This document shows positions 1 to 64,000 of a stretch of 64,000 nt of DNA, piece after piece; the first letter of the stretch is position 1, and the number at the start of each line of letters is the position of its first letter. This DNA is from Paraburkholderia sp. Tr-20389 (lineage in GTDB: Bacteria; Pseudomonadota; Gammaproteobacteria; Burkholderiales; Burkholderiaceae): contig NZ_JAAGPD010000039.1 of the NCBI RefSeq assembly GCF_017104565.1, positions 53,286 through 117,285 of the forward strand. The letters run 5' to 3'. The notes beneath the pieces are model-generated. The model saw only the letters and a program-made list of their open reading frames with translations, made no database searches and had not been told where the DNA came from. Both the position numbers and the translations under genes were made by a program.

Positions 1-1
1 C

Positions 2-82
2 ATCGTCGCGCGCGACCGGGCGTTCGCGCAGAACGGCCTTGCGCCCATCGGCGATCTGACGGGCGCGCTCGATCTCGCATGA
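2..82 (+). CDS. C-terminal end of an unidentified protein (partial)
   Basis: An open frame enters from the left edge and ends at a TGA at 80-82, giving 26 residues that end in GALDLA. The reading continues the GC3-rich codon use of the region. Too little is present to name a family. It sits 32 bases before the next gene on the same strand, so the two may be co-transcribed. Confidence 0.45.
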   Translation: MVARDRAFAQNGLAPIGDLTGALDLA

Positions 83-114
83 TGCCGCGCTCGACGCTGC
101 AATAAGGGAAACGC

Positions 115-354
115 ATGTTCGTCGTGTACTGGCTGGAAGAAGGCAGCATACCGACGGGAACCGCTCGTTTCGAGCGGTTCCCCGACGATCAGATGACACA
201 GGCGCTCGCGTTCACCGAAACGCTGCGCAGGAAACAGGCTGCGGGCGAGGACGTGAGCTTCGTTACGCTCTGCAGCGAGAATCCGCGCTCCGTCGGCAAG
301 GCGGGCGCGTCGGATCCGCCCGCCGATTACGCGTGGAAAAAGCGCCGTCCCTAG
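115..354 (+). CDS. small conserved hypothetical protein (79 aa)
   Basis: A 79-residue soluble protein with no signal peptide or membrane segment. It starts at an ATG preceded by AAGGGA six bases upstream. The N-terminus (FVVYWLEEG) and the run of aromatic and acidic residues look like a folded small domain, and the tail is basic. I do not recognise a named family, and the function is unknown. It follows the partial gene at 2-82 closely and could share its transcript. Confidence 0.6.
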   Translation: MFVVYWLEEGSIPTGTARFERFPDDQMTQALAFTETLRRKQAAGEDVSFVTLCSENPRSVGKAGASDPPADYAWKKRRP

Positions 355-610
355 ATGCCCGCCTCGCCGCTGCGCGCAACGCGAGCGCACAGCGGCACGT
401 CCCGGCTGAGCCCATCCGCCGCGAAGCTTCGCAACACAAACGCACGGCGAAAAAGCATAAAAGCGAAGCACTGTAAAACATTAAGGATACCCAAACCACC
501 CGTCGCCACTTCCTGTCAGATTCACGTTCTACCCCGCCGGGCGCACGCGCCGTCTCATGGCGGACCGAACCGATGCAGCGGCATCGTCGAACGACAAGAG
601 GAAGACCGAC

Positions 611-1489
611 ATGACACATACGCAATCGAATCGCCGCGTGCATGGACTGCCACACGCGGGCCTCACCGTGCTCGTGCTATTGGCCATCGGCGGCTGCACG
701 ACGGTGCCGTGGCAGATGGCGCCCGACGAGCGGTCGATACAGCCATCGTCGCAGACGCTCACCCCCGTCAGCCAACCGGCGCCGCGCGCGTCCCCGGCTA
801 CCGACAAACCGGTGACGGGCGCCTATTACCGCGTAAAACCGGGTGACACGCTCTACCGGATCGCGGCGAGTCATGGCCAGCGCAGTGACGACATCGTCAA
901 ATGGAACAACCTCACCGACCGTGACCATATCGAACCCGGCAGCGTGTTGCGCGTTGCGCCCCCCGATGCGATCGATGAACACGGTGCCGCCGCGTCTCCC
1001 TCGACACGCACGAAAGCGCCCGCCAGGCGCGATACCGTCGACGCCAAACCGAAAGGCGACAAAACGGATACCTCCGATCCAACACACGACAACAAAAGCA
1101 AGAGTGCCAACAACGATACATCCCGCTTCGGCTGGCCCGCGCGCGGCACCTTGAGCGCGGTGTATGGGCAAGGCAAATCGAAGGGCATGGTGATCGCCGC
1201 CAAAGCGGGCGACCCAGTAAGAGCGGTAGCGCCGGGCCGCGTGGTGTTCGCGGGCGATGCCGGCAAGCCGTACGGCAAGCTGATCGTCATCAAGCACGAC
1301 GACACGCTCGTCACCGCCTACGGCCACAACCGCAAGCTGCTCGTGAAGGAAGGCGCCAGTGTGAAGCGCGGCGACGCGATCGCCGAAATGGCGAACACGG
1401 AGCACGGCGCGGGCTCGATGCAATTCGAAGTCCGCAAAGACGGCAAGGCAGTCGATCCCGCGTCCTACCTTCCGCGCATCGGCTCCTGA
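611..1489 (+). CDS. NlpD-like LysM/M23 peptidase-family lipoprotein
   Basis: A 292-residue cell-wall protein. The first ~30 residues form a lipoprotein signal ending in a lipobox (LAIGGC), so the protein should be anchored in the outer or inner membrane facing the periplasm. A LysM peptidoglycan-binding domain follows (YYRVKPGDTLYRIA), then a charged Thr/Lys/Asp-rich linker, then an M23 (LytM) domain at about residues 180-290. The M23 part lacks the usual HxxxD and HxH zinc ligands (it reads GMVIAAKAGDPV and TAYGHNRKLL). This matches NlpD-type amidase activators rather than active endopeptidases. The start at 611 is preferred over an in-frame ATG at 557 because an AAGAGGAAG ribosome site precedes it and it gives a normal signal peptide. 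Confidence 0.85.
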   Translation: MTHTQSNRRVHGLPHAGLTVLVLLAIGGCTTVPWQMAPDERSIQPSSQTLTPVSQPAPRASPATDKPVTGAYYRVKPGDTLYRIAASHGQRSDDIVKWNNLTDRDHIEPGSVLRVAPPDAIDEHGAAASPSTRTKAPARRDTVDAKPKGDKTDTSDPTHDNKSKSANNDTSRFGWPARGTLSAVYGQGKSKGMVIAAKAGDPVRAVAPGRVVFAGDAGKPYGKLIVIKHDDTLVTAYGHNRKLLVKEGASVKRGDAIAEMANTEHGAGSMQFEVRKDGKAVDPASYLPRIGS

Positions 1490-1505
1490 GAAACCAACGG
1501 GCAAC

Positions 1506-1540
1506 AAAAAAGCCGCAAACGGACTGCGCCGTCTGCGGCT
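1506..1540 (-). terminator. Rho-independent terminator of the glutaredoxin gene
   Basis: Inverted repeat AGCCGCA / TGCGGCT with an extended imperfect stem. On the minus strand it is followed by six T residues (A6 at 1506-1511 on the plus strand). It lies between two convergent genes and fits as terminator for the minus-strand glutaredoxin gene; it may also stop plus-strand transcription. Confidence 0.75.
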
Positions 1541-1568
1541 CATTGAGCATCGAAACCCGGCGTGCTGC

Positions 1569-1835
1569 CTAGCCCAGCGCGTTCGCTTCGAGCAGCGGAT
1601 CGAGCCGCCCCGCCGTTTCCAGCGCATTCAGATCGTCGAATCCACCCACATGCGTGTCGCCGATGAAAATCTGCGGCACCGTGCGGCGTCCCGTGCGTTC
1701 CATCAATGCAAGGGCCGTCGCACGATCGCTCTGCACGTTGACTTCCTTGTACGACAAGCCCTTGTTCGTCAGTAGCGCTTTCGCGGCGTGACAGTACGGG
1801 CACGTCGGTGTCGTATAGATGGTGATGGCGGACAT
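1569..1835 (-). CDS. grxC: glutaredoxin 3 (GrxC-type)
   Basis: An 88-residue dithiol glutaredoxin that reduces protein disulfides and ribonucleotide reductase with glutathione. The active site TCPYCHAAK lies at about residues 10-18. The glutathione-binding TVPQIFIGDTHVGG (cis-Pro and GG) lies near residues 51-64. Length matches GrxC. The start at 1835 is chosen because it gives the canonical MSAITIYTTP N-terminus; the upstream extension of the frame is not conserved-looking. Here the gene stands apart from secB. Confidence 0.92.
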   Translation of the reverse strand: MSAITIYTTPTCPYCHAAKALLTNKGLSYKEVNVQSDRATALALMERTGRRTVPQIFIGDTHVGGFDDLNALETAGRLDPLLEANALG

Positions 1836-1872
1836 GATGTTCTCCGTGTAAGTGCGTTGCCGATACGGCGTG

Positions 1873-2211
1873 TTACTGGCCGCGGTAGACGTCGTCGAAT
1901 GCGAAAGGCGCGCCTCCGAGCGAACGGGCGCGCGTCGCGCGGAAACCCGAGTCGGCGCTGCCAGTCGTCGACGGGCCATACGATGCGGCTAGCACATCGT
2001 GCGAGCGATGCAGCACGTGCGGCGCGGCCGCCGAGTAGTTCGCGGGCTCCGGATAGTTCGTGTCGCCTTGCGGGTACTGGCCGGACTGCTGCGCGGCGAT
2101 CAGTTCGGCGCGAACCTCGGCGCGCGTCACCGTCGATTGCGACTGAGCGTGGCTGGCGAGCGGCAGACCAAGTGCAGCCGCGAGAACGAGAGCTTGATAA
2201 GCGCGATTCAT
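1873..2211 (-). CDS. DUF4148 secreted small protein
   Basis: A 112-residue protein with a Sec signal peptide (MNRAYQALVLAAALGLPLASHAQ, cleavage after SHA). It is followed by VTRAEVRAELIAAQQSGQYPQGDTNYPEP, the hallmark of the DUF4148 family found in many copies in Burkholderiaceae. The function is unknown and the likely location is the periplasm. The ATG at 2211 is chosen over the one at 2220 because AAAGG lies eight bases before it. It ends 38 bases upstream of the glutaredoxin start on the same strand, so co-transcription is possible. Confidence 0.82.
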   Translation of the reverse strand: MNRAYQALVLAAALGLPLASHAQSQSTVTRAEVRAELIAAQQSGQYPQGDTNYPEPANYSAAAPHVLHRSHDVLAASYGPSTTGSADSGFRATRARSLGGAPFAFDDVYRGQ

Positions 2212-2464
2212 GATGAGCACCTTTGAGAAGAGTTGCCGTCGTCGACGGGATGGCTCAACTGTAGGTGCGCATCGCAGGGGCGTGAATGTCGGTGCGTCTC
2301 ACGAAGATGCTCGATCGGCTCACCGGCATTCGGCGCATGCGAATCCAGGCGTGGCGCACGGCCTGGGTGTCACCGGCGCACGCCTTGTGCAGCATGGGTT
2401 TCAGGCGGATTGACGGGATCGGACCAAACGCACTGAGCGCGTGCGGCACGTTTTCTGAAATTCT

Positions 2465-3487
2465 CTATTCCGCTTCGGCGGACGACGCCTCGTCATCCGC
2501 TACGTCCTGTGCAGCCTGCACATGTCCGCCCGACGCGCGCCAACGCGCGGGCGTCACGCCGATCTGCTTCTTGAACACGCGCTGGAACGCCGCTTCCGAC
2601 TGATAGCCGACCGTCTCGCCGATATCGCCGACGGGCGTCGCCGATTCGAGCAGCATGCGGCCCGCGATAGTCATGCGCACTTCCGTGAGCACGTCGGTCG
2701 CCGAGCGGCCGATCGCTTCCTGGAACTGCCGCACGAAGGTCGCGCGCGACATGTTGCAGAGCGCGGCGAACTGATCGAGCGTCCACGGCTTGCCGGGCGA
2801 CTCGAACATCGCCGACACCGCCGCCTGCAAACGCGGACGCCCGGCCAGCGCCAGCAGACCATGCGGCGGCTGCGCCGCTTCGCTCGCAAAGCGCAGCGTC
2901 AGCGCGAACAGCGCGGCCGACAGATGGTTCACGAGCGTTTCGCTGCCGGGACATTCGTCGGCGGCCTCCTCGCGCATCAACTGGATCAGCCGCGCGAGCC
3001 GCGAACCCGCGACGCTCGTCTGCGCCGCGCTGTCGTCGCCGTTCGAAGCTTCGCCGCTCGCCGTCGTATGCGCGCCGCTGCGCACCACCAGCCGCGACGG
3101 CAGATGATCGCGCAGCAGCCGGTCCGGCACCGCGCCGAGCAGAAAGCGTCCGCACAGGATGTCGGCCGTTTCGCCCGTGCCGCCGTTCTCCGCGACGGTC
3201 AGCATGAAGTTGCGCCGCTCCGTGGCGGGCACGGGCTGCGCGCCGCTGCCGTCGTGGATGCGGTGCGCGTTACCCGTCGGAAACACGATGATGTCGCCCG
3301 CCACCAGCGCCTCGGGCGGCCCGTTGCCGTCTTCGAGCACCGCGCGCCCCGACAGCAGCACGTGATACGGAATCTCGCGCACGCCTGCCGGGCCTTCTTC
3401 GATCGCCCACGGCGCGCCGAAGTGGCAGCGGACATCCACGCGCCCGCTCACGGGCATCAGCGACAGGAAGCGGCTTAGCAGGTCCAT
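2465..3487 (-). CDS. AraC-family regulator with cupin sensor domain
   Basis: A 340-residue transcription factor. The N-terminal half is a cupin_6-type sensor (MDLLSRFLSLMPVSGRVDV, then HFGAPW and GDIIVFPTGNAHRI). The C-terminal ~100 residues are the double helix-turn-helix AraC domain (SRATFVRQFQEAIGRS; VGYQSEAAFQRVFKKQIGV). The start at 3487 gives the usual family N-terminus. It is divergent from the flavoprotein gene at 3652 with 164 bases between them, so that gene is a natural target. The inducer is unknown. Confidence 0.87.
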   Translation of the reverse strand: MDLLSRFLSLMPVSGRVDVRCHFGAPWAIEEGPAGVREIPYHVLLSGRAVLEDGNGPPEALVAGDIIVFPTGNAHRIHDGSGAQPVPATERRNFMLTVAENGGTGETADILCGRFLLGAVPDRLLRDHLPSRLVVRSGAHTTASGEASNGDDSAAQTSVAGSRLARLIQLMREEAADECPGSETLVNHLSAALFALTLRFASEAAQPPHGLLALAGRPRLQAAVSAMFESPGKPWTLDQFAALCNMSRATFVRQFQEAIGRSATDVLTEVRMTIAGRMLLESATPVGDIGETVGYQSEAAFQRVFKKQIGVTPARWRASGGHVQAAQDVADDEASSAEAE

Positions 3488-3651
3488 ATGAGCCGAATAA
3501 GCATGTTTTTGAATCGTTCGAGGATTAGCACAGCGGACCCGAAACCGTACAGTGACACCGTGCAATGCAAACCGATTCTACTGGACGGCAGCACGGCGCG
3601 CGGCAGAGGGGAAACCGGATCCGCCGCCCGGCCGTCCGAGCGAGGAACATG

Positions 3652-5046
3652 ATGAAGACGCTTCATATCGATGTCGCAGTGGTTGGCGCAGGCAGCGCAG
3701 GTCTGCCCGCGTTTCGCGCGGCGAAGGCGGCGGGCGCGAGTGCGGTGCTGATCGAGGGCGGTGCGTACGGGACGACCTGTGCGCGCGTCGGCTGTATGCC
3801 GTCGAAGCTGCTGATCGCCGCCGCAGAAGCCGCGCATGCGGCGCGCAGAACGGCGCCGTTCGGCGTGCACGTCGACGGCGCCGTGCGGATCGACGGACGC
3901 GAAGTGATGGCGCGCGTCAAGCGCGAACGCGACCGCTTCGTCGGCTTCGTCGTCGAATCGACGGAAAGCATTCCCGATGAAGAACGGCTGATTGGCTACG
4001 CGCGGTTCATCGACGACAACGTGCTGCAAGTGGGCGACCACACGCGCGTCTATGCGAAGAGCGTGGTGATCGCGACAGGGTCGTCGCCGTATGTGCCTGC
4101 GATGTATCAGGCGCTCGGCGACCGCGCAATCGTCAACGACGACGTGTTCGCATGGGACGACCTGCCGCGCAAAGTGGCCGTGGTCGGCGCGGGTGTGATC
4201 GGGCTGGAACTGGGTCAGGCGCTCGCGTGGCTCGGCGTCGAGGTGACGATGCTGGGCGCGCGCGGTCGCGTCGGTCCGCTGAGCGATCCCGCGATCAAGG
4301 ACTACGGGCGCAAGGTATTTAGCGACGTGTTCCACTTCGAGCCGCATGCGCAAGTCGAAGCGGCGACGCGCGAAGGCGACAGCGTGCATCTGCGCTATCG
4401 CGACAGCGCGGGTGAACTGCGCGAAGACATGTTCGACTATGTACTGGTGACAGCCGGCCGCCGTCCGAACATGGACAAGCTGGCGCTGCACAACACCACG
4501 CTCGAACTCGATGCGCGCGGCGTGCCCGTGTTCGATCCGTTGACGCTGCAGGCCGGCACGCATCCCGTGTTCATCGCCGGCGACGCGAACGACGTGCTGC
4601 CGCTCCTGCACGAAGCCGCTGACGAAGGCCGTTCAGCAGGCGAGAACGCAGCGCGCTTTCCTGATGTGAAGCCGCTGGTACGTCGCGCGCCGATCTCCGT
4701 GGTGTTCTCCGAGCCGGGGATTGCGATGGTCGGTGCTCGCCATGCAGACCTCGCGGCGGGATCGTTCGTGACGGGCGAAGTGAGTTTCGAAGACCAGGGC
4801 CGCAGCCGCGTGATGCTGCGCAATCGTGGACTGATGCACGTGTATGCCGACAAGGCAACGCGCCGCTTCGTGGGCGCCGAGTGGATCGGGCCCGATGCCG
4901 AGCATATCGCGCATCTGCTTGCATGGGCGCTGCAGATGAACCTCACGGTCGATGCCATGCTGGCGATGCCGTTCTATCACCCCGTCGTCGAAGAAGGCTT
5001 GCGCACGGCTTTGCGCGATGCAGCTGCGAAATTGCCGAAGGCGTGA
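3652..5046 (+). CDS. dihydrolipoamide dehydrogenase-like FAD/NAD disulfide oxidoreductase
   Basis: A 464-residue class I pyridine nucleotide-disulfide oxidoreductase. It shows the FAD-binding VVGAGSAG near the N-terminus, the redox pair CARVGC (Cys-x4-Cys) followed by MPSKLL, a second GAGVIGLELG Rossmann motif for NAD(P)H, the FAD contact FIAGDAND, and a C-terminal dimer domain with a His-Glu-type signature (HPVVEEGL). It is not next to any 2-oxoacid dehydrogenase genes, so a role as E3 is not supported by context. ATGs at 3649 and 3652 are adjacent; GAGG at 3642-3645 fits the second better. Confidence 0.85.
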   Translation: MKTLHIDVAVVGAGSAGLPAFRAAKAAGASAVLIEGGAYGTTCARVGCMPSKLLIAAAEAAHAARRTAPFGVHVDGAVRIDGREVMARVKRERDRFVGFVVESTESIPDEERLIGYARFIDDNVLQVGDHTRVYAKSVVIATGSSPYVPAMYQALGDRAIVNDDVFAWDDLPRKVAVVGAGVIGLELGQALAWLGVEVTMLGARGRVGPLSDPAIKDYGRKVFSDVFHFEPHAQVEAATREGDSVHLRYRDSAGELREDMFDYVLVTAGRRPNMDKLALHNTTLELDARGVPVFDPLTLQAGTHPVFIAGDANDVLPLLHEAADEGRSAGENAARFPDVKPLVRRAPISVVFSEPGIAMVGARHADLAAGSFVTGEVSFEDQGRSRVMLRNRGLMHVYADKATRRFVGAEWIGPDAEHIAHLLAWALQMNLTVDAMLAMPFYHPVVEEGLRTALRDAAAKLPKA

Positions 5047-5105
5047 TCAGCGTTGGTTTAGTCAATGCCGTCGCCGATTGTTCAATCCGCCGCAAGTGTT
5101 GTTGA

Positions 5106-5154
5106 AGCGCTCCCCGCATACGGCCACTGTCGTGATGCCGGGGTAGCGCTTTTC
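5106..5154 (+). terminator. Rho-independent terminator after the flavoprotein gene
   Basis: Long hairpin: AGCGCT-CCCCG-CAT on the left and ATG-CCGGGG-TAGCGCT on the right, paired with two single-base bulges and followed by TTTTC. It ends the transcript of the preceding plus-strand gene. Confidence 0.8.
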
Positions 5155-5435
5155 TATTCTTCCTACGCGATGTCGATCTGATACGCGTGACACACAGGCT
5201 TCACCGATATATCACAACATGTGATATTGGTGTCGAAGCGCCCGTCTCGCACCGCCTTCCTTACAGCGCACGCCTGGCGGCCTTGCTTCGCTTAGGGAGC
5301 GAGCGCTTGCGCGCTTCATCGGCAAGATCGATACGATTCGATGCGGTGGATGCCAAATACGTGTCAACTTTACATATTCAGCTTTGCATACTTTAATGCT
5401 TTAAACCGTCCCCCACGATAAAAGCAGGATCTTCC
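5155..5435 (+). promoter_or_regulatory. nar operon upstream region with a palindrome
   Basis: Regulatory region before narG. It contains a perfect 7-bp-arm inverted repeat ATATCAC-N5-GTGATAT at 5209-5227, about 210 bases before the start codon. An AT-rich stretch lies at 5360-5405 (TTTACA, TTGCATACTTTAAT) where the promoter is likely. No 14-bp FNR/Anr box (TTGAT-N4-ATCAA) was found. The protein that binds the palindrome is unknown. Confidence 0.5.
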
Positions 5436-8400
5436 ATGAGCCACTTTCTGGACAGGTTGCGCTATTTCACAACGGCCCGGCCGCAGTTCTCCGATGGACA
5501 CGGCGCCGTCACGGACGAAGACAGAAAGTGGGAAGACGCCTATCGGCAACGATGGCAGCACGACAAGATCGTGCGCTCGACACATGGCGTGAACTGCACC
5601 GGCTCGTGCTCGTGGAAGATCTACGTGAAGGGCGGCATCGTCACGTGGGAAACGCAGCAGACCGACTATCCGCGCACGCGTCCCGACATGCCCAATCACG
5701 AGCCGCGCGGGTGTTCGCGCGGCGCGTCGTACTCCTGGTATCTATATAGCGCGAACCGTCTCAAGTATCCGCTCGTGCGCAGTGCGCTCATCAAGCTATG
5801 GCGGGAGCGGCGCCGCTCGATGGAACCCCTGCAGGCATGGCAGTCGATCGTCGAAGACGATGCGGCACGGCGCGGCTACCAGAGCCGTCGCGGGCTCGGC
5901 GGTTTTATCCGCTCCACATGGGACGAAGTCAACGAGATCGTCGCCGCCGCCAACGTCCACACCATCAGGCGTCATGGGCCCGACCGTGTAATCGGCTTCT
6001 CTCCGATTCCCGCGATGTCGATGGTCTCGTATGCAGCCGGCTCGCGTTATCTGTCGCTGATCGGCGGCGTGTGCCTGAGCTTCTACGACTGGTATTGCGA
6101 TCTTCCGCCTGCGTCGCCGCAAACCTGGGGCGAGCAGACCGACGTGCCCGAATCCGCCGACTGGTACAACTCCACGTTCATCATGCTGTGGGGCTCCAAT
6201 GTGCCGCAAACCCGCACGCCCGATGCGCATTTCATGACCGAGGTGCGCTACAAGGGCACGAAGATCGTATCGATCTTTCCCGACTACGCGGAAGGCGCGA
6301 AATTCGGCGACATCTGGCTGCATCCGAAGCAAGGCACCGACGCGGCGCTCGCGCTCGCGATGGGTCATGTGATCCTCAAGGAGTTTCACCTCGCGGGCAA
6401 GAGCGACTACTTCACCGACTATTGCCGCCGCTACACCGACATGCCGTGCCTCGTGCGCCTCGTCGCGCGCGGCGACCGCTATGTGCCTGAGCGGCTCGTG
6501 CGTGCATCGGATTTCGACGATGCGCTCGGTCAGCTCAACAATCCCGAGTGGAAGACGGTCGTGATCGACACGGCTACGCATGAAGCCGTCGTGCCCGTGG
6601 GTTCGGCGGGCTTTCGCTGGGGACAAAAGAAAGGCGAAGACAAGGGCAAATGGAACCTGAAAGAGCAGGCGGCTTCAGGTACTGCGATCGTGCCGCGGCT
6701 GTCGCTCGTCGATGCACACGACGAAGTCGCCGACGTGCTGTTCCCGTACTTCGGCAACATCCGGCATCCGCATTTCAATCACACGTCGCATGCGTCGGAA
6801 CTGTCGCGCAAGATCGGTGTGCGGCGCATCGCGACGCGCAACGGCGACATGCTGGTCGCCACCGTCTATGACCTGTACGTCGCGAACTACGGGCTCGATC
6901 AGGGCCTGGGCGGCGAGCATATCGCCGCGAGCTATGACGACGATCTGCCGTACACGCCCGCATGGCAGGAAGCCATCACAGGCGTGAAGCGCGCCGACGT
7001 GATCAACGTCGCGCGGCAGTTCGCGGAGAACGCGCACAAGACGCAGGGCAAGTCGATGGTGATCATCGGCGCGGGGATCAACCACTGGTTCCACATGGAC
7101 ATGTCGTACCGCGCGATCATCAACATGCTGATCATGTGCGGCTGCATCGGCAAGTCGGGGGGCGGCTGGTCGCATTACGTCGGCCAGGAAAAGCTGCGTC
7201 CGCAGACGGGCTGGACGGCGCTCGCTTTCGCGCTCGACTGGAACCGGCCGCCGCGCCAGATGAATTCCACCTCGTTCTTCTATGCGCACACGGACCAGTG
7301 GCGCTATGACCCGATGGATCCCGCCGCCCTGCTTTCCCCGCTCGTCGACAAGACGCGCTTTCACGGCGCGCCCATCGATTACAACGTGCGCGCCGAACGC
7401 ATGGGCTGGCTGCCGTCCGCGCCGCAGCTCGATGCGAATCCGCTCGAGATCGGCCGCGCGCTGAGGGACCCTGCGCAAGCGGCCGCGACGATCGCAAGCG
7501 ATCTCAAATCGGGCAGTCTGCGCATGGCCTGCGAGGATCCCGACAGTCCGACAAACTTTCCGCGCAACCTGTTCGTGTGGCGCTCCAACCTGCTCGGCTC
7601 GTCGGGCAAAGGTCACGAGTACTTCCTCAAGCATCTGCTCGGCACGACCAACGGCGTGCAAGGCGAGGAAGTAGTGAAGTCGGGGCATCCGCGTCCCGAG
7701 GAAATCACGTGGCACGATGAAGCGCCGCGCGGCAAGCTGGATCTGCTCGTCACGCTCGACTTCCGCATGTCGACGACCTGCATGTACTCCGACGTCGTTC
7801 TGCCCACGGCTACGTGGTACGAGAAGGACGACATGAATACGTCGGACATGCATCCGTTCATTCATCCGCTGTCGGCCGCCGTCGATCCCGCCTGGCAATC
7901 GAAGAGCGACTGGGAAATCTTCAAAGGCATCGCGAAGCGCTTTTCCGAACTGAGCGTCGGGCAACTCGGCGTCGAGCGCGATGTCGTGCTTGCGCCGATT
8001 GCGCACGACAGTCCCGCCGAACTCGCGCAACCATTCGACGTGCTCGACTGGAAACAGGGCGAATGCGAGCCAATGCCGGGCAAGACGATGCCCTCCGTAA
8101 TCGTGGTCGAGCGAAACTATCCCGCCACGTATGAGCGCTTCACGTCGCTCGGCCGGTTGATGGACAAGCTCGGCAACGGCGGCAAAGGCATTGCGTGGGA
8201 TACGAAGGACGAAGTTGCGCTGCTCGGCGATCTCAACTATCGCGTTGCCAATGGCCATGACACGCCGAACGGTGCCGCAGGCCGTCCGCGCATCGACACC
8301 GCGCTCGACGCCGCCGAAGTGATCCTGTCGCTCGCGCCCGAAACCAATGGTGCCGTCGCCGTGAAAGCATGGCAAGCGGTGTCGTCGCTGACGGGCATCG

Positions 8401-9227
8401 AGCATGCGCATCTCGCCCAGGCGCGCGCCGACGAAAAGATCCGCTTTCGCGACATCCAGGCGCAGCCGCGCAAGATCATCTCGTCGCCGACGTGGAGCGG
8501 CATCGAGTCCGAGCACGTGTCGTACAACGCGGGCTACACCAACGTGCACGAACTGATTCCGTGGCGCACGCTCAGCGGCCGCCAGCAACTCTATCAAGAT
8601 CACGTGTGGATGCGCGCGTTCGGCGAATCCCTCTGCGTGTACAAGCCGCCCATCGAAACCGGCAACTACGAGAAGATGCTGGGCACGCGCTCGAACGGCA
8701 ACCCCGAGATCGTATTGAACTTCATCACACCGCATCAGAAGTGGGGCATCCACAGCACCTACACCGACAATCTGCTGATGCTGACGCTGTCGCGCGGTGG
8801 GCCGATCGTGTGGCTGTCGGAGACCGACGCGCATAGCATCGGCGTCAACGACAACGACTGGATCGAGTGCTACAACGCGAATGGCGCGCTGTGCGCACGC
8901 GCCGTCGTCAGCCAGCGCATCCCGCCCGGCATGGTGATGATGTATCACGCGCAGGAAAAGATCGTGAACACGCCGGGCTCCGAAATCACGGGCACACGCG
9001 GCGGCATTCACAACTCGGTGACGCGTGTCGCGCTGAAGCCGACGCATATGATCGGCGGCTATGCGCAGCTTGCGTATGGCTTCAACTACTACGGCACGGT
9101 CGGCTCGAACCGTGACGAATTCCTGATCGTGCGCAAGATGAAGCACGTCGACTGGCTCGACGATGCGCCCGCCGACCCCGTCAATCCCGCCACCGAGCAT
9201 AAACAGCGTCAAGGAGAAACCTCATGA
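5436..9227 (+). CDS. narG: respiratory nitrate reductase alpha subunit
   Basis: A 1263-residue molybdenum bis-MGD subunit of membrane-bound nitrate reductase, which reduces nitrate to nitrite on the cytoplasmic face. The FS0 cluster ligands are visible as His50, Cys54, Cys58 and Cys93, the same His/Cys pattern as Escherichia coli NarG. The molybdenum-ligand Asp lies in CDLPPASP. Length is close to the family norm (about 1250). There is no twin-arginine leader, as expected for NarG. It is the first gene of an operon; its stop overlaps the narH start by ATGA, which suggests translational coupling. Confidence 0.98.
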   Translation: MSHFLDRLRYFTTARPQFSDGHGAVTDEDRKWEDAYRQRWQHDKIVRSTHGVNCTGSCSWKIYVKGGIVTWETQQTDYPRTRPDMPNHEPRGCSRGASYSWYLYSANRLKYPLVRSALIKLWRERRRSMEPLQAWQSIVEDDAARRGYQSRRGLGGFIRSTWDEVNEIVAAANVHTIRRHGPDRVIGFSPIPAMSMVSYAAGSRYLSLIGGVCLSFYDWYCDLPPASPQTWGEQTDVPESADWYNSTFIMLWGSNVPQTRTPDAHFMTEVRYKGTKIVSIFPDYAEGAKFGDIWLHPKQGTDAALALAMGHVILKEFHLAGKSDYFTDYCRRYTDMPCLVRLVARGDRYVPERLVRASDFDDALGQLNNPEWKTVVIDTATHEAVVPVGSAGFRWGQKKGEDKGKWNLKEQAASGTAIVPRLSLVDAHDEVADVLFPYFGNIRHPHFNHTSHASELSRKIGVRRIATRNGDMLVATVYDLYVANYGLDQGLGGEHIAASYDDDLPYTPAWQEAITGVKRADVINVARQFAENAHKTQGKSMVIIGAGINHWFHMDMSYRAIINMLIMCGCIGKSGGGWSHYVGQEKLRPQTGWTALAFALDWNRPPRQMNSTSFFYAHTDQWRYDPMDPAALLSPLVDKTRFHGAPIDYNVRAERMGWLPSAPQLDANPLEIGRALRDPAQAAATIASDLKSGSLRMACEDPDSPTNFPRNLFVWRSNLLGSSGKGHEYFLKHLLGTTNGVQGEEVVKSGHPRPEEITWHDEAPRGKLDLLVTLDFRMSTTCMYSDVVLPTATWYEKDDMNTSDMHPFIHPLSAAVDPAWQSKSDWEIFKGIAKRFSELSVGQLGVERDVVLAPIAHDSPAELAQPFDVLDWKQGECEPMPGKTMPSVIVVERNYPATYERFTSLGRLMDKLGNGGKGIAWDTKDEVALLGDLNYRVANGHDTPNGAAGRPRIDTALDAAEVILSLAPETNGAVAVKAWQAVSSLTGIEHAHLAQARADEKIRFRDIQAQPRKIISSPTWSGIESEHVSYNAGYTNVHELIPWRTLSGRQQLYQDHVWMRAFGESLCVYKPPIETGNYEKMLGTRSNGNPEIVLNFITPHQKWGIHSTYTDNLLMLTLSRGGPIVWLSETDAHSIGVNDNDWIECYNANGALCARAVVSQRIPPGMVMMYHAQEKIVNTPGSEITGTRGGIHNSVTRVALKPTHMIGGYAQLAYGFNYYGTVGSNRDEFLIVRKMKHVDWLDDAPADPVNPATEHKQRQGETS

Positions 9228-10750
9228 AGGTTCGCGCGCAGATTGCAATGGTGCTCAATCTCGACAAATGCATCGGTTGCCATACGTGTTCGGTGACCTG
9301 CAAGAACGTATGGACGAGCCGCGAAGGAATGGAATACGCGTGGTTCAACAACGTCGAGACGAAGCCGGGTATCGGCTATCCGAAGGACTGGGAGAATCAG
9401 GACCGCTGGCACGGCGGATGGAAACGCAAGGCCGACGGCAAGATCGAGCCGCGCCTCGGCAGCAAGTGGCGGCTGCTCGCGCAGATCTTCGCGAATCCGC
9501 ATCTACCCGAGATCGACGACTACTACGAGCCCTTCACGTTCGACTACGCGCATCTGCAGGACGCGGGCGATACGAAGGCGATGCCCGTGGCGCGGCCGCG
9601 CTCGCTGATCAGCGGCGAGCGGCTCGAAAAGATCGAATGGGGGCCGAACTGGGAAGAGATACTCGGCGGCGAATTCGAAAAACGCTCGAAGGACTACAAC
9701 TTCGAGAACGTGCAGAAGGACATCTACGGGCAGTTCGAGAACACCTTCATGATGTATCTGCCGCGGCTGTGCGAGCATTGCCTGAATCCCGCATGCGTCG
9801 CGGCGTGTCCGTCCGGTTCGATCTACAAGCGCGAGGAAGACGGCATCGTGCTGATCGATCAGGACAAGTGCCGTGGCTGGCGCATGTGCGTGTCCGGTTG
9901 CCCATACAAGAAGATCTACTTCAACTGGCACAGCGGCAAGGCGGAGAAATGCATCTTCTGCTATCCGCGTATCGAGGTCGGGCAGCCTACCGTCTGCTCG
10001 GAAACGTGCGTGGGCCGCATCCGCTATCTCGGCGTGATGCTGTATGACGCGGACCGCATCAGCGAAGCGGCGAGCGTCGAGAACGAAGCCGATCTGTACG
10101 AAGCGCAGCTGTCCGTTTTTCTCGACCCGAACGATCCCGAAGTGATCGCGCAGGCCGAGCGCGACGGCGTGCCGGCGGCATGGCTCGACGGCGCGCGCCG
10201 CTCGCCCGTCTACAAGATGGCGATCGACTGGAAAATCGCCTTTCCTCTGCACCCCGAATACCGCACGCTGCCGATGGTCTGGTACGTCCCGCCCCTTTCG
10301 CCCATCAACGCGGCCGCGAATAGCGGCGAACTCGGCATGAACGGCTATTTGCCCGATATCGACTCGCTGCGCATTCCGCTGCGCTATCTCGCGAACCTGC
10401 TGACGGCGGGCAAGGAAGCGCCTGTCAAGCTCGCGCTCGAACGGCTGCTGGCGATGCGCGCGTTCATGCGCGCGCGTCACGTCGATCAGGTCGACGCCCC
10501 CGGCGTGTTGAAGCAGGCGGGACTGAGCGTCGCGCAAGTCGAGGACATGTACCGCTATCTGGCCATTGCGAACTTCGAGGATCGCTTCGTGATTCCGACC
10601 TCGCACCGCGAGTACGCGGAAGACGCATTCGACCTGCGTTCGTCGTGCGGCTTCTCGTTCGGCAACGGCTGTTCGGACGGCCGCTCCGAAGCGAGCCTCT
10701 TCACGACGAAAAAGAGCAACCGCAAGATTCCGATCCGCCAGGAGTTCTGA
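9224..10750 (+). CDS. narH: respiratory nitrate reductase beta subunit
   Basis: A 508-residue electron-transfer subunit carrying four iron-sulfur clusters. Cys groups seen are CIGCHTCSVTC near the N-terminus, CEHCLNPACVAACP, CRGWRMCVSGCP and CIFC...CSETC. The Trp in CRGW replaces a Cys and marks the [3Fe-4S] cluster, as in known NarH. It passes electrons from NarI haems to NarG. Its start overlaps the end of narG and narJ begins one base after its stop. Confidence 0.98.
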   Translation: MKVRAQIAMVLNLDKCIGCHTCSVTCKNVWTSREGMEYAWFNNVETKPGIGYPKDWENQDRWHGGWKRKADGKIEPRLGSKWRLLAQIFANPHLPEIDDYYEPFTFDYAHLQDAGDTKAMPVARPRSLISGERLEKIEWGPNWEEILGGEFEKRSKDYNFENVQKDIYGQFENTFMMYLPRLCEHCLNPACVAACPSGSIYKREEDGIVLIDQDKCRGWRMCVSGCPYKKIYFNWHSGKAEKCIFCYPRIEVGQPTVCSETCVGRIRYLGVMLYDADRISEAASVENEADLYEAQLSVFLDPNDPEVIAQAERDGVPAAWLDGARRSPVYKMAIDWKIAFPLHPEYRTLPMVWYVPPLSPINAAANSGELGMNGYLPDIDSLRIPLRYLANLLTAGKEAPVKLALERLLAMRAFMRARHVDQVDAPGVLKQAGLSVAQVEDMYRYLAIANFEDRFVIPTSHREYAEDAFDLRSSCGFSFGNGCSDGRSEASLFTTKKSNRKIPIRQEF

Positions 10751-10751
10751 C

Positions 10752-11480
10752 ATGGGTTCGCGCGATGCCGTTCCGCCCGGCGCAACGTATGCCGTGCTCG
10801 GCGCCCTGCTGAGTTATCCCGACGCGCCACTGCTCGACGCATTGCCGGAAGCCCGGGAACTGCTGAACGGCGAACGCGGCCTGAGCCGCGACGCCCGCGC
10901 CGGTCTCGACCAGTTCATCGACTACTGCGCGCAGCGCGATCCCATCACGCTGCAGGAGAATTACGTCGCGCTGTTCGATCGCGGACGCGCGACCTCGCTC
11001 TATCTGTTCGAGCACGTGCATGGAGAATCACGCGATCGGGGCCAGGCGATGGTCGATCTGCTGCGCATGTACGACGCGCACGGCCTGCATCTCGCGGCGG
11101 GCGAACTGCCCGATTATCTGCCCGTGTTTCTCGAATACCTGTCGCGCCTGCCAGCATCGGAGGCGCGCTCGCTGCTTGCAGAAACGGGCGAGATTCTGCA
11201 GTCGATCACCACGCAGCTCGCAAAACGCGGCAGTCCGTACAGCTTCGTCGTGGGCGCGCTGTTGCCGCTCGCAGGCGTCGGCAAGGGCGAGAAGCCCGAC
11301 GCGTTGCACGACGACGACGCGCAGCAGGCGCCCACGCCCGCCGATTATCGCGCGCTCGATGCCGCATGGGCCGACGAGCCCGTGCGCTTCGTCGGCGCGT
11401 CGACACCCGCGCAGGCCCCGATCCAGTTCTACGACAGCCGCACGTCACGCACCCCAGGCAAACGGGAGAACAAGTCATGA
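10752..11480 (+). CDS. narJ: nitrate reductase assembly chaperone NarJ
   Basis: A 242-residue member of the TorD/NarJ chaperone family. It binds apo-NarG and is needed for insertion of the molybdenum cofactor and FS0 cluster; it is not part of the final enzyme. Typical features are the helical N-terminal half (LGALLSYPDAPLLDALPEA) and YVALFDRGRATSLYLFEHVHGESRDRGQAM. The C-terminal region is variable and rich in Pro and Asp. A ribosome site (AGGAG) lies inside the end of narH. Its stop overlaps the narI start by ATGA. Confidence 0.95.
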   Translation: MGSRDAVPPGATYAVLGALLSYPDAPLLDALPEARELLNGERGLSRDARAGLDQFIDYCAQRDPITLQENYVALFDRGRATSLYLFEHVHGESRDRGQAMVDLLRMYDAHGLHLAAGELPDYLPVFLEYLSRLPASEARSLLAETGEILQSITTQLAKRGSPYSFVVGALLPLAGVGKGEKPDALHDDDAQQAPTPADYRALDAAWADEPVRFVGASTPAQAPIQFYDSRTSRTPGKRENKS

Positions 11481-12160
11481 GCGACTATTTTCATCAGTTC
11501 GTGTTCGGCATCTATCCGTACATCTGTCTTGCCGTGCTGCTGCTCGGCAGCCTCGTGCGCTTCGATCGCGAGCAGTACACGTGGAAAAGCGATTCGTCGC
11601 AGATGCTGCGGCACGGTGCGCTGCGGCTCGGCAGCAACCTGTTTCACTTCGGCATCCTCGTCGTGGTCGGCGGGCATTTCGTCGGCTTTCTCGCGCCGCA
11701 CTGGCTCGTGTCGCCGTTCCTGTCGGCGTCCATGCATCAGTTGCTCGCGATGGTCGCGGGCGGCGCAGCGGGGGTCGTCGCGATCATCGGCCTGACCATC
11801 CTGATTCACCGGCGGCTCGCCGATGTGCGTATCCGCCGCAACAGCCGCGTCTCCGATATCGCGATCGTGCTGATCCTCTGGGTACAGCTCGCGCTCGGCC
11901 TCGGCACCGTGGTGTTGTCGATGCGTCACATGGACGGCGCGATGTTCGAGCAGCTCACCGACTACGTGAAAGGCGTCGTGACCTTCCAGCCGAATATCGC
12001 GAGCCTGCTGGTGGGCGTGCCGCTCACGTATCAGGTGCACATCGCGCTCGGCTTCACGATCTTCCTGATCACGCCGTTTACGCGGATGGTGCATATCTGG
12101 AGCGGCTTCGCGTCTGTCGCCTATCTGATCCGGCCGTATCAGCTCGTGCGCAAGCGCTAA
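11477..12160 (+). CDS. narI: respiratory nitrate reductase gamma subunit (cytochrome b)
   Basis: A 227-residue membrane protein with five predicted transmembrane helices. It oxidises quinol and holds two b haems. His residues suited as haem ligands lie in the helices (FHFGILVVVGGHFVG; YQVHIALGFTIFL). The start at 11477 gives the standard short N-terminus MSDYFHQFVFGIYPYICL and overlaps the narJ stop. The longer open frame from 11366 runs inside narJ and is not used. Confidence 0.96.
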   Translation: MSDYFHQFVFGIYPYICLAVLLLGSLVRFDREQYTWKSDSSQMLRHGALRLGSNLFHFGILVVVGGHFVGFLAPHWLVSPFLSASMHQLLAMVAGGAAGVVAIIGLTILIHRRLADVRIRRNSRVSDIAIVLILWVQLALGLGTVVLSMRHMDGAMFEQLTDYVKGVVTFQPNIASLLVGVPLTYQVHIALGFTIFLITPFTRMVHIWSGFASVAYLIRPYQLVRKR

Positions 12161-12170
12161 GGAGAGCGCG

Positions 12171-12965
12171 ATGAGCACGATCGAACAGTCTATGGCGCCG
12201 GAACAGGAAAGCGCATTGCGCGTGAACGGCGTCGCCATCGACGCGGCTACCATCGATTCCGAACGCGAACATCACGCCGACGCACCCGATCCGCACGAAG
12301 CTGCACGACATGCACTCGTGATCCGCGAATTGCTGCGGCAGCGCGCGGTCGAGTTGAAGCTGATCGCGGAAGGTGCCCAGTTGGACGACGCATCGCTGGA
12401 TGAATTGCTTGCGAACGAACTGAGCGTGCCGACCGCGACCCGCGCGGACTGCGAGCGCTACTACGACAGTCATCCGACGCGCTTCCGTCGCAACGACATT
12501 GTCTTCGCGAGCCACATCCTGTTCGCCATCACCGAACACGCGCCGCTCGCGCTGATCCGGCAGAAAGCCGAGGCCACGCTGCATGCGATTCTCGCTGCGC
12601 CTGACGCCTTCGAAAGCACTGCGCGCGAAGTATCGAACTGCCCTTCCGCAGGCGTCGGCGGCAGTCTTGGACAGTTGCTGCGCGGCGACAGCGTACCCGA
12701 GTTCGAACGCGCCGTATTCGATGTGCAGGATACAGGCCTGCTGCCGAGGCTCGTCAACACGCGCTTCGGTTTTCACATCGTTCGTATCGAGCGGCGCGTC
12801 GACGGCGAGCCGTTGCCGTTTGAAACGGTCGAAGCCGATATCGCGCGCTTTCTCGGCGAACGTGTCCGCCACAAAGCGATCCAGCAGTACGTGACCGTAC
12901 TCGCATCGCGTGCGCGAATCGAAGGCGCGCACCTCGGCGAGACCAGCGGGCCACTGCTTCAATAA
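12171..12965 (+). CDS. parvulin-type peptidyl-prolyl isomerase of the nar operon
   Basis: A 264-residue protein with a C-terminal rotamase (PpiC/parvulin) domain (FASHILFAI..., SAGVGGSLGQLLRGDSVPEFERAVF..., TRFGFHIVRIERRVDGEPLPF). A helical N-terminal region precedes it. There is no signal peptide, so it should act in the cytoplasm. It lies 10 bases after narI with its own GGAG site. Parvulin genes of this kind accompany narGHJI in several betaproteobacteria, and a folding role for the nitrate reductase is a fair inference. It resembles NifM-type isomerases in layout. Confidence 0.87.
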   Translation: MSTIEQSMAPEQESALRVNGVAIDAATIDSEREHHADAPDPHEAARHALVIRELLRQRAVELKLIAEGAQLDDASLDELLANELSVPTATRADCERYYDSHPTRFRRNDIVFASHILFAITEHAPLALIRQKAEATLHAILAAPDAFESTAREVSNCPSAGVGGSLGQLLRGDSVPEFERAVFDVQDTGLLPRLVNTRFGFHIVRIERRVDGEPLPFETVEADIARFLGERVRHKAIQQYVTVLASRARIEGAHLGETSGPLLQ

Positions 12966-12979
12966 GCGAGGTGACACCC

Positions 12980-14242
12980 ATGAGCACACACAGCGGTATG
13001 AACAAGCTCGGCAGTTCACGCGCCGTCGGCTTGCAGGCATGGTCCGTGTTGCTGTCGAGCACGCTGGCGTTTCTGGTCTGCTTCGTGGTCTGGATGATGT
13101 TTGGCGTGCTCGGCGTGCAACTGCGCGAAGACCTGCACCTCAACAGCACGCAATTCGGCCTGCTGACGTCGACGCCCGTGCTGACGGGCGCGCTGATGCG
13201 CTTGCCGCTCGGCGCATGGACAGACCGCTTCGGCGGACGCATCGTGATGACGGTGCTGCTGGTGGTCTGCGCGATACCCGTCTATATCGTCAGCTACGCG
13301 ACAGCGTTGTGGCAGTTTCTGCTGATCGGGCTTTTTCTCGGTTGTGTCGGGGCATCGTTCGCGGTCGGCACGCCTTACGTCGCGCGCTTCTTTCCGGCGG
13401 AGCGGCGCGGCTTCGCGATGGGCTTTTTCGGCGCAGGAACGGCGGGCGCAGCCGTCAATCTGTTCGTCACGCCGTCCTTGCAGGCTGCGTATGGATGGCG
13501 CTTCGTGCCGCGCGTCTATGCCGTCGCGCTGCTCGTCACCGCGCTGATTTTCTGGTTCGCGTCGGCGCGCGATCCCGGCGCGGGCAAGGCGCAGGGCTCA
13601 TTGCTCGACTCATTCAAGGTGCTGCGCAATCCAAACGTATGGCGGTTGTGCCAGTACTACTCGATCACGTTCGGCGGCTTTACGGCGCTGTCGTTGTGGA
13701 TACCGCAGTATCTGAAGGCCGAATACGGCATGTCGCTCGTGATGGCGTCCGCGTTCGCAGCGGGCTTCTCACTGCCGGGTTCTGTCCTGCGCGCAGTAGG
13801 CGGCGGACTCGCGGACCGCTTCGGCGCACACAGCGTGACATGGTGGGGACTGTGGGTGGCGTGGATCTGTCTGTTCCTGCTGTCGTATCCGTCGACCGAT
13901 TTCGTGATTCACACCATCGACGGCACGAGGACGCTGCACATCGAGGTCACGCTCGCCGTATTCGTGCTGCTGACGTTCCTGCTCGGCGCGGTGTTCGCCT
14001 TCGGCATGGCGTCGACGTTCAAGTACGTGGCCGACGACTTCCCCGACAACATGGGCGTCGTGACGGGCATCGTCGGCCTTGCGGGCGGGCTGGGCGGCTT
14101 TCTGCTGCCGATCCTGTTCGGCATCCTGCTCGACTTCTTCAAGATCCGCTCGACGTGCTTCATGTTTCTCTACGGCATCGTGTGGGTCTCGCTGATCCTG
14201 ATCTATCTGTCAGAAGTGAAACGCACGCCTGTGACGGGGTAA
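12980..14242 (+). CDS. narK: nitrate/nitrite transporter (NarK family, MFS)
   Basis: A 420-residue major facilitator protein with 12 predicted membrane helices. It shows the NNP-family signatures GFFGAGTAGAAVN and GIVGLAGGLGGFLLP, typical of nitrate/nitrite porters. A conserved Arg in TGALMRLPLGAWTDRFGGR fits the substrate site. It is the last gene of the nar operon and would bring nitrate in or export nitrite. The ATG at 12980 is chosen because GCGAGG lies eight bases upstream; an in-frame GTG at 12971 is the alternative. Confidence 0.92.
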   Translation: MSTHSGMNKLGSSRAVGLQAWSVLLSSTLAFLVCFVVWMMFGVLGVQLREDLHLNSTQFGLLTSTPVLTGALMRLPLGAWTDRFGGRIVMTVLLVVCAIPVYIVSYATALWQFLLIGLFLGCVGASFAVGTPYVARFFPAERRGFAMGFFGAGTAGAAVNLFVTPSLQAAYGWRFVPRVYAVALLVTALIFWFASARDPGAGKAQGSLLDSFKVLRNPNVWRLCQYYSITFGGFTALSLWIPQYLKAEYGMSLVMASAFAAGFSLPGSVLRAVGGGLADRFGAHSVTWWGLWVAWICLFLLSYPSTDFVIHTIDGTRTLHIEVTLAVFVLLTFLLGAVFAFGMASTFKYVADDFPDNMGVVTGIVGLAGGLGGFLLPILFGILLDFFKIRSTCFMFLYGIVWVSLILIYLSEVKRTPVTG

Positions 14243-14250
14243 GCCCCGCT

Positions 14251-14291
14251 GCGTGACGAGGTGCATGCGCAGATTCAAGCACCCGTCACGC
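14251..14291. terminator. shared hairpin between narK and the LysR gene
   Basis: Inverted repeat GCGTGACG-a-GGTGC / GCACC-CGTCACGC, a 13-bp stem with one bulge. It lies between the convergent narK and lysR genes and runs a few bases into the 3' end of the latter. There is no clear T tract, so it may act as a two-way but Rho-assisted end. Confidence 0.5.
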
Positions 14292-15209
14292 ATCGTCCGC
14301 ATGCGGCGGCAAGTACTCCATGTTCGCCTCTTCATACAGCCGATAGATCAGCTCCAGCATTTGCGTGAGATCTTCGGATTCGTCGAGCATGCGCATGCTC
14401 ATGATGATGGGTGACACGAGGTTCGAATCGTCGAGTTCCTTGTAGCTGACATCGTCGCGCTTGAGTCCGTACACGCTGCTCGGCACGACGGATATCCCCT
14501 CGCCCGCCGCCACCAGTCCCAGCGCGATCTGCAATTCGCGCGTCTCGTAGATATGCGCCGGCTCAAGCCCTCGATCGCGGAAGGCGGCCAGCACCTGATC
14601 CGCGTAACTCGGACGCGGTGCCTTCGGAAAGATGATCAGCGTTTCGTTGATCAGATCGTGCAGCGACAACACCGGCTTCAGGTCCGCCAGCGGATGCCCG
14701 AACGGCAGCGCGACGATCATGCGCTCCTCGCGCAACACGATGCGCCTGATGCTCGGATCTTCATGACGGATGCGCCCAAAGCCCACGTCGATCGTGCCTT
14801 CTTTCAACGCCTTGATCTGGTCCATCGTCGACATTTCGAGCAGCGTCAGCTCGACGGCATGGTGCTCGGTGCGAAAGCGCCGGATGATCTTCGGCAGCAT
14901 GCCGTACAGCGTCGAGCCGACGAATCCCACCGACAGACTGCGCTCGATCTTGCCGACACGTCGGGTCATCGATTCGAGTTCTGCCGTCTGCGCGAGCAAC
15001 TGCACTGCGTGCGAGTAAAAGAAGCGCCCCGTGTCCGTCAATTCGACCGGCCGTGAATTGCGCACGAACAGTTGCACGCCAAGCAGATCTTCGAGTTGCT
15101 GCATCTGGCGGCTGAGCGGCGGCTGCGCGATATGCAGCCTTTGCGCGGCGCGCGTGAAGTTGCGCTCCTCGGCCACCGCGACGAAATAACGGAGATGGCG
15201 CAACTCCAT
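14286..15209 (-). CDS. benM: LysR-family regulator of the ben operon (BenM/CatM-like)
   Basis: A 307-residue LysR-type regulator. The N-terminus MELRHLRYFVAVAEERNFTR plus AAQRLHIAQPPLSRQMQQLE is the winged-helix domain in the form typical of the BenM/CatM/CatR/CbnR group; the rest is the periplasmic-binding-like effector domain. The start at 15209 gives the standard family N-terminus. It is divergent from benA with 158 bases between them that hold ATAC-N7-GTAT-like sites. In Acinetobacter the homologue responds to benzoate and cis,cis-muconate; the same effectors here are an inference. The symbol is given by analogy. Confidence 0.82.
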   Translation of the reverse strand: MELRHLRYFVAVAEERNFTRAAQRLHIAQPPLSRQMQQLEDLLGVQLFVRNSRPVELTDTGRFFYSHAVQLLAQTAELESMTRRVGKIERSLSVGFVGSTLYGMLPKIIRRFRTEHHAVELTLLEMSTMDQIKALKEGTIDVGFGRIRHEDPSIRRIVLREERMIVALPFGHPLADLKPVLSLHDLINETLIIFPKAPRPSYADQVLAAFRDRGLEPAHIYETRELQIALGLVAAGEGISVVPSSVYGLKRDDVSYKELDDSNLVSPIIMSMRMLDESEDLTQMLELIYRLYEEANMEYLPPHADDA

Positions 15210-15213
15210 GACG

Positions 15214-15323
15214 ATACCCCTTGGATATTGAACTGATACTAAATCAGTGTTGGACGGGCCGTACGTGCGCCAACTACTCTTCACTCAACCGCAGCGCCCT
15301 CACAAATTATACCTTTCGGGTAG
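15214..15323. promoter_or_regulatory. benM-benA intergenic operator with three ATAC-N7-GTAT-like sites
   Basis: Three matches to the BenM/CatM consensus ATAC-N7-GTAT occur in the divergent region. They are ATAC-N7-ATAT at 15214-15228, ATAC-N7-GTGT at 15236-15250 and ATAC-N7-GTAG at 15309-15323. The first two are 22 bases apart, as in tandem recognition and activation sites of LysR regulators; the third lies nearer the benA start. Each keeps the left half and three of four right-half bases. Confidence 0.5.
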
Positions 15324-15367
15324 CAACCAGACGACGGGCGCGCGCAGACATCGAAAGGAGACATCCG

Positions 15368-16735
15368 ATGATCCCCATCTACCCGGACCGCAGTCCGACA
15401 CTCAAGCACATCGACGATTATCTGGTCGAAGACACCGCACGCGGCGACTATCGCCTGCACCGCAGCGCCTTCACCGACGAAGCGCTGTTCGAGCTTGAAA
15501 TGCAGCACATTTTCGAAGGCAACTGGATCTATCTCGCACACGAAAGCCAGATTCCGGCCAACAACGATTACTTCACGACGACGATGGGCCGTCAGCCCGT
15601 CGTCATCACGCGCAACCGTCAGGGCGAACTGAGCGCGCTCGTCAATTCGTGCACGCATCGCGGCGCCATGCTGTGCCGCCACAAGCGCGGCAACAAGGCG
15701 ACCTTCACGTGCCCGTTTCACGGCTGGACCTTCAACAACAGCGGCAAACTGCTGAAAGTGAAAGACCCTGCCGATGCGGGTTATCCCGAATGCTTCAATC
15801 ACGAGGGCTCGCATGATCTGAAGAAAGTCGCGCGTTTCGAAAGCTATCGCGGCTTTCTGTTCGGCAGCCTGAATCCCGACGTGAAGCCGCTCACCGAGTT
15901 TCTCGGCGAGGCCGCACGCATCATCGACATGATCGTCGACCAGTCGGAGCAAGGTCTCGAAGTGCTGCGCGGTTCGTCGACCTATACGTATGAAGGCAAC
16001 TGGAAGCTGACGGCGGAAAACGGCGCGGACGGTTATCACGTGTCGGCCGTGCACTGGAACTACGCGGCGACCACGAACCAGCGCAAGGAAAAGAACGCCG
16101 CAGAAGACAAGATCCGCGCGATGGATGCGGGCGGCTGGGGCCGTCAGGGCGGCGGCTTCTATGCATTCGAGCACGGCCATATGCTGCTGTGGTCGCGCTG
16201 GGCGAACCCGGAAGACCGCCCGAACTTCAATCGCCGCGATGAATTCGCCGCGCGCTGCGGCGGCGAAACGGCGGACTGGATGATCCAGAACTCGCGCAAT
16301 CTCTGCCTCTATCCGAACGTGTATCTGATGGATCAGTTCGGCTCGCAGATTCGCGTGCTGAAGCCGCTGTCCGTCAACAAGACGGAAGTGACGATCTACT
16401 GCATCGCACCCAAGGGCGAATCCGACGACGCGCGCGCTCGCCGCATCCGCCAGTACGAAGACTTCTTCAACGTGAGCGGCATGGCGACGCCCGACGATCT
16501 CGAAGAATTCCGCGCGTGCCAGCAAGGCTATGCGGCGCGTTCCGTCGAATGGAACGACATGTGCCGCGGCTCGACGCACTGGATCGAAGGTGCGGACGAA
16601 GGCGCGAAGAAGATCGGTCTCAAGCCGCTGCTCTCCGGTGTGAAGACGGAAGACGAAGGCCTGTACACGATCCAGCACCGCTACTGGGTCGAAACGATCC
16701 GCGATGCCCTCGTGAAGGAAAGGAGCGCAGCATGA
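15368..16735 (+). CDS. benA: benzoate 1,2-dioxygenase large subunit
   Basis: A 455-residue Rieske non-haem iron oxygenase alpha subunit. It converts benzoate with O2 and NADH-derived electrons to the cis-diol carboxylate. The Rieske ligands are Cys95-Thr-His97 and Cys115-Pro-Phe-His118. The mononuclear iron site is Asp220, His223 and His228 ([11 protein letters not shown]). AAGGAGACATCCG precedes the ATG at 15368. Its stop overlaps the benB start by ATGA. Substituted benzoates or anthranilate are possible substrates, but the benD neighbour favours benzoate. Confidence 0.94.
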
Positions 16736-17235
16736 GCACGATTGCCACGCCGCCGACGCTCGCGGACATCCAGGCGTTTCTCTATCGCGAAGCGCGTTTG
16801 CTCGATGACGAGCAATGGGATGAATGGCTCGACCTGTATCACCCGGACGCCGTCTTCTGGATGCCGTCGTGGGACGACACAGATCAACTGATCACGGACC
16901 CGCAGCGCGAGATTTCGCTGATCTATTACCCGAGCCGTCAGGGCCTCGAAGACCGCGTGTTCCGCATCAAGACCGAGCGGTCGAGCGCGACGATTCCCGA
17001 TACGCGCACGAGCCACAACCTCAGCAACGTAGAACTCGAACAGCACGACGATGGCGTCTGCACCGTTCGCTTCAACTGGCACACGCTCAGCCATCGCTAC
17101 AAGACCAATTACAGCTACTTCGGCATGTCGCGCTACGTGATCGATTTCAACGGCGAGTCGCCGCGCATCCTGAACAAGTACGTCGTATTGAAGAACGACT
17201 ACATCAATCAGGTCATCGACATCTATCACATCTGA
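16732..17235 (+). CDS. benB: benzoate 1,2-dioxygenase small subunit
   Basis: A 167-residue beta subunit of the ring-hydroxylating dioxygenase, with the NTF2-like cone fold. Typical stretches are [19 protein letters not shown] and [12 protein letters not shown], then [16 protein letters not shown] at the end. It has no cofactor and builds the alpha3beta3 hexamer with BenA. The start overlaps the benA stop, so translation is probably coupled. Confidence 0.94.
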
Positions 17236-18303
<1,068 letters not shown>

Positions 18304-18308
18304 CCATC

Positions 18309-19088
18309 ATGAATCAACGCTTCAAAGGAAAAGTCGTCGTCGTGACGGGCGCGGCACAAGGCATCGGACGCGGCGTCGCACTGACGGCCGCGCGGGAAGG
18401 CGCCACCGTCGTGTTGTGCGACCGTTCGGATTTCGTGCATGAAGTCGCGGCAGAAATCTCTGCGCCGGGCGCACGCTGCATTGCCGTGATCGCCGATCTG
18501 GAAACGTATGCGGGCGCGTGCAAGCTGACGGAAGCCGCACTCGGCGCATTCGGCCGCATCGACGTGCTGATCAACAACGTCGGCGGAACGATCTGGGCGA
18601 AGCCTTATCAGGAATACGAGGAAGCGCAGATCGAAGCCGAAGTGCGCCGCTCGCTGTTTCCGACGCTATGGTGCTGCCGCGCCGTGCTGCCCGCGATGAT
18701 CGAGCGGCAGGCGGGTGCGATCGTCAACGTGTCGTCGATCGCGACCCGCAGCATCTATCGCGTGCCGTACGCGGCGTCGAAAGGCGGCGTGAATGCATTG
18801 ACGGCCAGCCTCGCATTCGAACATGCCGCCGACGGCATCCGCGTCAACGCGGTCGCCACGGGCGGCACGGAAGCGCCGCCGCGACGCGTGCCGCGCAACG
18901 CGCAACAGCAGACGGAACAGGAAGCGATCTGGTATCAGGGCATCGTCGACCAGACCAGGGCAAGCAGCCTGATGCATCGTTACGGCACGATCGAAGAACA
19001 GGTCGGCGCGATTCTCTTTCTCGCTTCGGACGACGCGTCATACATCACGGGCACCGTATTGCCCGTGGGCGGCGGCGATCAGGGCTGA
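18309..19088 (+). CDS. benD: 1,6-dihydroxycyclohexa-2,4-diene-1-carboxylate dehydrogenase
   Basis: A 259-residue short-chain dehydrogenase. It oxidises and decarboxylates the benzoate cis-diol to catechol with NAD+. Visible motifs are TGAAQGIG (nucleotide binding, residues 13-20), the NNVGG segment, the active Ser in NVSSIA, and YAASK with the catalytic Tyr and Lys. It starts five bases after benC without a clear ribosome site of its own, so it probably depends on coupling. No catechol pathway genes (catA, catB, catC) follow in this window. Confidence 0.92.
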   Translation: MNQRFKGKVVVVTGAAQGIGRGVALTAAREGATVVLCDRSDFVHEVAAEISAPGARCIAVIADLETYAGACKLTEAALGAFGRIDVLINNVGGTIWAKPYQEYEEAQIEAEVRRSLFPTLWCCRAVLPAMIERQAGAIVNVSSIATRSIYRVPYAASKGGVNALTASLAFEHAADGIRVNAVATGGTEAPPRRVPRNAQQQTEQEAIWYQGIVDQTRASSLMHRYGTIEEQVGAILFLASDDASYITGTVLPVGGGDQG

Positions 19089-19110
19089 CTCACACGCAAA
19101 AGACCGGCGA

Positions 19111-19137
19111 AAAAAAACGCGGCTGGAAAGCCGCGTT
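19111..19137. terminator. hairpin ending the ben operon
   Basis: Perfect 9-bp stem AACGCGGCT-GGAA-AGCCGCGTT at 19116-19137, 28 bases after benD. A run of seven A residues precedes it on the plus strand, so the T tract is on the minus strand. On the plus strand the stem is followed only by TTCAAAG, so plus-strand termination may be partial. Confidence 0.6.
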
Positions 19138-19412
19138 CAAAGCGTGTTTGTCTGCTGCGTGCAGACTGGATGAAACGCGGGCGATTTTAAAGCATCGCGT
19201 GAAACGATAAAGCCCGCAACAGGCAATTCATTATCGTGGTTTCCGCAATATTCCCGATCGCACGATTATGCGGGGAAATAACGGCGATAAAGCCACTCGG
19301 CTTTCGCATCTCCAGCACAATCCGCGCTCTCGCGCCCACAGAACAAGCGGCGCGGAAATACTGTTTGTATCAAGCCGCAATAATCGCGGCATCGCGTGTT
19401 GTGAATTTCACT

Positions 19413-19435
19413 AACGCCTTATTTTGGCGTTTTTA
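19413..19435 (+). terminator. terminator-like hairpin in the porin upstream region
   Basis: Stem AACGCC / GGCGTT with a 7-base AT loop, followed by a T run, 66 bases before the porin start codon. It could end a short transcript from the AT-rich region or attenuate the porin messenger. Confidence 0.45.
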
Positions 19436-19500
19436 CATTTCCTGTGTGCGCCTTTAGGCTCTCGTCACTCACGAATTACCACACGCAGGAGAATAGAAAA

Positions 19501-20667
19501 ATGAAACGCACCGCCCTCTCGATGATGTCGCTGGCCGCTCTGGCCACGGCCACCAGCGCCGCGCACGCCCAGACGAGTGTCACGCTGTACGGCACGATCG
19601 ACACCGGGATCACGTATGTTCATAACGCCTCGGGCAACAACAGCCTGTGGTCGCTCGGCAATACCAGCGCAGGCAATCTGTCGGGCACGCGCTGGGGCCT
19701 CAAGGGCAGCGAAGACCTCGGCGCCGGCATGAAGGCCATCTTCCAGCTGGAAAGCGGTTTTGATCCGAGCACCGGCAAGATGGGCCAGGGCAGCCGTCTG
19801 TTCGGCCGTCAGGCATTCGTCGGTCTTTCGCAAGATCAATACGGTTCCGTGACGCTCGGCCGTCAATACGATCCGCTGATCGACCTCGTGCAAGGCATCA
19901 CGGCCGACAACTACTTCGGCAGCGCATTCGCGACGGCAGGCGACGTCGACAACTACGACAACAGCTTCCGTGTGAACAACGCGGTCAAGTACACGTCGCC
20001 CGTATTCGCGGGCCTGCAGTTCGAAGCGATGTACTCGTTCGGCGGCGTGGCGGGCAGCACGGGTTCCGAGCAGTCGTATTCGAGCGCGGTCGCGTACAAC
20101 AACGGTCCCATCGGCCTCGCGGCCGGCTACTACTACACGACGAACAGCCCGGCTTCGGAAGGCCTTCGCACGACCTGGAACAGCACGTCCGACGGCACCT
20201 TCGACGGCCCCGTCAACCTCGGCTATCAGACGGCGCATTCGATCGGCATCGCACGCGTGGCAGGCCAGTACACGGCCGGTCCGTTCACGTTCGGCCTCGG
20301 CTACAGCAACGCGCAGTACCGTCGCGACGACAGCTCCGTGTTCGGCTCGAACGAACGCTACAACACGGGCCAGGGCTTCGTGAACTATCAGGCTGCGCCC
20401 GCGATCCTGCTGGGCGTCGGCTACAGCTACACGCACTCGAACGGCGACACGTCGGCGACCTATCACCAGGTATCGCTCGGCGCGGACTACACCCTGTCCA
20501 GGCGCACCGATCTGTACATGACGGCCGCGTATCAGCACGCCAGCGGCCAGACCCGCGACGCAACGACGAACACGATCACCGACGCGCAGGCATCGATCGG
20601 TTCGTACGGCTACGCAGGCACGAGCCATCAGGAGATGGTCAACCTGGGCATTCGCCACAAGTTCTAA
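19501..20667 (+). CDS. outer-membrane general porin (Burkholderia OpcP/OmpC type)
   Basis: A 388-residue beta-barrel porin (Gram-negative porin_4 family). The signal peptide MKRTALSMMSLAALATATSA ends at AHA, and the mature protein starts QTSVTLYGTIDTG, the classical N-terminus of these porins. The constriction-loop segment and alternating hydrophobic strands continue to the C-terminal LGIRHKF, where the last Phe is the outer-membrane sorting signal. It follows benABCD on the same strand with 412 bases between. A role in benzoate entry is possible but rests only on position. Confidence 0.95.
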   Translation: MKRTALSMMSLAALATATSAAHAQTSVTLYGTIDTGITYVHNASGNNSLWSLGNTSAGNLSGTRWGLKGSEDLGAGMKAIFQLESGFDPSTGKMGQGSRLFGRQAFVGLSQDQYGSVTLGRQYDPLIDLVQGITADNYFGSAFATAGDVDNYDNSFRVNNAVKYTSPVFAGLQFEAMYSFGGVAGSTGSEQSYSSAVAYNNGPIGLAAGYYYTTNSPASEGLRTTWNSTSDGTFDGPVNLGYQTAHSIGIARVAGQYTAGPFTFGLGYSNAQYRRDDSSVFGSNERYNTGQGFVNYQAAPAILLGVGYSYTHSNGDTSATYHQVSLGADYTLSRRTDLYMTAAYQHASGQTRDATTNTITDAQASIGSYGYAGTSHQEMVNLGIRHKF

Positions 20668-20688
20668 AGCGCCGGGTTTCGCCCTGTA

Positions 20689-20741
20689 CGGCGGTTTCTG
20701 GCCGGCATGCGGACGCGTGCCGGTTCGGCACCGCCGTTTTT
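20689..20741 (+). terminator. Rho-independent terminator of the porin gene
   Basis: CGGCGGT at 20689-20695 pairs with ACCGCCG at 20730-20736, with internal GC-rich pairing, and is followed by five T residues. Confidence 0.75.
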
Positions 20742-20759
20742 CGTTGTGCGGCCTTTTCC

Positions 20760-20812
20760 ATAATGGCTCATTCAATCTGTCGATAATGGCTCTTTCTATG
20801 AACCATTATCGA
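20760..20812. promoter_or_regulatory. direct-plus-inverted repeat operator, probable MocR site
   Basis: ATAATGGCTC occurs at 20760-20769 and again at 20783-20792, 23 bases apart. The second copy belongs to a perfect inverted repeat TCGATAATGG-N13-CCATTATCGA (20780-20812). This layout of two direct repeats and one inverted copy is common at MocR/PdxR-type operators. It lies 52-104 bases before the start of the NAD(P)-binding gene. The half site AATGGCTC reappears at 23683-23690, just upstream of the MocR gene in this cluster. Confidence 0.6.
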
Positions 20813-20863
20813 TCGTAGTCTTCGGGTGTGGGCGGCAAGGCCCGGCATACACGGAGATCATCG

Positions 20864-21619
20864 ATGAACAGGACAGTCTTTCTGGCAGGCGCCGCGGGCG
20901 CAATCGGCAGCGCGCTCGTGCCGCAACTGGTGGATGCGGGCTATCTCGTCTACGGCAGCACACGCCGCACCGACCGCGCGGCGCAGATCGAACGGGCGGG
21001 TGCGACGCCCGTCATCGTCGACGTATTCGACGCAAAAGCGCTGAAGGACGCGCTGCTGCGCATCCAGCCCGCCGCCGTGATCCATCAACTGACCGACCTG
21101 CCGCCCGCGCTCGATCCCGCGCGCATGCCGCAAGCCATCGCAGGGAACGCGCGCATCCGCGACGAAGGCACGCGCAATCTGCTCGCCGCTGCGCTGGCGG
21201 CAGGCAGCAAGCGCTTCGTCGCGCAAAGCATCGCGTGGGCTTATCGCGAGGGCGCGCAACCGTACGAAGAAACCCAGCCGCTCGATACGGATGCCGAGGG
21301 CAACCGGCTCGTCACGGTGCGCGGCGTCGCATCGCTCGAAACGCAGGTGCTCACCGCGCCGCTGATCGGCACGGTGCTGCGATACGGTCAACTGTATGGC
21401 CCCGGCACCGGGTCGGCGCAGGCAAAAGGCGCGAGTCCGGTTCATGTCGATGCGGCCGCGCACGCCACTGTGCTCGCCCTGAAGCATGCGCGAGCGGGCG
21501 CGTTCAATATCGCCGAAGACAATCCCGTCGTTTCGACGGGCAAAGCGAAGCGCGAACTCGGCTGGTCGGCCGCCTGGCGGCGCACCGCCGCCGCTGCGGC
21601 AATGAGTACGGCGAGATGA
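20864..21619 (+). CDS. NAD(P)-dependent epimerase/dehydratase-like protein
   Basis: A 251-residue extended short-chain dehydrogenase-like protein. It has the Rossmann motif GAAGAIGS at the N-terminus (TVFLAGAAGAIG), and a Ser/Tyr region (RFVAQSIAWAYREG) where the catalytic Tyr-x3-Lys is replaced by YREGA, so catalysis is uncertain. It may be a nucleotide sugar or isoprenoid-type reductase; the substrate is unknown. A GGAG site precedes the ATG at 20864. Its stop overlaps the start of the cupin gene, so the two form an operon, probably under the MocR regulator. Confidence 0.75.
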   Translation: MNRTVFLAGAAGAIGSALVPQLVDAGYLVYGSTRRTDRAAQIERAGATPVIVDVFDAKALKDALLRIQPAAVIHQLTDLPPALDPARMPQAIAGNARIRDEGTRNLLAAALAAGSKRFVAQSIAWAYREGAQPYEETQPLDTDAEGNRLVTVRGVASLETQVLTAPLIGTVLRYGQLYGPGTGSAQAKGASPVHVDAAAHATVLALKHARAGAFNIAEDNPVVSTGKAKRELGWSAAWRRTAAAAAMSTAR

Positions 21620-22131
21620 ACGCCGCCCACCTGTTCGCGAGCGAACATGCACGGCATGCGCGCACGCTCGCGACCTTCGCCACCCTCGCGCTCGCCCCGC
21701 TCGCCATGCTGCCGGCGCGTCCTGCCCTTCAATGGCTCGACGCGATGTGCAGCACGCCGTTGCTCAGCGTCGCATCGTCGTCCGGCGCAGCGGCACAACG
21801 CCCTACGTCGACATCGCACACGCTCTCATGCGAGCCGCTCGCGAACGTGCCCGGCAAATCCGTGACGACCGTCGTGGTCGATTTTCCGCCGCACGCTTTC
21901 ACGGGCGCGCACCGGCATCCGGGATCGGTCACGGCGTACGTCATATCGGGCACGCTGCGCTCCCGGTTGAACAGCGGTCCGGCCATCGACTATCGAAGCG
22001 GCCAGACGTGGTTCGAGCCGCCCGGCACGCTGCATGATTTCGTCGAGAACACGGACCCGGCGCAGCCCGCTAAACTGCTCGCGGTGTTCGTCACCGATTC
22101 GAACTGCGGACCGCTCGTGCTGCCGCCGTGA
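21616..22131 (+). CDS. exported cupin-domain protein
   Basis: A 171-residue protein with a hydrophobic N-terminal segment (TLATFATLALAPLAMLPA) that may be a signal peptide or anchor. A single cupin domain follows, with metal-ligand His in FTGAHRHPGSVTAYVISG and a second motif WFEPPGTLHDF. The ATG overlaps the stop of the preceding gene. The fold binds a metal and a small ligand; the reaction is unknown. It is convergent with the MocR gene, 15 bases away. Confidence 0.78.
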   Translation: MNAAHLFASEHARHARTLATFATLALAPLAMLPARPALQWLDAMCSTPLLSVASSSGAAAQRPTSTSHTLSCEPLANVPGKSVTTVVVDFPPHAFTGAHRHPGSVTAYVISGTLRSRLNSGPAIDYRSGQTWFEPPGTLHDFVENTDPAQPAKLLAVFVTDSNCGPLVLPP

Positions 22132-22146
22132 TACGCGCAGCGAACC

Positions 22147-23667
22147 TCACGTCTTGTCGAGCATTTTCTGCAGCACGCGCGCAAGGGTCCGCGCCCCCGC
22201 ATCGATGTCGTCCACACCGACGCTCGCAAATCCCAGCACCAGCCCCGCCGGCGCCGCACGCCCGATCGCATACGACGACAACGGCCGCGTCTCGATGCCC
22301 GCTTCGGCGGCAAGGCGCGCAGCCAGCGCATCGTCCGCGCCTTCGGGCAGGAACGCGGGCGCATCCAGCCCCGCGACGATCGGCGGCAACGCAAGGAGCC
22401 CCGTCCAGTGCCGGCGCGCCGCTTCGCGCAGCGCCTCGGCACGCTCGCCGTACAGTTCGCGCATGCGCCGCACGTGACGGCCCGCATGCCCTTCCGCGAT
22501 GAACGCATGCAGCGTCGCCTGCTGATCGAGGGGCACGTGCCGGCCCGTCAGCGACCACGCGGCGACGAACGGCTCGACGAGACGTTCGGGCAAGACCGCA
22601 TACGCGATGCGCAGCGCCGGAAACAGCAGCTTGCTGAACGTGCCGCAATAGATCACGTGATCCGCGTTGTCGAGACTCTTCAGCGCCGCGAGCGGACGCC
22701 CTTCGAAGCGATACTCGCTGTCGTAATCGTCCTCGATCACGAGCGCGCCGCGCGCGTGCGCCCAATCGAGCAGCGCGAGCCGCCTCTCCAGCGATAGCGC
22801 CGGACCCAGCGGCGCCTGGCGACCGGCCGTCACATACGCGAGCCGCGCATCGGGCGCGAGCCGTCGGCCCTCGGCCACGTCGATGCCGTGCATGTCGACG
22901 GGAACGGCCGCGATGCGCGCGCCCGCCGCTTCGAGCACGAGCCGCGCGCCCGGATAGCCCGGATCTTCCATCCATGCAGCGTCGCCGGGGTCGAGCCACA
23001 GACGCGCGGCAAGATCGATCACCTGCTGCGCGCTGCCGACGATGGCGACATGCTCGGCCGTACACGCGATGCCGCGCGTCACGCGTACATGTTCCGCGAT
23101 GACCTCGCGCAGCGGCCGGTAGCCTTGCGCTTCGCCATCGGCGAGCATCGAGCGGTTCAAGAGCCGCGAGCGGCGCGCCGCGACACGCGCCCACAACGCA
23201 AAGGGAAACGACTGCAAGTCGGGCTGACTTGGCCGGAACGCACGCGATGGAACCGTCCGGCCTTCGACGGCGAACCCGCTGCGCGCCAGCAGGCGTCCGC
23301 GTGCGGACAGACCGATATCTGCGTTCGCTGCGTCGCGTGCCCCTGCTTTTCCGCGCACAAGCCGCGGTGCCGCGGCCGCGGGCGCCGGCTCGAAGCGGCC
23401 GTCCGGCAATTCGCCCGCAACGAAGCTGCCCCGGCCGACGGCCCCCGACAGATAGCCTTCCGCCGCGAGCTGCGCGAACACGCCCAGCACCGTGCCGCGC
23501 GACACGCCGTGACGTGCGGCGAGATCGCGCGTCGCGGGAAGCCGTGCGCCGGGCCCGAGCCGGCCCTGCAGAATCGCCGCGCGCAGTTCGGCATAGAGCC
23601 AGCGCTGCAGCGGCATGCCGTCGGGCCGCTCGTTCAGCGCAAGATCGATTTCCGTCGCACGCCGCAT
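22147..23667 (-). CDS. MocR-type regulator (GntR HTH fused to aminotransferase-like domain)
   Basis: A 506-residue PLP-dependent transcription factor of the MocR/PdxR class. The N-terminal GntR winged helix (LYAELRAAILQGRLGPGARL; ATRDLAARHGVSRGTVLGVF) is followed by a fold-type I aminotransferase domain of about 370 residues. The PLP-binding Lys is expected in YCGTFSKLLFPALRI, and the Asp in VIEDDYDSEYRF is the PLP-pyridine contact. It faces the NAD(P)-binding and cupin genes. The repeat found upstream of those genes recurs as a half site 16-23 bases upstream of this start codon, which suggests self-regulation. Confidence 0.9.
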   Translation of the reverse strand: MRRATEIDLALNERPDGMPLQRWLYAELRAAILQGRLGPGARLPATRDLAARHGVSRGTVLGVFAQLAAEGYLSGAVGRGSFVAGELPDGRFEPAPAAAAPRLVRGKAGARDAANADIGLSARGRLLARSGFAVEGRTVPSRAFRPSQPDLQSFPFALWARVAARRSRLLNRSMLADGEAQGYRPLREVIAEHVRVTRGIACTAEHVAIVGSAQQVIDLAARLWLDPGDAAWMEDPGYPGARLVLEAAGARIAAVPVDMHGIDVAEGRRLAPDARLAYVTAGRQAPLGPALSLERRLALLDWAHARGALVIEDDYDSEYRFEGRPLAALKSLDNADHVIYCGTFSKLLFPALRIAYAVLPERLVEPFVAAWSLTGRHVPLDQQATLHAFIAEGHAGRHVRRMRELYGERAEALREAARRHWTGLLALPPIVAGLDAPAFLPEGADDALAARLAAEAGIETRPLSSYAIGRAAPAGLVLGFASVGVDDIDAGARTLARVLQKMLDKT

Positions 23668-23894
23668 GTTCTCCGCTCCGTAAATGGCTCAGCACCTGAA
23701 AGATAATTCGCCGACTTGACCAGGCCAATTCCGCGATTATGCCTGCTTGTTCACCACATGAACGCCGTGCGTCGCAGTTGATAAACTGAAGCGGCCCGCG
23801 CACGGCCGTCGTGTCGGTTCTGCGTCCGGGCCTGCGTATTGCTTACAATGGCTGCCCCCTATCGATGGCACGCCCGACCGCGGCACAGGACGTC

Positions 23895-25793
23895 ATGAAA
23901 CTTCCTCTCCAACCGCAACGCCCTTCGTCCAACCGCGTCTACCCGCCGGGGACGCCGGGGCTGCACGGCCTGACGTCGATGATCACGTTCGTCGTTGTAG
24001 TTTCGGGACTGTACTTCGCGCGTGAAGTGCTGATCCCGATCACGCTCGCGGTGCTGCTGAGCTTTCTGCTCGCGCCGCTGGTCGGCCTGCTGCGGCGCCT
24101 TCACTTCGGCCAGTTGCCGTCGATCTTCGTCGCGGTGCTCACCGCCGTCGTCACGCTGCTCGCCGTCAGCACGCTGATCGGCGCGCAGATCGCGCAGCTT
24201 GCCGGCTCGCTGCCGCAATACCAGGCGGCCATCGAGCGCAAGGTCGAGACCGTGCAGGAGAAGACGGTCGGACGCGCCGATGCGCTGCTCGCGCGCGCTG
24301 CTACCGCGCTCGCGCGTGTCGCGCCGGAACGCCCGGCGCCCGCGCACGAAGCCGGCCGCTCCCAGAAGCCGACCGTCGCTGCACCCTTGCCCGTCGAAGT
24401 GCACGAGCCGATTCCGTCGCCGCTGGAACTCGCGCAGCGTGTGTTCTCGCCCGTGGTCGGGCCGCTCGAAACGACGTTCATCGTGCTCGTCGTCACGATC
24501 TTCATCCTGCTGCAGCGCGAAGATCTGCGCGATCGCCTGATACGACTGTTCGGCGCGCGCGATCTGCACCGCACGACCACCGCCATCAACGACGCGGCGA
24601 GCCGCCTGTCGCGCTACTTCGTCGCGCAACTCGGCGTGAACCTGGGCGCGGGCGCGACGATCGCGATCGGTCTCGCGATCATCGGCGTGCCGGGCGCGCT
24701 GCTGTTCGGCGTGCTGACCGCGCTGCTGCGTTTCGTGCCGTACATCGGCACGTGGATCGCGGGGCTGCTCGCCGTGATTCTCGCGGCCGCGATCCAGCCG
24801 CAATGGACCATGGCGGTATGGACGATCGTGCTGTTCGTGTCGATCGACGTGGTGGCGGGTCAGGTCGTCGAGCCGCTTCTGTATGGACATAGTTCGGGGC
24901 TGTCGCCCCTCGCCGTGGTCGTCGCGGCGATCTTCTGGAGCTGGCTGTGGGGGCCCATCGGCCTCGTGCTGTCGACGCCGCTCACGCTCTGCCTCGTTAC
25001 GCTGGGCCGATACGCGGAGCGCCTGAAATTCCTGACCGTGCTGCTCGGCGATCAGCCCGCGCTGACGCCTGCGCAAAACTTCTATCAGCGGCTGCTCGCC
25101 GACGATCCGCACGAGGCCATCGTGCAGGCCGACCGTTTTCTCAGAGAGATGCCGCTCACCCGCTATTACGACGACGTGGCGCGCGAAGGCTTGCGGCTGG
25201 CGCGCAACGACACGCTGCGCGGCGTGTTCGCGCCCGAGCAGCTGGCGCGCATGAACGAGACGCTGCTCGATATCGTCGAGAACCTCGAACAGGTCGAAGG
25301 CATGCCCGAGGACAAGGCCGATCCGAACGCACCCGATGCGCTCCCCGCCCTGTCGCCCGACGACGCTGCACAGCAACAGGTCGTGTGCGTGGCGGGCCGC
25401 GGCGCATTCGACGAAGTGACGACGGCCATCGCCGTGCAACTGCTGGCGCGGCGCGGCTTCACGCCCGTCACGGCGAACTACGCGCAGTTCAGGCGCGGTC
25501 AGGCGGATGCGTTCGGCGCCGACGGCGCGGCCATCGTCTGCGTGATCACGCTCGATGCGCCCGAAGCGCCGCCCTATCTGCGCAATCTGCTGCGGCGCAT
25601 CCGTGAGCGTGCGCCCGGCGCGCATCTGATCGTCGGCATCGGCGGGCAATCTGAGACGGTCGACGAGGTCGGCGCATTGAGCGGCACGAACAACGCCAAC
25701 GCCTTCAGCGACCTCGTCAATCAGTGCGTGCAGGCGGCCTGCGCGCGGTCCATGCCGGCCGTCGAGCAGGCGCCGCGCGGCGTCGACGCGTGA
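23895..25793 (+). CDS. AI-2E family transporter with long cytoplasmic C-terminus
   Basis: A 632-residue membrane protein of the AI-2E/PerM exporter family. It has early hydrophobic helices (ITFVVVVSGLYFAREVLIPI, then a leucine-rich second helix), a charged central loop, and four to five further helices (ATIAIGLAIIGVPGALLFG to WGPIGLVLSTPLTLCLVTL). Beyond the usual end near residue 400 there is a soluble part of about 230 residues. This includes a Rossmann-like segment (VVCVAGRGAFDEVTTAIAVQ through LIVGIGGQ) that resembles cobalamin-binding-like folds. Substrate unknown. The start at 23895 has AGGA upstream; an ATG at 23865 is possible. Confidence 0.82.
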   Translation: MKLPLQPQRPSSNRVYPPGTPGLHGLTSMITFVVVVSGLYFAREVLIPITLAVLLSFLLAPLVGLLRRLHFGQLPSIFVAVLTAVVTLLAVSTLIGAQIAQLAGSLPQYQAAIERKVETVQEKTVGRADALLARAATALARVAPERPAPAHEAGRSQKPTVAAPLPVEVHEPIPSPLELAQRVFSPVVGPLETTFIVLVVTIFILLQREDLRDRLIRLFGARDLHRTTTAINDAASRLSRYFVAQLGVNLGAGATIAIGLAIIGVPGALLFGVLTALLRFVPYIGTWIAGLLAVILAAAIQPQWTMAVWTIVLFVSIDVVAGQVVEPLLYGHSSGLSPLAVVVAAIFWSWLWGPIGLVLSTPLTLCLVTLGRYAERLKFLTVLLGDQPALTPAQNFYQRLLADDPHEAIVQADRFLREMPLTRYYDDVAREGLRLARNDTLRGVFAPEQLARMNETLLDIVENLEQVEGMPEDKADPNAPDALPALSPDDAAQQQVVCVAGRGAFDEVTTAIAVQLLARRGFTPVTANYAQFRRGQADAFGADGAAIVCVITLDAPEAPPYLRNLLRRIRERAPGAHLIVGIGGQSETVDEVGALSGTNNANAFSDLVNQCVQAACARSMPAVEQAPRGVDA

Positions 25794-25992
25794 GCGCGCG
25801 CGGGCCTCTTTCGGCACGAATGCATCACGCGCTTCATACGTTCTGCGCGTCTGCGTTCGTGAGCGCATCGATTATCTGCATCTTCGCGCGGCAAAGCGCC
25901 CATGCGGTGATAAGCTGAATGAAAGCGCGTATGCCGCTGCCCGCAAGCTCACGCGCTCCCTTCCGCTTCGTTCCATTGCCGCCGGGAGGCTC

Positions 25993-27078
25993 ATGTCAGC
26001 CACCATCCCGAAGTGCAGGCAGCAGATCCGGCTGTGCACCGCACACGACGGCGCGCGCATCGCGTACGCAACCTGTGGCAGCGGGCCGCCCATCATCAAG
26101 GCCGCGAACTGGCTGAGCCATCTCGAGTTCGATCTCGCGAGCCCCGTCTGGAGCCACATGATCGCGGAGATGTGCCGCGAGCACACGCTGATCCGCTACG
26201 ATCAGCGCGGCTGCGGACTGTCGGATCACGACGTCGACGACATTTCGTTCGACGCATGGAAGCACGACCTGATCGCCGTGATCGATGCGAGCGGTGTCGA
26301 CCGCTTCGTGCTGCTCGGCATTTCGCAGGGCGCGTCGATTGCCATCACGTATGCCGTCGCGTTTCCAGGACGCGTGTCGCACCTCATCTTGCATGGCGGC
26401 TACGCGCGCGGGCGGCTGGTGCGCTCACGCTCCGAGCAGGCGCGCGATGAAGCGGAAACGCTCGCCAAGCTCGCCGAAATCGGCTGGGGCCAGCACAACC
26501 CTGCCTTCCGCCAGTTCTTCACGACGCAGTTCATTCCGGGCGGCACGCCGCAACAGCATCACTGGTTCAACGAACTCGAACGCATCACCACCACACCGCA
26601 CAACGCCGCGCGCATCATGCGCGTCTTCAACAATATCGACGTGGTCGATCTGCTGCCGCACGTGCAGTGTCCGACGCTCGTGCTGCATGCGGTACGCGAC
26701 GCACGTGTGCCGTTCGAAGAGAGCCGGCTGCTCGCGAGCCTGATTCCCAATGCGCGCTTCGTGCCACTCGAAAGCGACAATCATCTGACGCTCGAATGCG
26801 AAAGCGCGTGGCAGCGCTGGCGCGATGAAGTACGCGCGTTCCTGCCGCCCACACGACACATCGACCCTGTGTTTTCAGCGCTTACTCGACGCGAACGCGA
26901 GATCGTCGAACTGATCGCGGGCGGCCGCGACAATGCGCAGATTGCCGCGCGGCTTGGCCTGTCGGAGAAGACCGTGCGCAATCACATCACCAACATCTTC
27001 GCGAAGCTCGAAGTGGAAAGCCGCGCGCAGGCCATCGTGATGGCGCGCAAGGCCGGCTTCGACGCACCCGCTGCGTAA
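25993..27078 (+). CDS. alpha/beta hydrolase fused to LuxR-type DNA-binding domain
   Basis: A 361-residue two-domain protein. Residues 10-285 form an alpha/beta hydrolase with the nucleophile elbow GISQG (Ser111), a likely acid Asp in AVRDARVPF and a His in SDNHLTL. Residues about 297-352 are a LuxR helix-turn-helix (LTRREREIVELIAGGRDNAQ ... LGLSEKTVRNHITNIFAKL). The hydrolase probably senses or consumes a small ester or lactone and controls the DNA-binding part. GGGAGG precedes the ATG. No receiver domain is present. Targets are unknown; the divergent or downstream neighbours are candidates. Confidence 0.88.
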   Translation: MSATIPKCRQQIRLCTAHDGARIAYATCGSGPPIIKAANWLSHLEFDLASPVWSHMIAEMCREHTLIRYDQRGCGLSDHDVDDISFDAWKHDLIAVIDASGVDRFVLLGISQGASIAITYAVAFPGRVSHLILHGGYARGRLVRSRSEQARDEAETLAKLAEIGWGQHNPAFRQFFTTQFIPGGTPQQHHWFNELERITTTPHNAARIMRVFNNIDVVDLLPHVQCPTLVLHAVRDARVPFEESRLLASLIPNARFVPLESDNHLTLECESAWQRWRDEVRAFLPPTRHIDPVFSALTRREREIVELIAGGRDNAQIAARLGLSEKTVRNHITNIFAKLEVESRAQAIVMARKAGFDAPAA

Positions 27079-27346
27079 CGGGGCACATGTCCCGGCTTTT
27101 CGCTGCTTTGTGCAGTGCGCATCCCGCGTATCGGGACTCGCGTCTCATGCCTGACGAACAGCCGATGCACACACTCTGCATCAGCGTTTCGCTTCGGCTT
27201 GCAGCATGTCACGGCGCAGCGCTTTGAGTCAGCGCCGTCTCTGTTCGTTCTCCTTTCGGCGCTCCCCACTGCAATCCCCATTGCCTCATCGCAAGCACAG
27301 CCCACTTCAGCTTTAGCGCCGGGGCCGAAGTCCAAGGAGTTCAGAG

Positions 27347-28321
27347 ATGCAAGCTGTAGAGTACCAACTGCCTTCCCATCGCTACGCCAAATGCGTCGAA
27401 GTGTCCAAGCGGATCCGCTGGGATATCGACAACGACGTGATTCGCGGCCGCACCTTCGACATCAATCAGAAGTTCCTGCCCGACGGCCTTTCGCAGGTCT
27501 ACCGGCTGCCGTTTCTGAACGAGGCCGAACGCCGCTTCTATTCGCAGGTTCAAGGGCGCACCTATGCCAACATGTTCAAACTCGTCGAACGCTTCATCGG
27601 TGCGAAGATGCTCGAACTGGGACGCGATCACGCACTGGGCGATCAGATCGCGCTCGAAGCCGTCGTGCGCCTGACCGACGAAGAACTGAAGCATCAGGAA
27701 CTGTTCCGCCGTATCGAACTGCTCGCGGGCGCGGACATGCCGGCGGGCTATCGCTTCCTGCCCGATGCCGACGATATCGCCACGTTCGTGCTGGGTAAAT
27801 CGACATGGTCGATTCTCGCGCTGACGTGTTTCATCGAAATATTTTCGCAGGTGCATTACCGCCAGAGCATCGAGGCGGACGACACGCTCTCGCCGCTCTT
27901 CAAGGACGTGTTCATGTACCACTGGAAAGAAGAATCGCAGCACGCGATCATCGACGAACTCGAATGGATGCGCGAGGACGCGAAAGTCGGCGAGCGCGAG
28001 CGCGAGCGCGATGCCGCCGTCGACGACCTGATCGCGCTGGTGGCGGGCGTCGACGGCGTGGTGCAGATGCAGGCGAAGGAAGATGCCGCGTACTTCTGCG
28101 AGCACATGGGCCGCACGCTGCTGCACGAAGACATCGCGGAGGTACAGGCCGCGATGCTCGACGCGTACCGTTGGCAGTACATCGTGTCGGGCGTTCAGGA
28201 GCCGCGCTTCAGTTCGCTGCTCACCAGCGTGATCAACGACGAGCAAGGCGCGCGCACCTTCGCCGCGCTCACGCCGATCATGACGCCGGCACTGAACCGG
28301 CCGACGTTGCCGCTCGTCTGA
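27347..28321 (+). CDS. ferritin-like diiron protein, possible oxygenase
   Basis: A 324-residue soluble helical protein. It carries a full carboxylate-bridged diiron ligand set: Glu81, Glu113-x2-His116 (DEELKHQELF), Glu164, and Glu196-x2-His199 (WKEESQHAIIDE). This order matches ferritin-like oxygenases such as AurF-type N-oxygenases more than iron-storage proteins. AAGGAG lies eight bases before the ATG. The substrate is unknown. It is followed after 157 bases by the membrane protein and amidohydrolase pair. Confidence 0.72.
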   Translation: MQAVEYQLPSHRYAKCVEVSKRIRWDIDNDVIRGRTFDINQKFLPDGLSQVYRLPFLNEAERRFYSQVQGRTYANMFKLVERFIGAKMLELGRDHALGDQIALEAVVRLTDEELKHQELFRRIELLAGADMPAGYRFLPDADDIATFVLGKSTWSILALTCFIEIFSQVHYRQSIEADDTLSPLFKDVFMYHWKEESQHAIIDELEWMREDAKVGERERERDAAVDDLIALVAGVDGVVQMQAKEDAAYFCEHMGRTLLHEDIAEVQAAMLDAYRWQYIVSGVQEPRFSSLLTSVINDEQGARTFAALTPIMTPALNRPTLPLV

Positions 28322-28478
28322 ACACACGGTGACATGCAAACGGCGGGTGCCTGCGGGCACTCGCCGTTTTTTCATGCGTTGCCTGCCTGATGCGTCCCGT
28401 CACTTGCTCACTGCAGCCGATGTGCGACACTACCTGCGAAAATGCGCACGACACAGGCCGCGCTGCTGCAAGGGGCAT

Positions 28479-29114
28479 ATGAAGGTTCCCTACCGATACC
28501 TGTCCGCGATGGTCGTCAATCTCGCGCTGCCGTGGCTCGCGTACCGGGTCGCGCTGCCGCACTGGGGCACGACGTGTGCACTCGCGGCATCGGCGGCGCC
28601 GCTGGTGGCGTGGATCGGATGGGACCTGTATCACTCGCGGCACTTCGACGCGCTGAGTGCGATCGTGCTGGCGGGCATTCTGCCGCTGCTCGCCTGGGCG
28701 CTGATCGATCGGAGCGAACACCGGCGCGCGCTCGAAGATCCGATGGTGTCGGGCGTCATCGGCGTGACGTTTCTGCTGTCGCTGCTGCTGCGCAAGCCGA
28801 TGGTCTATTACCTCGCGCGTTCGACGGTATCGCGTGAATCGCACGAACGCGTCGAGGAATTCGAGCGCCATTATCGCGAGCGCCCCGAACTCGTCACGAT
28901 GATTCGCCGGATGACGGTCATCTGGGGCATTGGTCTCACGGCTGAAAATGTCGCGCGTTATTGGGTCGTGTCGACCTTGAGCGATACGGAGCTGGCCGAG
29001 CAGATATCGACGGTGCTGCGCTGGGCCATCTACGGCTCGCTCACGCTCTGGACGATCTGGACGCGCCGCCGCCTGAAGCGCATCGACGCTGCAAGAAGAA
29101 TGGAGTCTGCATGA
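28479..29114 (+). CDS. VC0807-like multi-pass membrane protein
   Basis: A 211-residue inner-membrane protein with about six hydrophobic segments (LSAMVVNLALPWLAYRVAL; ALAASAAPLVAWIGWDLY; ALSAIVLAGILPLLAWALI; VSGVIGVTFLLSLLL and two near the C-terminus). The pattern resembles the VC0807 family of unknown function. The start at 28479 has AGGGG just upstream; an ATG at 28377 would add a basic leader that looks non-conserved. Its stop overlaps the start of the amidohydrolase by ATGA, so the two should be made together. Confidence 0.7.
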   Translation: MKVPYRYLSAMVVNLALPWLAYRVALPHWGTTCALAASAAPLVAWIGWDLYHSRHFDALSAIVLAGILPLLAWALIDRSEHRRALEDPMVSGVIGVTFLLSLLLRKPMVYYLARSTVSRESHERVEEFERHYRERPELVTMIRRMTVIWGIGLTAENVARYWVVSTLSDTELAEQISTVLRWAIYGSLTLWTIWTRRRLKRIDAARRMESA

Positions 29115-30307
29115 AAGACCAGATGTTGATTACCGATGTCCGGATGCCCGACGGCATACGCGTGAATGTGTCGATCGCCGGAGGCCGCATCGATGCGATC
29201 GGCCCTGATTTGCAGGTCGAAAGCGCCGTCGCGCGCGAGCACGGCAACGGTGCGCTGCTGTTGCCGGGTTTCGTCGAAGGCCATACGCATCTCGACAAGA
29301 CGATGTGGAGCATGCCGTGGTATCAGAACGAAGTCGGACCGAAGCTCACCGATCGCATCGAAAACGAGCGGCGCTTTCGTGCAGAGAGCGGACACGACGC
29401 GGCGGCGGCATCGCTTGCCTTGGCCCGCGCGTTCCTGCAAATGGGCACCACGCGGTTGCGCACGCACGTCGATATCGACACGGATGCGGGCCTCAAACAC
29501 CTCGAAGGCGTGCTGAAGACACGCGACACGCTAAGCGGCGTCCTCGACTTGCAGACCGTCGCGTTTCCGCAGTCGGGCATGCTCAAACGCGAAGGCACCA
29601 TCACGTTGCTAGGCGACGCGTTGCGTGCGGGCGCCGACGTGCTCGGCGCGCTGGACCCGGCGTTGATCGACGGCGATCCCGTCGCGTCGCTGAATGCCTC
29701 CTTCGATCTCGCGTCACGTCATCAGAAGCCGATCGATATCCATCTGCATGAGCCCGCCGAGATCGGCGCCTTCACGTTGAAGCTGCTGCTCGATCGCGTC
29801 GAAGCGCTCGGCATGCAAGGACGCGTCGTGATCAGCCATGCGTTCTGTCTCGGTGCGCTGGCGCCGCGCGAGCGCGATCCGCTGCTCGAACGGCTCGCGC
29901 TGCTGAACGTCGCGCTGCTCACGACGGCGCCCGCTTCCGTACCCGTGCCGCCGCTCGCTGCATGCATCGAAAAAGGTGTCACGCTGTTCGGCGGCAATGA
30001 CGGCATCCGCGACACCTGGAATCCGTTCGGCTCGCCCGACATGCTGGAGCGTGCGGCGCAGATCGCGATGCGCTACGACCTGCGGCGCGACGACGCGATT
30101 GCAATGGCATTCGATTGCGTGAGCCACGCAGCCGCGCGCGGCTGCCGGTTCGCCGACTACGGCCTGCAGGTGGGCGCGCGTGCGGACCTCGTGCTCGTCG
30201 ATGCGGAAACCGTCGCGCATGCCGTTGCCGCGCGGCCCGTGCGCAAGCTGGTGGTCGCGAACGGACGGGTCGTTGCGCGTAACGGCATGCTGACCGAGGA
30301 CATTTGA
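29111..30307 (+). CDS. cytosine-deaminase-like amidohydrolase
   Basis: A 398-residue member of the amidohydrolase superfamily. Metal ligands are visible as His58 and His60 in EGHTHLDKTMW, a His in DIHLHEPAEI, a His in VISHAFCLGAL and the Asp in FGGNDGIRDTW. This set and the layout match the CodA-type deaminase group (cytosine, creatinine or N-isopropylammelide type). The exact substrate cannot be told. The overlap with the upstream membrane protein suggests a function coupled to uptake. A short sequence separates it from a terminator that belongs to the opposite strand. Confidence 0.82.
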   Translation: MKDQMLITDVRMPDGIRVNVSIAGGRIDAIGPDLQVESAVAREHGNGALLLPGFVEGHTHLDKTMWSMPWYQNEVGPKLTDRIENERRFRAESGHDAAAASLALARAFLQMGTTRLRTHVDIDTDAGLKHLEGVLKTRDTLSGVLDLQTVAFPQSGMLKREGTITLLGDALRAGADVLGALDPALIDGDPVASLNASFDLASRHQKPIDIHLHEPAEIGAFTLKLLLDRVEALGMQGRVVISHAFCLGALAPRERDPLLERLALLNVALLTTAPASVPVPPLAACIEKGVTLFGGNDGIRDTWNPFGSPDMLERAAQIAMRYDLRRDDAIAMAFDCVSHAAARGCRFADYGLQVGARADLVLVDAETVAHAVAARPVRKLVVANGRVVARNGMLTEDI

Positions 30308-30336
30308 ATCCGCCGCTCGCACACAAACCTTGAACG

Positions 30337-30369
30337 AAAAAAGCCCCGGCACGTGAACCATGCCGGGGC
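30337..30369 (-). terminator. Rho-independent terminator of the phospholipase C gene
   Basis: Perfect 9-bp stem GCCCCGGCA / TGCCGGGGC (30343-30351 and 30361-30369). On the minus strand it is followed by six T residues. It lies 46 bases after the minus-strand stop and also faces the plus-strand amidohydrolase. Confidence 0.82.
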
Positions 30370-30414
30370 GAAGGTTTGCGCTGTCTTATACGTTATTGTT
30401 CAGGCCATGGTCCT

Positions 30415-32562
30415 TTACGACGCCGCCATGACGGGCGTCACGGCAGCAGGATCGCTGATGCTCGTCTTGCCCGTTTCGACGTGACCCGCAAGGCGGCGCT
30501 GGAACGACGCATCGTCGTTGTCGGTCACCGTCAGGTCGTACCAGTGATGGCTCGCCGACAGCACCCACGCCTCTTCGACCGATGCGCCCGGCGGCACGAT
30601 CACGGGGCGCGGATGCGCGCCGTACGCGTTGTCGACGACCGACAGCCGCGCGATGCTCTCGCCATGATTCTTGAACGTCAGGTACACGTTGCCGTTGCCG
30701 ACGTCGTAATGCGTCTTCACTTCGGGCAACGCGGGCTTGTGATTGTGATTCACGAGAGCCGCTGCATTCGACGCATTGGACTGTGCATTGCCCGCGAATT
30801 GCCGCACGAAACCATTCGGACCATACACGGTGAACTGATACACGCCGTTCGTCGACGCCAGGTTGAACACGTCCTTCAGCGTCTTGCCCGCTTCCACCGT
30901 ATAGCGCCACGGACCATCCGTGCGGTTGGCCGAGTACACGTAGAAGTGCGCGCCCTGCTCGCCCGTATTGCCGATTTCGATCGTCAGCGAATTTGCCTTC
31001 TGATCGACCTTGCCGTTCACATGCAATTCATACGGCAATGCACGCGCGAAGCGGATGCCCGATTCCTGCGGATCGAACGGACCCGGCACGGCAGGCACCG
31101 TCGGCGCGGGCTGCGTCGCGCACTGGTTGTCGGCCATGCTCTTGTAGTTGCTCGTGTCCGGCAGCGGCGGCATCTTCGCGTCCGGCGTGCGGAAGTCGAA
31201 GGCCGTCGTGAGGTCGCCGCACACCGCGCGGCGCCATGCCGTGATGTTCGGTTCATTCACGCCGAAGCGCGATTCGATGAAGCGGATCACCGACGTGTGA
31301 TCGAACACCTGCGAGCACACGAAGCCGCCCTTCGTCCACGGCGACACGATCGTCATCGGCACGCGCGGCCCGAGACCGTACGGCAGATTGTCGGCCGTAT
31401 AGCTGCCGCCACGGGCCGGATTGACGATGTTGTGAATCTCGCCGTCCGTCGTCACCGTCGAGAGACCCTGCGCGCGCGACGTAGCCGGTTGCGGCGGCAC
31501 GATGTGATCGAAGAAGCCGTCGTTCTCGTCGTACATGATGAAGAGCACCGTTTTGCTCCACACCTCGGGGTTCGACGTGAGCGCATCGAGAATCTGCGAC
31601 GTGTATTCCGCGCCGTAAGCAGGCGTGTATTTCGGATGCTCCGAATACGCGGCGGGCGGGCACAGCCACGACACTTGCGGCAGGCGGTTGGCCTGCACGT
31701 CGGCCTTCAGGTCGTCGATCGTGCGCACCGTCTGCGCGCGCTGGAACAGCGACGAACCCGGCTGCGCGTTGATGAAGTTCTCGAAGTTCTGCAGGATGTT
31801 CGTGCCGTAGTTGCCGTTCAGCGGGTCCGAGCCATCCGTGCCCTGCTGATAGATCTGCCACGAAATACCGGCCGCTTCGAGACGTTCCGGATAGGTCGTC
31901 CACGACAGCAGCTGATACTTCGGCGGCACGTCGCCATCGACGAAATCGTTGTTGTCGAGCAGCGGGCCGCCCTTCGTGCCCGTCGGATCGACGGTGCCCG
32001 TCATCAGATACGAGCGGTTCGGGTGCGTCGGTCCCGGCAGCGAGCAGAAGTAGGCATCGCACACCGTGAACGCATCGGCCAGCGCGTAATGGAACGGAAT
32101 GTCCGGGCGCAGGTGATAGCCCATCGTCATGTCCGTCTTGTTCGCGGGCCACTGGTCGTAACGGCCGGCGTCGATCGCAGCATGCGTCTTGTACCAGGAG
32201 TGATCCAGATCGCCGACGCACTGCGCGCTCGTCGTCTGCGTATTCAGGTGAAACGGCAGCACGGGCTTGGTCGCATCGGCTTTCGACGGCTGATACCAGA
32301 CGGGCTTGCCGTTCGGCAGCGGAATCGGGAAGCGGTCGTTATAGCCGCGCACGCCGCGCATATGACCGAAGTAGTGGTCGAACGAACGGTTCTCCTGCAT
32401 GAACACGACAATGTGCTCGACGTCACGGATCGAACCCGTGCGCGAATTGGCGGGCACGGCGAGCGCATTGCGGATCGATTCCGGCAGCATCGTCACGGCG
32501 GCGGCGGCGCCCGCGGACGTTGCAGCAGTCTTTAGAAAACGGCGACGGCTATTGGATGTCAT
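30415..32562 (-). CDS. plcN: TAT-exported non-haemolytic-type phospholipase C
   Basis: A 715-residue phosphocholine-specific phospholipase C (acid-phosphatase-like superfamily). A twin-arginine signal is present (SRRRFLKTAATSAGAAAA, residues 5-22) with cleavage near NALA. The catalytic core starts with EHIVVFMQENRSFDHYFGHM, the hallmark metal-binding start, and includes MYDENDGFFDH. Two C-terminal DUF756 beta domains follow at about 510-600 and 610-700. It hydrolyses phosphatidylcholine or -ethanolamine outside the cytoplasm, often under phosphate limitation. A small lipoprotein gene lies 98 bases upstream on the same strand. Confidence 0.93.
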   Translation of the reverse strand: MTSNSRRRFLKTAATSAGAAAAVTMLPESIRNALAVPANSRTGSIRDVEHIVVFMQENRSFDHYFGHMRGVRGYNDRFPIPLPNGKPVWYQPSKADATKPVLPFHLNTQTTSAQCVGDLDHSWYKTHAAIDAGRYDQWPANKTDMTMGYHLRPDIPFHYALADAFTVCDAYFCSLPGPTHPNRSYLMTGTVDPTGTKGGPLLDNNDFVDGDVPPKYQLLSWTTYPERLEAAGISWQIYQQGTDGSDPLNGNYGTNILQNFENFINAQPGSSLFQRAQTVRTIDDLKADVQANRLPQVSWLCPPAAYSEHPKYTPAYGAEYTSQILDALTSNPEVWSKTVLFIMYDENDGFFDHIVPPQPATSRAQGLSTVTTDGEIHNIVNPARGGSYTADNLPYGLGPRVPMTIVSPWTKGGFVCSQVFDHTSVIRFIESRFGVNEPNITAWRRAVCGDLTTAFDFRTPDAKMPPLPDTSNYKSMADNQCATQPAPTVPAVPGPFDPQESGIRFARALPYELHVNGKVDQKANSLTIEIGNTGEQGAHFYVYSANRTDGPWRYTVEAGKTLKDVFNLASTNGVYQFTVYGPNGFVRQFAGNAQSNASNAAALVNHNHKPALPEVKTHYDVGNGNVYLTFKNHGESIARLSVVDNAYGAHPRPVIVPPGASVEEAWVLSASHHWYDLTVTDNDDASFQRRLAGHVETGKTSISDPAAVTPVMAAS

Positions 32563-32660
32563 GATGTTATTGCCTTCTTCTCGGGGGGAAAGGAATTAAC
32601 AACGGAATAAGCGCGCGCATTCACGCGCATTCTTTAGTTCTTTATTGCGAGAACATCGAT

Positions 32661-33041
32661 TCAATGGGTGTCGTCGCCTGGCGCGTAGCGGAGCACGGGC
32701 GCAACCTGCTGGCTGTCGGCAGCGAGGCTCGCCTGCGCGCTGAGAATCGCGGCGCTGTCCTGGCCGTTGTCCTGCGCTTCGTTTCGTGCGTTACGGGACG
32801 CGCTCATGCCGAGCGCCGACGGCGTATTGAAGGCATTGGCGGTACTGCCCGTGGGGCTCGTCGGCAGCGGTGGCGATATGGACGCGTTCAGTGCGGAAGG
32901 CGCGCCGTTACTGGATTGCGACGCAGCCGGCGGGGTGTTGCCGACGGTCGCCGCATCATCCGGCCCACAGGCGGCGAGTGCGAACGATGCAAGTGCAACG
33001 ATTGTACTCACGCGCAAAGACGAGAGAGGAAGTCCGTTCAT
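32661..33041 (-). CDS. small Ser/Ala-rich lipoprotein upstream of plcN
   Basis: A 126-residue protein with a lipoprotein signal (VSTIVALASFALAACG; lipobox ALAAC). The mature part is low-complexity, rich in Ser, Ala, Asn and Pro, with no recognisable domain. The C-terminal part (ILSAQASLAADSQQVAPVLRYAPGDDTH) is the most protein-like. It is on the same strand as plcN and may share its transcript. The function is unknown, and the ribosome site before the start is weak. Confidence 0.65.
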   Translation of the reverse strand: MNGLPLSSLRVSTIVALASFALAACGPDDAATVGNTPPAASQSSNGAPSALNASISPPLPTSPTGSTANAFNTPSALGMSASRNARNEAQDNGQDSAAILSAQASLAADSQQVAPVLRYAPGDDTH

Positions 33042-33233
33042 TCGAGCATCCCGATTCCAGCGTCTGACTACCGGTTAGACCGATGACGGCTCGCTTAAAG
33101 AAGGCTTGCCGTCGCTGGAAACGCAGTCTGATGTCGAATGAAGAAATTATTGTGAAACGTTTGCAAAGGCAACGAAATACCTTGAAATATCCTTTAATGG
33201 AAAGCTATCAGAAAGCGAAAAGAAACACGCTAG

Positions 33234-34745
33234 TCATCGTGCTATAGCGCTTATCAGCAGGTCGGCATTAAGTGCCGTTTTTCTATCGCCGCGCAATGCA
33301 CGGGCGGCATATTCGACCGGCGGCCCTTCGCGCCGCCTTGCCTTCTGCGTTGCAAGTGGCTGGCCGCGCGCGAACTCGACGCAACACTTCGCCAGCACAT
33401 CCGTCGGATCGACGAGCTGCGCAGTGCGCCCGTTGCGCGTCACCGTGGCCGCTTGCGGAAACAGCAGCGGCAACTCCGTGCAGGCGAGCAGGATGACTTC
33501 GACATGCTGGAACAGAAGGCTCTCTACGGCGGCGATGATGTCGTCGGCACATTCGCCGCTCGTATAACCGGCTTTCACGCCGCGTGCGCCGTAGATGGCG
33601 TTCGTCACACGCGCCTGCAACGCAGGCGGCGGCAACACCTCGGTCATGCCGCGCGCTTCGAGCGCCTTGTGATAGACGCCGCTCGCAATCGTGCCCTCGG
33701 TGGCAAGCAGGCCGATGCGGTCCACCGAAGGAAACGTCGCGCGCAGATAATCGGCCGTCACGTTCATCATGTTGACGATGGGAATCCGCAAACGCGCTTC
33801 GATGGATGCGATGAACGCATGCGCGGTATTGCACGGAATCGCGATCAGATCGGCGCCGCCGTCTTCGAGCTTTCTGCATGTCGCGTACAAGGCGAGCGTC
33901 GGATCCGCGCCCTTGCCCGTCAGGTAATCGGTGCGATCGGGAATTTGCGGATTCTGTTCGACGATCACCTTGATGTGATCCTGATCGCGCACGGCGGGCG
34001 TATTGCGCACGACCTTGTGCAAGAAATCGACGGTCGCGGCAGGCCCGACGCCACCGACCACGCCGAGCTTGATCTGCCGTGCCGGCTGACGAAAGTCCGC
34101 ATCGAGCAGATGCTGCGCGTACACCGAAAAGGAATCGATCACGGGCACGGCCAGCTCGCCGATACGCCGCAATGACAACGCGCTATCGGTACTGCCCGGC
34201 AGCAGCAAGTCGACGCCTTGCAGGATCAATGACTCGCATGCGGCCCGCAGTGCACCGATGCTGTTGACGCCCACGCTCACGACTTCGATGCCGGCGCGTT
34301 CCCCGTAGCGCTCGAACAGCCGGCGTTCGCACAGCACCGGCGACGTCAGTACGCCGACGCGGCACCCGGGCGGAAAGCGATGCCGGATATGCGCGAACAA
34401 CGCGGCGATCATATCGACGATCGCGATGTGCGTGTTCTGCTGCAACGCGTCGATGAAGAGATGGCTTTCAAAACAAGGCAGCGCCACGGCAGGCACATCG
34501 CGTTGCTCGAAATCGCGAATCGCGTCGAATGTGCGTAGTTGATGTTCCGCCGAACCTGCCGTACAGGAATCCGATTCACGGCGCCCGCTATTGGACGCGC
34601 ACTCGACGGCAATATTCAATGGTCGAAACGTTCGCGCCGTGGCATTGGCATCATGCATTTTGCGCAGCACGTCGACGCTCGCGAGACGCGCCGCGCCACC
34701 GACCATGCCGAGCGCACGCCGTCCCATCACAGACGATGTATTCAT
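33234..34745 (-). CDS. tandem-domain aspartate/glutamate racemase-like protein
   Basis: A 503-residue protein made of two racemase domains in a row. The C-terminal domain (about 226-470) has both catalytic Cys: Cys305 in PCNTAH and Cys422 in ACTELP. The N-terminal domain keeps the first (Cys91 in LPCFESH), but the second motif reads PGSTDS at 183-188, with Ser185 in the Cys place, so this half is probably inactive. Known single-domain members racemise Asp or Glu, or act on hydantoins. A GAGGG site precedes the ATG. It is divergent from the receiver gene at 35159. Confidence 0.82.
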   Translation of the reverse strand: MNTSSVMGRRALGMVGGAARLASVDVLRKMHDANATARTFRPLNIAVECASNSGRRESDSCTAGSAEHQLRTFDAIRDFEQRDVPAVALPCFESHLFIDALQQNTHIAIVDMIAALFAHIRHRFPPGCRVGVLTSPVLCERRLFERYGERAGIEVVSVGVNSIGALRAACESLILQGVDLLLPGSTDSALSLRRIGELAVPVIDSFSVYAQHLLDADFRQPARQIKLGVVGGVGPAATVDFLHKVVRNTPAVRDQDHIKVIVEQNPQIPDRTDYLTGKGADPTLALYATCRKLEDGGADLIAIPCNTAHAFIASIEARLRIPIVNMMNVTADYLRATFPSVDRIGLLATEGTIASGVYHKALEARGMTEVLPPPALQARVTNAIYGARGVKAGYTSGECADDIIAAVESLLFQHVEVILLACTELPLLFPQAATVTRNGRTAQLVDPTDVLAKCCVEFARGQPLATQKARRREGPPVEYAARALRGDRKTALNADLLISAIAR

Positions 34746-35158
34746 AGTCCCTCGCTTGCAGTCTTATTGCTTTCGGTCTTATTGGAAGCGCGGATTCCAG
34801 TCGCCCTGAGCAGCGCGCGGCCCGCGCGCTGCGTCGAATCCGTTATTGCGGCGCCGATCAGAATATAAATCCGAATGCCGATTTATGTCGCATGAATAAA
34901 ACAGAAAGTCACCCGATAAACAACAGCATTCCGTTTATTCCAATTCGTTTAGCGTCTGCCAATTGCTCTCTTTTCGCTGGTTAACCCTGAGAGGCGCCAA
35001 AATTGTCAATTACCGATGATTGATGAGATTGAGAACGGTATTCAACGCGTATCGAATCCGGTCGTCTCGGGCCCGCCCCTTGCTGGATTCGCAGCCTTGG
35101 GCAAGCACGCAATACAACGAGGACTGCATGGGACCAGTCCACAAGGAGACCTCCGACA
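34746..35158. other. intergenic region between divergent genes
   Basis: 413 bases between the racemase-like gene and the receiver-protein gene. The part at about 34860-35000 is AT-rich (for example AGAATATAAATCCGAATGCC) and should hold the two promoters. I see no clear inverted repeat and no convincing small gene. Confidence 0.4.
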
Positions 35159-35602
35159 ATGGCAACCAGAAACCCGCACGACAGTGACGACGAGTTGCAA
35201 TGGCGGCCCGTCGGCACGCACATGACCGACAACCGGCGCGTGCTGGTCGTCGACGATTACGCCGATGCCGCCGACGCGCTGCAACTGCTGCTGTTTGCGA
35301 ACGGCTTCGAATGCCGCGCGATGCATGGCGCCGAAGATGTCTGCGAACTCGCGTCCGAATGGCAGCCCTTCGCCGTCGTGCTCGACATCGCGATGCCCGG
35401 CGTCGATGGACTCGAACTCGCGCGCCGACTTCGCGCGAACCCATCCACCTCGCATATGCTGCTGATCGCGTGCACGGGCTACGCGTCGCATCACGACCGC
35501 GAACGGGCGCGCGAAGCGGGCTTCGACGCCCATTGCGCGAAGCCGCTCACACCGCAGCGTCTGCTCGAACTGTTGAAGCGGGCCACCTCCGACGACGCAT
35601 AG
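35159..35602 (+). CDS. single-domain response regulator (CheY-like receiver)
   Basis: A 147-residue protein with one receiver domain. It has the acidic pair in VLVVDDYADAAD, the phospho-acceptor Asp in VVLDIAMPGVDG, the Thr/Ser switch in IACTGYA and the Lys in HCAKPLTP. There is no output domain. It probably serves as a phosphorelay shuttle or partner of a hybrid histidine kinase not in this window. AAGGAG lies ten bases before the ATG at 35159; an in-frame ATG at 35222 begins closer to the domain and is an alternative start. Confidence 0.87.
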   Translation: MATRNPHDSDDELQWRPVGTHMTDNRRVLVVDDYADAADALQLLLFANGFECRAMHGAEDVCELASEWQPFAVVLDIAMPGVDGLELARRLRANPSTSHMLLIACTGYASHHDRERAREAGFDAHCAKPLTPQRLLELLKRATSDDA

Positions 35603-35834
35603 CGCGCGTGTAATTCATACATACGCGGCCGCGCGGCACGACGGCATCCATACCCCAAAGGACTGATCGCGCCGTTCGCCAGCTCGCGTGCGGGGTCCGC
35701 AGCGGGGGCAGGCACACGAACTGCTGTCACATCGTCAGTCCTTGCCGCTCAAGGGTTTCACCCCGTCGGCGGCGACGGCGCAGCCCCAAGGGAGGAGCTC
35801 GCCGAAGGACCTTGCGCTGACAGACAGGAGAACG

Positions 35835-36425
35835 ATGATGCATAGAAGAAAATTCATATTGAGCACCAGTGCCGCGCTCGCTGCGGGCGGCCTTGCCCTT
35901 TCAGGCTGCACGATGACGGGCACGCATTCCTCGACGAACGCGAGCAACGCGGATAAGCGCCGCGCGATCGATTCGAGTGTCGACGAAACGCTCTCGCGGC
36001 TCTACACGACGGCTCACGGTTCGCGCGAACTCGTGTCGAAAGCGCGTGGCGTGCTGGTGTTCCCGTCGGTCGTGCAGGCGGGATTCTGGATCGGCGGGCA
36101 ATACGGCCAGGGGTCGCTGCGCGTCGGCGGGCAAACGGTGGGTTACTACAGCACCGCTGCAGGTTCGTTCGGCCTGCAGATCGGCGCACAGTCGAAGGGC
36201 GTGGTCTTCCTGTTCATGACGCAGGACGCGCTGGACCAGTTCCGCAACAGCAACGGCTGGTCGGTCGGCGGCGATGCGACCGTCGCGCTCGTAAAGGTAG
36301 GCGCGAACGGCAACATCGACACGACCACGGCAACGAAGCCTGTCCAGGCATTCGTGCTGACCAATGCCGGCCTGATGGCAGGCGTGTCGCTCGAAGGCGC
36401 GAAGATTTCGCGGCTCGATATCTAG
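35835..36425 (+). CDS. YSC84-related lipid-binding lipoprotein
   Basis: A 196-residue exported protein. The signal MMHRRKFILSTSAALAAGGL ends in a lipobox (LALSGC), so it is a lipoprotein. The rest is a YSC84/SYLF-type domain (SRELVSKARGVLVFPSVVQA to MAGVSLEGAKISRL), known to bind phosphoinositides in eukaryotes and found in many proteobacterial stress-induced lipoproteins. AGGAG lies four and seven bases before the two adjacent ATGs. Confidence 0.85.
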   Translation: MMHRRKFILSTSAALAAGGLALSGCTMTGTHSSTNASNADKRRAIDSSVDETLSRLYTTAHGSRELVSKARGVLVFPSVVQAGFWIGGQYGQGSLRVGGQTVGYYSTAAGSFGLQIGAQSKGVVFLFMTQDALDQFRNSNGWSVGGDATVALVKVGANGNIDTTTATKPVQAFVLTNAGLMAGVSLEGAKISRLDI

Positions 36426-36850
36426 TGCATTTGCGGGTTCGCGCGTGGAGCGTGCATATTCGCGCGCTTCATGCGTCGAGCATACTGGCGAGCCGCGAAC
36501 GCGCGTGCCAATTTAAAGCGTCCATGTAAAACCCGCTGTTTGTTCCGGCGCGTTTTACATTCGCGCGCAAGCCCTCATTTGTTGCAGGCGCATTCACCAA
36601 GTTGACGCATTTCACCCTCTACAGTGCGTCATGCACGGCAGCAAAGCCGCGCGTAAAGATGTGAAGAAAGCTGTGCGCCGCACCACAGCGGCATCGCGCT
36701 GGCGCGTGCGTTTGGCACACCGCTTGCTGTTCATCGAAGCCGTCCGTCCTTCGCCTTTCGCCGACCCGATCCGCCTCGCGAATCGCGCCAGCCATTTGCG
36801 GCGGCTTTTCAAGCGTCTCCCCGATTACTCTTTCACCAGGAGTCATAACC
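36426..36850 (+). promoter_or_regulatory. region upstream of glgA with an inverted repeat
   Basis: 425 bases without a credible gene. A perfect 9-bp-arm inverted repeat ATGTAAAAC-N19-GTTTTACAT is at 36524-36560, about 290 bases before glgA and 99 after the lipoprotein gene. It could be an operator or part of a terminator, though no T run follows. AGGAG at 36838-36842 is the glgA ribosome site. Confidence 0.4.
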
Positions 36851-38485
36851 TTGACGCTGAACGTCCTTCTCGTCGCCTCGGAGGCGATGCCGTTGGCGAA
36901 GTCCGGCGGTTTGGGCGATATGGTGAGTGCGTACGCCGCCGCGTTGCGCGATGCTGGCGTCGATTCGACCATTCTGTTGCCGGCGTATCCTTCAGCGCTG
37001 GAGCGCGCTGTCGGCGTCACGCCCATTTGCCGCATCAGCGGACTGCCGGGCGGCGACGCGCGTCTGTTGCGCGCGCACATGCCCGATACGGGCGTGCCCG
37101 TCCTTCTGCTGCAGATGGATCATCTGTTCAAGCGCGACAATCTCTATCAGGACGAACAGGGCCGCGACTATCTCGACAACGCGATCCGCTTCGCGTCGCT
37201 GTCCGCCGCGGCCACCCGTATCGCACGCGGCGTGCGCGGCGTGCAGAAACCCGACATCGTCCACGCGCACGACTGGCACACGGGTCTCACGCCGCTGCTG
37301 ATGAAGCTCGCAGGTGTCGCGGCGAAAAGCGTGTTCACCGTGCACAACCTCGCGTTCCAGGGCAACTATCCGCTCGCGCTCGGCAGCTGGATGGGCGTGC
37401 CGCCCGAGCTGCTCGCGCCTGCACTGACTGACCCGCGCAGCATCGAGTTCTATGGCGCGCTCAGCATGATGAAGGCGGGTATCGTGCACGCGCATCAGGT
37501 CGTGACCGTCAGCGAGAACTACGCGCGCGAGATTCTCACGCCGCATTTCGGGCATCTGATGGAAGGCGTGCTGCAGGCGTGCTCGCACAAGCTGTCGGGC
37601 ATCACCAACGGCATCGACATCGACACGTGGAATCCTGCTGCCGACCCGCTGATCGCGCGCGCGTACTGCGCCGACGACGTGCGCGGCAAGCAGGCCTGCA
37701 AGCGCGACCTGCAGCAGACCTTCGGCCTGAGCGTCGATCCTTTCGCGCCGATCGTCGCGATCGGCAGCCGCCTGACGTCGCAGAAGCTCGCCGACGTGGT
37801 GGTCGATGCGTTGCCCGTGATACTCGCGCGAGATCCGCGCCTTCAGGTCGCCATTCTCGGCAAGGGCGAAGCCTGGCTGGAAGCCGCGATGCGCGATCTC
37901 GCCGCTGCGTGGCCGCAGCGAGTCGGCGTGCACATCGGTTACGACGAGCAGCGCGCGCACATGCTGCATGCAGGCGCCGACCTGCTGCTGCACGCCAGCC
38001 GTTTCGAGCCATGCGGACTCACGCAGCTTTACGCGCTGCGTTACGGCACGATTCCCGTCGCCTCGCGCGTCGGCGGACTGCGCGATACGATCGTCGATTA
38101 CACGCCGGAGCGTTCGCCCGAACTCGGCTTGCCCGAAGACGGCGCAACGGGTTTTCTGTTCGATGGCGAAACGGCCGACGATATCGCCGCGGCCTTGCAA
38201 CGCGCGCTCGATGCCTTCATGCGGCCTTCGTCGTGGCACGCGTTGCAGCGCAATGCGATGCAAGGCGACTTTAGCTGGCGCAAGCCGGTGCAGGCTTACC
38301 TGAAACTGTATGGCAGATTGACGGATGCCCGTCCGGCACTACCGCGCGTCGATGTCGAACGTGTCGCGGCCGGCTCGGCGCAGCGTCGCGTGAATGTTGG
38401 CAGCGCGGTGGGCAATGCCGCGAACGCACCGGCGGCGTGGAGCAATGCGGCAGCATCGCAGGAGAGCGTGGCGCGCAGCGCGTGA
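36851..38485 (+). CDS. glgA: glycogen (starch) synthase, TTG start
   Basis: A 544-residue GT5 glucosyltransferase that extends alpha-1,4-glucan from ADP-glucose. The ADP-glucose site KSGGLGDM is at residues 17-24, and the GT-B C-terminal half has SRFEPCGLTQLYALRYGTIP. The start codon is TTG at 36851, eight bases after AGGAG; this fits the family N-terminus and there is no better ATG upstream. About 50 extra Ala/Asn-rich residues follow the usual end. glgX lies next to it on the opposite strand; glgB and glgC are not present here. Confidence 0.93.
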   Translation: MTLNVLLVASEAMPLAKSGGLGDMVSAYAAALRDAGVDSTILLPAYPSALERAVGVTPICRISGLPGGDARLLRAHMPDTGVPVLLLQMDHLFKRDNLYQDEQGRDYLDNAIRFASLSAAATRIARGVRGVQKPDIVHAHDWHTGLTPLLMKLAGVAAKSVFTVHNLAFQGNYPLALGSWMGVPPELLAPALTDPRSIEFYGALSMMKAGIVHAHQVVTVSENYAREILTPHFGHLMEGVLQACSHKLSGITNGIDIDTWNPAADPLIARAYCADDVRGKQACKRDLQQTFGLSVDPFAPIVAIGSRLTSQKLADVVVDALPVILARDPRLQVAILGKGEAWLEAAMRDLAAAWPQRVGVHIGYDEQRAHMLHAGADLLLHASRFEPCGLTQLYALRYGTIPVASRVGGLRDTIVDYTPERSPELGLPEDGATGFLFDGETADDIAAALQRALDAFMRPSSWHALQRNAMQGDFSWRKPVQAYLKLYGRLTDARPALPRVDVERVAAGSAQRRVNVGSAVGNAANAPAAWSNAAASQESVARSA

Positions 38486-38512
38486 TATCAAAGCCAGATT
38501 ACATAAAATGAA

Positions 38513-38545
38513 ACGGACCTCTTCTGATGACGAGGTCCGTTTTTC
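38513..38545 (+). terminator. Rho-independent terminator of glgA
   Basis: Perfect 9-bp stem ACGGACCTC / GAGGTCCGT with a 10-base loop, followed by five T. It sits between convergent glgA and glgX. Confidence 0.85.
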
Positions 38546-38602
38546 TTCCTACTGCTGCTTCCTCTCAGGTCCGCCACTACGCCTTCAAAACCCTCGCTCT
38601 TC

Positions 38603-40774
<2,172 letters not shown>

Positions 40775-41279
40775 GGTTGGGTTCCTCGGGCGAATGGGCT
40801 AGAACGGACCTGAATGACGAATGACGATATGCAGGCTGGCTATGCGGCGCAATGGCGTGCATGAAGAGCAATCCATGTGCCCGAAGAAAGTCCACCACTG
40901 CCGCGAATCGCCTGTCGCGCGCCAACCAGCCGAATGGAAAAACGGGACCCTGAAAAATCGGCAGCGCGATGCGCCTAAACTTACAACGGTGCGCCCGCTC
41001 ACCTGGGAACTCGCCCGGTTTCCCGACCGGCCGTTCATGCGCGCCGCTTCCGAACGCACGATGCGCGCCACCTCACGATAACCCGCGCCACGTCTAGGGC
41101 AGACGCATCCGCGTGCGTGAACCGATGCACCAGCGGGAGCGCACAAACGCGTACCCCGTGCATCTTCGATACCGCTTCGATCGAATTGGCACGGGTCATG
41201 CGTGCCGCGTAATCAATTCACGATCACGATTCGCCTGCACCCGTTAGCCGGCTGCGCGAGCAGAAGTCTGCCTGTACAC
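40775..41279. other. intergenic region between glgX and a receiver gene
   Basis: 505 bases between divergent genes. Short open frames here have no ribosome site and unlike codon use. I see no strong hairpin or repeat. Both promoters should lie inside. Confidence 0.35.
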
Positions 41280-41711
41280 ATGGAATCGAACGCCTTATCG
41301 GACAGCCGCCTCCCCACCATCCTGCTCATCGACGACGAGCCGGACCTTCTGATCGCGTGGGCTCTCCTGCTCGAACTGGAGGGCTTTCATGTGCTCACTG
41401 CTTTCGAGCCGCGCAAGGGCGTCGAACTCGCGCAACGTGTGCACCCCGCCCTCGTCATCACCGATCTGATGATGCCGGGCATGGACGGCGCCGAAGTGTG
41501 CCGCATGCTCAAGAGCGATCCCGGCCTCGACGGCATGCCCGTGATCCTGTGGAGCGCCTCGCCCGACATTCCCGGCGATCTCGATTGCGAGGCCACGTTG
41601 CACAAGCCCGTCGCGCGTGAAACCCTGCTCGGCCAGGTCGACCTGCTGCTGCGCCGGCCGCATGGCGGAGCCGGCCCGCTGCAAGGCGCGGGCGACGCGC
41701 CGCTGAACTGA
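41280..41711 (+). CDS. single-domain response regulator
   Basis: A 143-residue receiver protein. It has acidic DDEPD, the phospho-acceptor Asp in LVITDLMMPGMDG, a Ser in ILWSASPD and the Lys in ATLHKPVA. The C-terminal tail is short and carries no output domain. The in-frame start at 41202 would add 26 residues unlike the family. No clear ribosome site precedes 41280. It probably shuttles phosphate in a relay with a kinase outside the window. Confidence 0.8.
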   Translation: MESNALSDSRLPTILLIDDEPDLLIAWALLLELEGFHVLTAFEPRKGVELAQRVHPALVITDLMMPGMDGAEVCRMLKSDPGLDGMPVILWSASPDIPGDLDCEATLHKPVARETLLGQVDLLLRRPHGGAGPLQGAGDAPLN

Positions 41712-41887
41712 ACCCGAACCCACTGAAGCGGAATGAACGTCGCGCCAGGCGCTCAATGCGCCCTGCGCGCTCTGCGTGCGTGCGTCGGTGCCCGTGTCGC
41801 TTTCGATGGCCTGCGTGGCCGGGTTCCTGACCAGAAGACGATCGCTTCATCTCGATCCGCTTCAATCGCATCGTTCTGTACTCGCAA

Positions 41888-42079
41888 TCAAGCATCCGCG
41901 AGCCACGCCGCAATCCGTTGCAGGTACAAGCGATCGTCACGCGGGCCTGGCGCGTCCATCGCAAGCGGCATCGCGGAATCGATCAGTGCATGACGGCTGC
42001 GCGTCGCGTCGCGCAGCGCGGCCAGCACATCGAGGAGACGACACGCAAGGTTCCAGTGCGGAATGAATGGACCGCTCAT
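41888..42079 (-). CDS. possible small hypothetical protein (63 aa)
   Basis: A 63-residue frame with amphipathic helical segments (NLACRLLDVLAALRDATRSR; YLQRIAAWLADA) and plausible codon use. There is no clear ribosome-binding site and no recognised family. It may be a real short protein or a chance frame. Confidence 0.3.
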   Translation of the reverse strand: MSGPFIPHWNLACRLLDVLAALRDATRSRHALIDSAMPLAMDAPGPRDDRLYLQRIAAWLADA

Positions 42080-42163
42080 TCCAATGGCTGCGTGCGCAAC
42101 GGAACGCATAGGGGACGAATGCGACGCAAGGACAAGATGCAAATGCAGGAGCCGGAATGAAAC

Positions 42164-42200
42164 GGGCCGCGTCGCAACGCGGCCCTGCGGGCTTCGCCCG
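42164..42200 (-). terminator. double hairpin after CsbD
   Basis: Perfect 9-bp stem GGGCCGCGT-CGCA-ACGCGGCCC at 42164-42185 and a second small GC hairpin to about 42200. On the minus strand the larger stem is followed by GTTTCATT. It lies 64 bases or more downstream of the CsbD stop. Confidence 0.5.
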
Positions 42201-42263
42201 TCTGCTTATACGCTCCCTGCAATCGAACCGCCGGGCGGCGGCTCTATTCTGTGCGCCGCCTGA

Positions 42264-42464
42264 TCAGTGATGATGCTTGCGGTCTTCGCGCGCAACGTCC
42301 TTCGCGGCCTCCTTCGCATCGCCATAAGACTTCTGCATTTCGCCGGCGCCTTGTTGCAGGTCGCCCTTCAGTTCCTGGCTACGGTTGCCCGTGGCCTTGC
42401 CGACCGCCTCGTTGACCTTGCCCTTCACCTTTTCGGCGGTGCCCTTCACTTGATCCTTGTTCAT
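42264..42464 (-). CDS. CsbD-family stress protein
   Basis: A 66-residue hydrophilic protein starting MNKDQVKGTAEKVKGKVNEA, with the CsbD-like repeat of Lys/Gly/Glu helices (VGKATGNRSQELKGDLQQGA). In Bacillus and Escherichia coli (YjbJ) such proteins are abundant under general stress, and their molecular role is unknown. The C-terminus ends in HHH. The start at 42464 gives the family N-terminus. Confidence 0.9.
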   Translation of the reverse strand: MNKDQVKGTAEKVKGKVNEAVGKATGNRSQELKGDLQQGAGEMQKSYGDAKEAAKDVAREDRKHHH

Positions 42465-42570
42465 GGCTGACTCCGTCTGGTTACGCCGACGCACGGTTGC
42501 GTCAGTCGACGAGAATCGAGCATCCGCTGTGCCTGGCGCGTCTGGCTCCGGGTCGTCGAACGACAAGCCA

Positions 42571-42780
42571 TCAACCCACTGCGGGCGCACGCGTCTCCAG
42601 CGTCCGCAACTGTCCGTCGAGCTTGCTCGCCCGCGTCCGTTGCGACGGCACCAGTTGCGCTGCCAGCACCGCATTGAGCCTGTTGCGCCAGTATGAAAGC
42701 GGAAAGCGGTGTTCCGCGGAGAGATGGCCGAGCACCCGCTCCAGATGCTGAAGCTCGCTTTCCAGCTGATAGTTGTCCAT
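42571..42780 (-). CDS. small conserved hypothetical protein (69 aa)
   Basis: A 69-residue soluble protein (MDNYQLESELQHLERVLGHL and so on), mostly helical. GGGGA lies five bases before the ATG at 42780; a longer frame exists to 42846. I do not recognise a named family. It is on the same strand as CsbD, 106 bases upstream, and may be expressed with it. Confidence 0.6.
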   Translation of the reverse strand: MDNYQLESELQHLERVLGHLSAEHRFPLSYWRNRLNAVLAAQLVPSQRTRASKLDGQLRTLETRAPAVG

Positions 42781-42937
42781 TGTGGTCCCCATTGTGTGTT
42801 GTTCCTGCCGGGAGATCGATGCGTTGGCGCGGGCGGCGTTCGACACAGCCGCGCATGCGCTGGCCGTTTACAGCACCCGCCGTACCTGAAAACCAATCCG
42901 CATCGCCCGACGGTCGACACACCGTCCGGACGTCACG

Positions 42938-43795
42938 CTAGACGTAAGGGCGCTCGCGCATCCATTTCGTCATGATCCATTTCTCGCCGCTCGTGACGGG
43001 CGCGCCGCCGTGCAGCGTCAACGGATCGAGCTGGCGGCGCCCGTTCATGTAGCGAAAGTAGATCGCGCCGCCCTGCCGCGCCATGACCGCGAGCCCCGCA
43101 TCCGGAAAGACCGTTTCCCCGCCGCCCGCGACATCGCTCAGATAGACGATCAGCGTCGCGACGCGCTGACCGCCACGCGACGTATGCAGCACGCTGCCGT
43201 TCTGGCCGGGCGGAAAATAATCGAAGTGCGGGCGGTACTCGCCGCCCTTCGTGTAATGCAGAATCTGCAACCCCTCGCCGTGTTCGAGCGGCCAGTTCAT
43301 CAAGGCCGAGATGCGGCGGTCCAGCCGTTCGATGAATGCGTCTTCGCAGCGCTGAAACCAGAAGCCTTCGCTGGTGCGCAGCTGGATCACGTCTTCGCGG
43401 CCGTTCTCGGGGTTGACGGTGGTCGAGCGCTTCAGGCGATGCCGCGCGCGCTCGATCAGCTCGTCGCATTCGTCGCGCGACAGCACGTCGTCGAATGCGA
43501 TCACCTGTGGACGCTCGAAGCGCACGCGCACGGCCACGTCGCGGTCGTGCGCACGCACCGTGTTGCCCGCCGCGACGGGACAGGCGTCGTAGTCGTAAGC
43601 ACGTGCCTCGTCTTGCGGCGTTTCGATGACGACGGCTTCCGCGCCCGTCTCCGACGCCGCGCGGCGCACGATCTCGCGTGCCGCATCCGTTTCGAAGCCC
43701 GCCTGCACCATCGCTTCGACCATCGATTCCGGCGTACATCCACGGCCCACGTTCGTCGTGAGCCATTCCTGCCATCCTGCATCCATTTCGCGCAT
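42938..43795 (-). CDS. 2OG-Fe(II) oxygenase, prolyl 4-hydroxylase family
   Basis: A 285-residue P4Hc-type dioxygenase. Iron ligands are His190 and Asp192 (YRPHFDYF) and His262 (PLTLHGGAPV), and Lys272 (GEKWIM) fits 2-oxoglutarate binding. The N-terminal ~90 residues include a helical segment (PESMVEAMVQAGFETDAAR) of unknown role. Bacterial members hydroxylate prolines in a few known proteins; the target here is unknown. The start at 43795 is chosen over the longer frame to 43849 because the first 18 residues of the latter look non-conserved. Confidence 0.87.
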   Translation of the reverse strand: MREMDAGWQEWLTTNVGRGCTPESMVEAMVQAGFETDAAREIVRRAASETGAEAVVIETPQDEARAYDYDACPVAAGNTVRAHDRDVAVRVRFERPQVIAFDDVLSRDECDELIERARHRLKRSTTVNPENGREDVIQLRTSEGFWFQRCEDAFIERLDRRISALMNWPLEHGEGLQILHYTKGGEYRPHFDYFPPGQNGSVLHTSRGGQRVATLIVYLSDVAGGGETVFPDAGLAVMARQGGAIYFRYMNGRRQLDPLTLHGGAPVTSGEKWIMTKWMRERPYV

Positions 43796-43871
43796 CACAC
43801 CCTCGCTGCCTGGTTGACGTGCCCCATTACGTCCTGCGTCGTGCCGCATTCACGCTGCGCTCTTACCACCT

Positions 43872-44345
43872 TTATGCCGATCGCGCCCGCCACGCGGCGA
43901 GTCCGCGTTTCGCCTGTTCGCGAATGGCGCCCTGCACGAAGGGCGTCCAGCCGAGCAGCGCGCCTTTCGCACCCAACGCCTGACTGGCCCAGCGCCACAG
44001 ATCGAAACGGTCGCGGTGCTCGACGATCAGTCCGTCGCGGAACACGAAGCGCGCGTCGATCTGATTGACGACGGCTCTGCCCGTCTGGCTGAACACATAA
44101 CTCGCGACCCAGTGCGCACTGCCGTGCTGGTCGTCGGCGGTGACATGACTGAAGGCGAGCGTGAACTCCTGCGCGCGCGACACCAGCATGCGCCACATGT
44201 CGCTGACTTCATTCCCGTGCAGTTCCGTGAACACGGGATCGCTGAACGTCACGTCGGGCGCGTAGCACGCGGCCATCGTCTCGACGTCGCGCCGCTGGAA
44301 CGCCTCGTAGAATCGCTCGATCAATGCCGCATTGGGATGAGTCAT
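43872..44345 (-). CDS. NTF2-like (SnoaL-type) protein
   Basis: A 157-residue protein with the NTF2/SnoaL fold: MTHPNAALIERFYEAFQRRD, AACYAPDVTFSDPVFTELHG, and a cone-forming sheet ending in HRDRFDLWRWASQALG. Members act as small-molecule isomerases, hydrolases or binding proteins; the substrate is unknown. It precedes the 2OG oxygenase on the same strand by 76 bases. Confidence 0.8.
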   Translation of the reverse strand: MTHPNAALIERFYEAFQRRDVETMAACYAPDVTFSDPVFTELHGNEVSDMWRMLVSRAQEFTLAFSHVTADDQHGSAHWVASYVFSQTGRAVVNQIDARFVFRDGLIVEHRDRFDLWRWASQALGAKGALLGWTPFVQGAIREQAKRGLAAWRARSA

Positions 44346-44515
44346 GTCGGTCTTGTGTGCCCCGTTTTACTTGCCTTTCATGGCCGCCGTCATCACGTCC
44401 GATGCGACGGCCGCCATAGCGTCCGATTCCGCCGCGCATGCCGATACGTCAGCGCGATTCAGGCAAGGTACAACACGCGCACGCGGTCGCGCAATCGTTC
44501 AGTGATGTCGCCGTC

Positions 44516-45799
44516 TTACACGGCCTCGGGATCCGAGCGATGAATCGCGATGCCTTCCATCGGGTCCGGCTCGGCGCGCCAGGGCGCCCGTTCGATCATC
44601 CGCTGTGTGTCCGCATAACCCGCGTCCCAGCGGCGGCGGATGCCTTCCGCCGAAAAGTCGATGTCCTTGTGCAGATCGTCCTGCCCGAAGCTCGGCGCAT
44701 CGAGTTCGATCACCTGCATCGTGGTGCCGCAGCCCCAGGTCAGCAGTTCCTTGACGGCTGCCGTATCGCGCTGGTCGTCGGGCAGATGCGTGCCCAGTTC
44801 GCGGATCACGTGCCGCAAGCGGTGAATCTGCCGCTGACGCTCCAGATGGCTCTCGGCGCGGCTCGAATACTGGATGTCGCGCTGTCGGCTCATCGCTTCG
44901 CGGATCGACGCCGGCTCGGCGCCATGCGCGGGCCACAACTGCACCGTGAAGATCACGGAGCTATGCCGCGGCCGGTCGTCGAGCACGGCTTCGAGCGGCG
45001 TATTCGAATAGATGCCGCCGTCCCAGTACGCTTCGCCGTCGATGCGCACGGACGGAAAGCCCGGCGGAAACGCCGCCGACGCCATCACGTGCCCGACGTC
45101 GAGCGACTCGTCGCGATTGGTGAAATAACGCATCTGCCCGCTGCCCACGCCGACCGTGCCGACCGTGAGGCGCGTCTCCTTGCCGTTCAGATAGTCGAAG
45201 TCGATTAGCGAAGCAAGCGTCTCGCGCAACGGCTCCGTGTGATAGAACGCGGCCTGCTCGATGCCGACGGGCGTATGCAGTGCGAGCCATGCGTGGGCAC
45301 GCGGCGTGAAGAACGCGGGCAAGCCTTGCGACATGATCGACAGGTTGCGCAGCCATGCCTCGTAGCCTGGAATCCATGCAGCCCACGCGCTCGCCAGATA
45401 CGCGGGCACCCCCAGTGCGGTGCACGCGGGCGCGCAGGCGGCGAGCCAGTTCGGCGCGTGATGGCCTGTCCATGTCACGCGCTCCCAGAACGTGCGCAGA
45501 CGGTTCATCCGGTCGGCGGGCCGGTTGCCCGCGATGATCGCCCCGTTGATCGCGCCGATCGACGTGCCGATCACCCAGTCCGGTTCGATTCCGGCATCGT
45601 GCAGCGCTTCGAATACGCCGGCCTGATAGGCACCCAGCGCCCCGCCGCCTTGCAGCACGAGCACCACCTGGGCATCGATGTCGGGATGCGCGGCGGCCCA
45701 GCGCGAGCCTTCCGGCGCAACTGTCTTGCGAGCCCGCGTGGATCCACGCGAGGCCTGCGCGGAATGCGCGGCAGCATGCACGGCAGCTTTCTTGACCAT
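44516..45799 (-). CDS. patatin-like phospholipase (DUF3734 type)
   Basis: A 427-residue serine lipase of the patatin family. It has the oxyanion motif GGGALG (residues 51-56), the nucleophile GTSIG (Ser80), and the catalytic Asp in YWDGGIYSNTPLEAVLDD. The C-terminal region (YSSRAESHLERQRQIHRLRH and so on) fits DUF3734, common in Burkholderia proteins linked to lipid turnover. The first ~40 residues are Ala/Arg-rich and may be disordered. GGAGAAG lies before the ATG. It lies 201 bases downstream of the Tad locus and probably has its own promoter. Confidence 0.88.
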   Translation of the reverse strand: MVKKAAVHAAAHSAQASRGSTRARKTVAPEGSRWAAAHPDIDAQVVLVLQGGGALGAYQAGVFEALHDAGIEPDWVIGTSIGAINGAIIAGNRPADRMNRLRTFWERVTWTGHHAPNWLAACAPACTALGVPAYLASAWAAWIPGYEAWLRNLSIMSQGLPAFFTPRAHAWLALHTPVGIEQAAFYHTEPLRETLASLIDFDYLNGKETRLTVGTVGVGSGQMRYFTNRDESLDVGHVMASAAFPPGFPSVRIDGEAYWDGGIYSNTPLEAVLDDRPRHSSVIFTVQLWPAHGAEPASIREAMSRQRDIQYSSRAESHLERQRQIHRLRHVIRELGTHLPDDQRDTAAVKELLTWGCGTTMQVIELDAPSFGQDDLHKDIDFSAEGIRRRWDAGYADTQRMIERAPWRAEPDPMEGIAIHRSDPEAV

Positions 45800-46000
45800 C
45801 GTGCTTCTCCGTTGAGAATCGAAGCGTTCGACTCAAGGTCTGCGGCCCAGACTCAGGCGAGCCCTCAAGGGCAACGCCAGCCGCAAGCAGTCACACGATA
45901 GCGCACCTTTATTTCGCGCGCACTTCAGGGCGCGCGCGCCGATCGCCGCGCCGCAACAGAAGCGGCTGACACGGCGCCGTCACCTGCGCCTGCTGCGTCC

Positions 46001-47434
46001 TCACTTCGCAATGCGCAGAATGGCGGACGCGAGCTGGGCATAGCACGGTTTGATGTCGTTGATCGTCGCCGCGTAGCAATACACGCCGACGGGCTGCTTC
46101 GCGTCGAAGCAGCGGCTCGGACCATCTGCGACGTTGGCGATGCACTTCAGGATGTCCTGGCCGACCTCGCCGCTGCCCGCACCCGTCTTCGTCAGCAGCG
46201 ACGGACCATAGCCGAGCGCGAACACGTAGATCCCTTCCGCGCGCGCCTTGGCAGCCATCATCTCCATCAGGTTGCGCGACGCGTTGTTCACGTTCGCGTA
46301 CTTGATCAGCATGTTGCTCAGCTTCGAACTGGACGAGGCGACGTTCGGCATGCTGCTGGTCACGGTACGCGTCAGCGTCCCCGCGATGGGAGACGCCGGC
46401 GTGATCGGCAGCGTCGAGCTGGCGTCGGATGCGGCGTGCACGTCATACGTGGCGGGCATGCTGGTCACGTTGTCGGCGTAGTTGTCATGACAGCTGCTCT
46501 GCTGGTTCTGCACGCTCATGCTGTTGAACGCGCCTGGATTGTTGGACGTGGACGACGACGTCGGCGGGCTGTCGCCGGACACGATCGTGTAGCCGCCCGT
46601 CGCGCAGGTCGTCGTCGAGCCCTTGGTGAAGTTCGCTGCAAAGCTGTTGGGCGCGCCGTCCGAAAAGAACACGATCACGCGCAGACTGGACGGCTGCGTG
46701 ATCACGTGATCGAGCTGGTATTTCGCGTTCCAGATGGCATCCACGGAAGCCGTGTTGCCGCCGAAGCTGTAGCCGTTGATCTTCGTGGTCATCGTCGTGC
46801 GGTCGAAGCCGCGGCTCTGGTCGCTCTTGAACGGCACGTCGACCACGGTGCCCGTCGCGAAGTGCATCAGCGACACGCGGTCGGTCGACGTGTTGAAGTT
46901 GTTCAGGAAGCCCGTCGACCCTGACCGCACCGCCGCCTGCGTCGTCGAATCGCTCATCGAACTCGTCACGTCGATCACGAACGACAGATCCAGATCGCGC
47001 CGGATCGCCTGACCCGAGGTCGCGACATTGAGCACCTTGAAACCCTGGATCTGCATCAACGTCAAGGGCACGGATGCCTGCGCGGCGAGATCGATCGTCA
47101 CCGTGCCCTTGTCGATCTTGATCGACGGCGCGCTGAGCGACGCGGTCGAGCCGAGGAAGCCCGCTGGATAGTTCGCCGCGAAGAACGCATTCGCGGCAGT
47201 GGTTGCGTTGGTGATCTGCTCGTCCTGGCTCGCGCCGCGCGTAACGGCCTGGCCGGCAGCGATCAGCGCGCCGTCGACGGCGGAATCCAGTCGCGCCTTG
47301 ATCATGTAGCCGAGCCCCGCATCGATCGCGAGGCCGGCAATGCCGAGCAGCGCCACCAGCGACACCACGACGAGGATGCTCACCGAGCCCCGCTGGCGCG
47401 TGGGCGTACGCCTCGTTCTTCTGCAAGTTTTCAT
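46001..47434 (-). CDS. tadG: TadG-like pilus protein with VWA domain
   Basis: A 477-residue protein. An N-terminal TadE/TadG-like hydrophobic segment (GSVSILVVVSLVALLGIAGL) is followed by a large VWA domain whose MIDAS begins at VIDVTSSMSDS, where Thr fills the first Ser place. A C-terminal part has a Cys-containing loop. In Tad systems TadG helps surface anchoring of Flp pili. It is the last gene of the pilus locus. TACGGGG lies before the ATG. Confidence 0.85.
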   Translation of the reverse strand: MKTCRRTRRTPTRQRGSVSILVVVSLVALLGIAGLAIDAGLGYMIKARLDSAVDGALIAAGQAVTRGASQDEQITNATTAANAFFAANYPAGFLGSTASLSAPSIKIDKGTVTIDLAAQASVPLTLMQIQGFKVLNVATSGQAIRRDLDLSFVIDVTSSMSDSTTQAAVRSGSTGFLNNFNTSTDRVSLMHFATGTVVDVPFKSDQSRGFDRTTMTTKINGYSFGGNTASVDAIWNAKYQLDHVITQPSSLRVIVFFSDGAPNSFAANFTKGSTTTCATGGYTIVSGDSPPTSSSTSNNPGAFNSMSVQNQQSSCHDNYADNVTSMPATYDVHAASDASSTLPITPASPIAGTLTRTVTSSMPNVASSSSKLSNMLIKYANVNNASRNLMEMMAAKARAEGIYVFALGYGPSLLTKTGAGSGEVGQDILKCIANVADGPSRCFDAKQPVGVYCYAATINDIKPCYAQLASAILRIAK

Positions 47435-47473
47435 CGCTTTCCCCGTACCCGGCGCTGCATCGGCGCCGACGCT

Positions 47474-48106
47474 TCAGAACACGCTCATCGAATAGAGATC
47501 GGGCGACAGCGCGGGCGTCGTGACGCCGTTGCCCAGATCGATCGCGCCGACCAGCGGCGTCTGCACATAGAACGCTTCGACGGCATAGGCGATCTGGCCA
47601 TCGGAGAGCTTGCCCTTGAGCAGCGCGACCGGCTGCGGCGGCGTCTTGCCGCCGAGGCCGTTGCACGCACCGCTGCCGTCCGTCGCCCATGAGGTGCCCG
47701 CCGTCGAGCAGTTCCAGATCTTGCTGGCCGCGCCGCCATCGCCGCCGCCCGTCCATTTCCATTGCGCGACGACCGTTCCCGTGCAGCCGTTGCCCTTCGC
47801 ATCGCACCCCGTCGAGCCCATGATCTGCGTGATGTAGATCATGCCCTTCCCGCTCATGCTGAGCGGCGGCGTGGTGGCCGCGAGCGACGACATGATCGTC
47901 TGCATCGGATAGGTGGCTGCCGCGCGCGACGCGAGGTTCGCGCCTTCGCGGCTGACGTTGATGAGGATCATCTGCGCCTGCACGTTGCGCGCGATGTCGT
48001 AGAGCGGCAGCGCGACACCGAGCAGCAGCGGCAACAGCAACGCGAACTCGACGCTGACGATGCCGCGCGTCTTGTGGCGCCTCGTGAGCCGTGGTCTCGT
48101 CTTCAT
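47474..48106 (-). CDS. TadE/TadF-like minor pseudopilin
   Basis: A 210-residue protein with a TadE-like N-terminus (GIVSVEFALLLPLLLGVALP: Glu at +5 of the hydrophobic helix) and a periplasmic part of about 150 residues with several Cys (GCDAKGNGCTG). It should be cut by the prepilin peptidase and act in pilus assembly. It starts one base after the stop of the upstream TadE-type gene. Confidence 0.82.
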   Translation of the reverse strand: MKTRPRLTRRHKTRGIVSVEFALLLPLLLGVALPLYDIARNVQAQMILINVSREGANLASRAAATYPMQTIMSSLAATTPPLSMSGKGMIYITQIMGSTGCDAKGNGCTGTVVAQWKWTGGGDGGAASKIWNCSTAGTSWATDGSGACNGLGGKTPPQPVALLKGKLSDGQIAYAVEAFYVQTPLVGAIDLGNGVTTPALSPDLYSMSVF

Positions 48107-48107
48107 G

Positions 48108-48629
48108 TCAGAAGCCCTCGTTGCGCATGGTCGCGGCGACGCTGAAGTTGAAGAAGCCGCCGGGAAAGAACGAGCGGATCATCGGCGTAATCATCGGCCA
48201 TGCGCAGTTGACCTGCAGCACGACGATGTCGCCGGGATTGCCGAACATGTTCGACTGGTAGCTCGTGTCGCTCGCATAGCTCTGCGTCTTGCCGCTGTTG
48301 ACGGTGATCGCGTAGCTCGGATTGACGAGGGGATACAGGCCCATCGACTGATCCCTGATTTCCTGGATCACGGCCAGGTAGCGCTGCGGGTTCGACTGGT
48401 TCGGATCGAGCCCTGCCTGACCCGTCACGGCATAGCGCGCGCCCTCGCGCACCGCGTATTGCATCGTCAGGTTCACCCACAGCGCGATGCCGAGATCCAT
48501 CACCATGCACAACAGAAAGAACAGCACGGGCGCCACGAGCGCGAATTCAAGGGTCGCGACGCCGCCCTGGCGCCCGCCGCGCCTTCGTATGCGTGGCAGC
48601 ACGCGTGGATGATCACCTGTGGTTTTCAT
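48108..48629 (-). CDS. tadE: TadE-like minor pseudopilin
   Basis: A 173-residue TadE-family protein. A basic leader is followed by GGVATLEFALVAPVLFFLLCM, a pseudopilin helix with Glu at +5. The short periplasmic part is typical. TACGGGGAG precedes the ATG. It forms a tight group with the next TadE-type gene and TadG. Confidence 0.87.
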   Translation of the reverse strand: MKTTGDHPRVLPRIRRRGGRQGGVATLEFALVAPVLFFLLCMVMDLGIALWVNLTMQYAVREGARYAVTGQAGLDPNQSNPQRYLAVIQEIRDQSMGLYPLVNPSYAITVNSGKTQSYASDTSYQSNMFGNPGDIVVLQVNCAWPMITPMIRSFFPGGFFNFSVAATMRNEGF

Positions 48630-48652
48630 CGTGTTCGCTCCCCGTAGACCGT

Positions 48653-49627
48653 TCAGTGCATGCCGCTCATGGTCGGCAGCAGCTCATGTACGACGCGCAT
48701 CGCGGCAGGCCCGATCAGCACGATGATCAGCGTCGGGAAGATGCAGAACATCAGCGGAAAGAGCAGCTTCAGCGCGATCTTCGCCGCCTGCTCCTCGGCG
48801 CGCAGACGGCGCCTCGTGCGCAGCGCGTCGATGAACACCCGCAGCGAATCGCCGACGCTCGTGCCGAAACGGTCCGCCTGAATCAGCATCGACGTGAGCG
48901 TGTCGATGTCTTCGACGCCCGTGCGCAGCGCCAGATTGCGCAGCGCCTTGTCGCGCCCCGAGCCCGCGCGCAGTTCGAGCAGCACGAGTTCGAGTTCGTC
49001 CTTGAGTGCGTGGCTCTTCACGCCGATCTCTTCGGCGACGCGCTGCATCGCCGAGTCCAGCCCCAGTCCCGCTTCGACGCACACGGTCATCAGGTCGAGC
49101 GCGTCGGGCAGGTCTTCGAAGATCGTGCGCTTGCGCGACTCGACGAGACGGCTCAGCACCACGTTCGGCAGATAGAAGCCAAGCGCGGCCGACCCAAGCG
49201 TCGCCATCAGCAGGAACTTCTGCGCGTCCTCACCGGCCAGCAGCGTGATGCCGACCAGCGCGAATGCGGGCAGCGCGAGGGCGAGCAGCGTTTTCGCGGC
49301 GAAGTAGATCGCGGGCGCGCTGTCGCTGCGCAGCCCCGCATTCGCGAAACGGCGCCGCAACACCGACTTGTCCCAGTCGTCCTTCGGCAGCGACAGCCGC
49401 GCGACGTGATGCGACACCTTCGCGACCGTTTCCATCCACGCGGGACTTTCGTCGTCCGCGGCACCCGGCGCGCCGTCCATGCCTGCCATGCCCGCCGAAG
49501 ACGACGCCGCGATACCGTCGATACGGCGCTTCAGCGGATCGGGACGAAGCAGCGACATCGCCTTCCACGCCGCGCCGAACACGATCGCGAACATCGCGGC
49601 CAGCACGAGAATCTGTTGGGTTTCCAT
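48653..49627 (-). CDS. tadC: TadC inner-membrane pilus protein
   Basis: A 324-residue membrane protein of the type II secretion F (GspF) family. It has an N-terminal anchor (ILVLAAMFAIVFGAAWKAM), a cytoplasmic domain with VEAGLGLDSAMQRVAEEI, and C-terminal helices (LLFPLMFCIFPTLIIVLIGP). It forms the platform with TadB that couples the ATPase to pilus growth. The start at 49627 has AACGGGG before it. Confidence 0.9.
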   Translation of the reverse strand: METQQILVLAAMFAIVFGAAWKAMSLLRPDPLKRRIDGIAASSSAGMAGMDGAPGAADDESPAWMETVAKVSHHVARLSLPKDDWDKSVLRRRFANAGLRSDSAPAIYFAAKTLLALALPAFALVGITLLAGEDAQKFLLMATLGSAALGFYLPNVVLSRLVESRKRTIFEDLPDALDLMTVCVEAGLGLDSAMQRVAEEIGVKSHALKDELELVLLELRAGSGRDKALRNLALRTGVEDIDTLTSMLIQADRFGTSVGDSLRVFIDALRTRRRLRAEEQAAKIALKLLFPLMFCIFPTLIIVLIGPAAMRVVHELLPTMSGMH

Positions 49628-49691
49628 GATTTCCCCGTTTATTGCGTTGCCTGTGTTGTTTTCGTCGATCCGGTTTCGCGCTTGCACGCCA

Positions 49692-50672
49692 CTACACGCG
49701 GATGCGCACGGTCCTGCGCAGCCACAGCACGCCGAAGAACATCATCGACAGCGCGATACCCGCGATCTTCCGGCCCGTCTCGTCTTCCCAGAACACCTTG
49801 CAGTAGCCGGGATTCAGCACCGACAGCGCGGCGATCACGAAGAACGGCAGCAGGCCGAGGATCCACGCCGACAGCCGGCCTTCCGCCGACAGCACGCGCA
49901 CCTTGGCGAGCAGCTTGAGCCGCTCGCGGATGATGGTGGCGATGTTGCCGAGAATCTCCGCGAGGTTGCCGCCCGCCTCGCGCTGGATCAGCACGGCGAT
50001 CACAAAGTAGCGCACGTCGTCGACGGGCACGCGGCTCACGAGGTTCATCAGCGCGTCGTTCATCGACACGCCGCAATTGATCTCGTCGAACGCGATGCGG
50101 AACTCGCCGCCCAGCGGCATCGGCAGCTCGTCGGCGACCATGCCGAGCGAGGCGGGGAACGAGTGGCCGGCGCGCAATGCACGGGCGATCAGATCGGCGG
50201 CGTCGGGCAACTGGCGCTCCAGCTGCACGATGCGCTTCGCGCGCTTGCCGCGCAGATACACGAGCGGCAGCAGCGCGGCGCCACCCGCTATGGCCAGCGC
50301 GATCGCGAACGGCAGGTGCATCCCGCCGATGCCGAACAGCAGCCCGCCGACCGCACACGCGGCCGAATAACCGACGAAGCGTCCCACCGACCACGACAGC
50401 CCCGACTGCTGCAGATACAGGTCGAGCAAATGCACGCGCGGCATGTGCATCAGCACGCGCGTGAAGGTCGGCGATTCGCTCAGCAGACGCTGCTTGAGAA
50501 TCGACATCTGTTCGCCGCTCACGTGACCGCCCGCCGACATCGCGCGGATGCGCGCATCCATCCGCTTGACGACGGGGCCGTGCCGGCTGTTCCAGAACAC
50601 ATACACGCCTTCGATCAGCAGCACGATCGCGACGAAGCCGAGGACGGCAAATGCCAGCAATGTCGTATCCAT
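49692..50672 (-). CDS. tadB: TadB inner-membrane pilus protein
   Basis: A 326-residue partner of TadC, also of the GspF family. It has an N-terminal helix (LAFAVLGFVAIVLLIEGVYV), a mid helix pair, and the cytoplasmic motif ALRAGHSFPASLGMVADELP. Two C-terminal helices end at FFGVLWLRRTVRIRV. It comes 18 bases after tadA. Confidence 0.9.
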   Translation of the reverse strand: MDTTLLAFAVLGFVAIVLLIEGVYVFWNSRHGPVVKRMDARIRAMSAGGHVSGEQMSILKQRLLSESPTFTRVLMHMPRVHLLDLYLQQSGLSWSVGRFVGYSAACAVGGLLFGIGGMHLPFAIALAIAGGAALLPLVYLRGKRAKRIVQLERQLPDAADLIARALRAGHSFPASLGMVADELPMPLGGEFRIAFDEINCGVSMNDALMNLVSRVPVDDVRYFVIAVLIQREAGGNLAEILGNIATIIRERLKLLAKVRVLSAEGRLSAWILGLLPFFVIAALSVLNPGYCKVFWEDETGRKIAGIALSMMFFGVLWLRRTVRIRV

Positions 50673-50690
50673 GTCCGTCTCCGTGACCGT

Positions 50691-52079
50691 TCAGACTTCG
50701 TAGCGTCGCGACGGATCGAACATCTGATCCGGCAGCGCGAGACCGAACGCGGCAAGCCGGTCGGCGAACTTGGGGCGCACGCCCGTGGCGCAGAAGTAGC
50801 CTTTGACCGTGCCGTCTTCCGCAACGCCCGTGCGCCTGAAGGTGAAAATCTCCTGCATGTTGATGATCTCGCCTTCCATCCCGGTGATTTCCTGGATGCT
50901 CATCAGCTTGCGGCGGCCGTCCGTGAGACGCGACGCCTGCACGACCACCGTGATCGCCGATGCGATCTGCTGGCGCATCGCCTTGATCGGCATCGTCAGG
51001 CCTGCCATCCCCACCATGTTTTCGAGGCGCGTCAGCGCGTCGCGCGGTGTGTTCGCGTGCAGCGTCGCCATCGATCCTTCGTGGCCCGTGTTCATCGCAT
51101 GCAGCATGTCGAGCGCTTCCGCGCCGCGCACTTCGCCGAGGATGATGCGGTCGGGGCGCATCCGCAGCGCGTTCTTCACCAGCGAACGCTGCGAGATTTC
51201 CCCTTTGCCTTCGATATTCGGCGGCCGCGTTTCGAGGCGCAGCACGTGCTCCTGGCGCAGTTGCAGTTCGGCGGCGTCTTCGATCGTGACGATGCGCTCG
51301 TCGTTGGGAATGAAGCCCGACAGCAGGTTGAGCATGGTCGTCTTGCCGCTGCCCGTGCCGCCCGAGATCAGCACGTTCAGCTTCGCCTTGATCAGCGCTT
51401 CGAGCAGTTGCGCCATCGCGGGCGTGAAGGACTGGTTCTTCACCATGTCGTCCACTTTCAGCGGATTCACGGCGAAGCGGCGAATCGACACGAGCGGCCC
51501 GTCGATCGCGGACGGCGGAATGATCGCGTTCACACGCGAGCCGTCGGGCAGACGCGCATCGACCATCGGCGTCGACTCGTCGATGCGCCGTCCGACGCGC
51601 GACACGATGCGCTCGATGATCTTCATCAGATGCGCGTCGTCGAAGAACGTGATGTCGGTCTGCTCGAGCTTGCCGCGCCGCTCCACGTACACGTGCTGCG
51701 ACGTGTTGACGAGAATGTCCGACACCGTCGGATCGGCGAGCAGCGGTTCGAGCGGTCCGAGTCCGAACATTTCGTCGTGCACGTCCTGGGCGAGACGCCG
51801 GCGTTCGATCTCGTTCATCGGAATCTTGTCTTCGTCGACGATGCGCTCGACCAGTTGCGCGAGTTCGCGCCTGATCTGTTCGGGCGTGAGGCGCTGCAGC
51901 TTGTCGAGTTCGACGCGGTCGATGATCTTCTCGTGCACGTTCATCTTCAGCTGCTGATACGCGCGCCGCGCGGCCATGCTCTCGGCCGTGTTGCCTGCTG
52001 GCAGGTCGGCCGAGGCGGCACCGCCGGCCGCGCCGTTCATCGACACACTCTGCAATCTCAGTTGATCGCGCAATGACAT
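50691..52079 (-). CDS. tadA: TadA/CpaF secretion ATPase
   Basis: A 462-residue hexameric ATPase of the type II/IV secretion family. Walker A is GGTGSGKTT at residues 240-248. The Asp and His boxes and Walker B ([13 protein letters not shown]) are present, with [12 protein letters not shown] as His box. It drives pilus assembly. AACGGGGGAACC lies upstream of the ATG. It is next to cpaE and tadB as in other Tad loci. Confidence 0.95.
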
Positions 52080-52119
52080 GATGAGGTTCCCCCGTTGCTG
52101 TGAGATGGCGCGCGGTGCG

Positions 52120-53322
52120 TCAATGGCCCGTCTTCAGTTGCGGCACGTCGCGCGGCTTCGACGCGAACAGGCGCGCAAGGCCGCCCTTCTTCTCTTTCTG
52201 CGGCGCGGGCGACAGCACATGCGCGAAGGCCACGATGTCCTGCGCGAGCGCGCTGCCTTTCGCCACACTCATGATGGGCAGCCCCTGATCGAGCGCCGCG
52301 CCCGCCTGTTTGTCGTCGCGCGAAAAGCGATGCGCGATGCTCATCCCGAAGCTCTGCTCGAACGCCTGCAGATCGACGGGTGCGTGTTTGTCGTACTGGT
52401 TCACGAGCACGCTGATCTTGCTGCTCGCGTAGCCGAGTTCGTTGAAGATGTCGAGCATGCGGCGGCCCGCGCGCAGATAGAGCACGCTCTGGCGCACCAG
52501 CATGCAGATGCGTTCGCTCTGGTCGAGCACGTGGATCGCGAGCGGATTGATCCCGAGGCCGAGATCGACGATCACCGCGTCGTATTGCGAGCGCGCGAGC
52601 GCGAGCACGCGTTCGAGCTGGGCGGGGCGCAGGTCGCCCGCGCGGATCGGATCGCCCGCTCCCGCCAGCACGTCGAGGTTCTCGTTCATGTGCATCACAC
52701 AGGAGTCGAAGAACGCGTTGTCGAGCCGGTCGATCTGCGCGCACACATCGGCGAGCGTCGCGGCCGGCGTCTGGTCGGCCACCAGCAGGCTGGCGTCGGC
52801 GAACTGCTGGTTGGCGTCGACCAGCAGCACCCGCTTGCCGCGCTGCGTCGCGAGCGCATGCGCCACGTTCATCGCGATGAAGGTCGTGCCCGTGCCGCCC
52901 TTGCACGAAGTCAGCGATACGACCCGCCCTTCGCGCCGCGTACCCGCGGTCTTCTTGCCCCACACGTGCGAAAGCTCGCTTGCGAATGCCTGCGCGTCGA
53001 GCGGCCAGGGCAGCACATGGCGCACGCCGGCCCGCATCGCCGCCATCAGCAGCGCCGTCGAGGGCGCGGGCGTCACCAGCATGCAGTTCAGCTGCGGCAC
53101 GTGCGACAGCGCTTCCTCGATCGACGCCATGTCGTGGGGCTCGAGATCGACATCGTCGACGATCAGCAGATCCGCCGACTTGATGTCCGCGGCGTGCGCC
53201 CGCAATTGCGGCACCGAGCCGTGCTGCACCCGCACGCGATGCGCGATGCCGCATCCCTCCAGCAACTGCTCGATCTTCTGCGAGCGGTCCGGACCCGATG
53301 AGATGAGGAGGATGTCGATCAT
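52120..53322 (-). CDS. cpaE: CpaE/TadZ localisation protein
   Basis: A 400-residue protein. An N-terminal receiver-like domain ([20 protein letters not shown]) is followed by a MinD/ParA-type ATPase whose Walker A reads KGGTGTTF at 141-148, missing the second Lys, as is usual for TadZ/CpaE. It directs the pilus machine to its place in the cell. Confidence 0.9.
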
Positions 53323-53420
53323 GTTCAGTCTCCGCGTACGGGGCTTGTCGTGAGTTGGGTCGGTGGCGTGCGCGCGCCGTGCTGCGACGCGCGCGCGTCT
53401 TCGTCAGTTCACCGTCGCCA

Positions 53421-53708
53421 TCAGTTCGAGTTGGGCAGGCCGACCGCGAACACGTTGACAGGCGGCGGCGGCGACGTGAACGACTTCGCGTAGTTCTTCT
53501 GGATCGCCGTGGCCGTCGCGCCGTCGACGCCCGCCACCGGGTCGGTGTTCATGCCCGCGTTGGGATTGAGCGTCTGCATTTCCTTGATCTGCTGAACGGA
53601 ACTGCCGAAGGTCGCGTCCCAGTGCGGCGTCGAGGTCAGGCAGCCTCCGAGCGTCACGCTCGCCGCCGCGCACAGCGACGCGCGGATCAATGTCTGGATG
53701 GTTTTCAT
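53421..53708 (-). CDS. small Tad-locus lipoprotein
   Basis: A 95-residue lipoprotein (SLCAAASVTLGGCLTS; lipobox TLGGC). The mature part carries LNPNAG and TDPVAGVDGATATAIQKNYAKSF, a pattern seen in short proteins of beta- and gammaproteobacterial Tad loci next to the secretin gene. It may be a secretin pilotin or CpaD-like partner; this is not certain. GGAGACC lies before the ATG. Confidence 0.78.
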   Translation of the reverse strand: MKTIQTLIRASLCAAASVTLGGCLTSTPHWDATFGSSVQQIKEMQTLNPNAGMNTDPVAGVDGATATAIQKNYAKSFTSPPPPVNVFAVGLPNSN

Positions 53709-53744
53709 GTCGGTCTCCAGGGGTTCGTCGGTTGCGCGTCGCGC

Positions 53745-55865
53745 TTATTGCGTGCGAGCGTTGTCGCCGGTTTCTCGGGCCTGCTGCGTGGCGGGCTGCG
53801 TGGCGGCCTGCGTGGCGGTCTCTGCGGCAGGCTGCGCGACGGCGGTCGTGCCTGCCGTTGCCAGCGGCTGCACGCTCACGCTCGCCGTCTGCACGGCTGC
53901 CGTATGCACGTCGGTGGGTTCGACCCGCGTGATCGGGCCCGAACCGTCGCCGCCGTTGCCGCTCTCGGGTGCGCGAGGCGTGGCGGGTGCGCGGATCGCG
54001 TCCGACACCGGCTGCGTGCGCTCGGGCACCGGCACCGGCGTCGGCGCCGTCGTGCCTTGCGAGGTGATGACGGGCGTCAGCACCACGGGCGCAGCCGAAC
54101 CCGTCGTCGGAATCGAGCCGCCCTTGACGGGCATCGGCGACGGAATCGCATTGGCGGGCACGGCGGCGCCCGTCGACGGCGGCGCGGCTTCGGCGGGCGC
54201 CTTCGGATTCTTGCCTTCCATGTTGCCCGTGAAGAGCACGCTCGCTTCCGTCACCTTGCCGAAGTGATCGGTCGGCAGCGGGTAGTTCTGCGGCAGCGGT
54301 TTCGCGAGGCGCGGCGTCACGACGAACACGAGTTCCGTCTTGTCCTCCTGGAAGTTCGTGCTGCGGAACAGCGCGCCGAGCACGGGCACTTCGCCGAGTC
54401 CCGGCAAGCCCTTGAGCGTGCCCGTCACGTTGCTCTTCATCAGACCGCCGATCGCGAAGCTCTGACCGTCGTACACCTGCAGCGTGGTCGACGCGCGGCG
54501 CGTGGTGATGAGGGGCAGCACGGCCGTCGTGCTGACGGTGCCCGCCGTGACGGCGACGCCTGTCGGCGACAGCTCCGACACTTCCGGCGAAACCTTGAGA
54601 TTGATGCGGCCGTTGTCGAGCACGGTCGGCGTGAAGGTCAGGCCGACGCCGAACGTCTCTTCCTGCAGGATGATCGTCGTGCCCGCCGCGCCGTTGCTTT
54701 GCGGCACGGGGATGAACACCTTGCCGCCCGCGAGGAAGCTCGCCTCCTGGCCGCTGATCGCCATCAGGTTCGGCTCGGCCAGCACCTTGACGAGCTGGTC
54801 GGTCTTCTGCGCGTCGATGGCGAAGTTGAGCGGCTTGTTGTTCGCCTTCGAGCCGAGCAGCGCGCCCATGCCGCCCGACAGGAAATCGGCCAGCAGGCCG
54901 AAGCTCCAGCTGCCCGTGCCGCCCTGGATGTTCGCGGCCATGCCGAGCTGATCGATCAGCGTCTTCGACACTTCGGCCACTTTCACTTCGAGCATCACCT
55001 GCTGCGGCGCGGCCACATGCATCATGTTGACGATGCGCTCGTTGTTGCCGTTGCCCGATGCGCCTGCCGGCCTCAGCACGGCGGGGATCATCGCGCCGCC
55101 CTGGGCGCCGCCCGCATTGGCGGGCGCGGCGACGGGCACGGGCGCCGCCTGGCGCGCCACATACGCACGCGCCAGCTCGACGATGCGCTCGGCCTTCACC
55201 GAGTCGGACACGGTGCCCGTCAGCACGAGTGTGTCGGCGGCGGCCTTGACCTGCACGCCCGATTCTTCCGGCATCAGCACGGCGAGCGTCTGCTGCAGGC
55301 CGCCGGGATCGGCGCCCACGGCGACGTCGATGATCGTGCACGAGCCGCTGCGGCCCTGCACGATCATGTTGGTCGTGCCGACGTCGGTGCCGAGCAGATA
55401 GAGCGTTTGCGGCGACACGAGCATCGCCTGCACGATCGACGGATTGCCGACCGTGCGCGTCTTCACCGACTCGCGCACGTTGACCATCGTCGATTTGCCG
55501 ACGGGAATCGTCACCGTCTGATGATCGGCGATCGCGCCCGTGCAGTTCGGGCCCTTGCCGCCCTGCGCCACGCCCGCGGCAGCCGCCGGCGCTGCGCCGC
55601 TCATGCCGATCGTCAGATGCACGGCGCCGCCGTTCGACGCCATGGTCATCGGCAGCGGCGCCTGGCTCGCGGCTTCCTGGCTGGCGGCCTGCGCGGCGGG
55701 CAATGCCCACAGGCAGGCGCCCATCAGTCCGCAGACGCTCGCCTGGATCAGACGCGCGCGGCGCGCGAACGGTGCGGCGTGCGTGCCGATGTGCGTCGGC
55801 TGCGCGGCTTGCTTCGTGTCGCGTCCGCACCGTGCGTGCGCGCGCTGGCTATCTCTCGCGTTCAT
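53745..55865 (-). CDS. cpaC: RcpA/CpaC outer-membrane secretin with long C-terminal tail
   Basis: A 706-residue secretin forming the outer-membrane pore for the Flp pilus. A basic leader and signal end at AQA near residue 60. N-domains follow (NVRESVKTRTVGNPSIVQAM; a BON-like segment), then the secretin core (QVMLEVKVAEVSKTLIDQLG to ELVFVVTPRLAKPLPQNYPL), ending about residue 530. Residues 551-706 form an extra Pro/Thr/Ala-rich tail (ATQAATQPATQQA at the end); CpaC/RcpA proteins are usually near 450-520 aa. GGGGGTAGGAC precedes the ATG. Confidence 0.92.
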   Translation of the reverse strand: MNARDSQRAHARCGRDTKQAAQPTHIGTHAAPFARRARLIQASVCGLMGACLWALPAAQAASQEAASQAPLPMTMASNGGAVHLTIGMSGAAPAAAAGVAQGGKGPNCTGAIADHQTVTIPVGKSTMVNVRESVKTRTVGNPSIVQAMLVSPQTLYLLGTDVGTTNMIVQGRSGSCTIIDVAVGADPGGLQQTLAVLMPEESGVQVKAAADTLVLTGTVSDSVKAERIVELARAYVARQAAPVPVAAPANAGGAQGGAMIPAVLRPAGASGNGNNERIVNMMHVAAPQQVMLEVKVAEVSKTLIDQLGMAANIQGGTGSWSFGLLADFLSGGMGALLGSKANNKPLNFAIDAQKTDQLVKVLAEPNLMAISGQEASFLAGGKVFIPVPQSNGAAGTTIILQEETFGVGLTFTPTVLDNGRINLKVSPEVSELSPTGVAVTAGTVSTTAVLPLITTRRASTTLQVYDGQSFAIGGLMKSNVTGTLKGLPGLGEVPVLGALFRSTNFQEDKTELVFVVTPRLAKPLPQNYPLPTDHFGKVTEASVLFTGNMEGKNPKAPAEAAPPSTGAAVPANAIPSPMPVKGGSIPTTGSAAPVVLTPVITSQGTTAPTPVPVPERTQPVSDAIRAPATPRAPESGNGGDGSGPITRVEPTDVHTAAVQTASVSVQPLATAGTTAVAQPAAETATQAATQPATQQARETGDNARTQ

Positions 55866-55937
55866 GTCCTACCCCCGTATTGGCGCCGTTGTCTGGTCTC
55901 GACCCGGCTTGCGCTTTCGCGTCTCTGTTCGTTCTGC

Positions 55938-56789
55938 TCAAAAACATTCCTGTCTGCTCTGCGATCCGTCGATCACGCTCACGCAGTTCGACGGCGCCCG
56001 TGCAACGACCTTGTGCACCACCGGCTTCGGCGCAGGGGCCGGTGCGGCGGGCGGCGCGGCGACGGGAATCTTCAGCAGCGTGGCCTTGGTCGCGCCTGCC
56101 GTCGATGTGTCCTGCGGATCGACCTGGTTGCGCAGCACGAGCGACAGCGAACCGATGCTGCGCGCGAGGTCGATCTTCTCGGCCTGCTCGGGCGTGACTT
56201 CGAGCGTCACGGCGTCGACGACCTTCGGCTTGGTTTCGTCGCGGCCCGCTTCCTGCGCGACGGCGAGCACGAGGATCTTCTCGAGCACGATCTTCGAGAT
56301 GTTCTGATCGCGGCCCGATCCGCCGCTGCCTTCACCCTTGCTGCCGTTGTCCTTCTCGGTGTTCACGAGAATGTCGACGTAGTTGCCCGGCAACGCGAAG
56401 CCCGCGACGCCGATCACGTCGTTCACGCGCACCGTGATCGCGCGCTTGCCTTCGTTGATGACGGCCGACAGGCCGCCCAGCGTGCCGACGGGCGAGAGCT
56501 TCGCCTCCAGCACGGGTTCGCCGCGCGACAGGCTCGCCTTCAGCACGCGGCCTTCGAGCTTCTTCACGTCGTTGAACGTGCCGGGCGGCACGCTGCCCGC
56601 GGGCCAGTCGGACACCTTGAGCATTTCGGGCGAGACGCGCTGGCCGAGACTCATGTCGGCCGATGCGATCACCACCTTGGTCGTGGATGTCGACGTCTGC
56701 TGCACCATCCAGCGCGCCGCGAACACCACGGCCGCAAGACCGGCCGCCGTCGCGACGAGCAACATCACCAACGCGCGAGCGTTCTTCAT
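55938..56789 (-). CDS. cpaB: CpaB/RcpC pilus assembly protein
   Basis: A 283-residue periplasmic protein with an N-terminal anchor (ALVMLLVATAAGLAAVVFAARW), an SAF/AFP-like domain (VVIASADMSLGQRVSPEMLK) and the RcpC domain (GKRAITVRVNDVIGVAGFAL). It helps to build or stabilise the secretin. AGGAG lies before the ATG. It is followed by the secretin gene. Confidence 0.9.
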   Translation of the reverse strand: MKNARALVMLLVATAAGLAAVVFAARWMVQQTSTSTTKVVIASADMSLGQRVSPEMLKVSDWPAGSVPPGTFNDVKKLEGRVLKASLSRGEPVLEAKLSPVGTLGGLSAVINEGKRAITVRVNDVIGVAGFALPGNYVDILVNTEKDNGSKGEGSGGSGRDQNISKIVLEKILVLAVAQEAGRDETKPKVVDAVTLEVTPEQAEKIDLARSIGSLSLVLRNQVDPQDTSTAGATKATLLKIPVAAPPAAPAPAPKPVVHKVVARAPSNCVSVIDGSQSRQECF

Positions 56790-56853
56790 GTCGTTCTCCT
56801 GACTGTCGCCGTCGGTGACGGCGTTTGGGATCGTGTTACGGGAATGGGGTGGA

Positions 56854-57315
56854 TCAGTCCGTCAGATCGCGGTCGTCGCAGGGATCGCGGTACTGCGGGC
56901 CGGGCGCTTCGTCTTCGCTCTGCGCGGCCGGGTGCCGGACCGGCTGCGGAGCCGCGAGCCACAGCTGCGCGGCCTGCCGCTGCCCGGCGGCCAGCGCGCG
57001 GCGTTGCGCTTCGCGCTTCGCCACCCATTGCGCGACCACCAGCACGTCGATGAGCGCGAGCATCGTGTGTTCGCGTTGCCGGCGTCCCGCAGGCGTGAGC
57101 AGCGCGCGCTGATGCAGATGGATCGCCGGATTCGCCGTGTGGCGCAATTCCGGCGCCGCGTCCACGTAGTACATTGCGTACGCGGTGGACGCGGTCTCCG
57201 TGCGGCGCGGCCGGCCGGTCTTGCCGGCCAGGTTTGCGCCGCTGCCGTTTTCCGCCGATGCGGAACGGCTTCCCCGTGCGTCGGCCGTCTTGCGGCCTGA
57301 ATCATTTGTCTTCAT
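56854..57315 (-). CDS. Tad-locus protein of unknown function
   Basis: A 153-residue protein with a disordered basic N-terminus (Lys/Arg/Ser/Gly-rich) and a helical middle (RREHT-like segment, MLALIDVLVVAQWVAKREAQ) that could be a membrane-dipping or coiled-coil helix, then a Pro/Gln/Asp-rich acidic end. GGGGGTAGTC precedes the ATG at 57315. I do not recognise the family. It lies between the prepilin peptidase and cpaB. Confidence 0.6.
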   Translation of the reverse strand: MKTNDSGRKTADARGSRSASAENGSGANLAGKTGRPRRTETASTAYAMYYVDAAPELRHTANPAIHLHQRALLTPAGRRQREHTMLALIDVLVVAQWVAKREAQRRALAAGQRQAAQLWLAAPQPVRHPAAQSEDEAPGPQYRDPCDDRDLTD

Positions 57316-57705
57316 GACTACCCCCGTATCTGGCCGTCCTTCTTTCGAAGGCGCTTTCCAGGTGGACGACCCCACGTCCACACCCCGTTCCTGACTTTGC
57401 TTCCGGCCTTTCTGTGAAGGCTCTCTGTTATCTTGCTTCACTGCGGCTGCGTTCCTTGCTGCGTCGTCGCGGGCTTCGGCTGTTTTCAGGTGCTGTCCGC
57501 CGTTCGCCCGATGCTGGTTGTCGTCGTCGCGTTGTTTTCTTGTTGTTGTCCTGCCCTGATTCGCCTGCTTCGCGTCTCTTGCAGTTCCCCGCCACTGCCC
57601 CTCGTTACCGCCCCCTCGTTACTGCTGTCCGCTGCGGCTATCTCACCCGCTTCTGTGTTATCGCTTCGTTGCCGTGCGGCCTGTTATGTCGTCCCTCGTC
57701 CCTCG
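57316..57705 (-). other. gene-free gap inside the Tad locus
   Basis: 390 bases, the largest gap inside the locus. The minus-strand sequence is purine-rich (the plus strand has many CT runs, such as TTGTTTTCTTGTTGTTGTCC at 57533 and nearby). No credible gene or clear hairpin is visible. An internal promoter or long leader for the genes from 57315 down is the likely content. Confidence 0.4.
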
Positions 57706-58257
57706 TCACACGCTCACGAACAGCGAGAGCATCGTGCCCGTCGCGATGGCGACGCCGTACGGCAGCGTTCCCATCGTCGGCCGTCTCGTTCTCGTGCCGC
57801 CCGCGTCCTGCGGGCTGTCGCGCCGGGCGCCGCCCGATGCGACCGACACATCGATCAGCACGGCCGCCATGTTGTGCAATCCGGCGTACACCTGCCGGCG
57901 CCGCAGCATCTCGACGAGCGCCCACACCCCGCCGACCGCGCAGACGATCAGCGCCGCCTGCAACGCGCCGCTCGCGCCGCAGAAACAACCGACGGCCGCC
58001 ATCAGCTTGACGTCGCCCGCCCCCATCATCCGTAGCAGATAGCCGGGCAGAAGCACGGCGCCGCCCGCAAGCGCGCCGCCCACCCACATCTGCACTCCCT
58101 CCATCGCGCCATGCAGCGCGCACTGCACGACGAGCCCTACGCCCAGACCGACGATGACCAGCCAGTTCGGAATGCGCCGTGCGTGGATGTCGTAGATCGC
58201 GGCAATCACGACCAGCGCCAACACGCATGGACCCACTGGAAAAGGCACGCCGTTCAT
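57706..58257 (-). CDS. cpaA: prepilin peptidase (TadV/CpaA)
   Basis: A 183-residue aspartic membrane protease that cleaves Flp and TadE-type prepilins. Catalytic Asp in YDIHARRIPNWLV and GAGDVKLMAAVG are both visible. Six hydrophobic helices. The start at 58257 gives the family N-terminus. It follows flp by 123 bases. Confidence 0.9.
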   Translation of the reverse strand: MNGVPFPVGPCVLALVVIAAIYDIHARRIPNWLVIVGLGVGLVVQCALHGAMEGVQMWVGGALAGGAVLLPGYLLRMMGAGDVKLMAAVGCFCGASGALQAALIVCAVGGVWALVEMLRRRQVYAGLHNMAAVLIDVSVASGGARRDSPQDAGGTRTRRPTMGTLPYGVAIATGTMLSLFVSV

Positions 58258-58380
58258 CGAAAACTCCGTTGTCTGGTTACGACTGTTGAATCTTGCCGGC
58301 CGCCGCTGCCCTGTCTCGAACGCTTGCGTTGGCGAGACAGGGTGCGGTGCTGGCTTGCCGACTGACACTCGACCGCAGAA

Positions 58381-58560
58381 TCAACCTGCGGCCACTGCTG
58401 CAAGCTTGTCGGCAATGGTGGAGAAGGCCTGCCTCAGGTTGGTGCCGAGCGTCGTGACTGTCGTAATGATCGCCACGGCGATCAACCCGGCCAGCAGGCC
58501 GTATTCGATTGCCGACACGCCGTCTTCTTCGCGCAGGAATTGCAGGATTGCGTTCTTCAT
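58381..58560 (-). CDS. flp: Flp-type pilin, second copy
   Basis: A 59-residue major pilin. The cleavage site G|VSAIEYGLL (Glu at +5, Tyr at +6) and the hydrophobic helix GLLAGLIAVAIITTVTTLG are typical. It differs from the neighbouring pilin at six positions. TACGAGGG lies before the ATG. The stop is followed by the prepilin peptidase gene. Confidence 0.92.
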   Translation of the reverse strand: MKNAILQFLREEDGVSAIEYGLLAGLIAVAIITTVTTLGTNLRQAFSTIADKLAAVAAG

Positions 58561-58601
58561 CTGGTCCCTCGTAGCCTGTGAACCGGAATCCGGCTGTTGG
58601 A

Positions 58602-58781
58602 TCAACCTGCCGCAACCGCTGCGAGCTTGTTCGAGATCGTGGTGAAGACAGTCCGCAGGTTGGTGCCGAGCGTCGTGACCGTCGTAATGATCGCCACGGC
58701 GATCAGCCCGGCCAGCAGACCGTATTCGATTGCCGAGACGCCGTCTTCTTCGCGCAGGAATTGGTTGATTGCGTTCTTCAT
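58602..58781 (-). CDS. flp: Flp-type pilin, first copy
   Basis: A 59-residue major pilin with the same cleavage site and helix as the second copy. It is the first gene of the locus after the upstream sigma-54 promoter candidate. TACGGGGGACATC precedes the ATG at 58781. The longer frame upstream to 59105 is not needed. Confidence 0.93.
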   Translation of the reverse strand: MKNAINQFLREEDGVSAIEYGLLAGLIAVAIITTVTTLGTNLRTVFTTISNKLAAVAAG

Positions 58782-58842
58782 GATGTCCCCCGTAGGAAAT
58801 GAGATGTCACATGGCCGCCGCGCCCCATGCGCATTGACCGGG

Positions 58843-58880
58843 AAAAAACCGTCCTTTCGGACGTACTGCAAGCGGCTTGC
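58843..58880 (-). terminator. terminator-like hairpins in the flp leader
   Basis: Minus strand, in order of transcription: GCAAGC-C-GCTTGC (58880-58868), then CGTCC-GAAA-GGACG (58863-58850) followed by G and six T (58848-58843). This is a short, GC-rich, GNRA-looped stem with a T run, 62 bases before the flp start codon and about 215-235 bases after the predicted transcription start. Confidence 0.5.
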
Positions 58881-59088
58881 TCCATCGGAAGCGTCGTCAT
58901 GGTCGCGAATGGCCGTACGTCGTACGAACCATTCGCGCCACTTTCTGCCGACGTCCGCCCCCCTTTGGCTCCGCCGCCCCCACAGTCGCATTGGCAATCC
59001 CCGGCCGCGACTGCGAAGTACTGTGCTGCTGCCGGAGACTTCCTTTGGCCTTGCTTTCCGGCTGCAGCGTTTCGTGTGACAGCCATAT

Positions 59089-59104
59089 CGCAACGGGTGT
59101 GCCA
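59089..59104 (-). promoter_or_regulatory. sigma-54 (RpoN) promoter candidate for flp
   Basis: Minus strand reads TGGCACA-CCCG-TTGCG, against the consensus TGGCACG-N4-TTGCA. The GG and GC dinucleotides have the required spacing. The transcription start would be near 59078, some 297 bases before flp. Confidence 0.7.
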
Positions 59105-59802
59105 TGCAGGCGCAAACCCTTGTCGCGCCGTGATCCTGCTTCGGGCATGTGCTGTTTTGCGGCGGAACGCGGCACGCGATGTTGCGTACCCGTAACGTCC
59201 TTTCGATGTGAAAGCCAGATGTTCGCTGGACCGCGCAAGCGCTTCCACGAAGTCGCCAATCCGCTGCGTCCGGCCGGAAAGGCCCGTGGAAGCGGGGTTC
59301 CGGTCAGAACTACCGTACGCGGGTCGTCGTCGCGGTATGCGGCAAAGCGATTGTCAAATGTGTCGCACAGTTGAGACGCAGCCAGCGGCATCGTGACAAA
59401 ACCCGCTCAGCCTTGCGAAACAAGGCTTCCAACGATCGAATCCGAGATCGGGCCGCTTCATGACGAGCGCTTTGGAAACGTTTTAAGCGCCGGTAGAAAT
59501 TGCTCGAAGCGAGCGGCTGCATCCAGATTTACGCTGATACAAAGCCCCTACCCATTCATTTATCTTTGTTTCCACCGCGCCATTCGTGCGACGATAAAAT
59601 CGCTTTGCAACGGATGGACGCATAGCACGAGCCACACGACATTGCGGCGCGCATGACCCGCATGTAGAAGAAAAACGAAAAAGACTCAGGTTCGCCCAGC
59701 TGAACCCTCAATAGACCAACTGTTTTGCCGTAGTACAAGGATCACTGGCCTTGAGGCATCATGAGAACGATGCGCAAGGGCAACGTCCAACCCGGGGGTA
59801 AC

Positions 59803-61311
59803 ATGAATTCCACTTGCACAACGGGCGCTTCGGACCGCACCGTGCTTTGTGTGGCATCGATGCCCGACGAAGCACTCGCGGCCTTCCTCGCCGATGCCGG
59901 ATGGCAGGTCGTGCACGCCAGAACCACGGCGGCGGCGGAGAAACTGCTCGATCGCGGCGACATCAAGGTCGGTCTCATCACGCTGCCCGACGACGTGACG
60001 CAGCAGCAGCTGTCGGCGTTCGAGGCCTGCATGCGTCACGGCGAAGCGAACTGGATCGCGCAGATCGCGCCGGGCCAGGCGACCGACGAGCTCACCAGCC
60101 GCTTCATCCTCGACTACTGCTTCGACTTCGTCACCGCACCCTGTCTCAACGACCGGCTGATCTTCGCGCTCGGCCACGCGCATGGCCTGTCGAACCTGCG
60201 ACGCGCGAGCTTCCGGCCGCAGCCGTCGCTCGGTGCGCACGGCATGGTCGGCCATTGCGAGCCGATGCAAAAGCTGTATCGGCGGATCGAAAAATGCGCG
60301 CAGACCGACGCGCCCGTGTTCATCGCGGGCGAATCGGGCACGGGCAAGGAACTGACCGCGCGTGCCGTGCACGACAGCTCGACGCGCGCGCAGCAGACGT
60401 TCGTCGCGATCAATTGCGCGGCGATCCCGCCCACGCTGTTGCAGGCCGAACTGTTCGGCCATGAGCGCGGCGCCTTCACGGGCGCGCTGCAACGCAAGAT
60501 CGGCCGGATCGAACATGCGAACGGCGGCACGCTGTTCCTCGACGAAATCGGCGACATGCCGCACGAATGCCAGGCCGTGCTGCTGCGCTTCCTGCAGGAA
60601 GGCACGATCGAGCGCCTCGGCGGCAACACGCCCATCAAGGTCGACGTGCGCGTGATCTCGGCGACGCACGTGAATCTCGAAGCCGCCGTGAAGGACGGAC
60701 GTTTCCGCGCCGACCTGTATCACCGGCTATGTGTGCTGCGGCTAGACGAACCGCCGCTGCGCGAGCGCGGCAACGACATCCGCCTGCTCGCCGACTATGC
60801 GCTCAGCATGTATCGCCAGGACGGCACGCACAAGATTCGCGGCTTCTCCAGCAGCGCGGTGGTCGCGCTGTCGAACTACGACTGGCCCGGCAACGTGCGC
60901 GAGCTGATCAACTGCGTGCGGCGCGCCGTCGTGATGGCGGAAGGCCGCTTCATCACGGAAGGCGATCTCGGCTTGCCGGAAGTGTCGAAAGCGCGCACGC
61001 GCACGCTCGCCGAAATCCGCACGGCGGCCGAAATCGAAGCGATCGAAGAAGCGCTGCGGCGGCACGGGCACAACCTGTCGGGCGCGGCGACCGATCTCGG
61101 CGTATCGCGCGCGACGCTGTACCGGCTGATGAACGCGAACCGGATGAATCCCGACGCGAACCCGATGCGGCCGGCGCGGCGCACGGGCGGCGAAGGCCGC
61201 ACGGACGGTGGCGCGGAGGGCGCCGACGGCTCGTCCGGCTCGGGCAATCCGGAAGACGACGAGGCGGGCTCACACAGGTCGCACGCCGTAGCGGCAGCAT
61301 CGGCAGACTGA
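59803..61311 (+). CDS. sigma-54-dependent activator with pseudo-receiver domain (VpsR-like)
   Basis: A 502-residue bacterial enhancer-binding protein. Residues 1-135 resemble a receiver, but the phosphorylation site is missing (segment DIKVGLITLPDD). The AAA+ domain has Walker A GESGTGK at 176-182, the sigma-54 contact loop GAFTGA at 223-228 and Walker B FLDEIGD at 245-251. A Fis-type helix-turn-helix (NLSGAATDLGVSRATLYRLM) and a Gly/Asp-rich tail follow. Domain order is that of VpsR, which binds cyclic di-GMP in Vibrio; binding here is an inference. CCGGGGGTAAC precedes the ATG at 59803. It is divergent from flp. Confidence 0.85.
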   Translation: MNSTCTTGASDRTVLCVASMPDEALAAFLADAGWQVVHARTTAAAEKLLDRGDIKVGLITLPDDVTQQQLSAFEACMRHGEANWIAQIAPGQATDELTSRFILDYCFDFVTAPCLNDRLIFALGHAHGLSNLRRASFRPQPSLGAHGMVGHCEPMQKLYRRIEKCAQTDAPVFIAGESGTGKELTARAVHDSSTRAQQTFVAINCAAIPPTLLQAELFGHERGAFTGALQRKIGRIEHANGGTLFLDEIGDMPHECQAVLLRFLQEGTIERLGGNTPIKVDVRVISATHVNLEAAVKDGRFRADLYHRLCVLRLDEPPLRERGNDIRLLADYALSMYRQDGTHKIRGFSSSAVVALSNYDWPGNVRELINCVRRAVVMAEGRFITEGDLGLPEVSKARTRTLAEIRTAAEIEAIEEALRRHGHNLSGAATDLGVSRATLYRLMNANRMNPDANPMRPARRTGGEGRTDGGAEGADGSSGSGNPEDDEAGSHRSHAVAAASAD

Positions 61312-61433
61312 GTTTTTGCGCGTCTTCTTCAGACGCTTCCTGCGCGTTTTCCAAAGCGGCTGCGCCAGCCGTTCAGCTCCACGCTGAACGGCTGCGCGCG
61401 TAATGTGTCCATTGCATTGTCGAACGCACTGCA

Positions 61434-63089
61434 ATGGAGCCGACGCCGCTCATGTCCGACCGCGCTTCTCTCGACGGCACGCCTCAAGCGCCGCACGCCT
61501 TTCCCGCCCAGGCCAGCCCCTGCGACGATCTCGCGATCCGCGCGCAACGGGCAGACGGTCTTCCCTGCCGCCACAAACGGCTCGCCCTCGCCGCGACGAT
61601 CCTCGGCTCCAGCATGGCGTTCATCGACGGCTCCGTCGTCAACGTCGCGCTGCCGTCCATCCAGAGCGAACTCGGCGCGAGCGTCGCGGCGATGCAATGG
61701 GTCGTCAACGCGTATCTGCTGCTGCTCGGCTCGCTGGTACTGGTGGGCGGCGCGCTGGGCGACAAGCTCGGCCGGCGCACGGTGTTCGTCGCGGGCATCG
61801 TGCTGTTCACGGCGGCATCGGCGGCATGCGGGCTCGCGCCGCAGTCCGGCGCACTGATCGCGGCACGCGCCGTGCAAGGCGCGGGTGCCGCGCTGCTGGT
61901 GCCGAGCAGTCTCGCGATCATCGGCGCGGTGTTCGACGAGCGCGAGCGCGGCCGCGCGATCGGCACCTGGGCCGGCTTCGGCGCGATCACGTCGGCGCTC
62001 GGGCCGGTCGCGGGCGGCTGGCTCGTCGATGCGTTTTCGTGGCGCGCAATCTTCTATCTGAACGTGCCCATCGCCGCGCTCACGATTGCGCTTGCGTTGC
62101 CGTCCGTGCCGAACAGCCGCGATAGTCGCGATACACGCGCTTCGCAACGGCTCGACTGGGCGGGCGCACTGACGGCGGCATTGGGGCTCGGCGCGCTGAC
62201 GTACGGCCTCACGCTTGCGTCGTCGGAAGGCTTCGACGACGAAATCGTGCTCGGCGCAATCGCTTGCGGGCTCGCGCTGTGCACCGCGTTCGTCGCGATC
62301 GAAGCACGCAGCGCCGATCCGATGATGCCGCTCGATGTGTTTCATTCGCGAGATTTCAGCGGCGCGAACCTCGTCACGCTGCTGCTGTATTTCGGGCTCG
62401 GCGGCGCGCTGTTCTTTCTGCCGTTCACACTGATCCGCGCGCACGGCTACACGGCCACGCAGGCAGGCGCGGCGCTGTTGCCCGTGCCCGTCGTGATCGG
62501 CGTGCTGTCGCGCTTCACGGGCGGCCTCGCCGCGCGCTACGGACCGCGCGCGCTGCTGACGGCGGGGCCCGTGATCGCGGCAACCGGCTTCGCGCTGCTC
62601 GCGCTGCCGGGCTGGCTCGACATGGACCGCTCACGCTACTGGACCAGCTACTTTCCGGCGCTCGCGGTGCTCGGCCTCGGCATGACGGTCACGGTCGCGC
62701 CGCTGACGACCACGGTCATGACCTCTGTGGCCGCTGCGCGCACAGGCGTCGCGTCCGGCATCAACAACGCGGTCGCGCGGATCGCGAGCCTGCTGGCGAT
62801 CGCGGTGCTCGGCATCGTGTTCGTGTGGTCGCACGACGCGGCGCTGTCCGCGAGGCTCGAGCAATTGCATATTCCGACCGATCTGCATCGCGCAGGCCAG
62901 TTGCTCGCGCCGGATACGATGGCGGGCGCGCATGCCGTGCCTGCCGTGATCGTCGGAGCGCAGTCCGATGCGATCGACGCCGGCCTGCGCGCCGTCGCGC
63001 TGGTGTCGGCCCTATGCGCATTGCTGGGCGCGGCGTGCGCCGCCATGACGATACGCGGGCAACGAAACGCGCCGCACGAGACACATTGA
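61434..63089 (+). CDS. DHA2-type MFS multidrug transporter
   Basis: A 551-residue membrane protein with about 14 helices. Motifs are SSMAFIDGSVVNVALPSIQ (motif D1), GALGDKLGRRTVFVAG (motif A) and GFGAITSALGPVAGGWLVDA (motif C of drug antiporters). The first ~45 residues are cytoplasmic and variable. It probably exports toxic organic compounds with protons. The start codon is uncertain between 61434 and 61452. Confidence 0.87.
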   Translation: MEPTPLMSDRASLDGTPQAPHAFPAQASPCDDLAIRAQRADGLPCRHKRLALAATILGSSMAFIDGSVVNVALPSIQSELGASVAAMQWVVNAYLLLLGSLVLVGGALGDKLGRRTVFVAGIVLFTAASAACGLAPQSGALIAARAVQGAGAALLVPSSLAIIGAVFDERERGRAIGTWAGFGAITSALGPVAGGWLVDAFSWRAIFYLNVPIAALTIALALPSVPNSRDSRDTRASQRLDWAGALTAALGLGALTYGLTLASSEGFDDEIVLGAIACGLALCTAFVAIEARSADPMMPLDVFHSRDFSGANLVTLLLYFGLGGALFFLPFTLIRAHGYTATQAGAALLPVPVVIGVLSRFTGGLAARYGPRALLTAGPVIAATGFALLALPGWLDMDRSRYWTSYFPALAVLGLGMTVTVAPLTTTVMTSVAAARTGVASGINNAVARIASLLAIAVLGIVFVWSHDAALSARLEQLHIPTDLHRAGQLLAPDTMAGAHAVPAVIVGAQSDAIDAGLRAVALVSALCALLGAACAAMTIRGQRNAPHETH

Positions 63090-63194
63090 GCCTCTACGCG
63101 ATGCATCCACACTTCGATCCAGCCTGAAACATCGCGTGCGGCGCGTCGCGGATACTGACCGTCATGCATTCAACGACAACGAAGGAAGCCTGCC

Positions 63195-63536
63195 ATGACG
63201 ATCACCTGTTTCATCCGCTATCAGATCGATCCGTTCCAGCGCGACGCGTTCAGGGAATACGCGCAGAACTGGGGAGAAATCATCCCGCGTTGCGGCGGCC
63301 ATCTGCTCGGCTATTTCCTGCCGCATGAAGGGACCAACGACATCGCGTGGGGCCTGATTGCGTTCGACAGCCTCGCGGCCTATGAAGCCTATCGGGCGCG
63401 GTTGCGCACCGATCCGGCATCGGTCGCGAACTTCCGCATGGCGCAGGCGAAACGCTTCATCCTGCGAGAAGAACGAACGTTCACGGAAGTCGTCGAGGGC
63501 ACGCTCGGGCAGCCTGCTCGCGCCGTTCGCGACTGA
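63195..63536 (+). CDS. NIPSNAP-family protein
   Basis: A 113-residue dimeric alpha/beta-barrel protein. [20 protein letters not shown] and [20 protein letters not shown] are typical of NIPSNAP proteins. Role unknown. AAGGAA lies before the ATG. Confidence 0.88.
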
Positions 63537-63578
63537 GACGCCAGCGGGCGCCCACGGTTGCGCATCCGCATGACAATG

Positions 63579-63604
63579 CGCGCATCGCACGGCGACGATG
63601 CGCG
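63579..63604 (+). terminator. hairpin after the NIPSNAP gene
   Basis: Perfect 9-bp stem CGCGCATCG / CGATGCGCG with an 8-base loop, 42 bases after the stop. No T run follows, so its strength is unclear. Confidence 0.45.
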
Positions 63605-63741
63605 TTGAATGGACGGATTGCGCCCTTTGCGGAACTTATCGTGCGCTGCCGGGGTCGTTTTATTTTCAGTCGAATCGTGGTGGCTCCCGGCGCCGCATCG
63701 CGTCAAGCCGTACGCGCATCGCCGCCGCCCACCGGCCCTAC

Positions 63742-64000
63742 ATGCGCAAACTCATCCTGATCTGCCTGCTCGCGCTCTTTTGCGCGCCCGCTTTCTCCGC
63801 CGTGACGACCACGACCAGTGCGTCGGGCGCGTCCGCCACCACTGTCACGCTGACGCCCGAACAGGCCCGCCAGGCGCTGCAGGTGCTGAACGACCCCAAG
63901 AAGCGCGCGCAGATCGAAGACACCCTAAACGCGATCGCCGCGGCCGGCGTGCTCGCGACGCCGCCTGCGCCCGCCTCGGGCGCCTCGGCGGCGGCCGCCA
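63742..64000 (+). CDS. probable mechanosensitive channel, N-terminus (partial)
   Basis: The first 86 residues run off the right edge. A signal peptide (MRKLILICLLALFCAPAFSA) is followed by a Thr/Ser/Ala-rich stretch and a helix LTPEQARQALQVLNDPKKRA, which is typical of the N-terminus of large MscS-type channels (YbiO/MscM-like) in Burkholderiaceae. The channel part lies outside the window, so the call is tentative. Confidence 0.5.
   Translation, partial: MRKLILICLLALFCAPAFSAVTTTTSASGASATTVTLTPEQARQALQVLNDPKKRAQIEDTLNAIAAAGVLATPPAPASGASAAAA

Follow-up and report, generated by a model that had tools for sequence, protein, structure and literature searches.

A sigma-54 promoter element and a conserved structured RNA upstream of Tad pilus genes in Paraburkholderia

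Described sigma-54 systems and the control of Tad pili

Qrr and CrcZ are sigma-54-dependent sRNAs. The locus described here was found in the window, i.e. the whole stretch of 64,000 nucleotides of Paraburkholderia sp. Tr-20389 that was analysed. It resembles Qrr and CrcZ in that a sigma-54 promoter precedes a structured RNA, and differs from them in that this RNA has no Rfam match and is followed by a same-strand gene match in 60/60 copies examined. For Tad pili, Kram reportedly described in 2008 how a cascade of termination acts at the tad locus of Aggregatibacter; judging by that title, termination within Tad control would be common to both loci. We know of no sigma-54 element and of no such leader RNA at the Aggregatibacter tad locus. 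The rpoN regulon of Burkholderia cenocepacia is said to be the subject of a study by Lardi from 2015, which might list Flp genes.

Dedicated regulation of flp/tad has been described in other bacteria and is, according to the available parts of the sources, not of the sigma-54 type there. Tad/Flp control in Pseudomonas aeruginosa involves PprB and SigX (PMC10418997), and flp/tad of Pectobacterium is controlled by a two-component system, independently of the sigma-54 activator VasH (PMC3767616). For P. fluorescens PF07, a table in the available part of the source (PMC9207406) has a dash in its flp/tad row under the rpoN mutant. A sigma-54 site is predicted before the type IVa pilin gene pilA of Ralstonia solanacearum, with PehR as the proposed activator (PMC4371752). 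The locus in the window is similar insofar as a predicted sigma-54 site precedes a pilin gene; pilA is different in its type (IVa) and its activator, and the available part of that source mentions no leader RNA. The same source gives predicted sites TGGCATAGC....TTGCA before the hypothetical genes RSp1093 and RSp1094 of R. solanacearum GMI1000, which resemble the promoters described here.

BerB of B. cenocepacia is an RpoN-dependent c-di-GMP effector in the control of the bep/berA exopolysaccharide (PMC5552954). Like the activator in the window, it is a GAFTGA sigma-54 activator, it comes from a related genus, and it acts with RpoN on genes for surface life. BerB is said in the available part of that source to lack an N-terminal input domain, whereas the window activator has a VpsR domain; the predicted target also differs, being here a Tad operon with a leader RNA. 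The VpsR domain (PF20161) and the structure relative 7v2b connect the window activator to VpsR of Vibrio cholerae. According to the sources, as far as available, V. cholerae VpsR is without the GAFTGA motif (PMC3162934), which the window activator keeps, and acts without RpoN (PMC5552954).

No published sigma-54-controlled Tad locus and no report of this RNA were found in the available text of the open-licence literature. This agrees, for that literature, with the preliminary description of the locus, whose author knew of no well-described Tad locus under sigma-54 control. A link between sigma-54 and Tad is absent from the available parts of PMC7494200, PMC6335245, PMC5979394, PMC5748707 and PMC4676750, as is an flp/tad RNA of Burkholderiales from those of PMC2864571. 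Based on sequence comparison, we propose RpoN control of Tad pili across a bacterial family. Tad control in Paraburkholderia would be tied to a VpsR-type regulator that carries GAFTGA and may link c-di-GMP to sigma-54, and a conserved RNA outside Rfam is added, which probably gates the operon.

Promoter element, activator and tad genes

The activator, the promoter region and the genes of the locus are the following.

59803..61311, plus strand: divergent sigma-54 activator with a VpsR domain (residues 4-124), AAA+ and a Fis-type HTH
59113..59122, minus strand: promoter-proximal element CAAGGGTTTG, from the comparison of 60 loci
59089..59104, minus strand: sigma-54 (-24/-12) promoter element TGGCACACCCGTTGCG, from sequence match and conservation
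58602..58781, minus strand: flp1 pilin (Flp_Fap, Pfam)
58381..58560, minus strand: flp2 pilin (Flp_Fap, Pfam)
57706..58257, minus strand: tadV prepilin peptidase (Peptidase_A24, Pfam)
56854..57441, minus strand: orf195, start uncertain, no Pfam match, tblastn relatives in some loci with activator and tad
55938..56789, minus strand: cpaB/rcpC (Pfam)
53745..55865, minus strand: cpaC/rcpA secretin (Pfam)
53421..53708, minus strand: orf95, small operon protein, no Pfam match
52120..53322, minus strand: tadZ/cpaE-like ATPase (AAA_31, Pfam), 400 aa, named tadZ by position
50691..52079, minus strand: tadA/cpaF ATPase (T2SSE, Pfam)
49692..50672, minus strand: presumably tadB, by position
48653..49687, minus strand: presumably tadC, by position
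48108..48629, minus strand: presumably tadE-like, by position
47474..48106, minus strand: presumably tadF-like, by position
46001..47434, minus strand: presumably tadG-like, by position

By Pfam, this is a Tad/Flp locus with two Flp pilins, a prepilin peptidase, CpaB, a secretin, a ParA-like ATPase and TadA. The labels tadB, tadC, tadE-, tadF- and tadG-like are presumptive and follow gene order.

The preliminary description had reported a near-consensus sigma-54 element with exact -24/-12 spacing, which was confirmed. TGGCACACCCGTTGCG has 11/12 specified letters of the consensus TGGCACRNNNNTTGCW, its last base being G, the -24/-12 spacing is exact, and the element is conserved at orthologous loci. 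The distance to the flp start at 58781 is 323 nt. The element points away from the activator, the start of which (59803) is at 698 nt. The motif by itself is weak evidence and is not above chance in the window, since allowing up to 2 mismatches gave 27 sites in the 64 kb compared to 30 expected in shuffles. TGGCAYN5TTGC was counted 50 times in the genome of 9.0 Mb, against 26 for a reversed control pattern. TGGCACACCCGTTGCG is significant because of its position and its conservation, not because of the motif count. A scan of 58300-59900 for sigma-70 promoters found none.

Independently of this locus, a perfect sigma-54 consensus, TGGCACACCGCTTGCT, is present at 36713-36728 of the window (plus strand). 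It lies about 120 bp before the ORF 36851-38485 (start uncertain), which we take from its sequence to be glycogen-synthase-like.

The activator matches VpsR (PF20161, E 2e-27), AAA+ (PF00158) and HTH (PF02954) in Pfam, and its GAFTGA loop at 60469-60486 is intact; the sigma-54 activator with intact GAFTGA that had been claimed next to the locus is thus present with all three parts. Among solved structures, 7v2b is a relative. The input of the activator is probably c-di-GMP, by analogy with BerB and judging from the VpsR domain. Two RpoN proteins, recognised by Sigma54_DBD, are encoded in the genome.

For comparison, the named loci whose activators are closest were taken, 17 in all, from Paraburkholderia, Trinickia, Pararobbsia and Chitinasiproducens. 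In 14/17 of them, a site that matches 9-10 of the 10 core letters and is directed away from the activator lies 706-909 bp from the activator start; the remaining three (L019, L021, L023) have no such site. The tad loci were surveyed separately. From a selection of 85, 65 remained after removal of 11 in which neither flp nor an anchor gene was recognised and of 9 duplicates. For each, the 700 bp preceding the first flp were searched, and the top-scoring site was compared to dinucleotide shuffles (p ≤ 0.05). A scan of relatives for the element upstream of flp had been named as a check in the preliminary description, and it was positive: 57/65 distinct Burkholderiaceae tad loci have a sigma-54-like site ahead of their first flp, compared to 5/65 on the reverse strand, the genomes being kin and the counts non-independent events. 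The window's own site was matched by 0/200 dinucleotide shuffles. Distances from site to flp are typical for each lineage (160-616 bp), and TGGCC[CT] often stands instead of TGGCAC.

No significant site was found in eight of the 65 tad loci, namely L166, L168 and L170-L174 (group g1) and L213 (group g12). The flp type is similar in six of the seven g1 loci and different in L168. As these seven belong to the window's genus group, Tad loci within a single genus are not all controlled alike.

The pairing of promoter and activator at tad, the other part of the preliminary description, does not extend to the family, where the flp sites mostly have no adjoining activator. An activator match upstream of flp was found in 0/49 tad-centred stretches with 3.9-8.8 kb of upstream sequence, nine of which duplicate loci whose activator sits 5.6-10 kb away. 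In wider stretches, an activator match lay further upstream in the single g3 locus and the single g24 locus included, whereas the two g11 and two g12 loci gave no match, one of these four being covered on one side only. Since the activator is mostly not beside flp in the family, the close divergent pair is confined to some of its members, and the promoter type is not.

Two further elements were sought around the promoter. CAAGGNTT is present in 39/60 loci and starts exactly 18 nt before the T of the -24 element in 37 of them (17 and 28 nt in the others). An inverted repeat considered as activator site was counted in 27/60 loci, which is not significant against shuffles (mean 18.6, maximum 30).

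The leader RNA and the genes behind it

Two features lie between the promoter and flp.

58891..59018, minus strand: conserved structured RNA block, from covariation and conservation, starting 86 nt from the promoter
58843..58863, minus strand: terminator-like hairpin CGTCCGAAAGGACG (58863-58850) with U-tract (58848-58843), between RNA and flp

The earlier claim that the promoter drives tad therefore stands insofar as the tad operon is downstream; it has to be modified insofar as a structured RNA and a terminator-like hairpin come before flp.

The RNA block consists of a stem P1 with a small apical stem, a GGCGGAG strand and a long hairpin P4. Over its ~130 nt, mean pairwise identity is 0.67 compared to 0.53 and 0.50 in the flanking leader. 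Alignment A1 (23 loci) gave a structure of 31 pairs with 88.5% of cells paired. Both sides have changed in 15/31 pairs, and 0/500 shuffles were as high; when the partners were slid as a control, pairing dropped to 35-46%. RNAalifold missed stem P1 on A1, the strands of which were split by MAFFT gaps, and the named structures were counted instead. Single folds gave z = -4.45 for the window block and from -0.76 to -3.55 for six other loci; two of the seven (z -0.76 and -0.94) are no better than shuffles. In 26/27 loci, 78-118 nt separate the promoter from the start of the block; in L016 the distance is 150 nt. No Rfam family matches the RNA, the best match being DnaX with 19.7 bits against a gathering threshold of 35. 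By its compensatory changes, which exceed the controls, the leader RNA is a conserved structured RNA as judged from the alignments.

A CG[CU]C motif plus U-tract stands at the end of the block in 21/27 loci, typically as CCUCGCC pairing with a GGCGGGG strand. These 21 loci, with the terminator helix added, formed alignment A3 with 39 pairs and 91.4% of cells paired; double changes were seen in 16/39 pairs, a value reached by 0/500 shuffles. Of the cells of the added helix, 98.6% are paired, and one of its pairs is compensatory. The window is without the CG[CU]C form, and most of the terminator helix that model R2 describes is disrupted there. Leaders of the window class, in which tad lies beside the activator, have a hairpin with a U-run in 10/14 cases, compared to 0/14 antisense and a shuffle mean of 0.2, and no hairpin in 4/14. 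A linker in the window is, by eye and for the window only, complementary to the 5' arm of the hairpin. A looser terminator scan of 57 tad leaders of all genera gave 33 sense and 36 antisense; because there is no difference between the strands, no terminator is claimed for other genera. Short CCC...GGG hairpins with U-runs were seen ~30 nt before flp in L203, L204, L208, L126 and L137, tad loci belonging to several genus groups.

The distribution of the RNA across the genus was determined in 145 genomes (E ≤ 1e-6) with covariance model R1, from which the promoter had been left out. R1 found 116 copies in 84/145 genomes. Sixty of the 116 copies were examined as a non-random set comprising 17 with neither activator nor window-type tadA, 13 with tad, 13 with activator and tad, and 17 with activator. 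Five of the 60 (L334, L337, L343, L347, L354) are on contigs of loci used for building the model and 55 are new. A sigma-54 site (at least 9/10 letters) was found 78-119 nt upstream of the RNA in 60/60 copies (reverse strand, 2/60), and for the 55 copies outside the model in 55/55, at 85-119 nt (reverse strand, 1/55). The terminator motif is present in 44/60 copies (42/55 outside the model) and absent in 16/60, including all 13 with tad beside the activator. Outside the genus, R1 gave three weak matches in 249 genomes of the family; no sigma-54 site precedes them (best 7, 7 and 6 of 10 letters), and they were judged to be chance matches and rejected as true RNA copies. Five further loci matched at E 0.03-0.9.

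The activator ortholog (E ≤ 1e-180) is present in 95/145 genomes. RNA and activator occur together in 82 genomes, the RNA alone in 2, the activator alone in 13 and neither in 48 (Fisher's exact test, 9e-24), and 80/116 RNA copies are divergent from the activator at 777-1014 bp. Window-type tadA (≥ 84% identity) was found in 33/145 genomes and TadA relatives at E ≤ 1e-150 in 103/145. Among the RNA genomes, 30/84 have window-type tadA and 54/84 do not; TadA of either kind is present in 62/84 and absent in 22/84. The conserved unit in the genus, as seen in the genome sequences, is the activator, the promoter and the RNA; the adjoining tad operon is optional.

Two RNA copies were found in 32 genomes. 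The second copy of G201 and G164 precedes a tad operon on another contig, and its 16-nt promoter is identical to that of the activator locus. At the site syntenic with the tad operon of G201, three genomes (G104, G020, G065) have lost tad and kept the promoter, the RNA, the U-tract and a sterol-desaturase-like gene. The 17 copies beside neither activator nor window-type tadA precede a sterol-desaturase-like gene in 16 cases and tadZ in one. Within 1.5 kb downstream of the RNA, 60/60 copies have a match on the same strand to one of the known cargo genes.

In many close relatives, what follows the promoter is not flp: it is an ORF of ~100 aa with a lone tadZ behind it, or just this ORF. All 17 loci of this kind that were examined have the ORF. 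It shows a weak similarity (E 0.006-0.32) to the C-terminal part of a long ORF which four tad loci carry between tadV and cpaB. In loci of class B, tadZ is the sole tad gene retained. Ten lone TadZ (L009, L010, L012, L013, L015, L016, L118, L119, L121, L124) are intact with 400-404 aa, although the neighbouring tad genes are gone, and are under purifying selection (45 pairs, omega 0.07-0.42). On the more far-reaching view given below, genomes with a selected lone TadZ behind the leader may use TadZ for something besides Tad pili, and its position behind the same leader makes the role of TadZ outside Tad pili a testable question.

What the conserved unit may do

The reading which we prefer, and hold to be fairly probable, is that the activator and RpoN start the transcript and that the leader RNA gates exchangeable downstream genes. 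The unit would comprise a VpsR-type sigma-54 activator, a -24/-12 promoter ~0.6-1.1 kb off which points away from it, and a leader RNA of ~130-160 nt starting ~100 nt past the promoter. The activator, presumably the divergent one and probably tuned by c-di-GMP, would open the RpoN-polymerase at the promoter, whereupon the nascent leader RNA would fold. A terminator-like hairpin with U-tract at or after the end of the RNA would decide on polymerase entry into the downstream genes. The cargo in this genome would be the flp/tad operon, pilus expression thus needing initiation and then read-through. Elsewhere in Paraburkholderia, this front end would serve a small ORF, either by itself or together with a lone tadZ, or else a sterol-desaturase-like gene. 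The comparison of loci supports the conservation of the promoter, the structure of the RNA, the terminator-like elements, the linkage to the activator and the exchange of cargo. From these we infer transcription from this site, the identity of the activator, the c-di-GMP input and the control of read-through.

A more far-reaching view is offered tentatively: the RNA, and not the pilus, may be the primary sigma-54 product. It would represent a new family of RNAs, with either ligand sensing or trans action as its function, to which different surface-related genes (the tad operon, the orphan TadZ and the sterol desaturase) have been attached and from which they have been detached.

A leader acting in cis is favoured by the same-strand gene downstream of 60/60 copies. 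An RNA acting in trans also fits, because the RNA persists through changes of cargo and has a terminator-like end. It could thus be a sigma-54-dependent trans-acting sRNA that ends at its own terminator, with tad, tadZ and the sterol desaturase as bystanders or reached by occasional read-through, which we regard as rather doubtful. RNA and terminator would indeed outlast tad on this reading, as in the 54/84 RNA genomes without window-type tadA and the 22/84 without TadA at E ≤ 1e-150, and both the 32 genomes with two copies and the three second copies which retain promoter, RNA and U-tract at sites equivalent to the G201 tad operon are in line with it. However, a same-strand gene match follows every one of the 60 copies examined, each copy is the first element past this single promoter, and copies with tad next to the activator have no terminator helix (0/13).

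It is unlikely that we are dealing with a simple sigma-54 promoter whose leader happens to be long, in which folding of the RNA means stability at most and the tad-less loci are remnants of recent loss. In favour of this, the tad leaders of other genera are as long (160-616 nt from site to flp) and the RNA model finds no such RNA there. The covariation, the identity of the block (0.67 compared to 0.53 and 0.50 in its flanks) and the spacing of 78-118 nt between promoter and RNA in 26/27 loci argue against it, and the lone tadZ, being under purifying selection (omega 0.07-0.42), is not simply decaying. It is very improbable that the match arose by chance and that a sigma-70 promoter at another place drives tad, for although the motif alone occurs at chance frequency in the window, the site is present at 14/17 orthologous loci, 57/65 tad loci and 60/60 RNA copies, and the sigma-70 scan of 58300-59900 was empty.

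Matches to the activator or to its VpsR domain were also noted elsewhere. Five further VpsR-domain matches are present in the genome (on C80, C38, C22, C31 and C44), one of them below the family cut-off; the protein on C80 is a paralog of the window activator with 54% identity. Plasmid pPT65 of Paraburkholderia terrae (65 kb; L161) carries a tad operon together with a sigma-54 activator that is 52% identical.
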